A stretch of 64,000 bases of DNA from Crossaster papposus (lineage: Eukaryota; Echinodermata; Asteroidea; Velatida; Solasteridae): contig JBAIAA010000319.1 of the NCBI GenBank assembly GCA_037893245.1, positions 248,001 to 312,000 on the forward strand, given 5' to 3'. The stretch's first letter is position 1. Each line of letters begins with the position of its first letter. The position numbers and the translations under genes were made by a program. The notes under the pieces are model-generated. The model did not search any database. It saw only the letters and a list, made by a program, of their open reading frames with translations, and had not been told where the DNA came from. This document shows positions 1 through 64,000 of this stretch, piece by piece.

Positions 1-274
1 TCACCAATAACTTAGAAATTGCCTCAGTTACAAAATCTGTATGATTTAAACTTGATCTGTTATTACTTAAATGAGCTTGCGGCGGAAAGCTTTTAAAAGG
101 AATGACGTAACCATGGTTAAGAATACCTTTGACAAACAATGGAGGATCAAGTATGTCAAACCAATACTGTTTACAGCGGCGCAATCGGCCTACCACACCG
201 ACGCTTTCTGAATTTATGGATGACTCAAATTCAAAATTCTTTTCTGAGCTATCAAAGCCACAATAATCATTCAT
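1..274 (-). CDS. DIRS-like retrotransposon pol, N-terminal part (runs off the window)
   Basis: On the minus strand an ATG at 274 opens a frame that stays open to base 1. After about 30 residues it reads GRLRRCKQYWFDIL, then an HGYVIPF segment, PPQAHLSNNRSS and a DFVTEAISKLL segment. This succession (GRLR, HGY.IPF, NNRSAL-like, EF..EAI..LL) is the N-terminal hallmark I know from DIRS-type reverse transcriptases, which replicate with a tyrosine recombinase instead of an integrase. It begins ten bases after the stop of the gag-like ORF on the same strand, as expected for gag followed by pol. RT core, RNase H and recombinase would lie left of the window, so completeness cannot be judged. Confidence 0.7.
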   Translation of the reverse strand, partial: MNDYCGFDSSEKNFEFESSINSESVGVVGRLRRCKQYWFDILDPPLFVKGILNHGYVIPFKSFPPQAHLSNNRSSLNHTDFVTEAISKLLV

Positions 275-284
275 ACTTAGCTTT

Positions 285-995
285 TCAAACTTTTCCTCCT
301 GTCTGCTGGCCTCCTGCTCTCTGGGGACATTGGTATTGAAAGTGACCGACTTGGCCACAGGCCCAGCATGGTTGGTAATTTCTGTTGACCCTAGCGGCTC
401 CTTGGTTGTAGGACGATTGTCTTGCGATAACAGCGGAGTAAGGCACTGAGCTTGATGCGAAACTTGCGGCGGTTGAGGAACGAAAATTGGTTCGACCCTT
501 GGAAGAACGTCCTCGACGGTTACGAAATCTCTCCCGTCGCTTAAATTCAGCCTGTCGTACGGCCTTAGATAGACGCTTGTCGTCGTCAGAATCACTAGCG
601 AGATCGTCAGACACATACGCTTGAACTGTGTCCCACCCATGAGTATCGGCTATTTTGACAATTTTCTGACGTTTGCTAATTAAAGCTATACCTTCTGACA
701 GGCTGTCTTTGGCTTTATCAATTTTTCCGTTGTCTAAGCTTGATACGGCCTCTTCAATTTTGTCCTTGACGTCCTCGTTGTGAAGATACTGGTTCTTGCA
801 ACCCTTCTTGCTAAATTGAGTGGGAGTCAACCTGGCCCGTTTCACGGCAGTGGTAAACTGCTGCGAAGATTCATCGCTCAAATCCCGCTTAAATTTGTCG
901 AATTTGGTGTCCAAAATTGCAGAAAGGGCATTCATATCTAAGCCCGCAATGGCCTGGGAATCACTGCTCTGGCTATTGAATAAACCCTGCTCCAT
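285..995 (-). CDS. gag-like ORF of a DIRS-like retrotransposon with CCHC zinc knuckle
   Basis: The open frame extends upstream to 1148. I start at the ATG at 995 because the residues before it look like translated leader and the sequence after it (MEQGLFNSQ) begins the acidic, coiled body. That gives about 236 residues. The middle holds a segment of type SKRQKIVKIADTHGWDTV followed by an acidic SDSDDD patch and a basic KRRERFRNRRGR stretch, a combination I associate with DIRS-type ORF1 proteins. The C-terminus has a zinc knuckle, CWACGQVGHFQYQC (C-x2-C-x4-H-x4-C), for nucleic-acid binding. The frame is uninterrupted, so the element may be young. The DIRS-type assignment rests mainly on the adjoining pol start. 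Confidence 0.65.
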   Translation of the reverse strand: MEQGLFNSQSSDSQAIAGLDMNALSAILDTKFDKFKRDLSDESSQQFTTAVKRARLTPTQFSKKGCKNQYLHNEDVKDKIEEAVSSLDNGKIDKAKDSLSEGIALISKRQKIVKIADTHGWDTVQAYVSDDLASDSDDDKRLSKAVRQAEFKRRERFRNRRGRSSKGRTNFRSSTAASFASSSVPYSAVIARQSSYNQGAARVNRNYQPCWACGQVGHFQYQCPQRAGGQQTGGKV

Positions 996-2977
996 TTGTG
1001 TTAGTAAGGTAACGGCAAAGACTGCGTTGAGGATAGGGGTTAACGTAATGGATTTTGAGAACACGAAATGAACTGTGCGACGTGGTGACCGCGAATGACT
1101 GACACACCTTAAAACATTCCTTATAACCCTTCGTGCACCACTGCACACTAATCTCTGATTTGCATAAGACTAGCACCCTTTCCAATAACCACGCGATCTC
1201 ACACTTACAATGAGATAATAATTCTCTTCTCTACCAGTGCCAAAGAGAATTTATCATTACATTGTCTGATAATCCTCCAACTGATCAATCATGGACCAAT
1301 AGGATTTGGCATTAAGGTTTTGTTCCACTTGCGCCACACTATTTTTTCTGAGGAATGCCCACTTCGTTGCCCTCGATGAAAATTGGCCAATCAGATTAAT
1401 CTATCTTTGTGCAATAAAAACGCAAGCACCCCCCCCCCCCCCCCCCCCCCTCCTACTTGTTTTTTGTTTGACATCGGCGACTTGATTTCAGTGGAAGTGC
1501 GTCCATTTCCAGCAACCATTGTGTTCATATATTTTTTCTTTTGTCGACATTGTTCTCGGCGATTAACGACAGTCCAGCGCTAGACGTGGATAAGCATGAT
1601 AATTATAACGCTGACCGGTCACTGCAAAGTGTAAAAACATCGGGAACTAGTTAAGCTACGAAATACTACATGTAATTATCGTCTCCAAAGCAGGCATGTG
1701 AAATGTCCGTGCCGCGTTTATAATTTCCTAACTCCGTTTTTTTTCTTCGGTTTTGTTTTTTTCAATATTCTCGCACGTTTGACATGCAGTTTTGTCAAGT
1801 CGGAAAAAATCAAACCGTGATCTTAGTCCACTATTGTTGCTTTACGCATAGAGCTAAGCCCCCCCCCTCATACCAAAAATAATTACATTGAACTTGCAAT
1901 GATAAAGCGAGCAACGAACAGGGACGAGGTGGTGCTAAGAATACAAAGTAGTCTGGCTCCACTTGTTTGATATCGTGTTACAGCATCTGTAATAAGTCCA
2001 GTCTCCAAGCAAATACTGTAGCAAAAGCATATTGTTTTTGCGAATGAAAAAATAACATCCGTGGCAGGTGCGTGCATTATGCTTGGGAATATTCCTTCCT
2101 CCCTAGCCCTCCATGGTTTGTGTCGTCATGTGTGAGTAAAACTGGGCATTACGACTTTTGTTCAAAAGTTGTTTGAAGAATTATTTTCACAAAAAACTCA
2201 GGAAAGATTTAAGGCAAAACAAAAAAAAAAATTGGTAGAAAAAAATTGGGTCAGTCGATCCACATGACATTTTTGCCCTTTTTTTTGGAGGTGTATACAT
2301 GTACACAGTATGTGAGGAACCATACAAGTTTAAGTGGTGCGCAATCAAAGTGTTTTGAGATGATTTTTGAGACATGTTTTATTACTGATGGTTAAACAGT
2401 TTGTGAGTTCTGTGACTGACATAACAAGGTATTGTAACGTTGCACTTCTCCACTCCGGCCCCAGGGTCATCTGCTTGGCTTCCTACTGGATGTTAATGCA
2501 AAAGTCTTTATCAACTTTCCCATGGTTCTTTACAAAGACGTCCTTGAATGTGATCTTGAGATTAACAGGCAAAAATGTGCTCTTTGTTTTTGAAAAATGT
2601 CAACATTCGCTGAGGTCTATGCCGTAAAATGCTGTCATTTTGAAACGATACACGTACAGGTATTACAGTCACTGAAAGGAAAACATGTGCGCCGCGGTAC
2701 ATGCATGACATTATAGACTTGACAATAGACTGGCCACACACGACATGTACACCCATATACCGGTACCACACACATCACAAGCACCATACACACAAAAATA
2801 TGACCATACGTTACCTGACTGGAGTTTAAGTCTGCGGAACGTAGTGAGAATTTAAACTGTATAGCTGACTAGCAGTGCAATATGCATGCATGCAATACAG
2901 TATGTCGACAAATTCTCCATTGTCGCCGTGCTGAGGGGAAGTTGGCCACGTTCGAACTTGGCTACGTCTGGAAATTG
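996..2977. other. no gene seen; possible retrotransposon leader, poly-C tract
   Basis: I see no supportable coding sequence. The first few hundred bases probably include the untranslated leader and terminal repeat of the minus-strand DIRS-like element; the AGAGAATT-type motif near 1220-1255 occurs in both orientations, but I cannot define a terminus. A run of 22 C occupies 1429-1450. The short open frames here have no recognisable composition or domain. Confidence 0.4.
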
Positions 2978-3612
2978 CACGCAGGGTAGTCTTGATCCAA
3001 GACCAAGCTAGCCGTTTATTTGTTCCGCGGCGCGCCGTCCGTATATATCCGGGCTTATTGAGGGCGCCCTTAATTATCGTCACAGATTCCTTCCACTACA
3101 TGTATCTTGGTCTTGGCGCAAGTGTCACGTGAACCCGGAAAATTCCGAGGACATTCCAAGCATAGCTCAAATTGCTACTCGTCCCTGCATGCGCGCTAAG
3201 TCGTTTTTGTTTAATGTAGTGTACGATTATTATAGTCTGGTTCCCAGACCAAATATTTCTGACTATTTGTGATTTTTCATTTATTATTTAGCCGCCAATG
3301 TCACGTGACCCAAAACTGGATGAATTGCTTAACGTTCGCGATGTTCGAGTGTTTCCAGGTTTTTATAAAATAAAACTCGCATTGGCAAAAGTCAACACCA
3401 GACGAAATGCCTAATAATACCACAGTCATTGTAGTCATTGTGCTTTTTTTGGTAAGAGCCGTTAAAATTTGAATTGTTGCGCCAAGACCAAGATAGTGGA
3501 AGAAATCTTGCGATAATTAAGGGCGCCCTCAATAAGCCCGGATATATACGGACGGCGCGCCGCGGAACAAATAAACGGCTAGCTTGGTCTTGGATCAAGA
3601 CTACACGCAGGG
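2978..3612. mobile_element. Mutator-like non-autonomous element: long TIRs, 9-bp target duplication
   Basis: Arm 2987 to about 3120 and arm about 3479-3603 are inverted copies, roughly 125 bp long and almost identical, both containing CCGCGGCGCGCCGTCCG and its complement. The 617-bp element starts TAGTCTTGATCC and ends with its complement. It is flanked by perfect 9-bp direct repeats CACGCAGGG at 2978-2986 and 3604-3612. TIRs over 100 bp with a 9-bp duplication are typical of Mutator-like elements. There is no coding capacity between the arms, so it depends on a transposase elsewhere. The single-stranded form would be a strong hairpin. Confidence 0.75.
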
Positions 3613-4405
3613 CTAAGTAAGCGGTTGTATCAACTAACTCTGTGTGTTATTCTCAATGTTGTTCTTCCATTACGTAGCCAACAATTTGGACGCAACTGGT
3701 ACCTTGGCTTTGAGAAATGTTACGCTCTTGTCCCAACTACATGCAAGTCCCAACGTGTTTTTTACACTGTATACTCTGTGTTGTCCTGCTAGAAAGCAGG
3801 AGGTCGTGGGTTCGAGTCAGTGTGACTGTGTGTGTTCGTTTAGCTCACCCGAGTCGACACAAGTAAAGTCACTTGGGTTAGCCGCGAGAACTGTGCTAAA
3901 CGAACGCTCAAACCCGGGCCATTATGATCCTCACGTGATGCTCAAATTTTGTGAAAAGGTGTTAACATTTTGTGAAACAGTGTGAAAATGGTTTGTAAGT
4001 GTGAAAACAGTTTGTCCACTCGTGTGAAAAGGTGTGACAATTTGGTGAAAACGGTTTTCCACTTGAGAAAAAGTGTGAAAAAAAGTGAAAAGTATTTCCC
4101 ATTCTAAGGTTAACTTACATAAAAAAACATAATATGTTTGTATGTCAATTGTCTTTATAAAGGATGAGTGTGTAAAAGAATGTAAACTTTCATCCACCTG
4201 CCTGCTACTCTAAAACATTTTGAAACCCCTGAGAAATATTTTTAAGGTTGATAAATCTTAAGAAAAACCAACATTATCGGCGTTCGTTGCAACAGCCGCT
4301 GGCCAACTGCAGCCGTACTGCATTCGCTATGTGTGGACCGCGGGCAGCATGTGCTAGTGTAGAAATGCCACAGGAACACACAACGTTAATGCTATATCAT
4401 GCTAA
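3613..4405. other. no gene; degenerate GTGTGAAAA repeats and a small palindromic repeat
   Basis: Bases 3831-3909 form a short inverted repeat (GTTCGTTTAGC ... GCTAAACGAAC) related to the element at 4406-4543. Just before it, near 3807, a GGGTTCGAGTC motif resembles a tRNA box B. Bases 3955-4100 are a loose repeat of GTGTGAAAA / TTTTG. The open frames here have no recognisable content. Confidence 0.45.
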
Positions 4406-4543
4406 GTGCGTTCGTTTAGCTCACCCGAGTGAGGATCGTGATGGCCCGGGTTTGAGCGTTCATTTTCATAGCACGGCTTGCGCGGCTAATCTGACTGCCT
4501 TTACTCATACCCGTATCGACTCAGGTGAGTTAAACGAACGCAC
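4406..4543. repeat. small MITE-like inverted repeat
   Basis: It begins GTGCGTTCGTTTAGCTCACC and ends with the near-exact complement (one mismatch), about 20-bp inverted ends around a 98-bp centre. A related copy lies at 3831-3909. I could not identify a convincing target duplication, so the superfamily is unknown. Confidence 0.5.
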
Positions 4544-4754
4544 CAGCTATATGTCGGCCGTGGTATCGCGCGCCGCGGGAACAAGTCTAGCATTTCTGTA
4601 TGCAGGATATGTAGTGCTTTCGTTCACTGCGGAGCTTGCATGCCGATCGCACCGGCGAAAAAAACATCGGTTAACCCTTCTGAAAATAGATACATGTAGC
4701 GATTGTTAGTAAGCAAACAAGCAAATACAGATGACAGAAATGTTGCAAGCATTT

Positions 4755-4930
4755 TTGATTGAAGAAGCGTTTTTGAGAAGACAGAAAAGACATAGATTTT
4801 GTGTCTACATGTAACTTGCCGATAAAACGGGGACAATTTGTAACAAACGTTTTTTTGTTTTCTGAAGACAGAAAAGACTATGTTGTTTCTACCCGGTAAC
4901 TTGCTGATTAAAACGGGGACAATCCTGCGA
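4755..4930. repeat. imperfect tandem duplication, about 85-90 bp period
   Basis: Two adjacent copies share GAAGACAGAAAAGAC, a variable T-rich core, then a conserved AACTTGC and AAACGGGGACAAT. No function is visible. Confidence 0.5.
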
Positions 4931-5894
4931 CTTTAGAAACGCTATAGTATAGCAAAGGTTTCGTTAACAGCAATTTGAGTTAATTTATACATTTTCACGA
5001 AGATTTATATATTTGGGTATTATGTATTCATTTTACTTTCATGCCAAAATAAATATCTTTGCCGACTCTACGTACGGCCAATTTTGTTTACGGTCGATCG
5101 GGTATTACCGGAAACACTATACATGTATTATTTGTTTGGGCGGATGTAAATTGCTACAGTAGATGTGTCTTAAACATGCAAGTCAATATGACAAAATGCT
5201 GTGTTGCCCCTGATCTTCCTTTAGTTGCCATCAGTTCATCAAGTACCAGTACATTCAGGAATGTAGCACAGCCAGCAAGAAAAACCTTCCTTGCTACCAA
5301 CTTGAATGCTACCCAATGTGTGAGTATAAATGCTTTTTACTTTGCACTACAGTGGAATGCTGCGAAACTAATACATGCTATACCGAACATTTGGCTAGAT
5401 CACCACCCTTTGCTCACAGCTAAAGCCAAAAACCTGTATACAGTATGCCAGCGTTGTAGTCATACACTCCACGAGTACGAGTATGAATACTTTGGCATGA
5501 GTAGAGTAGGAGTACGAGTACAAGGTTATTTGTTTACACGAGTACAAGTACTTTCTTTAAGTACATGTAGAGCAAATTTCAATATTTTAACAGGTTTTCA
5601 AATGCTTTTAGCTGTCAAAGTACTTTTATACACTTGTACAAGTTTCCCAAACAGTAGGAAACTTGATTGTTTCCAGGGTGTACATACAATAGCTCTTTTT
5701 TTCTTTTTTCTCATGTGTGGTAACATTTTCAAGAGTACAAGTATGAGTACATACATACATTTATCATGAGTACTACAACACTGCTGTATGCCATGTACAT
5801 GCTATGAAGTTCAGCTGCTCCGATTCCTTACCACATGTGTATTATAAAAAGCAAAAGCCATTTGGATTTAATTTGCGACACCATTTTTGTCCAT
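4931..5894. other. no gene; GAGTACGAGTA-rich simple sequence
   Basis: Bases 5470-5570 and 5600-5770 are rich in degenerate GAGTAC/GTACAAG motifs. The 236-codon open frame across 5059-5769 has no recognisable domain and a composition set by the repeat, so I do not call it. Confidence 0.4.
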
Positions 5895-6375
5895 TGTGTA
5901 ATTGTAAGCTATAGCCAAGTAATTCAGAAGCAGCTGCTTCCATTGGGGCATGTACACTTGTAAGCCATAACCAAGTAATTAAGAAGCAGCTGCTTCCATT
6001 GGGGCATGTACATTTGTAAGCCATAACCAAGTAATTAAGAAGCAGCTGCTTCCATTGGGGCATGTGTAATTGTAAGCCATAACCAAGTAATTCAGACAGC
6101 CGCTTCCAATGCAGCATGTGCACTTGTAAGCCATAACCAAGTAATTAGGAAGCTCTGCTTCCATTGGGGCATGTGTAATTGTAAGCCATAACCTAAAAAT
6201 TCAGAAGCAGCCACTTCCATTGGGGCATGTGTAATTGTAAGCTATTGCCATGCAATTCAGATGAGGCCGCAGCTGCTTCACTTCGGGCATGTGTAATTAA
6301 AGCCATATCCAAGTAATTTAGAAGCAGCCGCTTCCATTGAGGCATGTGTGCCAAATGTAAGCCATAGTCAAGTAA
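5895..6375. repeat. tandem repeat of about 60 bp, roughly eight units, ending near the exon-1 acceptor
   Basis: Each unit contains TAAGCCATAACCAAGTAATT, then AAGCAGCTGCTTCCATTGGG, then GCATGTGTAATTG, with scattered substitutions and small indels. AGCAGCTGCT inside each unit is itself palindromic and contains a CAGCTG E-box. The last unit decays into the polypyrimidine tract of exon 1, so the array lies in the intron immediately before the first recognisable exon. Confidence 0.85.
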
Positions 6376-6414
6376 TTTGGACACAGCCTTACTGTATGAC
6401 CGTCTCTCCCCCAG

Positions 6415-6793
6415 GATATTACTGCATCCCCGAGCTGGTCGTGGAAGGTGACGGCTCCACAACCTACCACTGCTGCCCGCTGGGGTTCTTCTGTCCCAAT
6501 GGCACTGGGCACAACCACCAGCCCTGCCCGGCCGGCACCTACGGGCAATCAGACGGCCTTGCTGAGGCCGCAGAGTGCTGCACCCTGCGATGCCGGCATG
6601 TACTGCCAAGGCGTGAACCTGACAGCGCCCTCGGCACAGTGCGACGCGGGCTACTACTATGTGTCCGGGGTAGACAAGTCGGATCCGGTCATGCTAGGCG
6701 GGGACCAGTGCCCGGCAGGGACCTTGCATCCCATCATCGGCAATGTGTGCCCGAAGGGTCACTTCTGCCTACAGGGATCTCAATATCTAACTG
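6415..6793 (+). pseudogene. GCC gene exon 1 (frameshifted)
   Basis: Acceptor CCCCCAG precedes 6415 and donor GTAAGC follows 6793; both borders are phase 1. The first half reads GYYCIPELVV ... PLGFFCPNGTG ... CPAGTYGQSDGL. From about 6571-6590 the Cys-rich reading continues only in another frame (PCDAGMYCQGVNL ... CDAGYYYVSG ... CPAGTLHPII ... CPKGHFC). Length 379 is one more than a multiple of three, so a net +1 (or -2) change has occurred. Confidence 0.75.
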
Positions 6794-7088
6794 GTAAGCA
6801 GAGAAAAAATATTTTCTGATTTTAATCGGAAATCAAACTTTTTAAAATTAATTCTAAACATTTGGATTTTCCTTATGATTTTATTGCCCTGCCAAATCTG
6901 ATATTTAACCCAAAATTGAAGGAAATGCTTGGATTTTCCCCAGGAGTTTTTCGGACTTTATCGAGCAAGAAAGGAAGTCAACTTGTTTATTAACGAGCAA
7001 GATACACCAACTTTAAATAGCCTGTAGCCTGTCTTCAGAACAGATAAAGGAATTCAAAATATTTTATCCTGCGTTTCTTTCTCCCGAG

Positions 7089-7823
7089 GTTGCGAGGCCG
7101 GCACCTACCAGGACCAAGTCCAGCAGTCCTCCTGCCTCCCTTGCCCACAGAGCTACTACTGATACCTCAACACCACCGACTACACCTCCAACGACTGCCC
7201 GACGGGCTACTACTGCCCCCTTAAAAGTAGGATACACCATTGGTAATTGCTTGAATTATCATGAATGAGTAGATTTGGAGGGTTGTGTTTTATAGTAAAT
7301 ATCGTTTAACTGACCTTTCCGAAGTTTTACAATCATGGATGCCGAGAAAAGCACGAAAAACCGATTTTCAACAGGCGTCGAGTAGTTATTCTTATGTTGT
7401 TTTTTATGTATTTTTATGTATTTTTTATGTATTCTTATGTTGTTTTTTCCTGATCGCCGTCCGGCGATCGCGAATTTTTCATTATAAAATTATATTTTTC
7501 AGAATAACTCCAGGATATCTAGCGCAATCATTTTGCTGGATGCCAAGAATCAACATTTACTTTCAAATGAGTAAGATATTTCTCAATAATTTGGTAGTAA
7601 ATATTTTTGATATCTGCAAATGGTGTATCCTACCTTTAACACCCCGCACCCTTACGCCTACCCCTGCCCGCCGGGTACTTTCAACAATCTGACCTTGCAG
7701 AAGGGACACGAGGCCTGTGTGGCCTGCACCCCTGGCTGGTACTGCGAGGGTTACTGGAACAGCTATCCCACGGCGCAGTGCAGTCCTGGGTTCTACTGCT
7801 CGGGAGGTGCCAACCAAACTAGG
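7089..7823 (+). pseudogene. GCC gene exon 2, with in-frame TGA and interrupted by a TTAA MITE
   Basis: Bases 7089-7220 read CEAGTYQDQVQQSSC ... SYY, stop, YLNTTDYT ... CPTGYYCPL. The stop is TGA at 7160-7162, where a Cys is expected after SYY. Bases 7640-7823 read on as NTPHPYAYPCPPGTFNN ... CTPGWYCEG ... CSPGFYCSGGANQTR. If the MITE and one TTAA copy are removed, the two halves join in the same frame within one codon series (CPL-NTP), matching the CPNGTHAATEYPCPIGTFNN layout of exon 13. The donor AGG|GTGAGT is phase 0 and fits the phase-0 acceptor of exon 3. Confidence 0.8.
7221..7639. mobile_element. TTAA-flanked MITE (piggyBac-like ends), copy 1, inside exon 2
   Basis: A 411-bp element lies between TTAA at 7221-7224 and TTAA at 7636-7639. 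Its ends are inverted: A(A/G)GTAGGATACACCATT at the left and the complement at the right. TTAA target duplication is the mark of piggyBac-type (and Kolobok) transposition. It has no coding capacity. Relatives lie at 21167-21554 and 41182-41395 in the same orientation. Confidence 0.85.
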
Positions 7824-7879
7824 GTGAGTTCCAGAATCCTTAATGATTAAAAAAACACTTTTGATGTGAGATCAAAAGT

Positions 7880-8235
7880 TGTATTTCTGTTTTGAAAATT
7901 GAACAAAGAAATTGACTGGGGCAGGGTTTAAATCAGCGACCTCCTGAGCCTCCCGGTGCTCTGACAACTGAGCTATCCAGCCCTGTATTGGCAGCTCCCC
8001 AAATTAGTCATTATCTTTTTTCAGGGGGCACTAGTCAGGGATCAGGCTAAAAGTCCTGATATTATATGTTGAGCAAGGCAATTATAGGTTTGTGGCTTCT
8101 GACTATCGTCCCCTGAACACTCATATTGACTAATTTGGGCAACTGCCAACACGGGGCTGGATAGCTCAGTTTGTAGAGGTTGCTGTTTCAAGCCCTTCCT
8201 CAGTCAATTTCTTTGTTCATTTTCAAAATAGTATT
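7880..8235. repeat. inverted repeat with tRNA-like arms (SINE or MITE) in intron 2
   Basis: The arms, about 7890-8010 (minus sense) and 8130-8235 (plus sense), are complementary over roughly 110 bp and run from TGAACAAAGAAATTGACT to GACTAATTTGGG. In the plus sense the right arm begins GGGGCTGGATAGCTCAGTT, which resembles a tRNA D-arm/box A, and the left arm's complement has a box-B-like segment. No tRNA fold survives, so this is a tRNA-derived repeat and not a tRNA gene. Confidence 0.6.
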
Positions 8236-8668
8236 GACTTGCACCTAGCCGGTTTCCCTTGTGGTGCATTTTAAATGTTTTTATTCCTGTGGATGGATGT
8301 CCCCTTTTCATATCCGGGACAATTCCTTGACAAGTGCTGGGTAGAATCATTCAGTTTGTCCTGAAATACCTCTGCATTTTTCGCCCGGACTTGTTCTGTG
8401 GAAAGTTTTAGGAGCATCTGCTGGACTCAACAAATACTGATAACTCTATTGCAGGAAGATTATGAGGGAAGTTGTTTAGAATCCTGCATCGTACAGTGTA
8501 TATCAGACACTATGTCTGCAATTTGACTGAGACTTGTCTTAGAAATATGAATTGAGATTTAGAGGCAAGATGACTAATAAGTTACAATTGCTTGTTTGAA
8601 TAAAGCTACAAATCCAGAAAGTGAAAGTTTTTGTATCGGCATGCCCGACATTTTTTATTTTTGTTTAG
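8236..8668. other. rest of intron 2; nothing recognisable
   Basis: AT-rich intronic sequence ending in a TTTTTGTTTAG acceptor. Confidence 0.4.
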
Positions 8669-9017
8669 CCAAATGGTAATGGTGGGGAATGCAAAGCGGG
8701 CGAATACTGCCCTAGCGGCTCAGCCCAGCCCTGGCCATGCACCCCGTGCTGGCACTGCAACACCACAGGCCTCTCCGACCCCTCAGGCCAGTGCAGCCCG
8801 GGCTTCTACTGCCCCGAGGGCTCGTCCAGTCCTGAGGAGCGGGAGTGCCCGGTCGGCCGGTACTGCCCATTGGAGACCAGCGTCCCAATCCCTTGCTCCA
8901 ATGGGACTTGCAACCCGGCCACAGGGCAGGATGGTCTGGAGGATTGCTTGCCTTGCCGGGCTGGGTTCTACTTTGACGAGATTGGGGCTTCGGCCACCAG
9001 CGGCATATGCTCGGCAG
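8669..9017 (+). CDS. GCC gene exon 3, open throughout
   Basis: Enters in phase 0 after TTTGTTTAG and leaves in phase 1 at GTAGGT. It reads NGGECKAGEYCPSGSAQ, CTPCWHCNTTGLSD, CSPGFYCPEGSS, CPVGRYCPLETS, CSNGTCNPATGQDG and CRAGFYFDEIGA. At FYF a Cys is expected, as in the other modules, so one conserved Cys has become Phe (TTT for TGT). There is no stop or frameshift in 349 bases. Confidence 0.85.
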
Positions 9018-9322
9018 GTAGGTTCAATCTTCTCATGAAGACGATCAGAGCATGCTGATCGGAACGTTGAGTCCGCACTCAAACGGTTCTCTTCAGAACT
9101 ACACAATTTTCCTAAATAATTCAACCACAAGGTGTTGCTGCAAACCTTCACTAGTTTGTTACTACCACCATGCAAATCTTTAAATCCTATTTAATGGGAA
9201 CATACAGGGTGTATATACACACAAAATGCAACTAAATATAATGGAATACCTTGCGTATAATGTATAACTAGGTATAACTATATCTATGCATAACTATATC
9301 TGACAATGTTTAACAGAATATG

Positions 9323-9662
9323 GAGTGTTGTGGTCTCTTGGTTTGGAGCATCGCATTTGTAATCTGTAGGTTAAGCTACAGGTTGTGGGTTCGAGTCCTG
9401 CCCGAGACTATGGTGCGTGTGCCCTTGGGCAAGGCACTTTGTCACTCATTGCTTCTCCACCCAGGAGTAAATGGGTACCTGTGAGGGCAGAGATGGTTTA
9501 ATTGTGGTTGATTTCGCTGCTTTGCACCGAAATGGCAGCATCGAGCTGTATACTCCCCAGGGAACTGAGATGGTATTTGGAATGTTTCATGGGCCCAATG
9601 ACCGAGTTAATAATGTTAAGCGCTTTGAAACCTTGGTGATAAAGCGCTATATAAGCACCGCA
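9323..9662 (+). mobile_element. tRNA-derived SINE (family 1), nearly full length
   Basis: The head carries a box-B motif GGGTTCGAGTCC near 9388. The body contains the segment GCAAGGCACTTTGTCACTC, CACCCAGGAGTAAATGGGTA, and a tail GATAAAGCGCTATATAAGC. Degenerate copies are at 12768-12970, 63398-63556 and, on the minus strand, 63830-64000. The layout (tRNA-like promoter, unrelated body, short tail) is that of RNA-polymerase-III SINEs. Confidence 0.75.
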
Positions 9663-9738
9663 CAATATGAGTATTTTTCCAAGAGAGGTCAAATTGACCA
9701 TAGGACCAAGTTTTTTAATTTTGTTTGGATACTGTGCA

Positions 9739-9869
9739 AGTATTAAAATCAAGTCCTCAGACACTTTTGTCTGTGTAGGCGCCACCGAAATAAACCAGAG
9801 CTGGAGGGAACGGGCATATTGGCTCAGTGCTGGCTCATTTCGGTGACGACTTGATTTCAGTCTAAACTA
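9739..9869. repeat. small inverted repeat (MITE-like)
   Basis: AATCAAGTC(C)TCA near 9748 and CACCGAAAT near 9783 are mirrored by ATTTCGGTGACGACTTGATTT at about 9838-9858. The two arms enclose about 55 bp. No target duplication was found. Confidence 0.45.
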
Positions 9870-10169
9870 TTTTCTATAGGGGCCTATTATCGATGTTAGT
9901 TCTATTATTTGTTAGTTAAATACATTCTACGTGTGGTATTCCGTTATTTGTTTTATATTTTTTTTTATACACTCTGTACAACATTCGCAAACATCAACAA
10001 AATAAAAACCCAAATCATCTCGAAACACTTGACTGGACTGTTAGGGAATGACAGTCTAAAGCATCCTGTAAAATAATGGCTCTTGGTGTGCAGACATTTT
10101 TCAAGTAAAGTTTTTGTATCAATTTTCTACACTGGTCAATTGACCAGTGTTGACAAAAAAAATGGCTTT

Positions 10170-10405
10170 CTTAACCAGTTAGCGCCGGGATTATTGTAAC
10201 ATCACCGAGCCGACGCGCTGGTTTATTTTTAACGAAATACGAGGCGGGTTCAGGCCGATAGTACCGGGAAACACACCCACGCATTTCCAACGTTGCTTGC
10301 TGCTGACAGACATTTTCGGCCTTGCACGTGGCGTGTTTATGTGTCATCCGTTTTAGTCTGGGGAAACTTTGCATTTATTTACGTCATCCGATGCGAACTG
10401 GTTAA
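10170..10405. mobile_element. TTAA-flanked MITE, family 2 copy A
   Basis: Ends are TTAA|CCAGTTAGCGCCGGGATTATT at the left and the complement GCGAACTGG|TTAA at the right. Inside are GAGCCGACGCGCTGG, GGCGGGTTCAGGCCGATAG and a CGTCATCCG segment shared with the other copies. There is no coding capacity. Family members: 10484-10691 (inverted), 21696-21944 (inverted), 61650-61894 and 63578-63751. Confidence 0.8.
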
Positions 10406-10483
10406 AACACTGCTCTACTTGTTCATAATTTCTTTGTAATTGATTACACACCCGAAGCCAGCTTGACTGATTCTCTGACCTTA

Positions 10484-10691
10484 CAAGTTTTCCCCAGATT
10501 CAAAACGGGTGACGCATAAACACCCTCACGAGCAAGGCCGGAAATGTCTGTTAGCAACGAGCAAGGCCAGAAATGCGTGGGTGTGCTTCCCGGTACCATC
10601 AGCTTGAACCCGCCTCGGATCGTGTTTTGTTAAAAATAAACCAGCGCGTCGGCTCGGTGATGTTACAATAATCCCGGCGCGAACTGGTTAA
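10484..10691 (-). mobile_element. TTAA-flanked MITE, family 2 copy B (inverted, one end truncated)
   Basis: This is the inverted relative of copy A, only about 80 bp away, ending GCGCGAACTGG|TTAA at 10691. The left end lacks the TTAACCAGTTCG terminus. An internal 18-20-bp segment (GAGCAAGGCC.GAAATG) is duplicated. Together copies A and B would form a long hairpin. Confidence 0.75.
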
Positions 10692-11425
10692 GTGTTGTCA
10701 GAAAACCAGACTACAAGAACAAGGTTGATTTTTTCTTCTTCAGCATGTACGGACCCAAAACGTCAAACAAGTTAGTGTAACAATATTGGCAATAACATTA
10801 ACCCCAAAACCGTCAATTTCAAAATATTTCAGCACAAGTTCAATCAGACAGAATATGGCCACAGCTTAAATACTTTGTCACATCTGCCCATCTGTCCAGT
10901 CCGTGGCGAAAAACTGGTTAACCCTGCAAGCAGCCATGAGGCCGATTCGGAAGGCACATTTCTTTTTCTAACTTCCATATAAAGTTGTCGGCCTATTCCA
11001 TTCAAATGGTTTTATTCCTCAATGACACATTGTAGTTTGAGAAACCTGGGCCCCAGCGAAAAACCCATTCACTTGTGCACAAAATGGGCCCAATTCACTT
11101 GCGCACAAAATGGGCTCTTTGTGTTTCGCCGCCTAACTGTCTAGCCAGCCAGCCTCTCCAGGGGTGTCATAAGTCATCCTACTGCTGGCCTACAGTAGTG
11201 ACAGGAAAAAAAACCCACAGATGTATACAACTGCACAAAACATAGGTAAACCAAGGTGCCTTCCAAATTTACCCCATGGAAGCTGCGCGAAAATTTTTGG
11301 CTCGCGCAGCTCGCAGGGTTAAAGGCTGTTTTTTCTTTTCTTCGTAGAACCAACTTCTGTAGGTGTATGTGTGACTGTCCGCCATAACCAAGTCGATTTC
11401 TAACTTCTTTTTTGGTTTTGGTTAG
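10692..11425. other. rest of intron 3; nothing recognisable
   Basis: A short direct repeat GCACAAAATGGGC at about 11077 and 11103 is the only structure seen. Confidence 0.35.
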
Positions 11426-11585
11426 GATATTATTGCCCCCCCTGGTCAGAAAACTTCTACTCCGGCTGACTACCTGTGCCCAGCTGGTCATTTCTGCAAG
11501 GAGAACTTCCCCGACCCTGAACGGTGCAACAACGGCACGTACCAAGACGAGGAAGGCAAGTCAGACTGCCTGCTGTGTGAAGAAG
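11426..11585 (+). pseudogene. GCC gene exon 4 (C7 homopolymer frameshift)
   Basis: Begins GYYCPP after GGTTAG. A run of seven C at 11436-11442 throws the frame into a TGA. With six C the exon would read on as PGQKTSTPADYLCPAGHFC ... CNNGTYQDEEGKSDCLLC and end in phase 1 at GTAAAA. Length 160 is one more than a multiple of three. Either a slippage mutation or an assembly error. Confidence 0.75.
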
Positions 11586-11740
11586 GTAAAAAAAGAGATT
11601 GGCTCTCAGAACTATTGGAGGGAAGGGGGTGTTACTCAGTACAATTGGCCACACGGGGACGTGCCACAAGCATGGGTCGCATTTTTAAATGTATGGTATA
11701 TCAATAAACCCTTTTTCGCCCCTGTTTGGTGGTAAACTCG

Positions 11741-12044
11741 CACTCGGAAAGGGCATGATGTGGTTTTGCATTTAAAGTGGACACGGTCCTTAGCAGGATG
11801 TAATTTCAACAACAGATTTCAAATACCATATTCAAATGCTCGAAATTCACATCCTTCATTCAAATTCGCATCCTGGGTTAAGTCGTTAAGATTCAAATTC
11901 ACATCCACTGGATTTTTATTTTGGAAGAGGATGTGAATTTGGAGCTTTTTGGGTGTGATTTTGGATTTCTTTTTTCAAAATTACATTCTGCTAATGACCT
12001 GGGGTCGCTTTGAATGCAAAATCACATCATGCCCTTTCCTAGTG
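11741..12044. mobile_element. MITE with CACT(A/C)GGAAAGGGC inverted ends
   Basis: The left end is CACTCGGAAAGGGCATGATG and the right end is the complement of CACTAGGAAAGGGCATGATG; both arms continue through a TTTTGCATT segment. The centre is rich in GGATGTGAATTT in both orientations. The right half of a second copy lies at 26800-26958. The CACTA-type terminus recalls EnSpm/CACTA elements, but I find no clean 3-bp target duplication, so the assignment is tentative. Confidence 0.6.
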
Positions 12045-12438
12045 TCATAGATTGTAATTCTATTCTCAGTATTGACATGGTGTTTTATCACATATGGTAT
12101 ATGAATGGGTGGTAAATATTCTAGCTTGCTCGTTATAATAATAGTGCATGCTCACCATACCAGCTCGTAACGTTATGTATTTGATCTGTTTCCAACATTC
12201 AGGACATTCACGCACATGTGAGTTGAGTGTGCACAAAATAACCTTTCTATGGGCCTGTCGATTTGTACTGTCGATTTGTTTATCAATGGATGGTATTTGA
12301 ATTTAGTTTTCCAGTATAGACATGGGTACCTATTCTACGTTGGTATATGCATGGGTAGTGAAAACAAGTTCAAAGTGGTATAGCCATTGGTCTTACCTCA
12401 AAATCAACGTGACATGCATGTCTTTTTTACTCCGAAAG
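12045..12438. other. rest of intron 4; loose GGTAT.TGAATGGGT repeats
   Basis: Several loosely similar segments (for example near 12090, 12290 and 12345) contain TGGTAT and ATGGGT. No gene is visible. Confidence 0.35.
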
Positions 12439-12667
12439 GTTACTTCTGCGACAACACTGAGTCTGCTGTGATTCACCTCAGCACCTTTGCCTGTCCGACC
12501 GGCTACTACTGCCTGTCGGGCACCCAGCGAGCCAGCGAGTACCCTTGCCCCGTGGGGACTTTCAATAACCTGACCAATGCCGTCAACGAGAGCTGGTGCC
12601 AACCCTGCCTGGCTGGCTTCTACTGTCTGGCGGGGACCAGTGTATCTGAGTTGCCGTGCTATGCAGG
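12439..12667 (+). CDS. GCC gene exon 5, open throughout
   Basis: Reads GYFCDNTESAVIHLSTF, CPTGYYCLSGTQRASEY, CPVGTFNNLTNAVNES, CQPCLAGFYCLAGTS and ends CYAG. The donor GG|GTAGGT is phase 2 and fits the phase-2 acceptor of exon 6. There is no disruption. The acceptor (CGAAAG) follows a T-rich tract. Confidence 0.85.
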
Positions 12668-12767
12668 GTAGGTTCTCTGTCTGGATTTATATCCGAGACA
12701 AGTGGCCGGTCGCTTGTTGTGCACATGCGCAGTTGGAATACTGAACTGGTTTACATTTATAAGTAAT

Positions 12768-12970
12768 TCTGCAGGTCTGGGGTTTGACTCTAGCCTGGCG
12801 TTACGGTATATGTGCTCTTGGGCGAGACACTTTGTCTCTCATTGCTTCTTCCCACCCAGAAGTACCTGTGAGGGTAGAGAGGGTTATTGTGTTTGATAAG
12901 ATGGCAGTGACGAGCTGTACACTCCACGGGGAGCTGAGATGGTATTTGTAATGCTTCAGTGGCCCAATGG
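12768..12970 (+). mobile_element. SINE family 1, degenerate copy
   Basis: Matches the 9323-9662 copy from GGTTTGACTC (decayed box B) through GCTCTTGGGCGAGACACTTT to ATGCTTCAGTGGCCCAATGG. The tail is lost. Confidence 0.65.
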
Positions 12971-13090
12971 TAATATTCTAGGTGCCATAATATTTGTTAG
13001 GTTCAATGAACTACTCTATACTTGCATATGACCCGGGCCACAGCAATGAGCACTTTACACACTGCATCACTCGTGAGGTTTTCATAATTA

Positions 13091-13270
13091 GGGAGTCAGG
13101 TTGATGTAGTGGTTACTGTCCTTGCCCTTCCACCACTGTGGCCCGGGTTTGATTCGATGCCTGGTCTAGTTTCTACCTGATTCCGTGGGTTTTTCCCAGA
13201 ATATTCTTCCGAGGCTTTTCTCCCACCTCCAAAACTGTAATTATTTCTCACTGTCTTCTCTACAGGTTTC
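13091..13270 (+). mobile_element. tRNA-derived SINE, family 2
   Basis: Starts with AGTCAGGTTGATGTAGTGG (box-A-like), has GGGTTTGATTC (box-B-like) near 13146, then a body with TTTTTCCCAGAATATTCTTC and TTTTCTCCCACCTCCAAAAC. Related copies lie at about 14025-14215, 14590-14880 (decayed) and 20700-21000. Confidence 0.6.
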
Positions 13271-13327
13271 TTGCAAGTTTAATTCAGTCTTGCACTCTTG
13301 TGGATTCCTTGGTATCAATACCAGAAA

Positions 13328-13352
13328 TATTATAATAATAATAATAATATTT
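13328..13352. repeat. (TAA)n microsatellite
   Basis: A run of TAA units ends about 10 bases before the exon-6 acceptor, so it forms part of the intron's 3' end. Confidence 0.8.
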
Positions 13353-13362
13353 CTGACTTCAG

Positions 13363-13556
13363 ATACTACTGCAAAGGCGGTGACGGCATCCCCAACCCCA
13401 ACGAATGCCCTGAGGGTAGCTACTGCGTGGAAGGTAGCTACCAGCCTACTCCATGCCCTGCAGGGACCATATCGTCTGTCCCAGGCAACAAGAACGTGAC
13501 AGACCGCGCACCCTGCGACAACGGGCACTACTGCAACGTCAACAGCTCTCAAAATG
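13363..13556 (+). CDS. GCC gene exon 6, open throughout
   Basis: Enters in phase 2 after TGACTTCAG, making GYYCKGGDG with the end of exon 5. It continues CPEGSYCVEGSYQPT, CPAGTISSVPGNKN and CDNGHYCNVNSSQNG. Leaves in phase 1 at GTACAA. The matched phase-2 junction with exon 5 is good evidence that the two really splice together. Confidence 0.85.
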
Positions 13557-14341
13557 GTACAAGTCTAGCTTTTTTTGCTCATATGAACTGTCGGTGTAGA
13601 TGTCTAGTGCATTTTTTATTTTTGTTTTGCTCGTGCCATTTGACAGTGCTCCCAATTTTGGGTCTGCGAATAGTTGCCCTTGCTGGGATGTGTTTTAAGG
13701 CAACAACATAGTTCTTGATACAGAGATTTACATGCGCGAGGCACGCACTGCACAATGAGGAGTGATGTGTCACAGAACAAAATGTTAGTGGTGTAGTGTG
13801 AATTTGGGATTATGAAATACAAACTCATGTATTGCACATGCTGTGTGAGGGTTTAACCAAAGAAGGCACTTTTATTAGGAGTCCAAATTTCATATGACAC
13901 CAGGAAAAATAAGTGTTCAAAACAGTTGGTGTTTTATCATCGTTTTTAAATCACCCTTGTGACAGGCTGACGACCAATAGAAATGGCTAGGTATTTCTGA
14001 ATGCATGTTTAAAGGGATTTGGGTAGTCAGGTTGGCGTAGCGGTTCTTTCCTCGCCTTCTTTCCACCGCTGTGACTCAGGTTCGAATCCCGGTGTTCAGT
14101 CCCTGCTTGATTTTGTGGATTTTCCTCCCACCTTCCTCTCATTGTCTTCTCCCTGCAGTTTTTGTTTTGCTTTCGAGCCACAGTACCAAGGACACTTTTC
14201 GAGGAATTCATGGTTTCATTAATGCAAATAATGCGTACGGGCCTGTGGTGTCGTAATATTTGTCTGGAAACAGACTAGTGGTCACTAGTTCACAGTTTGC
14301 ACTGATATTTTAAAACGTTTACTTCTTCTTCTTTTTCCTAG
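13557..14341. other. intron 6 with a SINE family 2 copy
   Basis: A second family-2 SINE covers about 14025-14215 and has the clearest promoter: GGTTGGCGTAGCGGTT (box A) near 14030 and GGTTCGAATCC (box B) near 14079. The remainder is featureless. Confidence 0.6.
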
Positions 14342-14443
14342 GATCAACATGTCCAGAGAAAGGAATGATCACCACGCTGCCATGCCTGGCAGGCTACTAC
14401 TGTCCGGAAGGAACGGATAATAACAGAATGCCTTGCCCTTCAG
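14342..14443 (+). CDS. GCC gene exon 7, short and open
   Basis: A 102-base phase 1-1 exon reading GSTCPEKGMITTL, CLAGYYCPEGTDNNR and CPSG. Acceptor TTTTCCTAG, donor GTAAGA. The phase agrees with exon 6 but not with the present acceptor of exon 8. Confidence 0.8.
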
Positions 14444-15184
14444 GTAAGATAGAATGCAAAACTAAAAAGCAGGTACATGTAACTTTAGGTCTTACACCTC
14501 AAGGTTATATGAGGTTCTACTGGGATTTACAGGGCACTCCATGGTTAAACCTCAAGTTATTGCTTTAAAAAAACAACTATTTTGGCATGCTTCCCCGATG
14601 GGGATTAGGCTGGAATGCTAGTACTTTTGTTTGCCTTCCACCACTGTGATCCAAGTTTTATACCCCGTGGTTGTGTGAGGTTTTGCTGAGTTTTATAGTG
14701 CACCTCGTGGTTAAACCTCAAGTTGTTTATTTATTGAAGATTTTGCATCCTTGGGGTACTGGTACTTTCCACTGTGGGCTGGGTTCGTATCCCTGAAATG
14801 TGTGTTGGGTTTTCACTGTTTGCCTGATTTTGTGGGGTTTCCCTAGAATGTCATTCTTGGGTTTTCTTCCCACTTGTTTTTTTTTATTTACATACATAAA
14901 TAGCACATGCGCACTAGATTCCCCCCGTTTTCAGAAGGAGATTTTACAAAGTTTCAAAGATGTTGTTACTGGTGGTTCATTATTCTGAGCCACGCAGAGT
15001 TTAACAGGCTCTTGAATTGTCGCCCTCAAACCTTGCAGATATTCGCAGCAATCACTAAACAAGTTGCCCAATACATGATATGAACGTCCACCCCTGGTAA
15101 AATGAAAATTTCTACCACTATACTTAATTATCGTGGCGTTTACGTAGCTTTTCAGTTCTTTTATGTTTCTTATTCCGTATAATA
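14444..15184. other. part of intron 7; decayed SINE family 2 sequence
   Basis: Bases about 14590-14880 resemble family 2 (CTTCCACCACTGTGATCC, TTCCCTAGAATGTCATTC) and hold duplicated pieces containing GGTTAAACCTCAAGTT. No gene is visible. Confidence 0.4.
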
Positions 15185-15763
15185 TATAATAATAATAATA
15201 ATAATAATTTATTGATTTATATTGCGCCCATTCCATACAATGTACACAGGCGCATAACAACTATATAATTGCTAAAACATTGGTAATTAAAAATTATCAC
15301 AAAATAATCAGTAAATAGCTCGAAAATATGCACATAAAATATGATAAGACATACACTGTGAACAAGTAACAATATTATTATTAAACCTTATTATTATTAA
15401 ACCACATTATTAAAAAGCTTGTTTAAAAAGGTGAGTCTTCAGGACTGATTTAAAAACACCAAGATTAGCAGCGTTCCTAACATGAAGTGGGAGTTTATTC
15501 CAAAGATATGGAGCACTATATTCAAAGGCTCGGTCCCCAAGAGTAGCCTTGCCACAACCTACAGGGTAGTTAAGAAAGATACCATCACTAGAACTACGAA
15601 GACAGTAACGAGATTGGGACTTGATAGAAACAAGCCGACTTAAATACTGTGGGGCTAAACTATGTAAAATTTTGTAAGTAATCAATAAAAGTTTGAATTC
15701 AATTCTAGACCAAACAGGAAGCCAATGTAGATCCATAAATAATGGTGTAATATATAATAGCAA
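15185..15763 (-). mobile_element. 3' end of an L2/CR1-like non-LTR retrotransposon
   Basis: The minus-strand frame 15410-15763 reads LHWLPVWSRIEFKLLL, YKILHSLAPQYLSRLV, LGDRAFEYSAPYLWNKLP and a C-terminal KTHLFKQAF, then a stop. This is the well-known C-terminus of L2/CR1-type reverse transcriptase proteins. It is followed by about 190 bp of 3' UTR and a (TAT/ATA)n tract at about 15185-15215, the kind of short-repeat tail these elements have. The 5' end is truncated at about 15763, typical of aborted target-primed reverse transcription. Confidence 0.85.
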
Positions 15764-16552
15764 AGCTTTATTTCACGTTCTGTACGTTAATTTCTACAAT
15801 TTTTCTGATAAATTTTAATTTGTACGTGGAACAATTGTGAGAACACCTCGGATGTCCAAGCGAATGGACCAACAGAAATGCGCGTTGCGGAAGAACTTCA
15901 GGCCGAGAGGATCGGGTGAAAAAGGGCTGTTTTCCGAACCCCAACTTTATCTTCGTCTCAGGCTTCATTCATACAGTTTAGCAATAGGGTGTAGCCGGAG
16001 CCAAAGCCAGGGGTTTGGAAAACGGCCTTGGTCTGTTTGTCTGATTAGGCGCATGAATCTTTGCGCTAATAACCACGGATCTTGCCGAATGTCCGCAGGG
16101 GTTTGAGCGATATTAGTAGAAGGCTTGTAAAAGCGCTACGTGGCTCAAGCTGGTGGTTCATGGGTAACAATGGTTTGTTGCGATAACGCTTTCTCGTGGC
16201 AGCGTGTTATTACAGAGGTGAATCACGGCGGTGGGGTAACGCGTATCTAACGTACATGTCAACACTTAACCATCTTTCAACAGGTTTCACAGCTGCTCTG
16301 GAAAACCTTGAAAATGGGTTTCTATTTTTTCAGCTAGAGAAAATTTGGGGCCAAAAAATAAACATTTGGCAAAACCCACAGACTTTAATGTTAGTTCTTA
16401 AAAGTGACTTTGTCAGTGACTAAGAAAAGAACATTTGTTTTTGCCAGCTTGGCAGGTGTGACAAAAAAATTAGAATAAATTAAAACGATTGTAGGCACAT
16501 ACATATAGAGACTTTCTAACCTTTGTTTTTTGGTTGGTTCGAATCCCACCAG
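15764..16552. other. rest of intron 7; nothing recognisable
   Basis: The open frames here have no domain. Just before the exon-8 acceptor, GGTTCGAATCCCACC (16537-16551) looks like a tRNA T-arm, so a tRNA-derived fragment may now supply the acceptor region. Confidence 0.35.
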
Positions 16553-16753
16553 TACCTTTAACGACCGGCTCTCACTCGGGGAGGAAGCGGAGTGCCAGCC
16601 GTGCCTAATGGGGATGTTCTGTGAGACGCCAGCACCGTCCTGGCCCACGGGCAACTGCGACGCTGGGTTTCTATGCCTGGCTGGCGCAGCCACATCCAGC
16701 CCTGACGAAGGCACTAATGCACCCTGTGTAGTCGGTCACTACTGCGAAAAATG
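16553..16753 (+). pseudogene. GCC gene exon 8 (both borders out of phase)
   Basis: Reads TFNDRLSLGEEAE, CQPCLMGMFCETPAPS, CDAGFLCLAGAATSS and CVVGHYCEK. At the 5' end AG|TACC lacks the G needed to continue CPSG|GT from exon 7. At the 3' end five A instead of four put the donor GTCAGT in phase 2, whereas exon 9 enters in phase 1. The two one-base changes compensate within the exon, leaving its own frame open. Confidence 0.7.
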
Positions 16754-16915
16754 GTCAGTTTACGTTTCTCAATTATTCACTTGGGCTTTTTGCACGAATG
16801 AGAGAGGCAGTTTTGTTTGTACCTCTTTCAAGAGCCCTGTTGACAGGACTCACTGGATGCACGTACCACTTCGAATGCATATGGTGTGAAGTGTGCACGA
16901 CTAAAGAGACTATGA

Positions 16916-17115
16916 AATCTCTATTAGTCCGTATGTATGTACGTAGTCCGTATGTATGTATGTAGTCCGTAATTTACGTAGTCCGTATGTACGTAGTTCA
17001 TATGTGTGTAAGTAGTCTGGATTTGCGTAGTCCGTGCGTGTGTGCGTAGTCCGTGCGTGTGTGCATACTTCGTGCGTGTGTGTATAGTCTGTGCATGTGT
17101 GTATAGTCCATGTGT
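16916..17115. repeat. degenerate tandem repeat, GTAGTCCGTATGT type
   Basis: About ten loosely conserved units of 17-22 bp lie in intron 8, drifting from TAGTCCGTATGTATGTA to TAGTCCGTGCGTGTGTG. No gene overlaps. Confidence 0.75.
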
Positions 17116-17251
17116 TTGTTAAATGTGTGTCAAATGTGTTTTTCTGATGCCAACAATTTGACGAAGGTTTGAAAACGACAAAAACTAAGGAGCTGAGATT
17201 TTGTAAACCCCTTTTATTTCACCCACTTTGTCTTTTTGTGAACCCTTCCAG

Positions 17252-17508
17252 GCACCAACTCGGCCACCGCTTGCCCCCTGGAACAATCAACTCTGACGAG
17301 GGTGGACGATCCATGGACGACTGCGTCCCATGCGAGGCTGGTCACTTCTGTCAGGGCACGGGCCTGTCGGCACCCACGGGCGTCTGCTCAGAGCGCTACT
17401 ACTGTCCGAGTGACGCCGTGATTGATTCGTTTAAGCCCGCCTGCTACGAGTGCCCGGCTGGGTCCTTCTGCCCGAATGAGACGGCGACGCCGGTGGCCTG
17501 CAACCTAG
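17252..17508 (+). pseudogene. GCC gene exon 9 (C5 homopolymer frameshift)
   Basis: Enters in phase 1 as GTNSATAC. The run of five C at 17274-17278 should be six to keep CPPG in frame, as CCCCCC encodes CPP in exon 4's ancestral form. Downstream the other frame continues GTINSDEGGRSMDD, CVPCEAGHFCQGTGLS, YYCPSDAVIDSFK and CPAGSFCPNETATP. Length 257 is one less than a multiple of three. Donor GTAGGA. Confidence 0.75.
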
Positions 17509-17824
17509 GTAGGAATTAAACCCATGTTGTAGTAATTGCAAGACTGTCGCCAGTCCGAACATGTGGCTTGCGACTCGGGTAAGAATCCTACCAGTGTCGT
17601 AGTTGGTTGTATTCCGTGAATGTTAAGCTTTGACCAAAGCTATCAAGCTTGTTCCCTGAACGAGAATTTGTCGGCTAGCCTCATACTCATACTCAACAAC
17701 CTGCATGCACGTACATATACACACACGCCCCTCACGTACATCCTCAAACAGAATACGGCATAGTCGAGGCGAATGATAGCCTTGACCCAATTTTGTAATC
17801 CGTTTATTTACATTTACGGCCAAA
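17509..17824. other. start of intron 9; nothing recognisable
   Basis: Contains a second CCTAGG/CTCGGGTAAGAA motif resembling the exon-9 end (about 17500 and 17575), probably a small duplication. Confidence 0.3.
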
Positions 17825-18703
17825 TTCGGCCGAGCCAATTAAACACTGTAAACTATGATTTGATGAGTGGATGATTGGATGATGGGATGATTGGATGATG
17901 GGATGATGGGATGATGGAATGATGGGATGATGGGATGATGGGATGATGGGATGATGGGATGATGGGATGATGGGATGATGGGATGATGGGATGATGGGAT
18001 GATGGGATGATGGGATGATGGGATGATGGGATGATGGGATGATGGGATGATGGGATGATGGGATGATGGGATGATGGGATGATGGGATGATGGGATGATG
18101 GGATGATTCGGCCGAGCCAATTAAACACTGTAAACTATGATTTGATGATTTGATGATTGGATGATGGGATGATTGGATGATGGGATGATGGGATGATGGG
18201 ATGATGGGATGATGGGATGATGGGATGATGGGATGATGGGATGATGGGATGATGGGATGATGGGATGATGGGATGATGGGATGATGGGATGATGGGATGA
18301 TGGGATGATGGGATGATGGGATGATGGGATGATGGGATGATGGGATGATGGGATGATGGGATGATGGGATGATGGGATGATGGGATGATGGGATGATTCG
18401 GCCGAGCCAATTAAACACTGTAAACTATGATTTGATGATTTGATGATTGGATGATGGGATGATTGGATGATGGGATGATGGGATGATGGGATGATGGGAT
18501 GATGGGATGATGGGATGATGGGATGATGGGATGATGGGATGATGGGATGATGGGATGATGGGATGATGGGATGATGGGATGATGGGATGATGGGATGATG
18601 GGATGATGGGATGATGGGATGATGGGATGATGGGATGATGGGATGATGGGATGATGGGATGATGGGATGATGGGATGATGGGATGATGGGATGATGGGAT
18701 GAT
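17825..18703. repeat. GGGATGAT 8-bp satellite in a higher-order unit of about 290 bp, three copies
   Basis: Each higher-order unit starts TTCGGCCGAGCCAATT (17825, 18107, 18397), continues with a TTTGATGA/TTGGATGAT transition zone, then about 25-32 perfect GGGATGAT units. Successive units are 282, 290 and about 306 bp. Because 8 is not a multiple of 3 and the unit has no stop, long open frames result on both strands; they are not genes. GGG spaced by five bases fits a G-quadruplex motif on the plus strand. Confidence 0.95.
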
Positions 18704-18986
18704 TCGCGCTGATTCGCGCTGATTCGCTGATTCGCTGATTCGCTGATTCGCTGATTCGCTGATTCGCTGATTCGCTGATTCGCTGATTCGCTGATTCGCT
18801 GATTCGCTGATTCGCTGATTCGCTCTGATTCGCTGATTCGCGCTGATTCGCTGATTCGCGCTGATTCGCTGATTCGCTGATTCGCTGATTCGCTGATTCG
18901 CTGATTCGCTGATTCGCGCTGATTCTCTGATTCGCGCTGATTCGCTGATTCGCTGATTCGCTGATTCGCTGATTCGCTGATTCGCT
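18701..18986. repeat. GATTCGCT 8-bp satellite (irregular)
   Basis: Units of GATTCGCT, with several 10-bp GATTCGCGCT versions and a single CTCTGATTCG variant. It follows directly on GGGATGATTCG, the same GATTCG that opens each higher-order unit of the previous satellite. The unit has no G or C triplet. Confidence 0.95.
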
Positions 18987-19298
18987 GATTCCCTGATTCC
19001 CTGATTCCCTGATTCCCTGATTCCCTGATTCCCTGATTCCCTGATTCCCTGATTCCCTGATTCCCTGATTCCCTGATTCCCTGATTCCCTGATTCCCTGA
19101 TTCCCTGATTCCCTGATTCCCTGATTCCCTGATTCCCTGATTCCCTGATTCCCTGATTCCCTGATTCCCTGATTCCCTGATTCCCTGATTCCCTGATTCC
19201 CTGATTCCCTGATTCCCTGATTCCCTGATTCCCTGATTCCCTGAATCCCTGATTCCCTGATTCCCTGATTCCCTGATTCCCTAATTCCCTGATTCCCA
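18987..19298. repeat. GATTCCCT 8-bp satellite (homogeneous)
   Basis: About 38 almost perfect GATTCCCT units differ from the preceding array by one G-to-C change. CCC every eight bases fits a G-quadruplex motif on the minus strand. One GAATCCCT and one TAATTCCCT variant are seen. Confidence 0.95.
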
Positions 19299-19300
19299 AG

Positions 19301-19351
19301 TCCCCCCTCGCGACATGTCCCCCCTCGCGACATGTCCCCCCTCGCGAAATG
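19301..19351. repeat. three 17-bp units TCCCCCCTCGCGACATG
   Basis: Units at 19301, 19318 and 19335; the third has GAAATG for GACATG. Confidence 0.95.
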
Positions 19352-20619
19352 TCCGCATTTTTATTTTTTTCCGCATTTTTGTCTTTTTCGCATTTGTCTT
19401 TTTCGCATTTTAGTCTTTTTCGCATTTGTCTTTTTCGCATTTATTTTTTTTCCGCATTTTTGTCTTTTTCGCATTTTATTTTTTTCCGCATTTTTGTTTT
19501 TTTCGCATTTTAATTTTTTTCTGCATTTTTATTTTTTTCCGCATTTTTGTTTTTTCCGCATTTTATTTTTTTCCCCATTTTATTTTTTTCCGCATTTTTA
19601 TTTTTTTCGCATTTTATTTTTGTCCGCATTTTTATCTTTTTCGCATTTTATTTTTTTCCGCATTTTATTTTTTTGCGCATTTTATTTTTGTCCACATTTT
19701 TGTCTTTTGCCTTTTTTTCCGCATTTTTGTCTTTTTCGCTTTTTTTTTTGTTGTCGCATTTAAATTGTTTCCGCATTTTTGTTTTTTTCCGCATTTTTGT
19801 TTTTTTCCGCATTTTATTTTTGTCCGCATTTTTGTCTTTTTCGCATTTTATTTTTTTCCGCATTTTTTATTTTTTTATTTTTTCCGCATTTTAATTTTTT
19901 TGCGCATTTTATTTTTTTCCGTATTTTATTTTTTTTCCGCATTTTTGTCTTTTTCGCATTTTATTTTTTCCGCATTTTTGTTTTTTTCTGCATTTGTATT
20001 TGTTTGCGCATTTTATTTTTGTCCGCATTTTGGTCTTTTTCGCATTTTATTTTTGTCTGCATTTTTGTCTTTTTCGCATTTTATTTTTGTCCGCATTTTT
20101 TTTTTTTTTATTTTTTTCCGCATTTTTGTCTTTTTCCCATTTTATTATTTTCTGCATTTTTGTTTTTTTCCGCATTTTTATTTTGTTGCGCATTTTATTT
20201 TTGTCCGCATTTTTGTCTTTTTTATTTTTGTCCGAATTTTTCTCTTTTTCGCATTTTATTTTTGTCCGAATTTTTGTCTTTTTCGCATTTTATTTTTGTC
20301 CGCATTTTGGTCTTTTTTATTTTTTCCGCATTTTTGTCTTTTTCCAATTTTATTATTTTCTGCATTTTTGTTTTTTTCCGAATTTTTTTTTTTTTGCGCA
20401 TTTTATTTTTGTCCGCATTTTTGTTTTTTTCGCATTTTATTTTTTTCCGCATTTTTGTCTTTTTCGCATTTTATTTTTTTCCGCATTTTTGTCTTTTTTG
20501 CATTTTATTTTTTTCCGCATTTTGGTCTTTTTTATTTTTTTCCGCATTTTTGTCTTTTTCGCATTTTATTTTTTTCCGCATTTTTGTCTTTTTCGCATTT
20601 TATTTTTTTCCGCATTTTA
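19352..20619. repeat. pyrimidine-rich satellite, TTTTTCCGCATTTT type
   Basis: 1.27 kb of strand-asymmetric sequence, almost free of purines except in GCA and single A or G. The modules TCCGCATTTTTGTCTTT and TTCGCATTTTATTTTT alternate, giving a compound period near 31 bp. The open frames of up to 413 codons (F, H and R rich) come from the repeat and are not genes. Confidence 0.9.
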
Positions 20620-20699
20620 GTTAGTTCCATTTTTGGTCCCATCAGTACAAATTCACACCCCCCATAAAAATACTGCGTAAAGGCCTGTATTTGACGCAG

Positions 20700-21000
20700 T
20701 GTTTGACCCATTCGTCGTGGCGGATGTTGGACTTATTTCAAGTTTTAACTCCATTAATCAAGGTTTCAATTCGCATCGGAGGGTGGGTGTACAGGTACCT
20801 TGCACATTGTTTTCGGGATTCAAAATGGATGACGGTAAACATGTCACAAGCAAGACTGGCAATATCTGTCAGCCACCGGCACACAGCAAGCAGGTTTTTC
20901 AGTCCCTACCTGATTTATATGTCGATTTTCCCCAGAATATTTCTCTGGGGTTTTTCTCCCACCTCTAAAACTGTAATTTCTTTTGTCTTCTCTACAGGTT
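20700..21000 (+). mobile_element. SINE family 2 copy (degenerate)
   Basis: Shares GTCGTGGCGGATGTTGG and the 3' body CCCCAGAATATTTCTCTGGG, TTTTTCTCCCACCTCTAAAAC with the 13091 copy. The two halves are separated by about 150 unrelated bases. Confidence 0.5.
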
Positions 21001-21166
21001 TATATTTTGGGCAGCTCAATAAAGATGCGTCTAAGACGGGAGGTGAATTGTTACTTGCCAATTTGTATGCAGTCAAGTGCTTCTTTGCATTGTTTTCGAC
21101 TGGCATTTGAGGTAACAGAAAATGATTTAAATATGTAATGCAGAGAAAATTAAGTACACGTTTTAT

Positions 21167-21554
21167 TTAAAGGTTGGGTACACCATTTGTAATTGCTTGA
21201 ATTATCATGAATGGGTGGATTTGGGGGGTTGTATTTTATAGTAAATATCATTTAAATGACCTGTCCAAAGTTTTACTATCATGGATGCCGAGAAAAGCTT
21301 GAAAAACAGCGTTTGTTTTCAACCGGCGTCGAGCAGTTATTCTTATGTTGTTATTGTTTTTTTCGCGCTCGCTGTCTGGCGATCGCAAGTTTTGTTTTAT
21401 AAAATTCAATTTTTCGGAATAATATCAGAATATCTAGAGCAATCATTTTGCTGGACGCCTAAAATCATTATTTACTTTCAAATAAGTAAGATATTTCTTA
21501 ATAATACGGTAGTAAATATTTTTGATATCTGCAAATGGTGTATCCTGCCTTATT
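21167..21554. mobile_element. TTAA MITE family 1, copy 2
   Basis: Left end TTAA|AGGTTGGGTACACCATTTG, right end AATGGTGTATCCTGCC followed by TTAT, so the right TTAA is altered by one base. The interior matches 7225-7635, including GGATGCCGAGAAAAGC and TAGTAAATATTTTTGATATC. Confidence 0.8.
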
Positions 21555-21695
21555 TATAATGATTATATCAGTTGTGTGTTTCTTATTTATGATGTTATTT
21601 GTAACAGGTCGGTTTGGGTGTGAAAACGTTTATTGCTTCTGGAGCTGTAGGAGTGCTCAGGATCAGATGCCTAGAGGTAATTCAGTGTAAGACTA

Positions 21696-21944
21696 TTAAC
21701 CAGTTCGCGCGGGATGACTAATATAAACGCAAAGTTTTCCCCAGGTTCAAAACGGATGACACATCAACACGCCACGAGCAAGGCCAGGAAATGTCTGTCA
21801 GCAGCGAGCAAGGCCGAAAATGTGTGGGTGTGCTTCCCGATACTGGCGGCCTGAACACGCTTCGGATCGAGTTTTATTACAGTTTCAAATAATCCCGCGG
21901 GTCGGCTCGGTGATGTTAAAATAATCCCGGCGCGAACTGGTTAA
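21696..21944 (-). mobile_element. TTAA MITE family 2, copy C
   Basis: Flanked by TTAA at 21696-21699 and 21941-21944, with inverted CCAGTTCGCG(C) ends. The orientation matches copy B (CAAAACGGATGACACATC first, GGCTCGGTGATGTTA last). Confidence 0.85.
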
Positions 21945-22559
<615 letters not shown>

Positions 22560-23363
22560 GTCAAAGCTGTGTGCGCAAAACAAACCGAACGGAGAAAAGA
22601 AGATCAACATTAACATTCTGTTCTCGTCGCCTTTGAAAACAAATATGTGACTTGAAAAGGCATGACGGGGAAAAGTATTTCTGTAGTATTTGGAGTTCTA
22701 TTGTTTGACACTCTTGTAAAGAGCGATTCGTTAGCTTTCCAATGATACCAAAAGTAGTTATGTACATTATTTAATTACAATGATATATACCACAGCAGGG
22801 CTGACAGTGCGCCGCCCAAATTTAGCGATCAAATTTTTAAAACCAAAATATCGCTTTGACCAAAACAAATATACGCGTGCCCGCCAACAACGAAATTGAC
22901 AAATGGTGGTCATTGTTAATTTAGCCTCAGTAAGTCACGTAAGAATTTCAAATGGCGGCACAGCCTTTTGTTATTCAGCACCTGTGCGCGCACTGGTTTC
23001 AGTTCATTCAGTCTCCATTACGAGAAGTAGTGGTTTCTTGTTTGATGTATGTTTAATATATGTGCTTGTCATATCTCCGTGCAGACAAATCCGTGACAGT
23101 TTTCAATGCGGTATATGACGGCCGATCTGCGGCCAGCGTGGAGGCAGGTCAATCGGTAGGCAACAGGGACACTCCGTCGGGATGACAGAAATCGTCTGAG
23201 AAAGCAGGTAAGGTTTTTGGGTGCTTTGGGTTTTTGCTGTTATGATTTCATCGCTTAGATTGAAGACAGACAGACAGACCTCATTAAAAAAATGTATCTC
23301 TGTCTCCACGCATCAAAAAAATGGATGCGGTGCACTCAACCGTACAGTCAGTGTGTCGCGCGT
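22560..23363. other. spacer between H3 relic and H2A promoter
   Basis: No coding sequence. A possible donor (GAAAGCAG|GTAAGG near 23205) is not supported by any partner. Confidence 0.35.
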
Positions 23364-23409
23364 GATTGGCTACTTGGTGTGCTTCGGCCAATCCACCGGA
23401 ACGCTATAA
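23364..23409 (+). promoter_or_regulatory. H2A promoter: two CCAAT boxes and TATA box
   Basis: An inverted CCAAT (GATTGG, 23364-23369), a direct CCAAT (23388-23392) and TATAA (23405-23409) lie 117 to 72 bases before the H2A start. Paired CCAAT boxes followed by TATA are typical of replication-dependent histone genes; start of transcription would be about 25-30 bases after TATA. Confidence 0.7.
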
Positions 23410-23480
23410 CTAGTGCCGCCACCCCCCTCGTACGGCACTTTCACTGCAGATCGCAATCTACTGCCACCAATTACTTCAAG

Positions 23481-23858
23481 ATGACTGGACGAGGAAAGAG
23501 CGGAAAAGCAAGAAGCAAGGCCAGGAGCAGGTCCTCAAGGGCGGGACTGCAGTTCCCCGTGGGTCGTGTTCATCGATTTTTGCGAAGCGGCAACTACGCT
23601 GAGCGGGTTGGAGCCGGTGCACCGGTCTACCTGGCAGCCGTGATGGAATACCTGACCGCGGATATCCTCGAGCTGGCCGGTAAAGGAGCACGAGACAATA
23701 AGAAGACGAGAATTAACCCTCGACACCTGCAGCTTGCTATACGCAACGACGAAGAGCTTAACAAGTTGATGAGTGGAGTTACCATTGCGCAAGGCGGTGT
23801 GCTTCCCAACATCCAGCAAGTACTTCTGCCCAAAAAGACCGCCAAAGTATCAAAGTAA
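23481..23858 (+). CDS. histone H2A (replication-dependent type, divergent)
   Basis: 125 residues without intron, start [20 protein letters not shown]. The open frame extends upstream of 23481, but the correct start is this ATG because the histone N-terminus begins there and the promoter lies just before it. The histone fold is complete: [20 protein letters not shown], then [39 protein letters not shown] and [13 protein letters not shown]. Acidic-patch positions are kept (E56, D in place of E61, E64, D90-E91-E92), as are the ubiquitin-site lysines of LLPKKTAK. There is no SQ(E/D) tail, so it is not H2A.X, and it lacks H2A.Z features. Unusual changes are [10 protein letters not shown] for AGNAARDNKK and RINPRH for the nearly invariant RIIPRH. 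It packages DNA with H2B in the nucleosome. It lies on the same strand inside intron 9 of the GCC gene. Confidence 0.95.
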
Positions 23859-23891
23859 TACAAACAAATTACTTGGCCTCCACAACCAAAA

Positions 23892-23930
23892 GGCTCTTTT
23901 CAGGGCCACCACATAATTACAAGAGAGAAA
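23892..23930 (+). terminator. histone mRNA 3' stem-loop and downstream element
   Basis: GGCTCTTTTCAGGGCC (23892-23907) forms the canonical 6-bp stem with a TTTC loop, followed by ACCACA as the cleavage zone. A purine-rich CAAGAGAGAAA at 23920-23930 is the expected U7 snRNA pairing element. The stem starts 33 bases after the stop codon. This makes the H2A gene replication-dependent with a non-polyadenylated mRNA. Confidence 0.95.
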
Positions 23931-25410
23931 CACCGCTGTCTGTCTGTTCTTCATTTTTAAATAAAGTTTTAAAAGAGACAAAGTTAGATATTACATCTGT
24001 AGATTTTCAAGAACTTTTTACTTACACGGCCATTTACATTTTCCACTTTTATTTACACTTTCACAGCCAAAGGCCCGCTGGGTTTGTCCAATAGCTTCGT
24101 TTATTTTGTAAAGAATTTTCCCTTTTTCTGCTTATAAAAACATTGTGAAAGTGTTTGTTTTCATCCTCGCGCGGGTGTGTTTTAACGTGTATCCAGGTGA
24201 CATTCAATAGATATGAAACTAGCTCATTAAATATGCAACGCGCGCACTGTGACTTCAACAAAGCAAAAAGAAATACGCGTTGTGTCTGTACTCTATATAT
24301 ACACGTACTACGCGTACTTGTACTTGTAAAAGTAAAGTACGTGAATGATATTATACCTGTGACCCAGCACATCAAAATCAAGAACAGTCGGGAAAATGAC
24401 TTTCAGAGATATAAATATAATAAGATTGGAAATTCATTAAGCTTTGTAATGACATCCATCACAAGCCTTTAGCTCGGAAATTATTGGTTACGAGTTACAG
24501 ACTAGGGATGGGTATCATTAGAAAGCCTATGGAATTTCCAATGTTACTATGTACCTTGCTCGTTACTATGCGAATTGTCATTTCCCGCTTATTAGTGATT
24601 TTGATATCCTGGGTCACATTTTCATGGATTTAAAAAAAACATTGGAAATGTGGTGAGTTGACACTTCGCGTGTGGTCTATTAGCTTTGTTCTCGTGTTCT
24701 GTTTTACCTGGGCCCAATTTCATAACAAATGTAAGCACACCAATTTGCTTAGCACGAAACATTTTCCTTGGCCAAACTGTCGTTTCCAAAAATGTCTGAA
24801 GATTTCCGAACTTGTTTTATTGACGGTCGGGTATTATCGTTAACGTTCGCGACTACAATTTCGACGTCTGGGTGTACACAATTAAATGGTCAGGCCATGG
24901 AACCAGACTATTTTCACCGCCCACAACAAATGAACCGGCCTGAACCACTGACCTCTATAGAGGTCAGTGGCCTGAACTGTAAACGATCGAGGCGCGGTTG
25001 TGCCGAAGGGCGCCATCTATCGGCGCGCTCGTACCGGTAGGTCGGTGTATTTACAGCGGCGAGGCGCAGTGCAGCATGGCGATAATTATGATACCAGTCG
25101 CATTTTTCAAGTGACTTTTGGTTAAAAAAATGAATTTGTAAAAGAATATTGTCGATGTGTATGAAAATGTGTTATGAAAACCCCCCAAGCTCATGAATAT
25201 TGATGTAAATTAACGTGCCAAAAGTTGGTAATTTCTCTAAACAGGTTTTGTCGGGTTTGCGTCGGGCTCTGTGAGGAGTCCTTGTATTGACCCCAAATAC
25301 ACAAATTAGAAAAATTAAAATATGAATATTATTCGGATGAGAACAATGGTCGGGGGAATCAATTTGCATGCATAATTCCAGAGCGCCCTATTGGTTCAAT
25401 ATCAATCGTT
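23931..25410. other. intron 9 downstream of H2A; contains a perfect palindrome
   Basis: No second histone gene is recognisable. A 26-bp perfect palindrome lies at 24945-24970 (separate entry). No other feature is seen. Confidence 0.4.
24945..24970. repeat. 26-bp perfect palindrome flanked by 9-bp direct repeats
   Basis: The palindrome contains TGACCT, six bases, AGGTCA, an everted pair of nuclear-receptor half-sites. GGCCTGAAC occurs directly at 24937-24945 and 24969-24977, so the inner 23 bases look like a tiny inverted-repeat insertion with a 9-bp duplication. Confidence 0.8.
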
Positions 25411-25450
25411 ATCGCTTTTCAGCCTTTTGGCTAAGATCATGTGTTATTTA
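25411..25450 (+). pseudogene. U2 snRNA 5'-end fragment
   Basis: ATCGCTTTTCAGCCTTTTGG followed by CTAAGATCA(T)GTGT matches the first 35 or so bases of U2 snRNA with three differences, then decays over the branch-site-recognition region. The Sm site and 3' stems are missing. A truncated U2 pseudogene, or the head of a U2-derived SINE, about 50 bases before exon 10. Confidence 0.8.
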
Positions 25451-25496
25451 TTACTGTAATATAAAAAAGGATCTTCGTCTTCAAACTCTTCTTTAG

Positions 25497-25648
25497 GTAA
25501 TTACTGCCCCGAAGGCTCCTCCTCCCAGACCACCTGTGACCTGGGTATGTACTGTGACACCAATGGCCTAGACACACCCAGGGCAAGTGCGCCGCTGGTT
25601 ACTACTGCACTCACGGCTCCACCACCAATAAGCCAACAGGGACCGGAG
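25497..25648 (+). pseudogene. GCC gene exon 10 (one-base deletion)
   Basis: Reads GNYCPEGSSSQTT, CDLGMYCDTNGLDTP. Near 25577-25585 the frame shifts; the continuing reading is GKCAAGYYCTHGSTTNKPT. Acceptor TTCTTTAG, donor GTAAGT, phase 1-1 borders; length 152 is one short of a multiple of three. Confidence 0.75.
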
Positions 25649-26201
25649 GTAAGTGATGAAAAGTGAAAGAGGGTAATGCCCAGCGATAACAGCCATTCTC
25701 TGCATTCAGTGAACCCTGATCACCACATACGAATTTTTTTAAAAGCCCACACAGCCACTGTGCATGCAATGATGTAACCATACGTGTTTCATAGCGGCAT
25801 AAATTGCATACCCCCCCCCCCCCTTTTCCACATCCCCTCGAAGTATGGGGGAAATAAAGAAAAACATCAAACCCGGAAGTAACGGTATCGTCAAGGCCTT
25901 GCTCTTACGAGAGGGCGATACGAGGTTCATGTACACACGTACTACATGTACATGGCACGGTACAGAAGCAATGTGTGCATCATGTGTGCGCATGGTGTGT
26001 GGAACCGACCGTGGGTAGCGATCGCCCTGTCAGTACAATGCGCGGAGGCTGAAACAGCACATGCTCATCCTTGTATTCAAGGCTAGTGTTACTGAGTTCC
26101 TCATGCTCTTGTTTAAAACGAACCTGTTTCTAGAATATTCATTGCAACTTTGAGATTCTCAAGCAACAACAACTTATCCCTTGATATGTCTTTCTGTGCA
26201 G
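25649..26201. other. intron 10; poly-C tract, nothing else
   Basis: A run of C occupies about 25810-25823. No coding or repeat signal otherwise. Confidence 0.4.
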
Positions 26202-26381
26202 GTAATGAGTGCAGCTCCAGCCATTACTGCGTCGCCGGCAGCAGCTCCGAGGAGGATTGCCCCCCAGGCACCTACCTGCCTTCCCGGAGGGCGAAGAACA
26301 TCACTTACTGCTTGGAGTGCGTCGGGGGACAGTACTGTGGGGCTAGTGGACTGGCTTATCCTGAAGGGAACTGCTCACGAG
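26202..26381 (+). CDS. GCC gene exon 11, open throughout
   Basis: 180 bases, phase 1-1, reading GNECSSSHYCVAGSSSEED, CPPGTYLPSRRAKNITY, CLECVGGQYCGASGLAY and CSRG. Acceptor TTTCTGTGCAG, donor GTAGGT. Undamaged; N-x-T glycosylation site present. Confidence 0.85.
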
Positions 26382-26984
26382 GTAGGTCATGATGGAGGAA
26401 CGATCATTTAACTCTCCTGGTCTTCTACACCTTGCAACCCTTCATAGAGTTAGCACCCGTCTGCATCTGTTGAATACTGCAACAATCTCGAACTAGCTCA
26501 CTGGACATAAACATTGCAGGCTCGAGTTAAGGCCAGTTCATACTTATCGTGTATTAAGCGAATGCCGAACGAATTTGACTTCGGCAAATGTTGGCAGCGA
26601 GGGCTTTGTGAAGTTAAAATGTGTTCATCATTTGTTATTTCTTTTGCAACGTAAAAACGGCAAGTGACATCACAAATTCGCGTTCGCTTTTGCTATTGCA
26701 GGCAGAAGACTCAAGTCGACTCAACTCAACTCGAGTGAAGACTGATAGCACTTAAGTGCCAGAAATAAAAAGAAAACCTTCCCAAAATCATTTGCCATGA
26801 TTTAAGGTGCAAAGTGTTTTCACAACTGGATGTAAATTAAGATTTTTACGACTTGATCAAGGATGTGAATTTAAAGCATTTGGATGTGAATTTGATAAAT
26901 CCTGCTAATGGCCGTGTCCGTTTTGAATGCAAAATCACACCATGTCCTTTCCTAGTGTAATAGTTTCTGTTTTAAACCCAATAG
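26382..26984. other. intron 11, with half a CACT-type MITE
   Basis: Bases about 26800-26958 match the right half of the 11741-12044 element, including GGATGTGAATTT and the terminus TTTCCTAGTG at 26958. Confidence 0.55.
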
Positions 26985-27200
26985 GTTTCTACTGAGATTG
27001 TGCGTGAGCCCTTAGGCTACCCTTGCCCTCCAGGCTACTACTGCAAGGAAGGTGTGGATGACAAAGTGCCCTGCCCGGCAGGAACGTACCAGGATGAGCC
27101 GGAAGAGTGGACCTGCAAGACTTGCCCTGAAGGGTTCTACTGTGATGACACTGACAGGCCTATACTATAGTAAACTACACGGCCTACATATGCCCTGAAG
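26985..27200 (+). pseudogene. GCC gene exon 12 (two frameshifts), LTR element at its donor
   Basis: Begins GFY then TGA (26993-26995); the continuing frame needs two more bases there and reads EPLGYPCPPGYYCKEGVDD, CPAGTYQDEPEEWTC, CPEGFYCDDTDRP. A second one-base loss lies near 27160-27172, after which NYTAYICPEG leads to the donor. The net loss of three bases leaves the length a multiple of three (216). The donor is G|GTAT, and an LTR retrotransposon begins four bases later. Confidence 0.75.
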
Positions 27201-27204
27201 GTAT

Positions 27205-27492
27205 TGTAACGCCCGTGCCGGTTGGGCGGTAGAGGGCGCTGGAGCGATTCCACGGTGGTGGGATCGCCCTGGTGGCTCCTGCTCGTGCGCCCCGGAAACC
27301 CGCCTTTGGATTGCGCAAGCGCCGAACTGGTTCTAACCAGTTCTGGTACCGCGTGAGTTGTGTGAGCCTGATGTCCATGTTTGGTTGGCGAGAGTCCAGA
27401 TTAAACGGCTGAGAATCACCGGAAGAACAAGAATACTTGTGTCTAGAGTCTTTCTTGTGTGTGTAGTCGACCCCAGGCAAATCTTCGTTACA
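27205..27492 (+). repeat. 5' LTR
   Basis: 288 bp, TG..CA borders, starting four bases after the exon-12 border. Confidence 0.9.
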
Positions 27493-27493
27493 T

Positions 27494-27511
27494 TGGTGGC
27501 AGCGGTGGGAT
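27494..27511 (+). promoter_or_regulatory. primer-binding site, tRNA-Leu type
   Basis: TGGTGGCAGCGGTGGGAT is complementary to the 3' end of animal tRNA-Leu(AAG) with added CCA (…ATCCCACCGCTGCCACCA). It lies one base downstream of the 5' LTR, the normal position for minus-strand priming. Confidence 0.85.
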
Positions 27512-27982
27512 GCAGGAGGACTAAGAAAAGACCAGGTGAAGTGTTCATGTTTTGAGAAAAACACGATAGCACGGCAGCCAACTCGCCCCACGGCGGGAGG
27601 GCCGCCCAGGGCCGTGGACGACGGCGCAGCCGGCGGGTCGTTTCACTCGGAGCGTCCGCGGGTTGTGTTCGTCGACGCAACGGGGGCAGAACTGCTCCGC
27701 ACACAAACCAATGGAGCGGAGCCGTCGGCACTGCTCCGCATGGAGCGGAGCTGCTCCGCACACAGTGCAATGGAGCGGATCCGTCAACGTTGCCCACGCT
27801 CTCTAAGCCAGTCGGAGCCGCAGGGACAGTCACAAGGGACCGCCACAAGAGGAGTCGGAGGGGCCCGGCCCATGCTGTAGACGGCGGCGCGGCAGACGGC
27901 TCGCAACACTCGGAGCGAGCCCGAGCCGTGCCCGTCGGCGCAGCGGGGGCAGGGCCTCGCCGGGACGCCCACGCTCTCTAAG

Positions 27983-28318
27983 CCAGTCGCAAGAATCAGT
28001 CGCAGTCGCAAGAATCAGTCGCAGTCGCAAGAGGCAGTCACAGTCGCGGCCACAGGAGCCAGTCGCAGTTGCAGGAGCAAGTCGCAGTCGCAGGAGCCAG
28101 GCGCAGTCGCAGTCGCAGGCACCGCAGTCGCAAGAGCCAGTCGCAGTCGCAGGCACCAGATACAGGAGCCAGTCGCAGTTGCAGGAGCCAGTCGCTGTCG
28201 CGGGAGCCAGCCGCAGTCGCAGTCGCAGGAACCACAGTCGCAGTCGCAAGAGCCAGCCGCAGTCGAAGGCACCAGTCGCAGTCAGAGGAGCCAGTCGCAG
28301 TCACAGTCGCAGTCAAGT
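27983..28318. repeat. CAGTCG(CAG) simple-sequence region in the LTR element
   Basis: Degenerate 6/12-bp units (GCAGTCGCAG, GAGCCAGTCGCAGT). Frames on both strands are open because of the repeat. Confidence 0.85.
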
Positions 28319-28330
28319 CTTAACATTAGA

Positions 28331-28772
28331 GGGGTGTGCCGGGGCCAGGGGTGTGCCGGGGCCAGGGGTGTGCCGGGGCCAGGGGTGTGCCGGGGCCAGG
28401 GGTGTGCCGGGGCCAGGGGTGTGCCGGGGCCAGGGGTGTGCCGGGGCCAGGGGTGTGCCGGGGCCAGGGGTGTGCCGGGGCCAGGGGTGTGCCGGGGCCA
28501 GGGGTGTGCCGGGGCCAGGGGTGTGCCGGGGCCAGGGGTGTGCCGGGGCCAGGGGTGTGCCGGGGCCAGGGGTGTGCCGGGGCCAGGGGTGTGCCGGGGC
28601 CAGGGGTGTGCCGGGGCCAGGGGTGTGCCGGGGCCAGGGGTGTGCCGGGGCCAGGGGTGTGCCGGGGCCAGGGGTGTGCCGGGGCCAGGGGTGTGCCGGG
28701 GCCAGGGGTGTGCCGGGGCCAGGGGTGTGCCGGGGCCAGGGGTGTGCCGGGGCCAGGGGTGTGCCGGGGCCA
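28331..28772. repeat. 17-bp minisatellite GGGGTGTGCCGGGGCCA, 26 units
   Basis: Exactly 26 perfect units in 442 bases, inside the LTR element. Two GGGG runs per unit, spaced by six and three bases, make the plus strand a continuous G-quadruplex motif. The 150- to 210-codon frames across it are repeat artefacts. Confidence 0.95.
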
Positions 28773-28941
28773 GGGGCTTACCCCAAAAATTGTTGTAATG
28801 TAATTGTTGTAATGTAAATTGTTGTAATATAAATTGTTGTGTAATTGTTGGCGTTATGCGTTTTCCGGGGCGGTTGGCCGGGGTGCGGCAGCAGCGCCCA
28901 TGGTTTTGTTTGGGGGCAAACAAGGTCTTCGTGGGGGGCTG

Positions 28942-29229
28942 TGTAACGCCCGTGCCGGTTGGGCGGTAGAGGGCGCTGGAGCGATTCCACGGTGGTGGGA
29001 TCGCCCTGGTGGCTCCTGCTCGTGCGCCCCGGAAACCCGCCTTTGGATTGCGCAAGCGCCGAACTGGTTCTAACCAGTTCTGGTACCGCGTGAGTTGTGT
29101 GAGCCTGATGTCCATGTTTGGTTGGCGAGAGTCCAGATTAAACGGCTGAGAATCACCGGAAGAACAAGAATACTTGTGTCTAGAGTCTTTCTTGTGTGTG
29201 TAGTCGACCCCAGGCAAATCTTCGTTACA
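28942..29229 (+). repeat. 3' LTR
   Basis: 288 bp; preceded by a weak purine tract GTGGGGGGC (28931-28939) that may serve as the plus-strand primer. Confidence 0.9.
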
Positions 29230-29747
29230 GTATGTAGAAAAACTGAACCTGTTAGACATACATGTAGTTGTTTTTTTAATTGTTCCAGATGTTTTCCTAG
29301 TACCGGATTACTTTCTAAAAAAAACCTACATCTATTGGATTATTCTTCATTACTAGCCTTCCCGATTTTGATTTTAAAAAAAATCACCGCAAATACACGT
29401 TATAGATGAAATTTTGATGTGAAATTGTAGCAAGATGGACATTTTAAGGAATATAAATAATCAAAATCTAAAAAGCTCACAATACACCCTGAGGCCAATT
29501 TAGCCCTTTCTGCCCAGATCCAGATGTCTGATTTTATCTTGCCTGAGCGAAGTTTAGAGACTATGCACTCACTATTTATGTACGTGTTCGTTCGTATGTA
29601 TACATCAATTTGGTAAAAGTTTTGAAAAAATTGGTCGTATATATTGAAATCTAATTCCAATCAAATTTGGGTCATGGATGCAATATCATGGTTGTGGTAA
29701 AGGTCAAGTACTGAGGTCAAAGTTCAAGTTCTAAAATCGACTTGAAT
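29230..29747. other. rest of the intron before the ISL2EU-like element; dispersed AGGTCA-rich repeat
   Basis: Bases about 29650-29740 are a copy of a dispersed repeat (TCAAATTTGGGTCATGGATGCAATAT then AGGTCAAG...) also found at 35440-35590, 35620-35730 and 41566-41735. It contains a DR1 (AGGTCA A AGTTCA, 29714-29726). The transposon inserted beside or within such repeats. Confidence 0.5.
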
Positions 29748-29802
29748 GGGAGACTTTTGACTGGCCAGAATTTATTGACAGAGGGCGCGCTTCACCGGTC
29801 CC
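29748..29802 (+). repeat. ISL2EU-like left TIR
   Basis: First 13 bases exactly complementary to 35420-35432; AGAGGGC and ACCGGTCC blocks align with the complement of about 35381-35406. Confidence 0.85.
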
Positions 29803-29890
29803 GGAAATAAAGTGGCTTTTTTTTGTGGCCATTGATTTGTGCACAAAAACGTTCCTCGCATTCAGCATCAACCTAAAAAACGATATAAAA

Positions 29891-31767
29891 ATGCCCGGAA
29901 CGTGTTGTTCTGTGCCTGGATGTGGTAACAGGGGAGGACATGAATTCCCCAAGAACAGAAAGCTGCGGAATAGGTGGAGATGGGCCATAAAACGGGCAAG
30001 TTATAGAACCAGACGACCGTGGTGGCCTACGGCAAACAGTGTTGTTTGCAAATCTCACTTCACGGTGTCAGATTATGAACAGAATTCAGCACTTGGTAAG
30101 CTTTTCAATTTAACACAAACATTTGTAAAACAGTTTCATGTACATCGTTTTACTGGAATATTATAGGGGGCCTATATGATACATGTAATAAGACACTGTG
30201 GCAAATGTTGTGGCTTGATGATGATGATGATTAGTCTTGATACGATATTCAAAGTAGTGTGCACTGTTGCTCGCCATCTTTGTTTATTGGCACCAAATGT
30301 CTATGGAGTATGGATACAGTGGCCCGGACAGGACATAATCAGTGGTGATTTTTTTTGCAATGTCGTGAATATTTACGACTGGTCGTAAATATAATTTGTG
30401 GCATTGTAAATTGTTCACGACTGGTGAATATTACTAGTAAATACAGTACTTAGAAAATTGTCTTGACTCTCCATAGACTTTTTACACAACCGCTGAAGTA
30501 GCGTCAGGATACTACATTCTTTCCTTTTTATTATTTTTTATATGCAGGTATCAAACTGGAGAGACAAAAATTAAAGAAAACAGCAGTCCCAAGCAAGTTT
30601 GTATGGAGTTCAGAACCTTCTACAGCAGCACATTCCAGAGCTAAACGAATGGAGAACCGGAATGAAAAGAAGAGACAGGAGGAAGAGAAACAGGATGTCG
30701 TCCAGAAAGAAGAGTCAACTGGGAATGAGTATATTCTGCAAGATCTTGATCTTGCAATGCAGGTTGATGTGCAGAGCGAGCCGGTTCATCAGACCCAACA
30801 CGTACAAACAGATCTGCAGCCAAACCATTCAACATGCAGCGCTCAAACACAGACAGATTCTGCTCATCAAAGGTTTACAATAGAGGATTTCAGGACTGAT
30901 CCAGCAGGAGTGCATTATTACACAGGGCTTCAGGATTACTTCACATTTGTTGATGTTTTAGCTTCATTGGGACCGAGTGCATTTCAGCTAAAATACCTGC
31001 ACGGTGTTCGACCCAGCCTGAGTGTACCGGACCAGCTGTTCTTAACTCTTATTAAGTGCAGAAGATACACACCAAATTTTGAACTAAGTCGTATGTTCAA
31101 AATAAGCGAGTCGGAAGTGTACAGCATCTTTGTAACCTGGATCCGTTTTATGAGCCTTCAATGGAGAGAAGTGGATATATGGCCCAGCAGAGACTGTGTT
31201 AGTTTTTATGCTCCATCAGATTTTAAGAGGAAGTTTCCCACCACACGGGCTATCCTTGATGGTTTTGAATTTCCGGTTAAGAAACCAAAAGCCCCTGCTG
31301 CTCAGCAAGCCACTTTTTCCACGTACAAAAATCGCAATACAGCAAAGTCAGTTGTTGGAGTGACTCCAGGAGGTCTGGTTAGCTACATGTCTTGTGCTTA
31401 TGGAGGCTCAACCAGTGACCGACAAATAGTAGAACGCAGTGGACTGACAAAGAGAACAGACCCAGGAGACTCCCTTATGGTAGACAAGGGATTTGATGTC
31501 CAAGACATTTTGGCACCAGCAGATGTCACCATAAACATTCCAACATTCTTCCGGAAAAAGAATAGAATGTCAGGAAAAGATGTCATAAAGGATAGAAAGA
31601 TATCAAGTAAGCGCGCTCATGTTGAGAGAATCATTGGACTTGGCAAAACCTACAAAGTACTGACACAGCCACTCAATCAGACCGAGACAATTCTGGCATC
31701 AGATGTAGCATTTGTTTGCTTTATGCTGCTTAACTTTAGAAAATGTATCATTCCAAGAAATGCATAA
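29891..31767 (+). CDS. THAP-domain DDE transposase (exons 29891-30095 and 30548-31767)
   Basis: Exon 1 ends TT G|GTAAGC in phase 1, and exon 2 follows TATGCAG; the joined frame is 474 residues. Residues 1-68 are a THAP zinc finger: CSVPGCGN (C-x4-C), HEFPK, RWAI, then VVCKSHF (C-x2-H), for sequence-specific binding of the transposon ends. A charged linker follows (KRQEEEKQD). The catalytic domain is DDE_Tnp_4-like: aspartates in AILDGFEFP and SLMVDKGFD and the glutamate in RAHVERIIG, spaced as in HARBI1-type enzymes. It would cut and rejoin DNA at the TIRs in the nucleus. A polyadenylation signal AATAAA lies at 32062-32067, about 295 bases after the stop. There is no stop, frameshift or missing catalytic residue. 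Confidence 0.88.
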
Positions 31768-32852
31768 GTTCAAATGAGTAAATTTGTTCGTCAACACGGC
31801 ATTCACTTTGTCTCATTTGCTTATTCCAACATGTATGTATTTGAAAGGGATTGTGCGCATCATAGAGCTATATTTTCTAGGTTAAATACAAACTCCTCAT
31901 TTTCCTGTGCAGCATATGTGACTCGGTATGTCAAAATTAAGCTGAATTGGGCAGAGCTGCGAATGGAGAAGCAGCTACAAAATTATATAGAGGGGATTTT
32001 CATATATTTTTAACAGCCTAAAGTCAGTCAACAGACTATGAATAGACAGTTTTGACTTGGTAATAAATTATAATTTATTTCTGAGATGTACAATACATGT
32101 AAATGTACTAGCAGAAATTAAGTTATTTTCATACATTTTTTCCATAAATATATTATTTAACACAATATTTTTGTATTGCAAATGTTTTATGTTAAACATT
32201 TAACACTTTGAAGTAGATATATAAAGGAATGCTACACATGCATCTCCTATTCATAAATACCTTTGACAGTTAACCCATTCCTTATAATAAAGAGAAAAGT
32301 ATAGACATTTGTATAGAGGATATTTGGGATGGTTAGGGTTAATTAAAAAAAAATTAAACACGTTTACACTTTACAGAAATTAAAAATTGTTACATACCAG
32401 TTAAAAAGAGTAGGTCTAAAGGTGTGATACGTTTTGGTGTCCCTGTTACACCTAAGCTGTGTAATTTCCCATGTAAGTGTCATTGAAATTGACTTCAAAC
32501 TTGTTTTTATTTGTTTTGCAGGTACTTTATTTATGTTATCACTCTTGGAGATCAAAGAATGTGTCCTGAATTACCAAACAAAAATCTTATTTCAGATGTA
32601 ACGGTGACAAACAATTGGACCCCTAATTTATGGACAGAGTGACAGACCCGTACACGTATGTACATCCACATCATTTGGCCTAATGGTTACAAAAGTTAGT
32701 TACGCTGCAAGGGCAAAATTTAACATATTTCTTGTAACTCAACATATATGTACTTGGAGTAGTTCATTTGAAGAGAATAATTAAAACTGATAACAAATGA
32801 CAATGACCCCACGTACATGTTCTTTTCTGATAGGTTTTCTGTGGCCTTTGTC
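31768..32852. other. 3' regions of the two convergent transposon genes
   Basis: AT-rich. AATAAA at 32062-32067 on the plus strand and its complement at 32526-32531 are candidate polyadenylation signals for the two genes, each about 300 bases past a stop codon. No coding sequence in between. Confidence 0.5.
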
Positions 32853-35313
32853 TTAAGAAAACTCATACTTGTCCGTGTCTCTGTAAAAAAAGGTTTGAAG
32901 AAATACCTTCTTAAAGTACTTTTCAAAGAAATCCTGGAGTCTGACTTTGAGCTCTTTTATAAACTCATTATCTCGTGGGATGCGCATAATCTTTATATCT
33001 TTCTGTGTCCACACGACAAAATCACACCAATTCCTTTTTGTACACAACAAATTTCCCTGTACCTGGTAAAAGTAGTTATGATCATGTTTAAGTGACATTT
33101 TTCCAGAACTGTCCATAGATAAATAGGGCACAGTATCTGGGGTTACTTCACTGTCTTTACATGTGTAAGGACACTTCACTTCAATAATGCCATCATCTTC
33201 TACAAGGCCATCTGGTGAACACCCCAAATAAGGGGTTTCCAGACAAACATGGATTCCACAACTTTTCACCACATTACCTGTCTTACTGCAGTAAGCCATC
33301 ACAGCTACTGATTCATACTTGAGACCGTGGTCAGTGGGCTTACTTGAAAAGTCTGAGATAGTCGTCAGTGACCTAGCCATCTTTTCAAAGTCTGTTCGCA
33401 CTCCTGCCTTACATATCCTACCAAAGTTGGATGCGTGCAGACGTTTTGTTCTTTCTACCTGCCAAAGCTTATTTTTACTTTGCCCCTTTGTAGCCACTTC
33501 AACCTGTTCTTGCTCTTTCTTTGAGATGTGCGTTACGTTCAGATTTTTTAGATAGTATTCCTCATGATTTAATTCCAGGTAATTATGATCATGCGCTATT
33601 CCCAAAATATTTGCAGGTGCATATAATTGGCGAATAGGAAGATTTTCTGCATGCGAATTCAACCAAATATTTCTAAAGTTGTCTGGATACTCAACTGCAT
33701 TACGATGTTCAACTGGTCTAGGATCAAAGCCTTTAATTTGCTCAAGGCCCCCAGTTTTCCGTAGTTTAATGGCAGACATGCACACTGGTGACCCATCATA
33801 TTGTTTGGTCTGATGAAAACTTTGTAGCACTTGTGTACATGTCTGTCTTGTTAGAATACCGTCTTTCTTTTTGGAGAGAGCGAACAAGGCAACCAAAACA
33901 TGCTTACAGTGAGCTTCGGGACCTAGGCCAACTGAACACTCGCATTGTGTTTCTACTACAACTCCATATTCATCCAATTTTATATCTACTTTATATACGA
34001 CTGTCTTCCTCATCTCTGCAGCTACCCTTCCAGTAATATATGTATGACTTCCATGGCTACTGTAGCGAAGGGATTGCAGGAACTTGCCATAATACATGGC
34101 TTCAGGCTTTCCATCTTGGACTTTCTCAAATCGCTCCAGGAAGGTTTGGAGTCCAGCATCTGTGACATCAGGAATCTGAATTAAAACAATGAATTCTTTT
34201 TCATCACTATCTCAGCACATTATATGTTGTCAGGCAATTGCCACACTATCGTTAGATTTATGCAAGGGAGTTAATACGTTACCATTGACAACACAATTTG
34301 TTTATCTCCTGACTCCTGTGACCTTTGACAATACCCAGCATGCCTTGCGCCGCGGAAATAGTGAATCGGCTTATTGTACTGAGCGCCATGAATCTAGTGA
34401 GTCAAGGACTTGATCAAGAAAGATATGGGATTTAGGGGCAAGAGCCTTAAGTAACCAAACAGGAATTTCAGTCTTTATTTATAAGGGGCCAATATCCTCA
34501 TTGTTGAGATACTACTCTTTACAGCAGTGGGTCTCATCTGCATGTAACCACCTTAGAATGGGCAAAACAAACCCATGTTAAACATAAATAAGCTTTTGTT
34601 GCATAAACCTTATAACTATTTTGAAAATAATAACACAGGCTCAGATTATTATTATTTTTACCAGAAGCAGACACTCAGTCCTAACACTGGCTTATTTTTA
34701 ATCTCAACTAGTTAGTATAACCCCAGTCTACAATAGTATTTGTCTCCGCCTAGGCTATACCTCACCTGGCTATCCTTGTTAAAGTCTTTGAAGGTTGCTG
34801 CATCAGGTGTTTGCATGCTGAAGACATCCTCCTGGTCATGACAGCTAACAGAGTGACCGAAGTTGAAATTTCTGTCATAGCATTCCAATCTGAAACCCAA
34901 AATTATGAACTCATTTTCAACAAAATTCAGTGATGTCATGCAATATCTGCAAAATATGTTTCCAATTTGCATAAATTCTGCCAATGCAGCATATTCCATA
35001 TGCTGATCGATCAACAATGGCCAATGAATATTTAAAAATGAGAAAATCGCATTCCTACAAGTACTACTACTTACTAGTACTAGTAGTACTAGCCCAGGTT
35101 GGACAACGTCTTCATTGCATTAATAATATTTAATACGACTTATAAATGTTCATGTGTGAGTTTACAACACTGACCGCGGTCACGTTAGGCCTACAATTGG
35201 GCCTACCTTTCCACAAGTTCCCTCTTCCTTCCGCTGGTTTTAGCATTTCTTTTTTTCAGTTCCTCCTTCAGTGCCTGGATCGTTAATTCGCCATAATTAG
35301 TTGGTGGTGACAT
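32853..35313 (-). CDS. SAP-SWIM-YqaJ-type nuclease of the transposon (3 exons)
   Basis: Exons on the minus strand: 35313-35207, 34889-34766, 34175-32853; junctions AG|GTAGGC..CAG|A (phase 2) and CAG|GTGAGG..CAG|ATT (phase 0); 517 residues in all. Residues about 9-45 form a SAP DNA-binding motif (LTIQALKEELKKR, TSGRKRELVERLE), assembled only after splicing exons 1 and 2. About residue 150 is a SWIM-type zinc motif (CECSVG ... HCKHV). The C-terminal half is a YqaJ/lambda-exonuclease-like nuclease: RLHASNFGRICK, GLKYESVAVMAY, CSPDGLVEDDGIIEVKCPY (D, E-x-K catalytic signature) and YFYQVQGNLLC. Such proteins accompany the transposase in ISL2EU elements; a role in end processing or repair is inferred. 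All visible catalytic residues are present. Confidence 0.85.
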
Positions 35314-35380
35314 AGTTGTTAATCGTACTTCTACGCGTCGCGGGCCGGACGCGACGCGGTCGTTAAGCTAAAGCATGCAA

Positions 35381-35432
35381 AGGACCGGTATGTTTGCTGC
35401 CCTCTCTCGGTAACGTTCTTCAAAAGTCTCCC
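35381..35432 (-). repeat. ISL2EU-like right TIR
   Basis: Terminal TCAAAAGTCTCCC at 35420-35432 mirrors the left end. The TA-poor interior is diverged but keeps GCCCTCT and GGACCGGT. Confidence 0.85.
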
Positions 35433-35439
35433 ATTGCGA

Positions 35440-35798
35440 AAACTTGTCTCATTTTAAAACTCAGTTTAATTGCAAACAAACTGGGGTTGTACATGCAATA
35501 TTGTCATTTTTACATGGTGGTCTTTTCAAAGGTCAAGTACGGTACTGAAGCAAATGGTCATTTGAGGTCATGTTGTAAAAAAGGGTTGTAAATGTAATTG
35601 TAATTGTAAAATCGGCCTCGTTTGCAATCAAATCATAGATGCAATATAGAAACTTGCATGTGATGGTAATATACTTTGGTAAAATTTCATTTGAGGTCAA
35701 GTTTTAAAATAGGGTAATCGTGAAAGTAGGCGAGACTCGTGGTAAGAGAACCATTCTTGTGGACTGAACTTTATTAATCCATGTAATTATTAAACCAG
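35440..35798. repeat. two copies of the dispersed AGGTCA-rich repeat, then intron end
   Basis: About 35440-35590 and 35620-35730 each run from a GCAA(A/T)CAAA segment through GATGCAATAT / CATGCAATAT to AGGTCA(T/A)GTTGTAAAA. The exon-13 acceptor follows at 35798. Confidence 0.6.
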
Positions 35799-36125
35799 GT
35801 CACTACTGCCCCAACGGAACCCACGCCGCCACTGAGTACCCCTGCCCTATTGGTACTTTCAACAACGCCACGGGCCTGGCTAGCTGGGAGCAGTGCGCCC
35901 CCTGCCTGGGCAGCTACCACTGCGGCCAGCCTGGACTGACTTACCCCAACACCCGCTGTTCGGCGGGCTACTTCTGTCGGATTAGACCAAGGTTCGGATG
36001 CCGGGATGTGCACGGCCGGTTACTACTGCCCCGGGGCACGACGGAACCCGTGGCGTGTCCCCGGGGGACGATTAGTAATGAGGAAGGGCTGATAAACATG
36101 ACGGAGTGTGAACCGTGTCTGGCAG
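35799..36125 (+). pseudogene. GCC gene exon 13 (two compensating frameshifts)
   Basis: Reads GHYCPNGTHAATEY, CPIGTFNNATGLASWE, CLGSYHCGQPGLTY, CSAGYFCRI. Between about 35981 and 36035 the module motif GMCTAGYYCPG appears only in a different frame. The original frame returns at TTEPVACPRGTISNEEG and CEPCLAG. Length 327 is a multiple of three and the frame stays open, so a protein could be made, but one module would lose its cysteines. Phase 1-1, donor GTAGGC. Confidence 0.75.
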
Positions 36126-36661
36126 GTAGGCTTTTTTCGAAAATACAAAAATTGCCATAGTATGAAGCCATTATAGCCATTGTATCTGCAATCCTAAAGA
36201 TAGAGAAACTAATTTGCTGGAGTGCGACAAAAACCTTCAGATTTATTTACAAAAACATAAGATATCTTATAGAAATGGGAGAGCAATTTTTGTGAATTAG
36301 TATCAAAGGAATCCTTAATATTTTGATAGTTTTCAAGACACGCTAATTGCCCGAAACCTTTTTACGTTGTCAAAGTCTGAACATTCGAGCATGTAACATG
36401 TGCACGCTAGCTCCCACTTCATTCAATATATTTCTTGTTGTGGAACTAGTTGACGATTGCATGCAAACTAGCATTATCGAATTAGAAAACAGAGTCGGGT
36501 GGGAATTTCAACGGGGGGAGAGATTCGTATTAAAAATACACTTTTTTATTAAAAAAAAGACGCGGATGGTAATGAAAACCTAAACATAAATTATTGGCCT
36601 TATCAGCACCACTTTATAATTATTTCCTTTATAATTATTTCCTTTGATATCCACTGAACAG
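36126..36661. other. intron 13, nothing recognisable
   Basis: AT-rich. ATAATTATTTCCTTT is directly repeated near 36616-36645, just before the acceptor. Confidence 0.35.
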
Positions 36662-36949
36662 GCCAGTACGGTCATGAAGATGCCCTCCTTGCCCCTGCCG
36701 GCTACTGCCTCTCGGGCTTTTACTGCGGGCGTGGCTCGGACGACCGTCAGCAACACGTCTGCCCAGCCGGCCGGTACTGCGGCAACGGCACGTCGGTGCC
36801 TGGGAGGTGCCCCAGTGGAACCTACTCCAACGACACCGGACTGAGCAACGTTTGGGAGTGCCGGAATTGCACGGCCGGATGGTACTGCCGACAGGTCGGG
36901 CTGACTTTGGAGGAAGGACTGTGCATGGAAGGCTACTACTGCCCTGAAG
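36662..36949 (+). CDS. GCC gene exon 14, open throughout
   Basis: 288 bases, phase 1-1. Reads GQYGHEDALLAPAGYC, LSGFYCGRGSDDRQQH, CPAGRYCGNGTSVPGR, CPSGTYSNDTGLSN, CRNCTAGWYCRQVGL and MEGYYCPEG. At GQYG a Cys is expected (GGT for TGT), so one conserved Cys is lost. Borders AACAG and GTAAGC. Confidence 0.85.
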
Positions 36950-37229
36950 GTAAGCAGGATTAAAACAAAAAGAATTGTGTGTGTGACCAGACACCTCGTG
37001 ATTCAAATCTGAGTACTTCCTGTTTACAGTTGGTTTGAATAGATCATCAGTTGTCTTAGAACAAGATGTCTTGCTGCATCCCTTCGGAATTCCTTACCTG
37101 GTGCTTGTTTCCCACAACCTATATGATCTGCCGCACTTTAAGAAAAATGTTAATTTCAACCTTCAGTTTTCCTAAGTATCTTTTCTTCTTTTAATTTCTC
37201 TTGTAGTTCTGTACCTAAAGTAGATTCTA
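36950..37229. other. start of intron 14, nothing recognisable
   Basis: No repeat or coding signal until the mariner terminus. Confidence 0.3.
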
Positions 37230-37522
37230 CGAGGATTGTTGATAAGTTCGTTGCCAGAAGGAGTCAGTTTTTGAAAATGAAACACATTTATTTTTCAACA
37301 GAGTCCCCTCTTACAATAACACACGTAGTCCATCAGTCATGGAGCATGTAATTACCTTCAGTGTAGAAGCCATTGTCTTAGGCCCTCAGAAGGAGATCCA
37401 CAGAATTAATTACGTCATCATCTGAGGCAAAGTGGTGACCACCAAGCTCTTTCTACTTCGGGAAGAGGTAGTAGTCAGAGGGGTGCCAAATCAGGAAAAT
37501 AGGGCGGGTGTTTGACCAGTTC

Positions 37523-39054
37523 AAATCACAGAAATGCCAACCCTCCCGATTTCGCCAGAAGGCTCCCGGAAAATCAACTAAACTTCCGACCTCACGGGCA
37601 CATAAGATATCCTCCCGGATTTGCAATATTAATGCGCCTTTATTTTTTGTATCAGCATTTTTGTTGCTTTCTGCGCACGCGCTGCCGTTCAATGCATTAC
37701 AGCATGCACAGTTACCATACCAAGCATGCCGGTGCGGCCTGATGGAGCACTCGGTACACGGCTAGCTGCAGCGCGCCTGCATATATACTTCTGTAGTAAG
37801 CCATTAACGAATGCCAGAGTTGTATGACTCGAGTCCAGGACTAGGACTCAAGTCCGTCTCGAGTTACAATTTTTGTGACTCGGACTTGACTCGAGTCACG
37901 TCGGCAAAAGACTCAGACTCGGACTCGACTACCATGACTCGGACTTGACCTCGAGGACTCGTGACTCGAGTCACGTATTTTCACCAACAATACCTTTTTT
38001 TGTTTTTTGTAAATATTAAAAACAATTCCAATGATCCGATCGTCATGCACATGGAGGAATATTAACGTTTAGCACACGAAATAAGCAGTTACATTGATGT
38101 TGCAAGTAATAGTGTTGGTGATTACTGTGTTGCTATGGCCATGTAGTGTACAGCGCACGTACATACATGTGTATGTTCAATACGCATAATAACACTGGGA
38201 TATATTTCTGTAAAGCATTATTGTGCACGACACCAATATTAACGCTGGTATTCTGTCAACCTTAACACCATAGCCACTGCTTGATGCATATTACCAGGGA
38301 AATAGGAATTCGTCCCCGGAATCCGAATGACGGCTTTAGCTGGCTGCGGCTATATCGCTACCTCTTTTTAATGTTAAAACATAGGCGGCTTACGCGCTGA
38401 TCTAGCCATAGACGCAACCGAAGCTGACCATAGTCTGGCATGTCCGGTACCTCTAAAAACACCTCCTGTATATTGCACTGAGATGGCTATCAATAGTGAT
38501 CCGGTCATCTAAGTGAACTGGTTGAAGTATTTTAACTATTTAATTATTTAAACAAGTGACTCGTGACTCGGACTCGAACCAAGTGACTCGTGACTCGGAC
38601 TCGGACTCGGACCAAGTGACTCGGGACTCGGACTCGGACCAAGTGACTCGGGACTCGGACTCGGACTTGACATAGGTGACTCGACTACAACACTGACGTA
38701 TGCATGGTGCACAGTGATTACAATGAATGTACATGTATGTACATGATCATACAGTACATGTGTACATTACATGTGGTACACGCAAGTCACAAGACCGGCG
38801 GAAACACATTTTCACGACTTGACTTTACGTGAAAATCTGACTTCTTTTCCCTTTTGGTTAATCTCTCTCATGTGATCAGTTGCTGTCATAATTATCATAC
38901 GTACGCATGCGCAATACTACCAATGAGCCCAAATGAAAAAGCAACCAAGCAACTCTGTTCAACATTCAACATGACGGAGACTATCGTGAAAGCAAATAAA
39001 ACGACCTAAAAATGTACTTTACAAATCCTCCCTGACAACAGAATTCAAAAGTTG
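37523..39054. mobile_element. insertion that splits the mariner relic (ATGCCAAC inverted ends)
   Basis: Left end AGAAATGCCAACCCTCCC and right end complement AGAGATGCCAACTTTTG are inverted at the exact break in the mariner protein (CGF / ELVKH). This suggests a transposon with short TIRs of about 13 bp, possibly hAT. The flanking duplication (AAATC...) is imperfect, so borders are uncertain by a few bases. It carries the next element inside it. Confidence 0.5.
37807..38703. mobile_element. non-autonomous hAT-like element rich in GACTCG
   Basis: 881 bp (37815-38695) starting CAGAGTTGTA and ending with the complement of CAGTGTTGTAGTCGAGTC. Flanked by 8-bp repeats ACGAATGC / ACGTATGC (one mismatch). 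CAG.GTTG ends with 8-bp duplications are hAT features. Both subterminal regions (37828-37975 and 38555-38690) are dense in GACTCG / GACTCGAGTC, probably transposase-binding repeats. No coding capacity. Confidence 0.75.
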
Positions 39055-39215
39055 GCATCTCTAAAATCCACATTTCTGGTTGGCAGCCATGGCCACTGTG
39101 GTCATGTGGGCTGGAGCATTGTCCTGGCAGAAGAGCACCCCTCTTGTCAGTTTCCCACGCCAAATCTTTATGAGATCAGCATAGTATTTCCTGTTGATAT
39201 TGTGGCCCTTTTCAA

Positions 39216-39954
39216 ACCTTCTGTGTAATCACTTAATGTAAAGTTGAACTGCACACAAATTCCGTGAAAAATGTATAGTTCATATTATTCTAACATAAGC
39301 TACAAACTTATCTTGTACAAATTGATTTGGACAAATGTGACCAGCTCTACAAAAAAAGTGTATTATGTCGCAACAAAAATTGAGTTATATACATGGTTGA
39401 AAAACTCACAATGTAAGCTTTCATTTGGTATATAATAGAGCTCTATAGCCGCTTTTATTTTATATGACGTGTTTACATATTTATTACTTCCTTGGAGTTC
39501 AAATTACACAACTTAGAAAACGGGCTTTGAAATAGCCGGCTCTGTTGTACTACAACAGAACGATGTACACAAAATGGTATTTGTTCCCACTTTAATCATC
39601 AAAATCAACATTTCTTTGAATGAAACCTGAAACTGTAGGTATTGAAGATGTCATTCATGACAACAAATCACATTTTTATGAAATGTTTACCCTCTCAACG
39701 TTGAGCGGGCCATTACATGATAGTGCACAGCGCGACTTAATACACCTTTTTGTAGAGCCGGTCACAAATATGCATACAAAAGCAGTATGTGAAGTAATGA
39801 AAACCATGTGCAGGACCAGATTCCTCGTCACTGAATACAGATACCTCTTTTTGTACAGTTATTTTATTGATTGTGATCCATTGCAATTATCTTCACTTCA
39901 ATACTAAACTGTAATGCCACAAATTTCTACAATTGATGTTTCTGTTTTTACTAG
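39216..39954. other. rest of intron 14, nothing recognisable
   Basis: No repeat identified. A 95-codon open frame at 39620-39907 has no known domain and is not called. Confidence 0.35.
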
Positions 39955-40093
39955 GTTCTGACAGGCCCAACCCCGTCGAGTGTCCCATAGGACTGAACTG
40001 CCCAGCGGGCTCCCCGGATCCCAATTAGGCCTGCCTGGCCGGTTACTACACGGACCGAACCACGCAGTATGAATGCAAGATATGCCCCAGAGG
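39955..40093 (+). pseudogene. GCC gene exon 15 (TAG stop, donor mutated)
   Basis: Reads GSDRPNPVE, CPIGLNCPAGSPDPN, then TAG (40026-40028), ACLAGYYTDRTTQYE, CKICPRG. The next exon enters in phase 2, so the expected border is AGAGG|; here AGAGG is followed by ATGAGC, as if GTGAGC had changed G to A at intron position +1. Acceptor TTTTTACTAG is normal. Confidence 0.75.
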
Positions 40094-40871
40094 ATGAGCG
40101 TCATCATCTGTTGTTTTGTCAAATATTGCTTTCAGGTTGTGGCCAATTTGGCTGATTAACGATAAAACAACCAAATTACTGTGAAATCCCCCTGCTTGAC
40201 TATAAGTAACTATAACAGTCTCAAACATCCTGTGAAATCGCGGCACCTGGTGTGATGTCATTCTCAAGGAAAGTGAAATGTTTGTATTATATAGGTGATT
40301 CGCAGATATAGCCATCCAAAGTCAAAATATGGAGGGGTGGTCAATTTTAAGATTTTGCGCAATTTGGAAAACCTAAAGTCCTCCTCTACATATTTCCATT
40401 TTTTAGGTGCGATAATCGGGAATCTCTTAAATTACACTATTTTGCATAGTGTTTGCGCAGTTTAAGTGTTTGGATTAAAGTCCGTTATTGGTCTAATTAA
40501 CGCGGTAATCAAATTAGGTCCTCGTAACTATCTCACAGTCTCGAAATTTGGATATTTTGTTGTTTATGCAATAGTTTTGTATGTGTGGAAATTTTCAAAA
40601 AAAAATAATGATTAGAACAGAGCTGTTGCTATGCTCAACCAAACCTTACTTGTCCTGTTTTACAATCTTTTGCGTGTTTTGTGGACATCTAATCCAAATC
40701 AATTTCTGCTTATTAGATTCTTATTTAAACTTTTTTTTGTTTTAATTTTTCAAGAAGGACCTTTTAGAAGTATGATAAAGAACTGTTCCATTATTTGTTC
40801 AATGTTGGTTTCTATCCAAATCATCATTTAAATTGTTTTTCTTTCATTTTTCTGATATTGTCGTACAACAG
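40094..40871. other. intron 15; holds the parental copy of the macrosatellite spacer's left end
   Basis: Bases 40715-40771 are nearly identical (57 bp) to the first 57 bases of every 686-bp spacer in the array 6-20 kb downstream. No coding signal. Confidence 0.6.
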
Positions 40872-41070
40872 TTTCTACTGCCTGCCAGAGAATAAAACAG
40901 TCGGGAACCCAGACCTACAGCCAGGCATCACTGACTGCCCTGCTGGTTACTTTTGCACCAATGGCACCGGTCTAGATTGGAGTACCTTCCCAGCCGGTAC
41001 ATACAGTAACCAGACCAACTCGTACAATGTAACAGTGACTAACATGTCTGTCCAATATCACCCCTGTTAA
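40872..41070 (+). pseudogene. GCC gene exon 16 (3' border uncertain)
   Basis: After ACAACAG reads FYCLPENKTVGNPD, CPAGYFCTNGTGLDW, PAGTYSNQTNSYNVT and ends HPC, stop TAA at 41068. It enters in phase 2, fitting GG| of exon 15. I see no convincing donor; a phase-2 exit at about 41069 would fit exon 17. The TAA may belong to the intron. Usual module length suggests little is missing. Confidence 0.6.
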
Positions 41071-41181
41071 TCCAGTTGAAAGTTTTTTAGTATTCCTACT
41101 TTTTCTACTTGTTCTATCTTGCTCCTATTTTTCTCCTATTTTTCGTGCTATGTGACCGGTCACTCTCCCTATTATCCACAC

Positions 41182-41395
41182 TTAAAGGTATAATACACCA
41201 TTGGTAACTGCTTGAATTATCAGGAATGGGTGGATTTGGGGGAGTTGGTTGTATTTTATAGTAAATATATCGTTTAACTGACCTGTCCGAAGTTTTACAA
41301 TCATGGATGCTGAGAAAAGAGCAAGGAAAATGGCGTTCGTTTTCAACTGGCGTTGGGCAGTTGTTCGTTTTGTTCTTGTTCTTGTAATCCTGCCA
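41182..41395. mobile_element. TTAA MITE family 1, copy 3 (3' truncated)
   Basis: TTAA at 41182 then AGGTATAATACACCATTGG; matches copies 1 and 2 as far as GGCAGTTGTTCG and is then lost. A fragment like the end of family 2 (GGCTCGAATTGGTTAA, about 41421) abuts it. Confidence 0.7.
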
Positions 41396-42265
41396 GTGGT
41401 CTCGTTAACTTGAAATAATCCGGCTCGAATTGGTTAAACATGCACATTTTATCTAATATCGACATTTTATAGAGTCCGACATTCACGCTACACAGGATCA
41501 TACTGATCGTTATCTGGATTGTTAAGGCTAAAACAAACGGCCCTAATATATGATTGTATAACTTGTCTCATTTGAAAACTTGAAGTCCAATTGCAATCAA
41601 ACTTGGGTCATAGATGCAATATGGAAACAGCCATGTGGGGGTCACATGCTGAGTGAAAAAGGTCATTGAGGTCAAGTAGTAAAATAGAGATATCGCGAAA
41701 ATCATTGTTCGAGAACCACCTTGTCTCATTTTAGTAACCAATATCAGGCATGAGAATTCCCCGCCGTTCCGCGGTTTCCCGCTTTTTGGAGGCCAAAATA
41801 TGTCCTCTCCGAGTTTAATGTGAATCCGGTTTAAAATTGGGGGGGGTAGAGTTGGTCTAGGGTGATTTTTTTTTAAAGAGAAATTGTGGAAATATCATTG
41901 CTGCAATGCCCCGAGATCGGCACTTTTAAATGCGCACGTGATTTCACGCAACGATCGGCACACAGCCTGCGGTAAACGTACATGTACATAATGATGATTT
42001 AGCACTCAGCAGCGCTGCATGACATGTACAATAGCGATAAACAGCTGTCCTGTGGACTTTTTCTAAACGTTTTTTTCGTCTACGTTCCGGCTTCATGCAA
42101 TTCACCATCCGAACTACACAGTGAGGAGCATTCAAAACGACTAGAAAAAAGACTAGGGGGTGTCGCAATTGAGCAATTAGGAATACCCCTCTCTGGGTGC
42201 GATCGCTGCATGTGTATGATACTGCAGTGATACATGTATCGGCAAAGTAAACCTCATGCGATATT
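41396..42265. other. intron 16 upstream of the macrosatellite; one dispersed repeat copy
   Basis: Bases about 41566-41735 are the best copy of the AGGTCA-containing dispersed repeat (ACTTGTCTCATTTGAAAACTT ... GGTCATAGATGCAATATGG ... AGGTCAAGTAGTAAAATAG). The rest is featureless. Confidence 0.5.
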
Positions 42266-42834
42266 GTGACGATCCCCTACATATATACAGCGTTTGGAAA
42301 TGCTGTTGCTGATTGAGCGGCCATCGTGTTAACGCTTATTTGTGTACGTGAAAGAAAAACAGTTATAGTAAAATTATCGTGAAATATCGGAGGCATCCGA
42401 CTTCAAAATGCCGAGATTTTTGGATAGAAATGAAGAACACTTCATACGGGAGTCGGATAAAGGTGTCAACAAAAAATGGAAGTGGTCTTGGTTAGAGGCC
42501 GATGTGGATATTAAACTGCCTGGTAAACGTATTATTGCCGATAAAGTAAAGTGCAATCTCGGCGAGTTCGCCAGAAAGGTAGATATACCAGGGAAGTCGA
42601 TGTGCACGCTTTGCAATAAACTGATCAACTATGGAAATCGCGGGAAAAGTGCACTAAAAGCTCATGTTACCACAGCGGAACATGTAAATCTAGTGAAGAT
42701 AAGAAGGACAAATTATGTCATTTTGATACAGTTTGTATTTTAGTACTTGAGACTGAGGTGAATCAGAATGATATTGGCTTTTGTTATTGTTTAAAATCAA
42801 AATTCTCAAAATCTTCTCAAGAAATAAGAAATAA
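42266..42834. repeat. founder copy of the macrosatellite spacer (no tail)
   Basis: From GTGACGATCCCC at 42266 to CAAGAAATAAG at 42826 this matches the 686-bp spacers. It has normal single-copy DNA on its left and lacks their last 68 bases (TTTTGTTTACCC...AACAT). Private bases: TATATACAGCG, ACTTGAGACTGAGG, ATCTTCTCAAG. These identify it as the ancestral or outermost copy. Confidence 0.8.
42408..42743 (+). CDS. 111-residue zinc-finger ORF, founder copy (hAT-like N-terminus)
   Basis: Starts MPRFLDRNEEHFIRESDKG after an ATG in the context CAAAATGCC. Residues about 64-92 form a C2H2-type finger, SMCTLCNKLINYG ... LKAHVTTAEH (C-x2-C, H-x5-H spacing). I know similar short fingers at the N-termini of hAT-like transposases and related host proteins. 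A basic KWKWSW stretch precedes it. A GTAAAT right after GAACAT (codon 92) could be a splice donor, so this may be a first coding exon whose partner is lost. The ORF end (VILIQFVF) looks like intron read-through. Expression is unknown. Protein function beyond nucleic-acid binding cannot be inferred. Confidence 0.55.
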   Translation: MPRFLDRNEEHFIRESDKGVNKKWKWSWLEADVDIKLPGKRIIADKVKCNLGEFARKVDIPGKSMCTLCNKLINYGNRGKSALKAHVTTAEHVNLVKIRRTNYVILIQFVF

Positions 42835-45800
42835 GGTCCATCTCCGGTCCATCTCCGGTCCATCTCCGGTCCATCTCCGGTCCATCTCCGGTCCATCTCC
42901 GGTCCATCTCCGGTCCATCTCCGGTCCATCTCCGGTCCATCTCCGGTCCATCTCCGGTCCATCTCCGGTCCATCTCCGGTCCATCTCCGGTCCATCTCCG
43001 GTCCATCTCCGGTCCATCTCCGGTCCATCTCCGGTCCATCTCCGGTCCATCTCCGGTCCATCTCCGGTCCATCTCCGGTCCATCTCCGGTCCATCTCCGG
43101 TCCATCTCCGGTCCATCTCCGGTCCATCTCCGGTCCATCTCCGGTCCATCTCCGGTCCATCTCCGGTCCATCTCCGGTCCATCTCCGGTCCATCTCCGGT
43201 CCATCTCCGGTCCATCTCCGGTCCATCTCCGGTCCATCTCCGGTCCATCCCCGGTCCATCCCCGGTCCATCCCCGGTCCATCCCCGGTCCATCCCCGGTC
43301 CATCCCCGGTCCATCCCCGGTCCATCCCCGGTCCATCCCCGGTCCATCCCCGGTCCATCCCCGGTCCATCCCCGGTCCATCCCCGGTCCATCCCCGGTCC
43401 ATCCCCGGTCCATCCCCGGTCCATCCCCGGTCCATCCCCGGTCCATCCCCGGTCCATCCCCGGTCCATCCCCGGTCCATCCCCGGTCCATCCCCGGTCCA
43501 TCCCCGGTCCATCCCCGGTCCATCCCCGGTCCATCCCCGGTCCATCCCCGGTCCATCCCCGGTCCATCCCCGGTCCATCCCCGGTCCATCCCCGGTCCAT
43601 CCCCGGTCCATCCCCGGTCCATCCCCGGTCCATCCCCGGTCCATCCCCGGTCCATCCCCGGTCCATCCCCGGTCCATCCCCGGTCCATCCCCGGTCCATC
43701 CCCGGTCCATCCCCGGTCCATCCCCGGTCCATCCCCGGTCCATCCCCGGTCCATCCCCGGTCCATCCCCGGTCCATCCCCGGTCCATCCCCGGTCCATCC
43801 CCGGTCCATCCCCGGTCCATCCCCGGTCCATCCCCGGTCCATCCCCGGTCCATCCCCGGTCCATCCCCGGTCCATCCCCGGTCCATCCCCGGTCCATCCC
43901 CGGTCCATCCCCGGTCCATCCCCGGTCCATCCCCGGTCCATCCCCGGTCCATCCCCGGTCCATCCCCGGTCCATCCCCGGTCCATCCCCGGTCCATCCCC
44001 GGTCCATCCCCGGTCCATCCCCGGTCCATCCCCGGTCCATCCCCGGTCCATCCCCGGTCCATCCCCGGTCCATCCCCGGTCCATCCCCGGTCCATCCCCG
44101 GTCCATCCCCGGTCCATCCCCGGTCCATCCCCGGTCCATCCCCGGTCCATCCCCGGTCCATCCCCGGTCCATCCCCGGTCCATCCCCGGTCCATCCCCGG
44201 TCCATCCCCGGTCCATCCCCGGTCCATCCCCGGTCCATCCCCGGTCCATCCCCGGTCCATCCCCGGTCCATCCCCGGTCCATCCCCGGTCCATCCCCGGT
44301 CCATCCCCGGTCCATCCCCGGTCCATCCCCGGTCCATCCCCGGTCCATCCCCGGTCCATCCCCGGTCCATCCCCGGTCCATCCCCGGTCCATCCCCGGTC
44401 CATCCCCGGTCCATCCCCGGTCCATCCCCGGTCCATCCCCGGTCCATCCCCGGTCCATCCCCGGTCCATCCCCGGTCCATCCCCGGTCCATCCCCGGTCC
44501 ATCCCCGGTCCATCCCCGGTCCATCCCCGGTCCATCCCCGGTCCATCCCCGGTCCATCCCCGGTCCATCCCCGGTCCATCCCCGGTCCATCCCCGGTCCA
44601 TCCCCGGTCCATCCCCGGTCCATCCCCGGTCCATCCCCGGTCCATCCCCGGTCCATCCCCGGTCCATCCCCGGTCCATCCCCGGTCCATCCCCGGTCCAT
44701 CCCCGGTCCATCCCCGGTCCATCCCCGGTCCATCCCCGGTCCATCCCCGGTCCATCCCCGGTCCATCCCCGGTCCATCCCCGGTCCATCCCCGGTCCATC
44801 CCCGGTCCATCCCCGGTCCATCCCCGGTCCATCCCCGGTCCATCCCCGGTCCATCCCCGGTCCATCCCCGGTCCATCCCCGGTCCATCCCCGGTCCATCC
44901 CCGGTCCATCCCCGGTCCATCCCCGGTCCATCCCCGGTCCATCCCCGGTCCATCCCCGGTCCATCCCCGGTCCATCCCCGGTCCATCCCCGGTCCATCCC
45001 CGGTCCATCCCCGGTCCATCCCCGGTCCATCCCCGGTCCATCCCCGGTCCATCCCCGGTCCATCCCCGGTCCATCCCCGGTCCATCCCCGGTCCATCCCC
45101 GGTCCATCCCCGGTCCATCCCCGGTCCATCCCCGGTCCATCCCCGGTCCATCCCCGGTCCATCCCCGGTCCATCCCCGGTCCATCCCCGGTCCATCCCCG
45201 GTCCATCCCCGGTCCATCCCCGGTCCATCCCCGGTCCATCCCCGGTCCATCCCCGGTCCATCCCCGGTCCATCCCCGGTCCATCCCCGGTCCATCCCCGG
45301 TCCATCCCCGGTCCATCCCCGGTCCATCCCCGGTCCATCCCCGGTCCATCCCCGGTCCATCCCCGGTCCATCCCCGGTCCATCCCCGGTCCATCCCCGGT
45401 CCATCCCCGGTCCATCCCCGGTCCATCCCCGGTCCATCCCCGGTCCATCCCCGGTCCATCCCCGGTCCATCCCCGGTCCATCCCCGGTCCATCCCCGGTC
45501 CATCCCCGGTCCATCCCCGGTCCATCCCCGGTCCATCCCCGGTCCATCCCCGGTCCATCCCCGGTCCATCCCCGGTCCATCCCCGGTCCATCCCCGGTCC
45601 ATCCCCGGTCCATCCCCGGTCCATCCCCGGTCCATCCCCGGTCCATCCCCGGTCCATCCCCGGTCCATCCCCGGTCCATCCCCGGTCCATCCCCGGTCCA
45701 TCCCCGGTCCATCCCCGGTCCATCCCCGGTCCATCCCCGGTCCATCCCCGGTCCATCCCCGGTCCATCCCCGGTCCATCCCCGGTCCATCCCCGGTCCAT

Positions 45801-46877
45801 CCCCGGTCCATCCCCGGTCCATCCCCGGTCCATCCCCGGTCCATCCCCGGTCCATCCCCGGTCCATCCCCGGTCCATCCCCGGTCCATCCCCGGTCCATC
45901 CCCGGTCCATCCCCGGTCCATCCCCGGTCCATCCCCGGTCCATCCCCGGTCCATCCCCGGTCCATCCCCGGTCCATCCCCGGTCCATCCCCGGTCCATCC
46001 CCGGTCCATCCCCGGTCCATCCCCGGTCCATCCCCGGTCCATCCCCGGTCCATCCCCGGTCCATCCCCGGTCCATCCCCGGTCCATCCCCGGTCCATCCC
46101 CGGTCCATCCCCGGTCCATCCCCGGTCCATCCCCGGTCCATCCCCGGTCCATCCCCGGTCCATCCCCGGTCCATCCCCGGTCCATCCCCGGTCCATCCCC
46201 GGTCCATCCCCGGTCCATCCCCGGTCCATCCCCGGTCCATCCCCGGTCCATCCCCGGTCCATCCCCGGTCCATCCCCGGTCCATCCCCGGTCCATCCCCG
46301 GTCCATCCCCGGTCCATCCCCGGTCCATCCCCGGTCCATCCCCGGTCCATCCCCGGTCCATCCCCGGTCCATCCCCGGTCCATCCCCGGTCCATCCCCGG
46401 TCCATCCCCGGTCCATCCCCGGTCCATCCCCGGTCCATCCCCGGTCCATCCCCGGTCCATCCCCGGTCCATCCCCGGTCCATCCCCGGTCCATCCCCGGT
46501 CCATCCCCGGTCCATCCCCGGTCCATCCCCGGTCCATCCCCGGTCCATCCCCGGTCCATCCCCGGTCCATCCCCGGTCCATCCCCGGTCCATCCCCGGTC
46601 CATCCCCGGTCCATCCCCGGTCCATCCCCGGTCCATCCCCGGTCCATCCCCGGTCCATCCCCGGTCCATCCCCGGTCCATCCCCGGTCCATCCCCGGTCC
46701 ATCCCCGGTCCATCCCCGGTCCATCCCCGGTCCATCCCCGGTCCATCCCCGGTCCATCCCCGGTCCATCCCCGGTCCATCCCCGGTCCATCCCCGGTCCA
46801 TCCCCGGTCCATCCCCGGTCCATCCCCGGTCCATCCCCGGTCCATCCCCGGTCCATCCCCGGTCCATCCCCGGTCCA
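42835..46877. repeat. 11-bp minisatellite array 1 (about 367 units)
   Basis: The first about 37 units (42835-43243) are GGTCCATCTCC; the remaining about 330 are GGTCCATCCCC without visible exception. Because 11 is prime to 3 and no stop occurs, several reading frames stay open for over 1,300 codons on both strands. They encode 11-residue repeats such as IPGPSPVHPRS and are not considered genes. Confidence 0.97.
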
Positions 46878-47563
46878 GATTCTTATTTAAACTTGTTTTT
46901 GTTTTAATTTTTCAAGAAGGACCTTTTAGAAGTGACGATCCCCTACATATATATAGCGTTTGGAAATGCTGTTGCTGATTGAGCGGCCATCGTGTTAACG
47001 CTTATTTGTGTACGTGAAAGAAAAACAGTTATAGTAAAATTATCGTGAAATATCGGAGGCATCCGACTTCAAAATGCCGAGATTTTTGGATAGAAATGAA
47101 GAACACTTCATACGGGAGTCGGATAAAGGTGTCAACAAAAAATGGAAGTGGTCTTGGTTAGAGGCCGATGTGGATATTAAACTGCCTGGTAAACGTATTA
47201 TTGCCGATAAAGTAAAGTGCAATCTCGGCGAGTTCGCCAGAAAGGTAGATATACCAGGGAAGTCGATGTGCACGCTTTGCAATAAACTGATCAACTATGG
47301 AAATCGCGGGAAAAGTGCACTAAAAGCTCATGTTACCACAGCGGAACATGTAAATCTAGTGAAGATAAGAAGGACAAATTATGTCATTTTGATACAGTTT
47401 GTATTTTAGTACTTGAGTCTGAGGTGAATCAGAATGATATTGGCTTTTGTTATTGTTTAAAATCAAAATTCTCAAAATCTTTTCAAGAAATAAGTTTTGT
47501 TTACCCATTCATTTAAAAACTGCTATTAAAGCTCGCAAGGTTTGGTTAAAAGTAATATACAAC
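46878..47563. repeat. macrosatellite spacer 1 (686 bp)
   Basis: Begins GATTCTTATTTAAACTTG, contains the zinc-finger ORF and ends TATACAAC before CATCCCC. Joins a 40715-like 57-bp piece to the 42266-like body at a GT dinucleotide, then adds a 68-bp tail not seen elsewhere in the window. Confidence 0.95.
47074..47409 (+). CDS. zinc-finger ORF, copy 2
   Basis: Protein identical to the founder copy, in spacer 1. Confidence 0.5.
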   Translation: MPRFLDRNEEHFIRESDKGVNKKWKWSWLEADVDIKLPGKRIIADKVKCNLGEFARKVDIPGKSMCTLCNKLINYGNRGKSALKAHVTTAEHVNLVKIRRTNYVILIQFVF

Positions 47564-48202
47564 ATCCCCGGTCCATCCCCGGTCCATCCCCGGTCCATCC
47601 CCGGTCCATCCCCGGTCCATCCCCGGTCCATCCCCGGTCCATCCCCGGTCCATCCCCGGTCCATCCCCGGTCCATCCCCGGTCCATCCCCGGTCCATCCC
47701 CGGTCCATCCCCGGTCCATCCCCGGTCCATCCCCGGTCCATCCCCGGTCCATCCCCGGTCCATCCCCGGTCCATCCCCGGTCCATCCCCGGTCCATCCCC
47801 GGTCCATCCCCGGTCCATCCCCGGTCCATCCCCGGTCCATCCCCGGTCCATCCCCGGTCCATCCCCGGTCCATCCCCGGTCCATCCCCGGTCCATCCCCG
47901 GTCCATCCCCGGTCCATCCCCGGTCCATCCCCGGTCCATCCCCGGTCCATCCCCGGTCCATCCCCGGTCCATCCCCGGTCCATCCCCGGTCCATCCCCGG
48001 TCCATCCCCGGTCCATCCCCGGTCCATCCCCGGTCCATCCCCGGTCCATCCCCGGTCCATCCCCGGTCCATCCCCGGTCCATCCCCGGTCCATCCCCGGT
48101 CCATCCCCGGTCCATCCCCGGTCCATCCCCGGTCCATCCCCGGTCCATCCCCGGTCCATCCCCGGTCCATCCCCGGTCCATCCCCGGTCCATCCCCGGTC
48201 CA
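47564..48202. repeat. 11-bp array 2 (about 58 units)
   Basis: All units of the CCCC type. Confidence 0.97.
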
Positions 48203-48888
48203 GATTCTTATTTAAACTTGTTTTTGTTTTAATTTTTCAAGAAGGACCTTTTAGAAGTGACGATCCCCTACATATATATAGCGTTTGGAAATGCTGTTGC
48301 TGATTGAGCGGCCATCGTGTTAACGCTTATTTGTGTACGTGAAAGAAAAACAGTTATAGTAAAATTATCGTGAAATATCGGAGGCATCCGACTTCAAAAT
48401 GCCGAGATTTTTGGATAGAAATGAAGAACACTTCATACGGGAGTCGGATAAAGGTGTCAACAAAAAATGGAAGTGGTCTTGGTTAGAGGCCGATGTGGAT
48501 ATTAAACTGCCTGGTAAACGTATTATTGCCGATAAAGTAAAGTGCAATCTCGGCGAGTTCGCCAGAAAGGTAGATATACCAGGGAAGTCGATGTGCACGC
48601 TTTGCAATAAACTGATCAACTATGGAAATCGCGGGAAAAGTGCACTAAAAGCTCATGTTACCACAGCGGAACATGTAAATCTAGTGAAGATAAGAAGGAC
48701 AAATTATGTCATTTTGATACAGTTTGTATTTTAGTACTTGAGTCTGAGGTGAATCAGAATGATATTGGCTTTTGTTATTGTTTAAAATCAAAATTCTCAA
48801 AATCTTTTCAAGAAATAAGTTTTGTTTACCCATTCATTTAAAAACTGCTATTAAAGCTCGCAAGGTTTGGTTAAAAGTAATATACAAC
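48203..48888. repeat. macrosatellite spacer 2 (686 bp), ORF at 48399-48734
   Basis: Same as spacer 1; ORF copy 3 is identical in protein. Confidence 0.95.
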
Positions 48889-49901
48889 ATCCCCGGTCCA
48901 TCCCCGGTCCATCCCCGGTCCATCCCCGGTCCATCCCCGGTCCATCCCCGGTCCATCCCCGGTCCATCCCCGGTCCATCCCCGGTCCATCCCCGGTCCAT
49001 CCCCGGTCCATCCCCGGTCCATCCCCGGTCCATCCCCGGTCCATCCCCGGTCCATCCCCGGTCCATCCCCGGTCCATCCCCGGTCCATCCCCGGTCCATC
49101 CCCGGTCCATCCCCGGTCCATCCCCGGTCCATCCCCGGTCCATCCCCGGTCCATCCCCGGTCCATCCCCGGTCCATCCCCGGTCCATCCCCGGTCCATCC
49201 CCGGTCCATCCCCGGTCCATCCCCGGTCCATCCCCGGTCCATCCCCGGTCCATCCCCGGTCCATCCCCGGTCCATCCCCGGTCCATCCCCGGTCCATCCC
49301 CGGTCCATCCCCGGTCCATCCCCGGTCCATCCCCGGTCCATCCCCGGTCCATCCCCGGTCCATCCCCGGTCCATCCCCGGTCCATCCCCGGTCCATCCCC
49401 GGTCCATCCCCGGTCCATCCCCGGTCCATCCCCGGTCCATCCCCGGTCCATCCCCGGTCCATCCCCGGTCCATCCCCGGTCCATCCCCGGTCCATCCCCG
49501 GTCCATCCCCGGTCCATCCCCGGTCCATCCCCGGTCCATCCCCGGTCCATCCCCGGTCCATCCCCGGTCCATCCCCGGTCCATCCCCGGTCCATCCCCGG
49601 TCCATCCCCGGTCCATCCCCGGTCCATCCCCGGTCCATCCCCGGTCCATCCCCGGTCCATCCCCGGTCCATCCCCGGTCCATCCCCGGTCCATCCCCGGT
49701 CCATCCCCGGTCCATCCCCGGTCCATCCCCGGTCCATCCCCGGTCCATCCCCGGTCCATCCCCGGTCCATCCCCGGTCCATCCCCGGTCCATCCCCGGTC
49801 CATCCCCGGTCCATCCCCGGTCCATCCCCGGTCCATCCCCGGTCCATCCCCGGTCCATCCCCGGTCCATCCCCGGTCCATCCCCGGTCCATCCCCGGTCC
49901 A
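48889..49901. repeat. 11-bp array 3 (about 92 units)
   Basis: Length 1,013 bp, the same as array 9. Confidence 0.97.
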
Positions 49902-50587
49902 GATTCTTATTTAAACTTGTTTTTGTTTTAATTTTTCAAGAAGGACCTTTTAGAAGTGACGATCCCCTACATATATATAGCGTTTGGAAATGCTGTTGCT
50001 GATTGAGCGGCCATCGTGTTAACGCTTATTGGTGTACGTGAAAGAAAAACAGTTATAGTAAAATTATCGTGAAATATCGGAGGCATCCGACTTCAAAATG
50101 CCGAGATTTTTGGATAGAAATGAAGAACACTTCATACGGGAGTCGGATAAAGGTGTCAACAAAAAATGGAAGTGGTCTTGGTTAGAGGCCGATGTGGATA
50201 TTAAACTGCCTGGTAAACGTATTATTGCCGATAAAGTAAAGTGCAATCTCGGCGAGTTCGCCAGAAAGGTAGATATACCAGGGAAGTCGATGTGCACGCT
50301 TTGCAATAAACTGATCAACTATGGAAATCGCGGGAAAAGTGCACTAAAAGCTCATGTTACCACAGCGGAACATGTAAATCTAGTGAAGATAAGAAGGACA
50401 AATTATGTCATTTTGATACAGTTTGTATTTTAGTACTTGAGTCTGAGGTGAATCAGAATGATATTGGCTTTTGTTATTGTTTAAAATCAAAATTCTCAAA
50501 ATCTTTTCAAGAAATAAGTTTTGTTTACCCATTCATTTAAAAACTGCTATTAAAGCTCGCAAGGTTTGGTTAAAAGTAATATACAAC
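49902..50587. repeat. macrosatellite spacer 3 (686 bp), ORF at 50098-50433
   Basis: Private variant CTTATTGGTGTACG (others TTTGTG), shared only with spacer 7. Confidence 0.95.
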
Positions 50588-51435
50588 ATCCCCGGTCCAT
50601 CCCCGGTCCATCCCCGGTCCATCCCCGGTCCATCCCCGGTCCATCCCCGGTCCATCCCCGGTCCATCCCCGGTCCATCCCCGGTCCATCCCCGGTCCATC
50701 CCCGGTCCATCCCCGGTCCATCCCCGGTCCATCCCCGGTCCATCCCCGGTCCATCCCCGGTCCATCCCCGGTCCATCCCCGGTCCATCCCCGGTCCATCC
50801 CCGGTCCATCCCCGGTCCATCCCCGGTCCATCCCCGGTCCATCCCCGGTCCATCCCCGGTCCATCCCCGGTCCATCCCCGGTCCATCCCCGGTCCATCCC
50901 CGGTCCATCCCCGGTCCATCCCCGGTCCATCCCCGGTCCATCCCCGGTCCATCCCCGGTCCATCCCCGGTCCATCCCCGGTCCATCCCCGGTCCATCCCC
51001 GGTCCATCCCCGGTCCATCCCCGGTCCATCCCCGGTCCATCCCCGGTCCATCCCCGGTCCATCCCCGGTCCATCCCCGGTCCATCCCCGGTCCATCCCCG
51101 GTCCATCCCCGGTCCATCCCCGGTCCATCCCCGGTCCATCCCCGGTCCATCCCCGGTCCATCCCCGGTCCATCCCCGGTCCATCCCCGGTCCATCCCCGG
51201 TCCATCCCCGGTCCATCCCCGGTCCATCCCCGGTCCATCCCCGGTCCATCCCCGGTCCATCCCCGGTCCATCCCCGGTCCATCCCCGGTCCATCCCCGGT
51301 CCATCCCCGGTCCATCCCCGGTCCATCCCCGGTCCATCCCCGGTCCATCCCCGGTCCATCCCCGGTCCATCCCCGGTCCATCCCCGGTCCATCCCCGGTC
51401 CATCCCCGGTCCATCCCCGGTCCATCCCCGGTCCA
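50588..51435. repeat. 11-bp array 4 (about 77 units)
   Basis: Homogeneous CCCC type. Confidence 0.97.
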
Positions 51436-52121
51436 GATTCTTATTTAAACTTGTTTTTGTTTTAATTTTTCAAGAAGGACCTTTTAGAAGTGACGATCCC
51501 CTACATATATATAGCGTTTGGAAATGCTGTTGCTGATTGAGCGGCCATCGTGTTAACGCTTATTTGTGTACGTGAAAGAAAAACAGTTATAGTAAAATTA
51601 TCGTGAAATATCGGAGGCATCCGACTTCAAAATGCCGAGATTTTTGGATAGAAATGAAGAACACTTCATACGGGAGTCGGATAAAGGTGTCAACAAAAAA
51701 TGGAAGTGGTCTTGGTTAGAGGCCGATGTGGATATTAAACTGCCTGGTAAACGTATTATTGCCGATAAAGTAAAGTGCAATCTCGGCGAGTTCGCCAGAA
51801 AGGTAGATATACCAGGGAAGTCGATGTGCACGCTTTGCAATAAACTGATCAACTATGGAAATCGCGGGAAAAGTGCACTAAAAGCTCATGTTACCACAGC
51901 GGAACATGTAAATCTAGTGAAGATAAGAAGGACAAATTATGTCATTTTGATACAGTTTGTATTTTAGTACTTGAGTCTGAGGTGAATCAGAATGATATTG
52001 GCTTTTGTTATTGTTTAAAATCAAAATTCTCAAAATCTTTTCAAGAAATAAGTTTTGTTTACCCATTCATTTAAAAACTGCTATTAAAGCTCGCAAGGTT
52101 TGGTTAAAAGTAATATACAAC
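51436..52121. repeat. macrosatellite spacer 4 (686 bp), ORF at 51632-51967
   Basis: No private variant noticed. Confidence 0.95.
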
Positions 52122-52892
52122 ATCCCCGGTCCATCCCCGGTCCATCCCCGGTCCATCCCCGGTCCATCCCCGGTCCATCCCCGGTCCATCCCCGGTCCAT
52201 CCCCGGTCCATCCCCGGTCCATCCCCGGTCCATCCCCGGTCCATCCCCGGTCCATCCCCGGTCCATCCCCGGTCCATCCCCGGTCCATCCCCGGTCCATC
52301 CCCGGTCCATCCCCGGTCCATCCCCGGTCCATCCCCGGTCCATCCCCGGTCCATCCCCGGTCCATCCCCGGTCCATCCCCGGTCCATCCCCGGTCCATCC
52401 CCGGTCCATCCCCGGTCCATCCCCGGTCCATCCCCGGTCCATCCCCGGTCCATCCCCGGTCCATCCCCGGTCCATCCCCGGTCCATCCCCGGTCCATCCC
52501 CGGTCCATCCCCGGTCCATCCCCGGTCCATCCCCGGTCCATCCCCGGTCCATCCCCGGTCCATCCCCGGTCCATCCCCGGTCCATCCCCGGTCCATCCCC
52601 GGTCCATCCCCGGTCCATCCCCGGTCCATCCCCGGTCCATCCCCGGTCCATCCCCGGTCCATCCCCGGTCCATCCCCGGTCCATCCCCGGTCCATCCCCG
52701 GTCCATCCCCGGTCCATCCCCGGTCCATCCCCGGTCCATCCCCGGTCCATCCCCGGTCCATCCCCGGTCCATCCCCGGTCCATCCCCGGTCCATCCCCGG
52801 TCCATCCCCGGTCCATCCCCGGTCCATCCCCGGTCCATCCCCGGTCCATCCCCGGTCCATCCCCGGTCCATCCCCGGTCCATCCCCGGTCCA
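52122..52892. repeat. 11-bp array 5 (about 70 units)
   Basis: Homogeneous CCCC type. Confidence 0.97.
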
Positions 52893-53898
52893 GATTCTTA
52901 TTTAAACTTGTTTTTGTTTTAATTTTTCAAGAAGGACCTTTTAGAAGTGACGATCCCCTACATATATATAGCGTTTGGAAATGCTGTTGCTGATTGAGCG
53001 GCCATCGTGTTAACGCTTATTTGTGTACGTGAAAGAAAAACAGTTATAGTAAAATTATCGTGAAATATCGGAGGCATCCGACTTCAAAATGCCGAGATTT
53101 TTGGATAGAAATGAAGAACACTTCATACGGGAGTCGGATAAAGGTGTCAACAAAAAATGGAAGTGGTCTTGGTTAGAGGCCGATGTGGATATTAAACTGC
53201 CTGGTAAACGTATTATTGCCGATAAAGTAAAGTGCAATCTCGGCGAGTTCGCCAGAAAGGTAGATATACCAGGGAAGTCGATGTGCACGCTTTGCAATAA
53301 ACTGATCAACTATGGAAATCGCGGGAAAAGTGCACTAAAAGCTCATGTTACCACAGCGGAACATGTAAATCTAGTGAAGATAAGAAGGACAAATTATGTC
53401 ATTTTGATACAGTTTGTATTTTAGTACTTGAGTCTGAGGTGAATCAGAATGATATTGGCTTTTGTTATTGTTTAAAATCAAAATTCTCAAAATCTTTTCA
53501 AGAAATAAGTTTTGTTTACCCATTCATTTAAAAACTGCTATTAAAGCTCAAGTGCAATCTCGGCGAGTTCGCCAGAAAGGTAGATATACCAGGGAAGTCG
53601 ATGTGCACGCTTTGCAATAAACTGATCAACTATGGAAATCGCGGGAAAAGTGCACTAAAAGCTCATGTTACCACAGCGGAACATGTAAATCTAGTGAAGA
53701 TAAGAAGGACAAATTATGTCATTTTGATACAGTTTGTATTTTAGTACTTGAGTCTGAGGTGAATCAGAATGATATTGGCTTTTGTTATTGTTTAAAATCA
53801 AAATTCTCAAAATCTTCTCAAGAAATAAGTTTTGTTTACCCATTCATTTAAAAACTGCTATTAAAGCTCGCAAGGTTTGGTTAAAAGTAATATACAAC
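52893..53898. repeat. macrosatellite spacer 5 (1,006 bp) with internal 320-bp duplication
   Basis: Full ORF at 53089-53424. Bases 53231-53550 are repeated as 53551-53870, so a second, N-terminally truncated ORF copy follows. The duplicate carries ATCTTCTCAAG, a variant otherwise seen only in the founder at 42811. Confidence 0.95.
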
Positions 53899-54955
53899 AT
53901 CCCCGGTCCATCCCCGGTCCATCCCCGGTCCATTCCCGGTCCATCCCCGGTCCATCCCCGGTCCATCCCCGGTCCATCCCCGGTCCATCCCCGGTCCATC
54001 CCCGGTCCATCCCCGGTCCATCCCCGGTCCATCCCCGGTCCATCCCCGGTCCATCCCCGGTCCATCCCCGGTCCATCCCCGGTCCATCCCCGGTCCATCC
54101 CCGGTCCATCCCCGGTCCATCCCCGGTCCATCCCCGGTCCATCCCCGGTCCATCCCCGGTCCATCCCCGGTCCATCCCCGGTCCATCCCCGGTCCATCCC
54201 CGGTCCATCCCCGGTCCATCCCCGGTCCATCCCCGGTCCATCCCCGGTCCATCCCCGGTCCATCCCCGGTCCATCCCCGGTCCATCCCCGGTCCATCCCC
54301 GGTCCATCCCCGGTCCATCCCCGGTCCATCCCCGGTCCATCCCCGGTCCATCCCCGGTCCATCCCCGGTCCATCCCCGGTCCATCCCCGGTCCATCCCCG
54401 GTCCATCCCCGGTCCATCCCCGGTCCATCCCCGGTCCATCCCCGGTCCATCCCCGGTCCATCCCCGGTCCATCCCCGGTCCATCCCCGGTCCATCCCCGG
54501 TCCATCCCCGGTCCATCCCCGGTCCATCCCCGGTCCATCCCCGGTCCATCCCCGGTCCATCCCCGGTCCATCCCCGGTCCATCCCCGGTCCATCCCCGGT
54601 CCATCCCCGGTCCATCCCCGGTCCATCCCCGGTCCATCCCCGGTCCATCCCCGGTCCATCCCCGGTCCATCCCCGGTCCATCCCCGGTCCATCCCCGGTC
54701 CATCCCCGGTCCATCCCCGGTCCATCCCCGGTCCATCCCCGGTCCATCCCCGGTCCATCCCCGGTCCATCCCCGGTCCATCCCCGGTCCATCCCCGGTCC
54801 ATCCCCGGTCCATCCCCGGTCCATCCCCGGTCCATCCCCGGTCCATCCCCGGTCCATCCCCGGTCCATCCCCGGTCCATCCCCGGTCCATCCCCGGTCCA
54901 TCCCCGGTCCATCCCCGGTCCATCCCCGGTCCATCCCCGGTCCATCCCCGGTCCA
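53899..54955. repeat. 11-bp array 6 (about 96 units)
   Basis: One variant unit (CATTCCCGG at about 53931) near the left edge, shared with array 7. Confidence 0.97.
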
Positions 54956-55641
54956 GATTCTTATTTAAACTTTTTTTTGTTTTAATTTTTCAAGAAGGAC
55001 CTTTTAGAAGTGACGATCCCCTACATATATATAGCGTTTGGAAATGCTGTTGCTGATTGAGCGGCCATCGTGTTAACGCTTATTTGTGTACGTGAAAGAA
55101 AAACAGTTATAGTAAAATTATCGTGAAATATCGGAGGCATCCGACTTCAAAATGCCGAGATTTTTGGATAGAAATGAAGAACACTTCATACGGGAGTCGG
55201 ATAAAGGTGTCAACAAAAAATGGAAGTGGTCTTGGTTAGAGGCCGATGTGGATATTAAACTGCCTGGTAAACGTATTATTGCCGATAAAGTAAAGTGCAA
55301 TCTCGGCGAGTTCGCCAGAAAGGTAGATATACCAGGGAAGTCGATGTGCACGCTTTGCAATAAACTGATCAACTATGGAAATCGCGGGAAAAGTGCACTA
55401 AAAGCTCATGTTACCACAGCGGAACATGTAAATCTAGTGAAGATAAGAAGGACAAATTATGTCATTTTGATACAGTTTGTATTTTAGTACTTGAGTCTGA
55501 GGTGAATCAGAATGATATTGGCTTTTGTTATTGTTTAAAATCAAAATTCTCAAAATCTTTTCAAGAAATAAGTTTTGTTTACCCATTCATTTAAAAACTG
55601 CTATTAAAGCTCGCAAGGTTTGGTTAAAAGTAATATACAAC
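54956..55641. repeat. macrosatellite spacer 6 (686 bp), ORF at 55152-55487
   Basis: Has AAACTTTTTTTTG, like 40721-40739, where other spacers have AAACTTGTTTTTG. Confidence 0.95.
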
Positions 55642-56577
55642 ATCCCCGGTCCATCCCCGGTCCATCCCCGGTCCATTCCCGGTCCATCCCCGGTCCATCC
55701 CCGGTCCATCCCCGGTCCATCCCCGGTCCATCCCCGGTCCATCCCCGGTCCATCCCCGGTCCATCCCCGGTCCATCCCCGGTCCATCCCCGGTCCATCCC
55801 CGGTCCATCCCCGGTCCATCCCCGGTCCATCCCCGGTCCATCCCCGGTCCATCCCCGGTCCATCCCCGGTCCATCCCCGGTCCATCCCCGGTCCATCCCC
55901 GGTCCATCCCCGGTCCATCCCCGGTCCATCCCCGGTCCATCCCCGGTCCATCCCCGGTCCATCCCCGGTCCATCCCCGGTCCATCCCCGGTCCATCCCCG
56001 GTCCATCCCCGGTCCATCCCCGGTCCATCCCCGGTCCATCCCCGGTCCATCCCCGGTCCATCCCCGGTCCATCCCCGGTCCATCCCCGGTCCATCCCCGG
56101 TCCATCCCCGGTCCATCCCCGGTCCATCCCCGGTCCATCCCCGGTCCATCCCCGGTCCATCCCCGGTCCATCCCCGGTCCATCCCCGGTCCATCCCCGGT
56201 CCATCCCCGGTCCATCCCCGGTCCATCCCCGGTCCATCCCCGGTCCATCCCCGGTCCATCCCCGGTCCATCCCCGGTCCATCCCCGGTCCATCCCCGGTC
56301 CATCCCCGGTCCATCCCCGGTCCATCCCCGGTCCATCCCCGGTCCATCCCCGGTCCATCCCCGGTCCATCCCCGGTCCATCCCCGGTCCATCCCCGGTCC
56401 ATCCCCGGTCCATCCCCGGTCCATCCCCGGTCCATCCCCGGTCCATCCCCGGTCCATCCCCGGTCCATCCCCGGTCCATCCCCGGTCCATCCCCGGTCCA
56501 TCCCCGGTCCATCCCCGGTCCATCCCCGGTCCATCCCCGGTCCATCCCCGGTCCATCCCCGGTCCATCCCCGGTCCA
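55642..56577. repeat. 11-bp array 7 (about 85 units)
   Basis: Same CATTCCCGG variant at the same distance from the left edge as array 6. Confidence 0.97.
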
Positions 56578-57263
56578 GATTCTTATTTAAACTTGTTTTT
56601 GTTTTAATTTTTCAAGAAGGACCTTTTAGAAGTGACGATCCCCTACATATATATAGCGTTTGGAAATGCTGTTGCTGATTGAGCGGCCATCGTGTTAACG
56701 CTTATTGGTGTACGTGAAAGAAAAACAGTTATAGTAAAATTATCGTGAAATATCGGAGGCATCCGACTTCAAAATGCCGAGATTTTTGGATAGAAATGAA
56801 GAACACTTCATACGGGAGTCGGATAAAGGTGTCAACAAAAAATGGAAGTGGTCTTGGTTAGAGGCCGATGTGGATATTAAACTGCCTGGTAAACGTATTA
56901 TTGCCGATAAAGTAAAGTGCAATCTCGGCGAGTTCGCCAGAAAGGTAGATATACCAGGGAAGTCGATGTGCACGCTTTGCAATAAACTGATCAACTATGG
57001 AAATCGCGGGAAAAGTGCACTAAAAGCTCATGTTACCACAGCGGAACATGTAAATCTAGTGAAGATAAGAAGGACAAATTATGTCATTTTGATACAGTTT
57101 GTATTTTAGTACTTGAGTCTGAGGTGAATCAGAATGATATTGGCTTTTGTTATTGTTTAAAATCAAAATTCTCAAAATCTTTTCAAGAAATAAGTTTTGT
57201 TTACCCATTCATTTAAAAACTGCTATTAAAGCTCGCAAGGTTTGGTTAAAAGTAATATACAAC
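56578..57263. repeat. macrosatellite spacer 7 (686 bp), ORF at 56774-57109
   Basis: Shares CTTATTGGTGTACG with spacer 3. Confidence 0.95.
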
Positions 57264-57858
57264 ATCCCCGGTCCATCCCCGGTCCATCCCCGGTCCATCC
57301 CCGGTCCATCCCCGGTCCATCCCCGGTCCATCCCCGGTCCATCCCCGGTCCATCCCCGGTCCATCCCCGGTCCATCCCCGGTCCATCCCCGGTCCATCCC
57401 CGGTCCATCCCCGGTCCATCCCCGGTCCATCCCCGGTCCATCCCCGGTCCATCCCCGGTCCATCCCCGGTCCATCCCCGGTCCATCCCCGGTCCATCCCC
57501 GGTCCATCCCCGGTCCATCCCCGGTCCATCCCCGGTCCATCCCCGGTCCATCCCCGGTCCATCCCCGGTCCATCCCCGGTCCATCCCCGGTCCATCCCCG
57601 GTCCATCCCCGGTCCATCCCCGGTCCATCCCCGGTCCATCCCCGGTCCATCCCCGGTCCATCCCCGGTCCATCCCCGGTCCATCCCCGGTCCATCCCCGG
57701 TCCATCCCCGGTCCATCCCCGGTCCATCCCCGGTCCATCCCCGGTCCATCCCCGGTCCATCCCCGGTCCATCCCCGGTCCATCCCCGGTCCATCCCCGGT
57801 CCATCCCCGGTCCATCCCCGGTCCATCCCCGGTCCATCCCCGGTCCATCCCCGGTCCA
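57264..57858. repeat. 11-bp array 8 (about 54 units)
   Basis: Shortest array. Confidence 0.97.
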
Positions 57859-58544
57859 GATTCTTATTTAAACTTGTTTTTGTTTTAATTTTTCAAGAAG
57901 GACCTTTTAGAAGTGACGATCCCCTACATATATATAGCGTTTGGAAATGCTGTTGCTGATTGAGCGGCCATCGTGTTAACGCTTATTTGTGTACGTGAAA
58001 GAAAAACAGTTATAGTAAAATTATCGTGAAATATCGGAGGCATCCGACTTCAAAATGCCGAGATTTTTGGATAGAAATGAAGAACACTTCATACGGGAGT
58101 CGGATAAAGGTGTCAACAAAAAATGGAAGTGGTCTTGGTTAGAGGCCGATGTGGATATTAAACTGCCTGGTAAACGTATTATTGCCGATAAAGTAAAGTG
58201 CAATCTCGGCGAGTTCGCCAGAAAGGTAGATATACCAGGGAAGTCGATGTGCACGCTTTGCAATAAACTGATCAACTATGGAAATCGCGGGAAAAGTGCA
58301 CTAAAAGCTCATGTTACCACAGCGGAACATGTAAATCTAGTGAAGATAAGAAGGACAAATTATGTCATTTTGATACAGTTTGTATTTTAGTACTTGAGTC
58401 TGAGGTGAATCAGAATGATATTGGCTTTTGTTATTGTTTAAAATCAAAATTCTCAAAATCTTTTCAAGAAATAAGTTTTGTTTACCCATTCATTTAAAAA
58501 CTGCTATTAAAGCTCGCAAGGTTTGGTTAAAAGTAATATACAAC
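57859..58544. repeat. macrosatellite spacer 8 (686 bp), ORF at 58055-58390
   Basis: No private variant noticed. Confidence 0.95.
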
Positions 58545-59557
58545 ATCCCCGGTCCATCCCCGGTCCATCCCCGGTCCATCCCCGGTCCATCCCCGGTCCA
58601 TCCCCGGTCCATCCCCGGTCCATCCCCGGTCCATCCCCGGTCCATCCCCGGTCCATCCCCGGTCCATCCCCGGTCCATCCCCGGTCCATCCCCGGTCCAT
58701 CCCCGGTCCATCCCCGGTCCATCCCCGGTCCATCCCCGGTCCATCCCCGGTCCATCCCCGGTCCATCCCCGGTCCATCCCCGGTCCATCCCCGGTCCATC
58801 CCCGGTCCATCCCCGGTCCATCCCCGGTCCATCCCCGGTCCATCCCCGGTCCATCCCCGGTCCATCCCCGGTCCATCCCCGGTCCATCCCCGGTCCATCC
58901 CCGGTCCATCCCCGGTCCATCCCCGGTCCATCCCCGGTCCATCCCCGGTCCATCCCCGGTCCATCCCCGGTCCATCCCCGGTCCATCCCCGGTCCATCCC
59001 CGGTCCATCCCCGGTCCATCCCCGGTCCATCCCCGGTCCATCCCCGGTCCATCCCCGGTCCATCCCCGGTCCATCCCCGGTCCATCCCCGGTCCATCCCC
59101 GGTCCATCCCCGGTCCATCCCCGGTCCATCCCCGGTCCATCCCCGGTCCATCCCCGGTCCATCCCCGGTCCATCCCCGGTCCATCCCCGGTCCATCCCCG
59201 GTCCATCCCCGGTCCATCCCCGGTCCATCCCCGGTCCATCCCCGGTCCATCCCCGGTCCATCCCCGGTCCATCCCCGGTCCATCCCCGGTCCATCCCCGG
59301 TCCATCCCCGGTCCATCCCCGGTCCATCCCCGGTCCATCCCCGGTCCATCCCCGGTCCATCCCCGGTCCATCCCCGGTCCATCCCCGGTCCATCCCCGGT
59401 CCATCCCCGGTCCATCCCCGGTCCATCCCCGGTCCATCCCCGGTCCATCCCCGGTCCATCCCCGGTCCATCCCCGGTCCATCCCCGGTCCATCCCCGGTC
59501 CATCCCCGGTCCATCCCCGGTCCATCCCCGGTCCATCCCCGGTCCATCCCCGGTCCA
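58545..59557. repeat. 11-bp array 9 (about 92 units)
   Basis: 1,013 bp, equal to array 3. Confidence 0.97.
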
Positions 59558-60243
59558 GATTCTTATTTAAACTTGTTTTTGTTTTAATTTTTCAAGAAGG
59601 ACCTTTTAGAAGTGACGATCCCCTACATATATATAGCGTTTGGAAATGCTGTTGCTGATTGAGCGGCCATCGTGTTAACGCTTATTTGTGTACGTGAAAG
59701 AAAAACAGTTATAGTAAAATTATCGTGAAATATCGGAGGCATCCGACTTCAAAATGCCGAGATTTTTGGATAGAAATGAAGAACACTTCATACGGGAGTC
59801 GGATAAAGGTGTCAACAAAAAATGGAAGTGGTCTTGGTTAGAGGCCGATGTGGATATTAAACTGCCTGGTAAACGTATTATTGCCGATAAAGTAAAGTGC
59901 AATCTCGGCGAGTTCGCCAGAAAGGTAGATATACCAGGGAAGTCGATGTGCACGCTTTGCAATAAACTGATCAACTATGGAAATCGCGGGAAAAGTGCAC
60001 TAAAAGCTCATGTTACCACAGCGGAACATGTAAATCTAGTGAAGATAAGAAGGACAAATTATGTCATTTTGATACAGTTTGTATTTTAGTACTTGAGTCT
60101 GAGGTGAATCAGAATGATATTGGCTTTTGTTATTGTTTAAAATCAAAATTCTCAAAATCTTTTCAAGAAATAAGTTTTGTTTACCCATTCATTTAAAAAC
60201 TGCTATTAAAGCTCGCAAGGTTTGGTTAAAAGTAATATACAAC
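59558..60243. repeat. macrosatellite spacer 9 (686 bp), ORF at 59754-60089
   Basis: Last spacer; ORF copy 10 identical in protein. Confidence 0.95.
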
Positions 60244-61327
60244 ATCCCCGGTCCATCCCCGGTCCATCCCCGGTCCATCCCCGGTCCATCCCCGGTCCAT
60301 CCCCGGTCCATCCCCGGTCCATCCCCGGTCCATCCCCGGTCCATCCCCGGTCCATCCCCGGTCCATCCCCGGTCCATCCCCGGTCCATCCCCGGTCCATC
60401 CCCGGTCCATCCCCGGTCCATCCCCGGTCCATCCCCGGTCCATCCCCGGTCCATCCCCGGTCCATCCCCGGTCCATCCCCGGTCCATCCCCGGTCCATCC
60501 CCGGTCCATCCCCGGTCCATCCCCGGTCCATCCCCGGTCCATCCCCGGTCCATCCCCGGTCCATCCCCGGTCCATCCCCGGTCCATCCCCGGTCCATCCC
60601 CGGTCCATCCCCGGTCCATCCCCGGTCCATCCCCGGTCCATCCCCGGTCCATCCCCGGTCCATCCCCGGTCCATCCCCGGTCCATCCCCGGTCCATCCCC
60701 GGTCCATCCCCGGTCCATCCCCGGTCCATCCCCGGTCCATCCCCGGTCCATCCCCGGTCCATCCCCGGTCCATCCCCGGTCCATCCCCGGTCCATCCCCG
60801 GTCCATCCCCGGTCCATCCCCGGTCCATCCCCGGTCCATCCCCGGTCCATCCCCGGTCCATCCCCGGTCCATCCCCGGTCCATCCCCGGTCCATCCCCGG
60901 TCCATCCCCGGTCCATCCCCGGTCCATCCCCGGTCCATCCCCGGTCCATCCCCGGTCCATCCCCGGTCCATCCCCGGTCCATCCCCGGTCCATCCCCGGT
61001 CCATCCCCGGTCCATCCCCGGTCCATCCCCGGTCCATCCCCGGTCCATCCCCGGTCCATCCCCGGTCCATCCCCGGTCCATCCCCGGTCCATCCCCGGTC
61101 CATCCCCGGTCCATCCCCGGTCCATCCCCGGTCCATCCCCGGTCCATCCCCGGTCCATCCCCGGTCCATCCCCGGTCCATCCCCGGTCCATCCCCGGTCC
61201 ATCCCCGGTCCATCCCCGGTCCATCCCCGGTCCATCCCCGGTCCATCCCCGGTCCATCCCCGGTCCATCCCCGGTCCATCCCCGGTCCATCCCCGGTCCA
61301 TCCCCGGTCCATCCCCGGTCCATCCCC
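60244..61327. repeat. 11-bp array 10 (about 98 units), ends at exon 17
   Basis: The final CATCCCC runs into TCCTTTTCTCACAG, the polypyrimidine tract and acceptor of exon 17, only about 14 bases away. Confidence 0.97.
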
Positions 61328-61341
61328 TCCTTTTCTCACAG

Positions 61342-61520
61342 CGATGGTTGATATTGCATCCAAGGCGCTTCCAGCCCCACCCCAACAGACCTGTCCATCG
61401 GAGGTCGGTGCGCCCCAGGAGAGTACTGCCCAGGGGGTATTGAAAAGCCCATCCCCTGCGATCCCGGGTACTACTGTGAGAGGGCGGGGCTGGCCGTGCC
61501 TCACCTTGAATGCTCACAGG
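61342..61520 (+). pseudogene. GCC gene exon 17 (early TGA)
   Basis: Enters in phase 2: DG, TGA (61349-61351), YCIQGASSPTPTDLS, GGRCAPGEYCPGGIEKP, CDPGYYCERAGLAVPH, CSQG. The TGA stands where GWYC is expected, so TGG to TGA is likely. Exits in phase 1 at GTAAGT. Confidence 0.75.
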
Positions 61521-61649
61521 GTAAGTGGAAAAACATTTATGTTTGTAAAAGTGCCATGGTCTGTAACATTAAATTTATGATTTGCTGTAATTCTGCAAGT
61601 TGTGGATTAGAGCCCAGCCTGGGCTTGGAACTTCTCCTGATATGAGTAT

Positions 61650-61894
61650 TTAACCAGTTCGCGCCGGGATTATTTTAACATCGCCGAGCCCACGGGTGGG
61701 ATTATTTTTAACGAAACTCGATCCGAAGCGGGTTCAGGCTGATAGTGCCAGGAAGCACATCCACGCATTTCCGGCCTTGCTTGCTGCTGACATACATTTC
61801 TGAACTTGAACTTAGCGTGTTTATGCGTCATCCGTTTTGAATTTGTGGAAATTTTTGCGTTTATATATACGTCATCCGGCGCGAACTGGTTAAA
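61650..61894. mobile_element. TTAA MITE family 2, copy D (best preserved)
   Basis: TTAA at 61650-61653 and 61891-61894; inverted ends CCAGTTCGCGCCGG are perfect over 14 bases. Same orientation as copy A. Confidence 0.85.
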
Positions 61895-62083
61895 GAGAAT
61901 AATAAAAAATGAATATACACAATTGCATTCCTTTTTGGTAGGTTTTTGGAGGGGCTTTTTTTTTTTTTTTTTGTGAAGTTGTTATTTTGCTTACTCTACA
62001 AAAGTTATTTACTTTCGAAAGAGACGAACAAAAAAATGAACCCATGTTTAGTTGTAGGACAAGCAATTTGCAAAATGTTTAAT

Positions 62084-62335
62084 CAGGGGCGGATGCAGGA
62101 ATTTAGGAATGTGGGGGTCCTAGCCATGGACGGGGTGTGTGGGGGACTCTCCCCAAAAATTGTTTTTACAGTAGAAGCTCCGAGGTGCATTCCTGGACAT
62201 TATGAGCCTATTTTTCTTATATATTTTGATAATTTTGATCTATTGGAAATCTTTTACAGAAAGTATAACGCTGCTATTTTGTTTTGATATGAAAATACAT
62301 TAATACCCTAGGACCCCTCCCCTGTATCCACACCT
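62084..62335. mobile_element. MITE-like repeat, GGGGCGGATGCAGG ends
   Basis: Left end CAGGGGCGGATGCAGGAATT; right end contains GGACCCCTCCCCTGTATCC, roughly its complement. A widespread type of short repeat in animal genomes, as I recall; superfamily not assigned here. Confidence 0.45.
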
Positions 62336-62797
62336 ATTAATTCGTTTTGGATTCACAATAATTAGGTTATCATAAGGTTGTCTGGTTCCCGCCTCCATCA
62401 GAATCAATAGCACAGGGAGCAAGAAACCATTCTACACATACTTTTCCTTACTTCCATCAGATAGTGTTATTTTTGAGATAATTTCTCTTTTTGGGTCACA
62501 TAAACAAAGTTTTAGGGACACTAACCAGTCCTAAATTCTGTACATGTATGAGTTTCTGGGGTCAAAGGCCATGTAGGGGTCATTATAGGTCATTAGAGGT
62601 CATTGTTTGTATGTATGTTAAAGTTTCCGGTTATGTCTCTGAATCAAATGTATAACTTCTACATGCTTTCATGACTTTTGATAACATTTGGATGCAGTGA
62701 CCGTTGTGGGATAATTAGAGGTCATCATTGAAACAGGTGACACTCACAGCACTCACGATCCGAGGATCACTTGTTTTCTGTATTAATCTTAATTTAG
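62336..62797. other. end of intron 17; GGTCATT-rich
   Basis: Bases 62570-62610 contain three AGGTCAT/AGGTCATT motifs close together, a further decayed relative of the AGGTCA repeat. No gene. Confidence 0.4.
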
Positions 62798-63305
62798 GTT
62801 TTTACTGCACCTTGGAGGCATCTGTCAGCAACCCCACCGACAACGTGACGGGCAACGTCTGCCCTGTGGGTTCCTGAGAGCCCGCCCCTTGCCCGATTAG
62901 CTACTACTTCGACGCCACCGAGCAAAGCGCTAAAACCAGCTGCCAGATCTGCACCAAGGGGATGTACTGCCATCGTGAGGGTCTTCCCACCTCTACGTGT
63001 TTCTGCCAGAGGGGCTACTACTGCCAGATTACGGCCACCCCGGCCGACCACACCTGCCCCCAGGGTCACTTCTGTGGAGAGGAATATGGCGATCCGGAGC
63101 CCTGCCCGTCCGGCACCTACCAGGACACAGTGGGACAGTGGGACTGCAAGACCTGCCTTGCTGGGCATTACTATAATGCCACCGTCGGGCCCGTGGTGTG
63201 GTACGGATCCTACGTCTGCCCAAGTGGGTATTACTGCCTAAATGAGACAACGTACGCAGAGGAGTTTGCCTGCCCGTACGGAACATTCAACAACCTGACA
63301 ACCAG
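62798..63305 (+). pseudogene. GCC gene exon 18 (one TGA), longest exon
   Basis: 508 bases, entry phase 1, exit phase 2 (AG|GTGGGG). Reads GFYCTLEASVSNPTDN, CPVGS, TGA (62875-62877), EPAPCPISYYFDATEQ, CQICTKGMYCHREGL, CQRGYYCQITATPAD, CPQGHFCGEEYGDPEP, CPSGTYQDTVGQWD, CLAGHYYNATVGP, CPSGYYCLNETTYAEE, CPYGTFNNLTTR. Apart from the TGA it is open for 140 codons with modules in perfect register, so inactivation must be recent. The gene continues beyond this exon. Confidence 0.8.
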
Positions 63306-63397
63306 GTGGGGTTAAACATGCAAACTCTTTGAGCATTCATCAAATTCGTTGCAAAGTCAACTCGGAACTCATGGTCTCATGTCAAGTCACAATCAGT

Positions 63398-63556
63398 GGA
63401 GTGCTGTGGTCTAGTTGTCTGGAGCATTGAAATTGCAGTCTGTAGGTAAAGCTGCAGGTTGTAGGTTCGAGTCCAGCCTAGGACTACGGTGTGTGTGCCC
63501 TTGAACAAGGCACCTTGTCACTCGTTGCTTCTCTCCACCCAAGAGTAAATGGGTAC
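63398..63556 (+). mobile_element. SINE family 1 copy (3' truncated)
   Basis: GTGCTGTGGTCTAGTTG (box-A region), GTAGGTTCGAGTCC (box B), then CAAGGCACCTTGTCACTC and GAGTAAATGGGTACC. Stops there. Confidence 0.75.
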
Positions 63557-63577
63557 CAGTTCACGTCGAATGAGGTG

Positions 63578-63751
63578 TATATACGTAAAGTTTTTCCGGA
63601 ATTCAAAACGATTCACGGATAAACACAATACAAGGAAGGCTGTAAATATCTGTCCACGACCAAAACGCAGTGAGCGAGGCTGGAAAAATCAGGGTTTCAC
63701 CCATATGCCGGGTCCTGTCAACATCAGAATAATCCAGTGCGAACTGGTTAA
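63578..63751 (-). mobile_element. TTAA MITE family 2, copy E (partial)
   Basis: Orientation of copies B and C; ends GTGCGAACTGG|TTAA at 63751; left terminus missing. Confidence 0.65.
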
Positions 63752-63829
63752 CTTTTTGACAGTCTGTATTATACACAAACAAACAAAGTACATATTTATT
63801 AAGCATCAGACAGGTGCTCAAAGCTAATT

Positions 63830-64000
63830 GGGCCCATGAAACATTCCAAATACCATCTCAGCTCCCAGGTGAGTATAAAGCTCCATGCTGCCATTTTGGC
63901 CCAAAGCAGCAATCACTATATCTGCCCTCACAGGTACCCATTTACTCCTGGAAGGGGAGAAATAATGAGTGGCAAAGTGCCTTGCCTAAGGGCACACGCA
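63830..64000 (-). mobile_element. SINE family 1 copy, minus strand, cut by the window end
   Basis: Complement of the 9323 copy from CATGGGCCC back to GTGCCCTTAGGCAAGGCAC. Confidence 0.7.

Follow-up and report, generated by a model that had tools for sequence, protein, structure and literature searches.

Positions 42266–61327 of the window (the whole 64,000-nucleotide stretch of Crossaster papposus DNA that was analysed) hold a block that most probably arose by a complex tandem duplication, specific to this locus and located in an intron of a single member of a multicopy gene, with a zinc-finger ORF carried along as a passenger. We put the probability of this reading at roughly 0.87. The block consists of ten arrays of GGTCCATCCCC, of 54–367 units each, alternating with nine near-identical spacers. 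It is made up and flanked as follows.

40716..40769, + strand: host intron segment, source of the first 54 bp in every spacer (1/54 mismatch)
41745..42797, + strand: remnant of a non-autonomous, hAT6-like DNA transposon that keeps the 5' part and has lost the 3' half; its CAGGCATGAGAAT start lies beside CAATAT
42266..42834, + strand: incomplete first copy of what later became the tandem unit, still in its original context
42408..42743, + strand: 111-aa ORF with BED/C2H2-like motif CxxC...HxxxxxH, transposon-derived
42835..46877, + strand: array 1, 367.5 units, the first 37 being GGTCCATCTCC
46878..47562, + strand: spacer 1, 685 bp
47563..48202, + strand: array 2, 58 units
48203..48887, + strand: spacer 2, 685 bp
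48888..49901, + strand: array 3, 92 units
49902..50586, + strand: spacer 3, 685 bp
50587..51435, + strand: array 4, 77 units
51436..52120, + strand: spacer 4, 685 bp
52121..52892, + strand: array 5, 70 units
52893..53897, + strand: spacer 5, 1005 bp, with a 320-bp internal tandem duplication
53898..54955, + strand: array 6, 96 units, one of them GGTCCATTCCC
54956..55640, + strand: spacer 6, 685 bp
55641..56577, + strand: array 7, 85 units, one of them GGTCCATTCCC
56578..57262, + strand: spacer 7, 685 bp
57263..57858, + strand: array 8, 54 units
57859..58543, + strand: spacer 8, 685 bp
58544..59557, + strand: array 9, 92 units
59558..60242, + strand: spacer 9, 685 bp
60243..61327, + strand: array 10, 98.6 units, its end abutting the polypyrimidine tract of the host intron
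61328..61522, + strand: original right flank, comprising the splice-acceptor-like TCCTTTTCTCACAG and the host gene's next exon

A recount confirmed the ten 11-bp arrays and nine near-identical, ORF-bearing spacers of the initial annotation, together with its array range of about 54 to 367 units. Arrays account for 12,008 of the 19,062 bases of the block (~1,092 units), and the nine complete units, each a spacer with the array that follows it, measure 1.28–2.06 kb and lie head-to-tail at a single locus. Eight spacers are 685 bp long and the fifth is 685+320 bp; the pattern of eight plus one and the additional 320 bp stand as first described, while the basic length is corrected from 686 to 685 bp (counting in a base of the array would give 686). 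Only two sites vary across the eight 685-bp spacers, position 18 (in spacer 6) and position 130 (in spacers 3 and 7), in keeping with the earlier view that the spacer is homogenised or very young and array length is free. This alternation of arrays and spacers cannot be the product of chance. Two units, 48203–49901 and 57859–59557, are identical over 1,699 bp, and arrays 3 and 9 have the same length (1,014 bp). We do not count either observation as proof of recent duplication: by our estimate, nine arrays confined to a narrow range are likely to yield a match in length by chance, and since most spacers are identical anyway, the 1,699-bp identity carries little weight.

Each spacer is composed of 54 bp of intron, a transposon piece and a 68-bp intron piece (47495–47562 in spacer 1). 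The intron at 40716–40769 differs from the common spacer start in having T for G at position 18, the same state as in spacer 6. The partial copy at 42266–42834 holds the first ORF; missing from it are the initial 54 bp and the greater part of the intron piece that precedes the array.

Comparison with paralogues places these components in a gene family. Among the best 40 of 142 candidates, the first 56 bases of the spacer recurred outside the window locus at 100% identity at at least 30 places and at 98% at one more, and many of these places lie 110–270 kb apart. Among 20 copies read away from the locus, 17 have the left flank of the window in common and are thus gene duplicates. Six of the 20 (L018–L023) carry the left flank and the transposon piece at 99.1–99.6% identity to the window, followed by an array. 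In the two of these six whose right flank was read there is a single array, of 63 units in L018 and 27 units in L020, and then the right flank of the window (96.7% identity over 570 bases and 99.2% over 1197, respectively). Sequence of the other four (L019 and L021–L023) reaches into the first array, and their single state rests on a search for exact matches to the array/intron junction, which occurs nine times in 1.02 Gb, every time at the window locus, with 0 control matches. Four further copies (L026 and L028–L030) read, in order, complete transposon, CAATAT, exon and splice donor, followed by the TTTTGTTTACCC intron piece that the window also has and then by the array. In L027 and L036, which are older copies, a different intron stretch and a different exon come after the array, and this differing right side indicates that the right boundary was rearranged too. 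Two copies, L025 and L038, have different flanks on both sides and no array within 1.2 kb beyond the transposon. The 11-bp array, on this comparison, is an intron minisatellite of the multicopy gene; judged from the paralogues, transposon and minisatellite are of separate origin, since an exon lies between them in some copies and no array accompanies the transposon in L025 and L038. An H2A gene and a histone 3' stem-loop were among the other features seen; together with the exon types they point to an animal.

The ORF belongs to a non-autonomous DNA transposon that is repeated in the animal's own 1.02-Gb genome. Its terminal inverted repeats are perfect over 13 bp (CAGGCATGAGAAT), and the complete copies read are ~1.4 kb long and end in ATTCTCATGCCTG, with a 6-bp target duplication. 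Both ends were visible in 11 of 14 copies examined, and all 11 showed 6-bp duplications, which represent three insertion events: TACCTA in L025, CTAGTA in L038, and CAATAT in nine copies of the gene family. Alignment of L025 and L038 to the window begins only at the first base of the transposon (41745). A further locus, L041, contains part of a diverged copy. Exact CAGGCATGAGAAT ends number 239 genome-wide; among the 100 of them listed, pairs were spaced ~0.5 to 7 kb apart, with a few at other distances. No autonomous partner stood out among these 100 terminal-repeat matches, and no autonomous hAT partner among the best 40 of 1075 candidates. We take the terminal repeats beginning with CAG and the putative BED-like finger to be consistent with hAT as well. 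The element shares 6-bp target duplications with hAT6, as described in an excerpt of PMC12730594, and differs in that no transposase was found and in the ~1.4-kb length of the complete copies read. IS3EU was rejected: as defined for fungal families in that excerpt of PMC12730594, it has termini TAYGG..CCRTA and a 6-bp duplication, and the termini here are CAGGCATGAG. Dada elements, according to the available part of PMC3706591, make 6–7 bp duplications and insert into small RNA genes, the U6 and U1 families being described there as having no terminal inverted repeats; the perfect repeats of the present element speak against them.

These arrangements suggest the following history. The gene family carries the 11-bp minisatellite in an intron, and the ~1.4-kb non-autonomous, ORF-bearing, hAT6-like transposon inserted upstream of it, duplicating CAATAT. 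In the sub-branch comprising the window and the six closest copies, transposon and minisatellite were then fused by a deletion that took away the 3' half of the transposon along with the next exon and the splice donor; the array of this sub-branch also adjoins a splice acceptor unlike that of the two older copies. At the window locus only, a stretch running from position 40716 in the intron up to the array was joined head to tail onto the array, the duplicates being without 40770–42265. Join 1 (GGTCCA to GATTC) has one shared base and join 2 (AGAA to GT) two, and both may be products of end-joining or template switching that made use of minimal homology. We infer the order of the 1.5-kb deletion relative to the first duplication from the fact that the deletion is common to all nine spacers. 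Growth to ten arrays probably proceeded by unequal exchange or conversion, with homologous arrays aiding misalignment, and slippage would have driven the drift in array length. Unequal exchange, one of the routes considered in the initial annotation, gives a good account of the expansion. Rolling-circle amplification, also suggested there, seems quite unlikely; on that reading an extrachromosomal circle or a rolling-circle element would have served to copy the unit, which then went back in as a tandem block. A circle would give head-to-tail units with one shared junction, as seen; however, the block lies between its own original left and right flanks, as predicted by local duplication and not by reinsertion elsewhere, and the element, with its terminal inverted repeats and target duplications, is unlike a Helitron.

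It is very unlikely that an assembly-graph loop inflated the block from one composite unit or from a smaller number of copies. Such a loop would be compatible with near-identical spacers, with two units alike over their whole length, with the numerous near-identical paralogues and with the end of the contig (C319, 318,341 bp) ~9 kb past the array. However, the arrays are of unequal length, two variants in the spacers and one in the arrays are unevenly placed, one spacer contains the 320-bp duplication, and the exact junction is present at no other locus. From these features of the sequence we argue that the block is real.

Translations of the ORF at 42408 and of its nine further copies (starts 47074, 48399, 50098, 51632, 53089, 55152, 56774, 58055 and 59754) were identical in 10 of 10 cases, as first reported. 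Identity of this kind is what recent duplication gives, and in a young tandem array it does not constitute evidence of selection. Against Pfam zf-BED the ORF scored E 0.073 and 13.6 bits, below the cut-off of 20.6. A structure model from the single sequence was uninformative (mean pLDDT 37.8), and a comparison with solved structures returned two matches only (E 1.4 and 1.9), neither of them relevant. Genome-wide, the ORF had at least 151 matches, those of the window included. Conservation of the finger, assumed in the initial annotation, did not hold up: codon 15 is a stop in four of the six closest paralogues. The proposed comparison of substitutions across genomic copies gave 8 synonymous and 29 non-synonymous changes in 19 gene-family copies, which is the random expectation (expected synonymous share 0.21 or 0.27 under two weightings; p 0.84 and 0.58). 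The ORF thus looks like a passenger, a transposon relic that is apparently unconstrained.

These results make it extremely improbable that the block is a selfish satellite with a finger that binds its own repeat, as had been envisaged, and that binding of the protein to the 11-bp array drives or maintains the amplification. The ORF is intact at the locus and always beside an array, 12 of 20 other copies read are free of a stop or frameshift, and there is a weak zf-BED likeness; against this, transposon and array have separate origins, the paralogues with the codon-15 stop keep their arrays, and the ORF changes fit no constraint. No more credible is a mobile composite that disperses the minisatellite as cargo, for which the side-by-side placement of transposon and array in several copies and the 4904+4535 genome-wide occurrences of a 38-base array word might speak, and which we reject on the copies read: the two whose flanks are new on either side are arrayless, the 17 sharing the left flank are gene duplicates, and the array lies outside the terminal repeats that bound the transposon.

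The minisatellite unit is GC-rich and strand-asymmetric, and array length differs between copies; in its short GC-rich unit, strand asymmetry and variable length the array resembles GC-rich hypervariable minisatellites. On the minus strand its motif conforms to the G3N1-7 G-quadruplex rule, with loops of 7 nt. Among CEB25 variants in yeast, instability came only from short-loop quadruplexes, as far as the available part of PMC5491262 goes; since the loops here are 7 nt, as against the short loops of the unstable CEB25 variants, and the motif alone was observed, a quadruplex is a doubtful cause of instability. It is also possible, and in our view rather unlikely, that the intron minisatellite is a break and exchange hotspot that seeds duplication at two scales, that of the 1.3–2 kb units and that of the repeated gene-family copies of 110–270 kb. 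This would fit the rearranged boundaries on either side of the array between sub-branches. If so, the family would amplify through a recombination seed in its own intron, and the window would be a freshly started secondary amplification.

The block is a young transposon-containing tandem duplication at a minisatellite, a known kind. It offers a nearly unmutated snapshot of the birth of a composite satellite: the ingredients (intron, transposon and minisatellite), both joins and the unduplicated paralogous state are readable in one genome, so that the steps can be dated and ordered. The initial annotation knew of no described satellite with such a two-level structure and an embedded, conserved zinc-finger ORF, but the human macrosatellites RS447 and D4Z4 have an ORF in each monomer, according to an excerpt of PMC3018141, and are built, like the block, of head-to-tail kilobase units that each bear one. 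The block differs from them in having nine complete units only, which vary widely in length owing to an internal minisatellite, and an ORF that is a transposon relic with no sign of constraint. Unequal exchange and end-joining are reviewed for tandem repeats born from transposable elements in the available parts of PMC9659126 and PMC6947457. As in such repeats, part of a non-autonomous DNA transposon has here become part of a tandem repeat; in contrast to them, the present unit combines a transposon fragment with an intron minisatellite unrelated to it and with a piece of intron that has been displaced.

The tandem block at window 42266-61327 is made up of ten GGTCCATCCCC arrays with nine spacers between them; eight spacers measure 685 bp and the remaining one 1005 bp. 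It contains ten ORFs of 111 amino acids, all identical, and the layout of arrays, spacers and ORFs described in the initial annotation is thus borne out. Only two positions vary across the eight 685-bp spacers: one variant is common to spacers 3 and 7 (numbered left to right), and spacer 6 alone carries T at position 18, the state also found in the original intron at 40716-40769. The partial first copy (42266-42834), which precedes array 1, differs from spacer 1 at two of the first 550 positions compared and, by alignment, at one further position just before the array, while its ORF is free of all these differences.

The intron at 40716-40769, 1.5 kb upstream of the transposon piece that comes next in the spacer, is the source of the first 54 bp in every spacer. 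The unit therefore comprises this intron stretch, the transposon from 42266, a 68-bp intron piece and an array. One base is shared at the array-to-intron join and two at the intron-to-transposon join. The genome, an animal's judging from its genes, comprises 1.02 Gb in 1841 contigs, with the window at 248001-312000 of C319. When it was searched with an exact 23-base word for the array-to-intron join, nine matches were obtained, all nine in the window; the tandem block is unique to this locus. Its own flanks border it on both sides, which is what a local tandem duplication predicts. Of the six closest paralogues, L018 (63 units) and L020 (27 units) could be followed across the array, and each has a single array between flanks matching those of the window; the fetched sequences of L019 and L021-L023 stop within the first array.

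With one spacer as query, 41 matches were found genome-wide (40 places scored of 409 candidates). Among those listed, matches away from the window locus start at spacer position 55, not 1. Of the twenty such copies read (L018-L023 and L025-L038), 17 (L018-L023, L026-L036) carry the window's left flank ahead of the transposon; these are therefore duplicates of the region rather than new insertions. L018-L023 are 99.1-99.6% identical to the window across the flank and the transposon piece, with a single 137-bp gap in L018; the other eleven are 94-97% identical to the window flank. L025 and L038 align only from window base 41745 onward, placing the left transposon end there, and L037 is without this end. 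The transposon is bounded by perfect inverted repeats of 13 bp (CAGGCATGAGAAT), and 6-bp target duplications were seen in all 11 copies showing both ends (14 examined), representing three insertion events. There are 239 exact transposon ends in the genome. In the 100 that were listed, the spacing between paired ends is about 0.5, 0.7, 1.4 or 7 kb, besides a few other distances; the ends overstate the number of insertions because many are gene duplicates. The name hAT6 is used for hAT elements with 6-bp duplications (excerpt of PMC12730594). Since a transposase was not found among 40 scored of 1075 candidates or 100 listed of 239 terminal-repeat matches, the element is classed as hAT6-like from its termini and target duplications only. 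The spacing of about 7 kb recurs in C156, C233, C390 and other contigs among the ends listed. L039 (C750:303123-310922), the only 7-kb copy read, has the transposon at the gene-family site with a further insertion at about 997-6660, whose inverted halves of 1.59 kb are 98.5% identical.

In L026 and L028-L030, a complete transposon is followed by CAATAT, an exon, the splice donor GTAAGC, an intron stretch with TTTTGTTTACCC...ATACAA at its end, and the array; the counterpart of this intron stretch in window spacer 1 is 68 bp long. The transposon 3' half and the exon are absent in the window and in L018-L023, through a deletion common to this sub-branch. At its right end, the array gives way in the window, L018 and L020 to TCCTTTTCTCACAG, a splice-acceptor-like sequence, and then to an exon. 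Beyond the array in the older copies L027 (after 2937) and L036 (after 3082), both loci in transposon-strand orientation, lie a different intron stretch and exon, indicating that the right boundary changed too; both minisatellite boundaries were thus rearranged between sub-branches. No array was found in L025 and L038 within 1.2 kb past the transposon, nor in L033 and L035, both carrying other insertions, within the fetched stretch. The minisatellite is part of the host gene, and the pieces of the block are of separate origin. A 38-base array word had 4904 forward, 4535 reverse and 0 control matches across the whole genome at any location.

The spacer's intron start is matched at 100% at 30 off-locus places and at 98% at one (40 scored of 142 candidates). 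The matches lie on C375, C733, C453, C418 and C183, with 13 on C375 about 110-270 kb apart, a pattern suggesting that the host gene family is very large and partly in tandem. One of five exon-like frames scanned matched Ephrin_rec_like (PF07699, E 4.8e-6), and the other four had no domain match above cut-off. Two exon-like stretches have a TGA in their cysteine-rich frame (61349-61351 and 62875-62877), the first TGA also being present in L018 and L020; the window's host gene copy may be a pseudogene.

The initial annotation had proposed a conserved zinc-finger ORF. Stops or frameshifts were present in 8 of the 20 other copies (L018, L020, L021, L022, L027, L036, L037, L038), with 12 free of both. 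Among 19 gene-family copies, with the first copy of the window included and L025, L038 and the spacer row excluded, the number of variable sites is 11, 12 and 13 of 111 for codon positions 1, 2 and 3, and 14 of 199 in flanking sequence; 8 changes are synonymous and 29 non-synonymous, in line with chance (p 0.84 or 0.58 under two weightings). All these counts are of variable sites rather than independent tree events. Because most copies are gene duplicates, they test constraint after insertion and not within an active transposon. The ORF shows no constraint: with these changes, and with a codon-15 stop common to four of the six closest copies, its proposed conservation is not supported. The zinc-finger reading is likewise weak, the zf-BED match (E 0.073) falling under the cut-off.

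The minus strand of the arrays, apart from 37 T-type units, conforms to the G3N1-7 quadruplex rule, with 7-nt loops. For CEB25 variants in yeast, an excerpt of PMC5491262 attributes instability to short-loop quadruplexes only; given the 7-nt loops here, we do not rely on quadruplexes as a cause. End-joining or template switching may have produced both joins, unequal exchange or conversion could have raised the number of arrays to ten, and slippage would change array lengths.

Other features of the window are as follows.
17869-19297: two 8-bp minisatellites side by side, GGATGATG and CTGATTCC; the GGATGATG minisatellite has a longer period of about 285 bp (17824-18397 versus 18106-18687, 98%).
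23292-23932: histone H2A ORF, then a histone 3' stem-loop.
27205-29229: two identical direct repeats of 288 bp (27205-27492 and 28942-29229) enclosing a perfect 26-copy 17-bp minisatellite (28330-28776); the process behind the tandem block may have run here in a two-unit version.
30649-31767 and 32853-34097: ORF with DDE_Tnp_4 and HTH_Tnp_4, and an opposite-strand ORF with a YqaJ-like recombinase domain; they lie close together and may belong to one or two transposons.

Transposon-derived tandem repeats made by unequal exchange and end-joining are well described, as excerpts of PMC9659126 and PMC6947457 indicate. The combination of two-level repetition and readable ancestral states is instructive, and should be no great surprise to a specialist. 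Satellites with an embedded ORF are also known: the macrosatellites RS447 and D4Z4 carry an ORF in each monomer (excerpt of PMC3018141).
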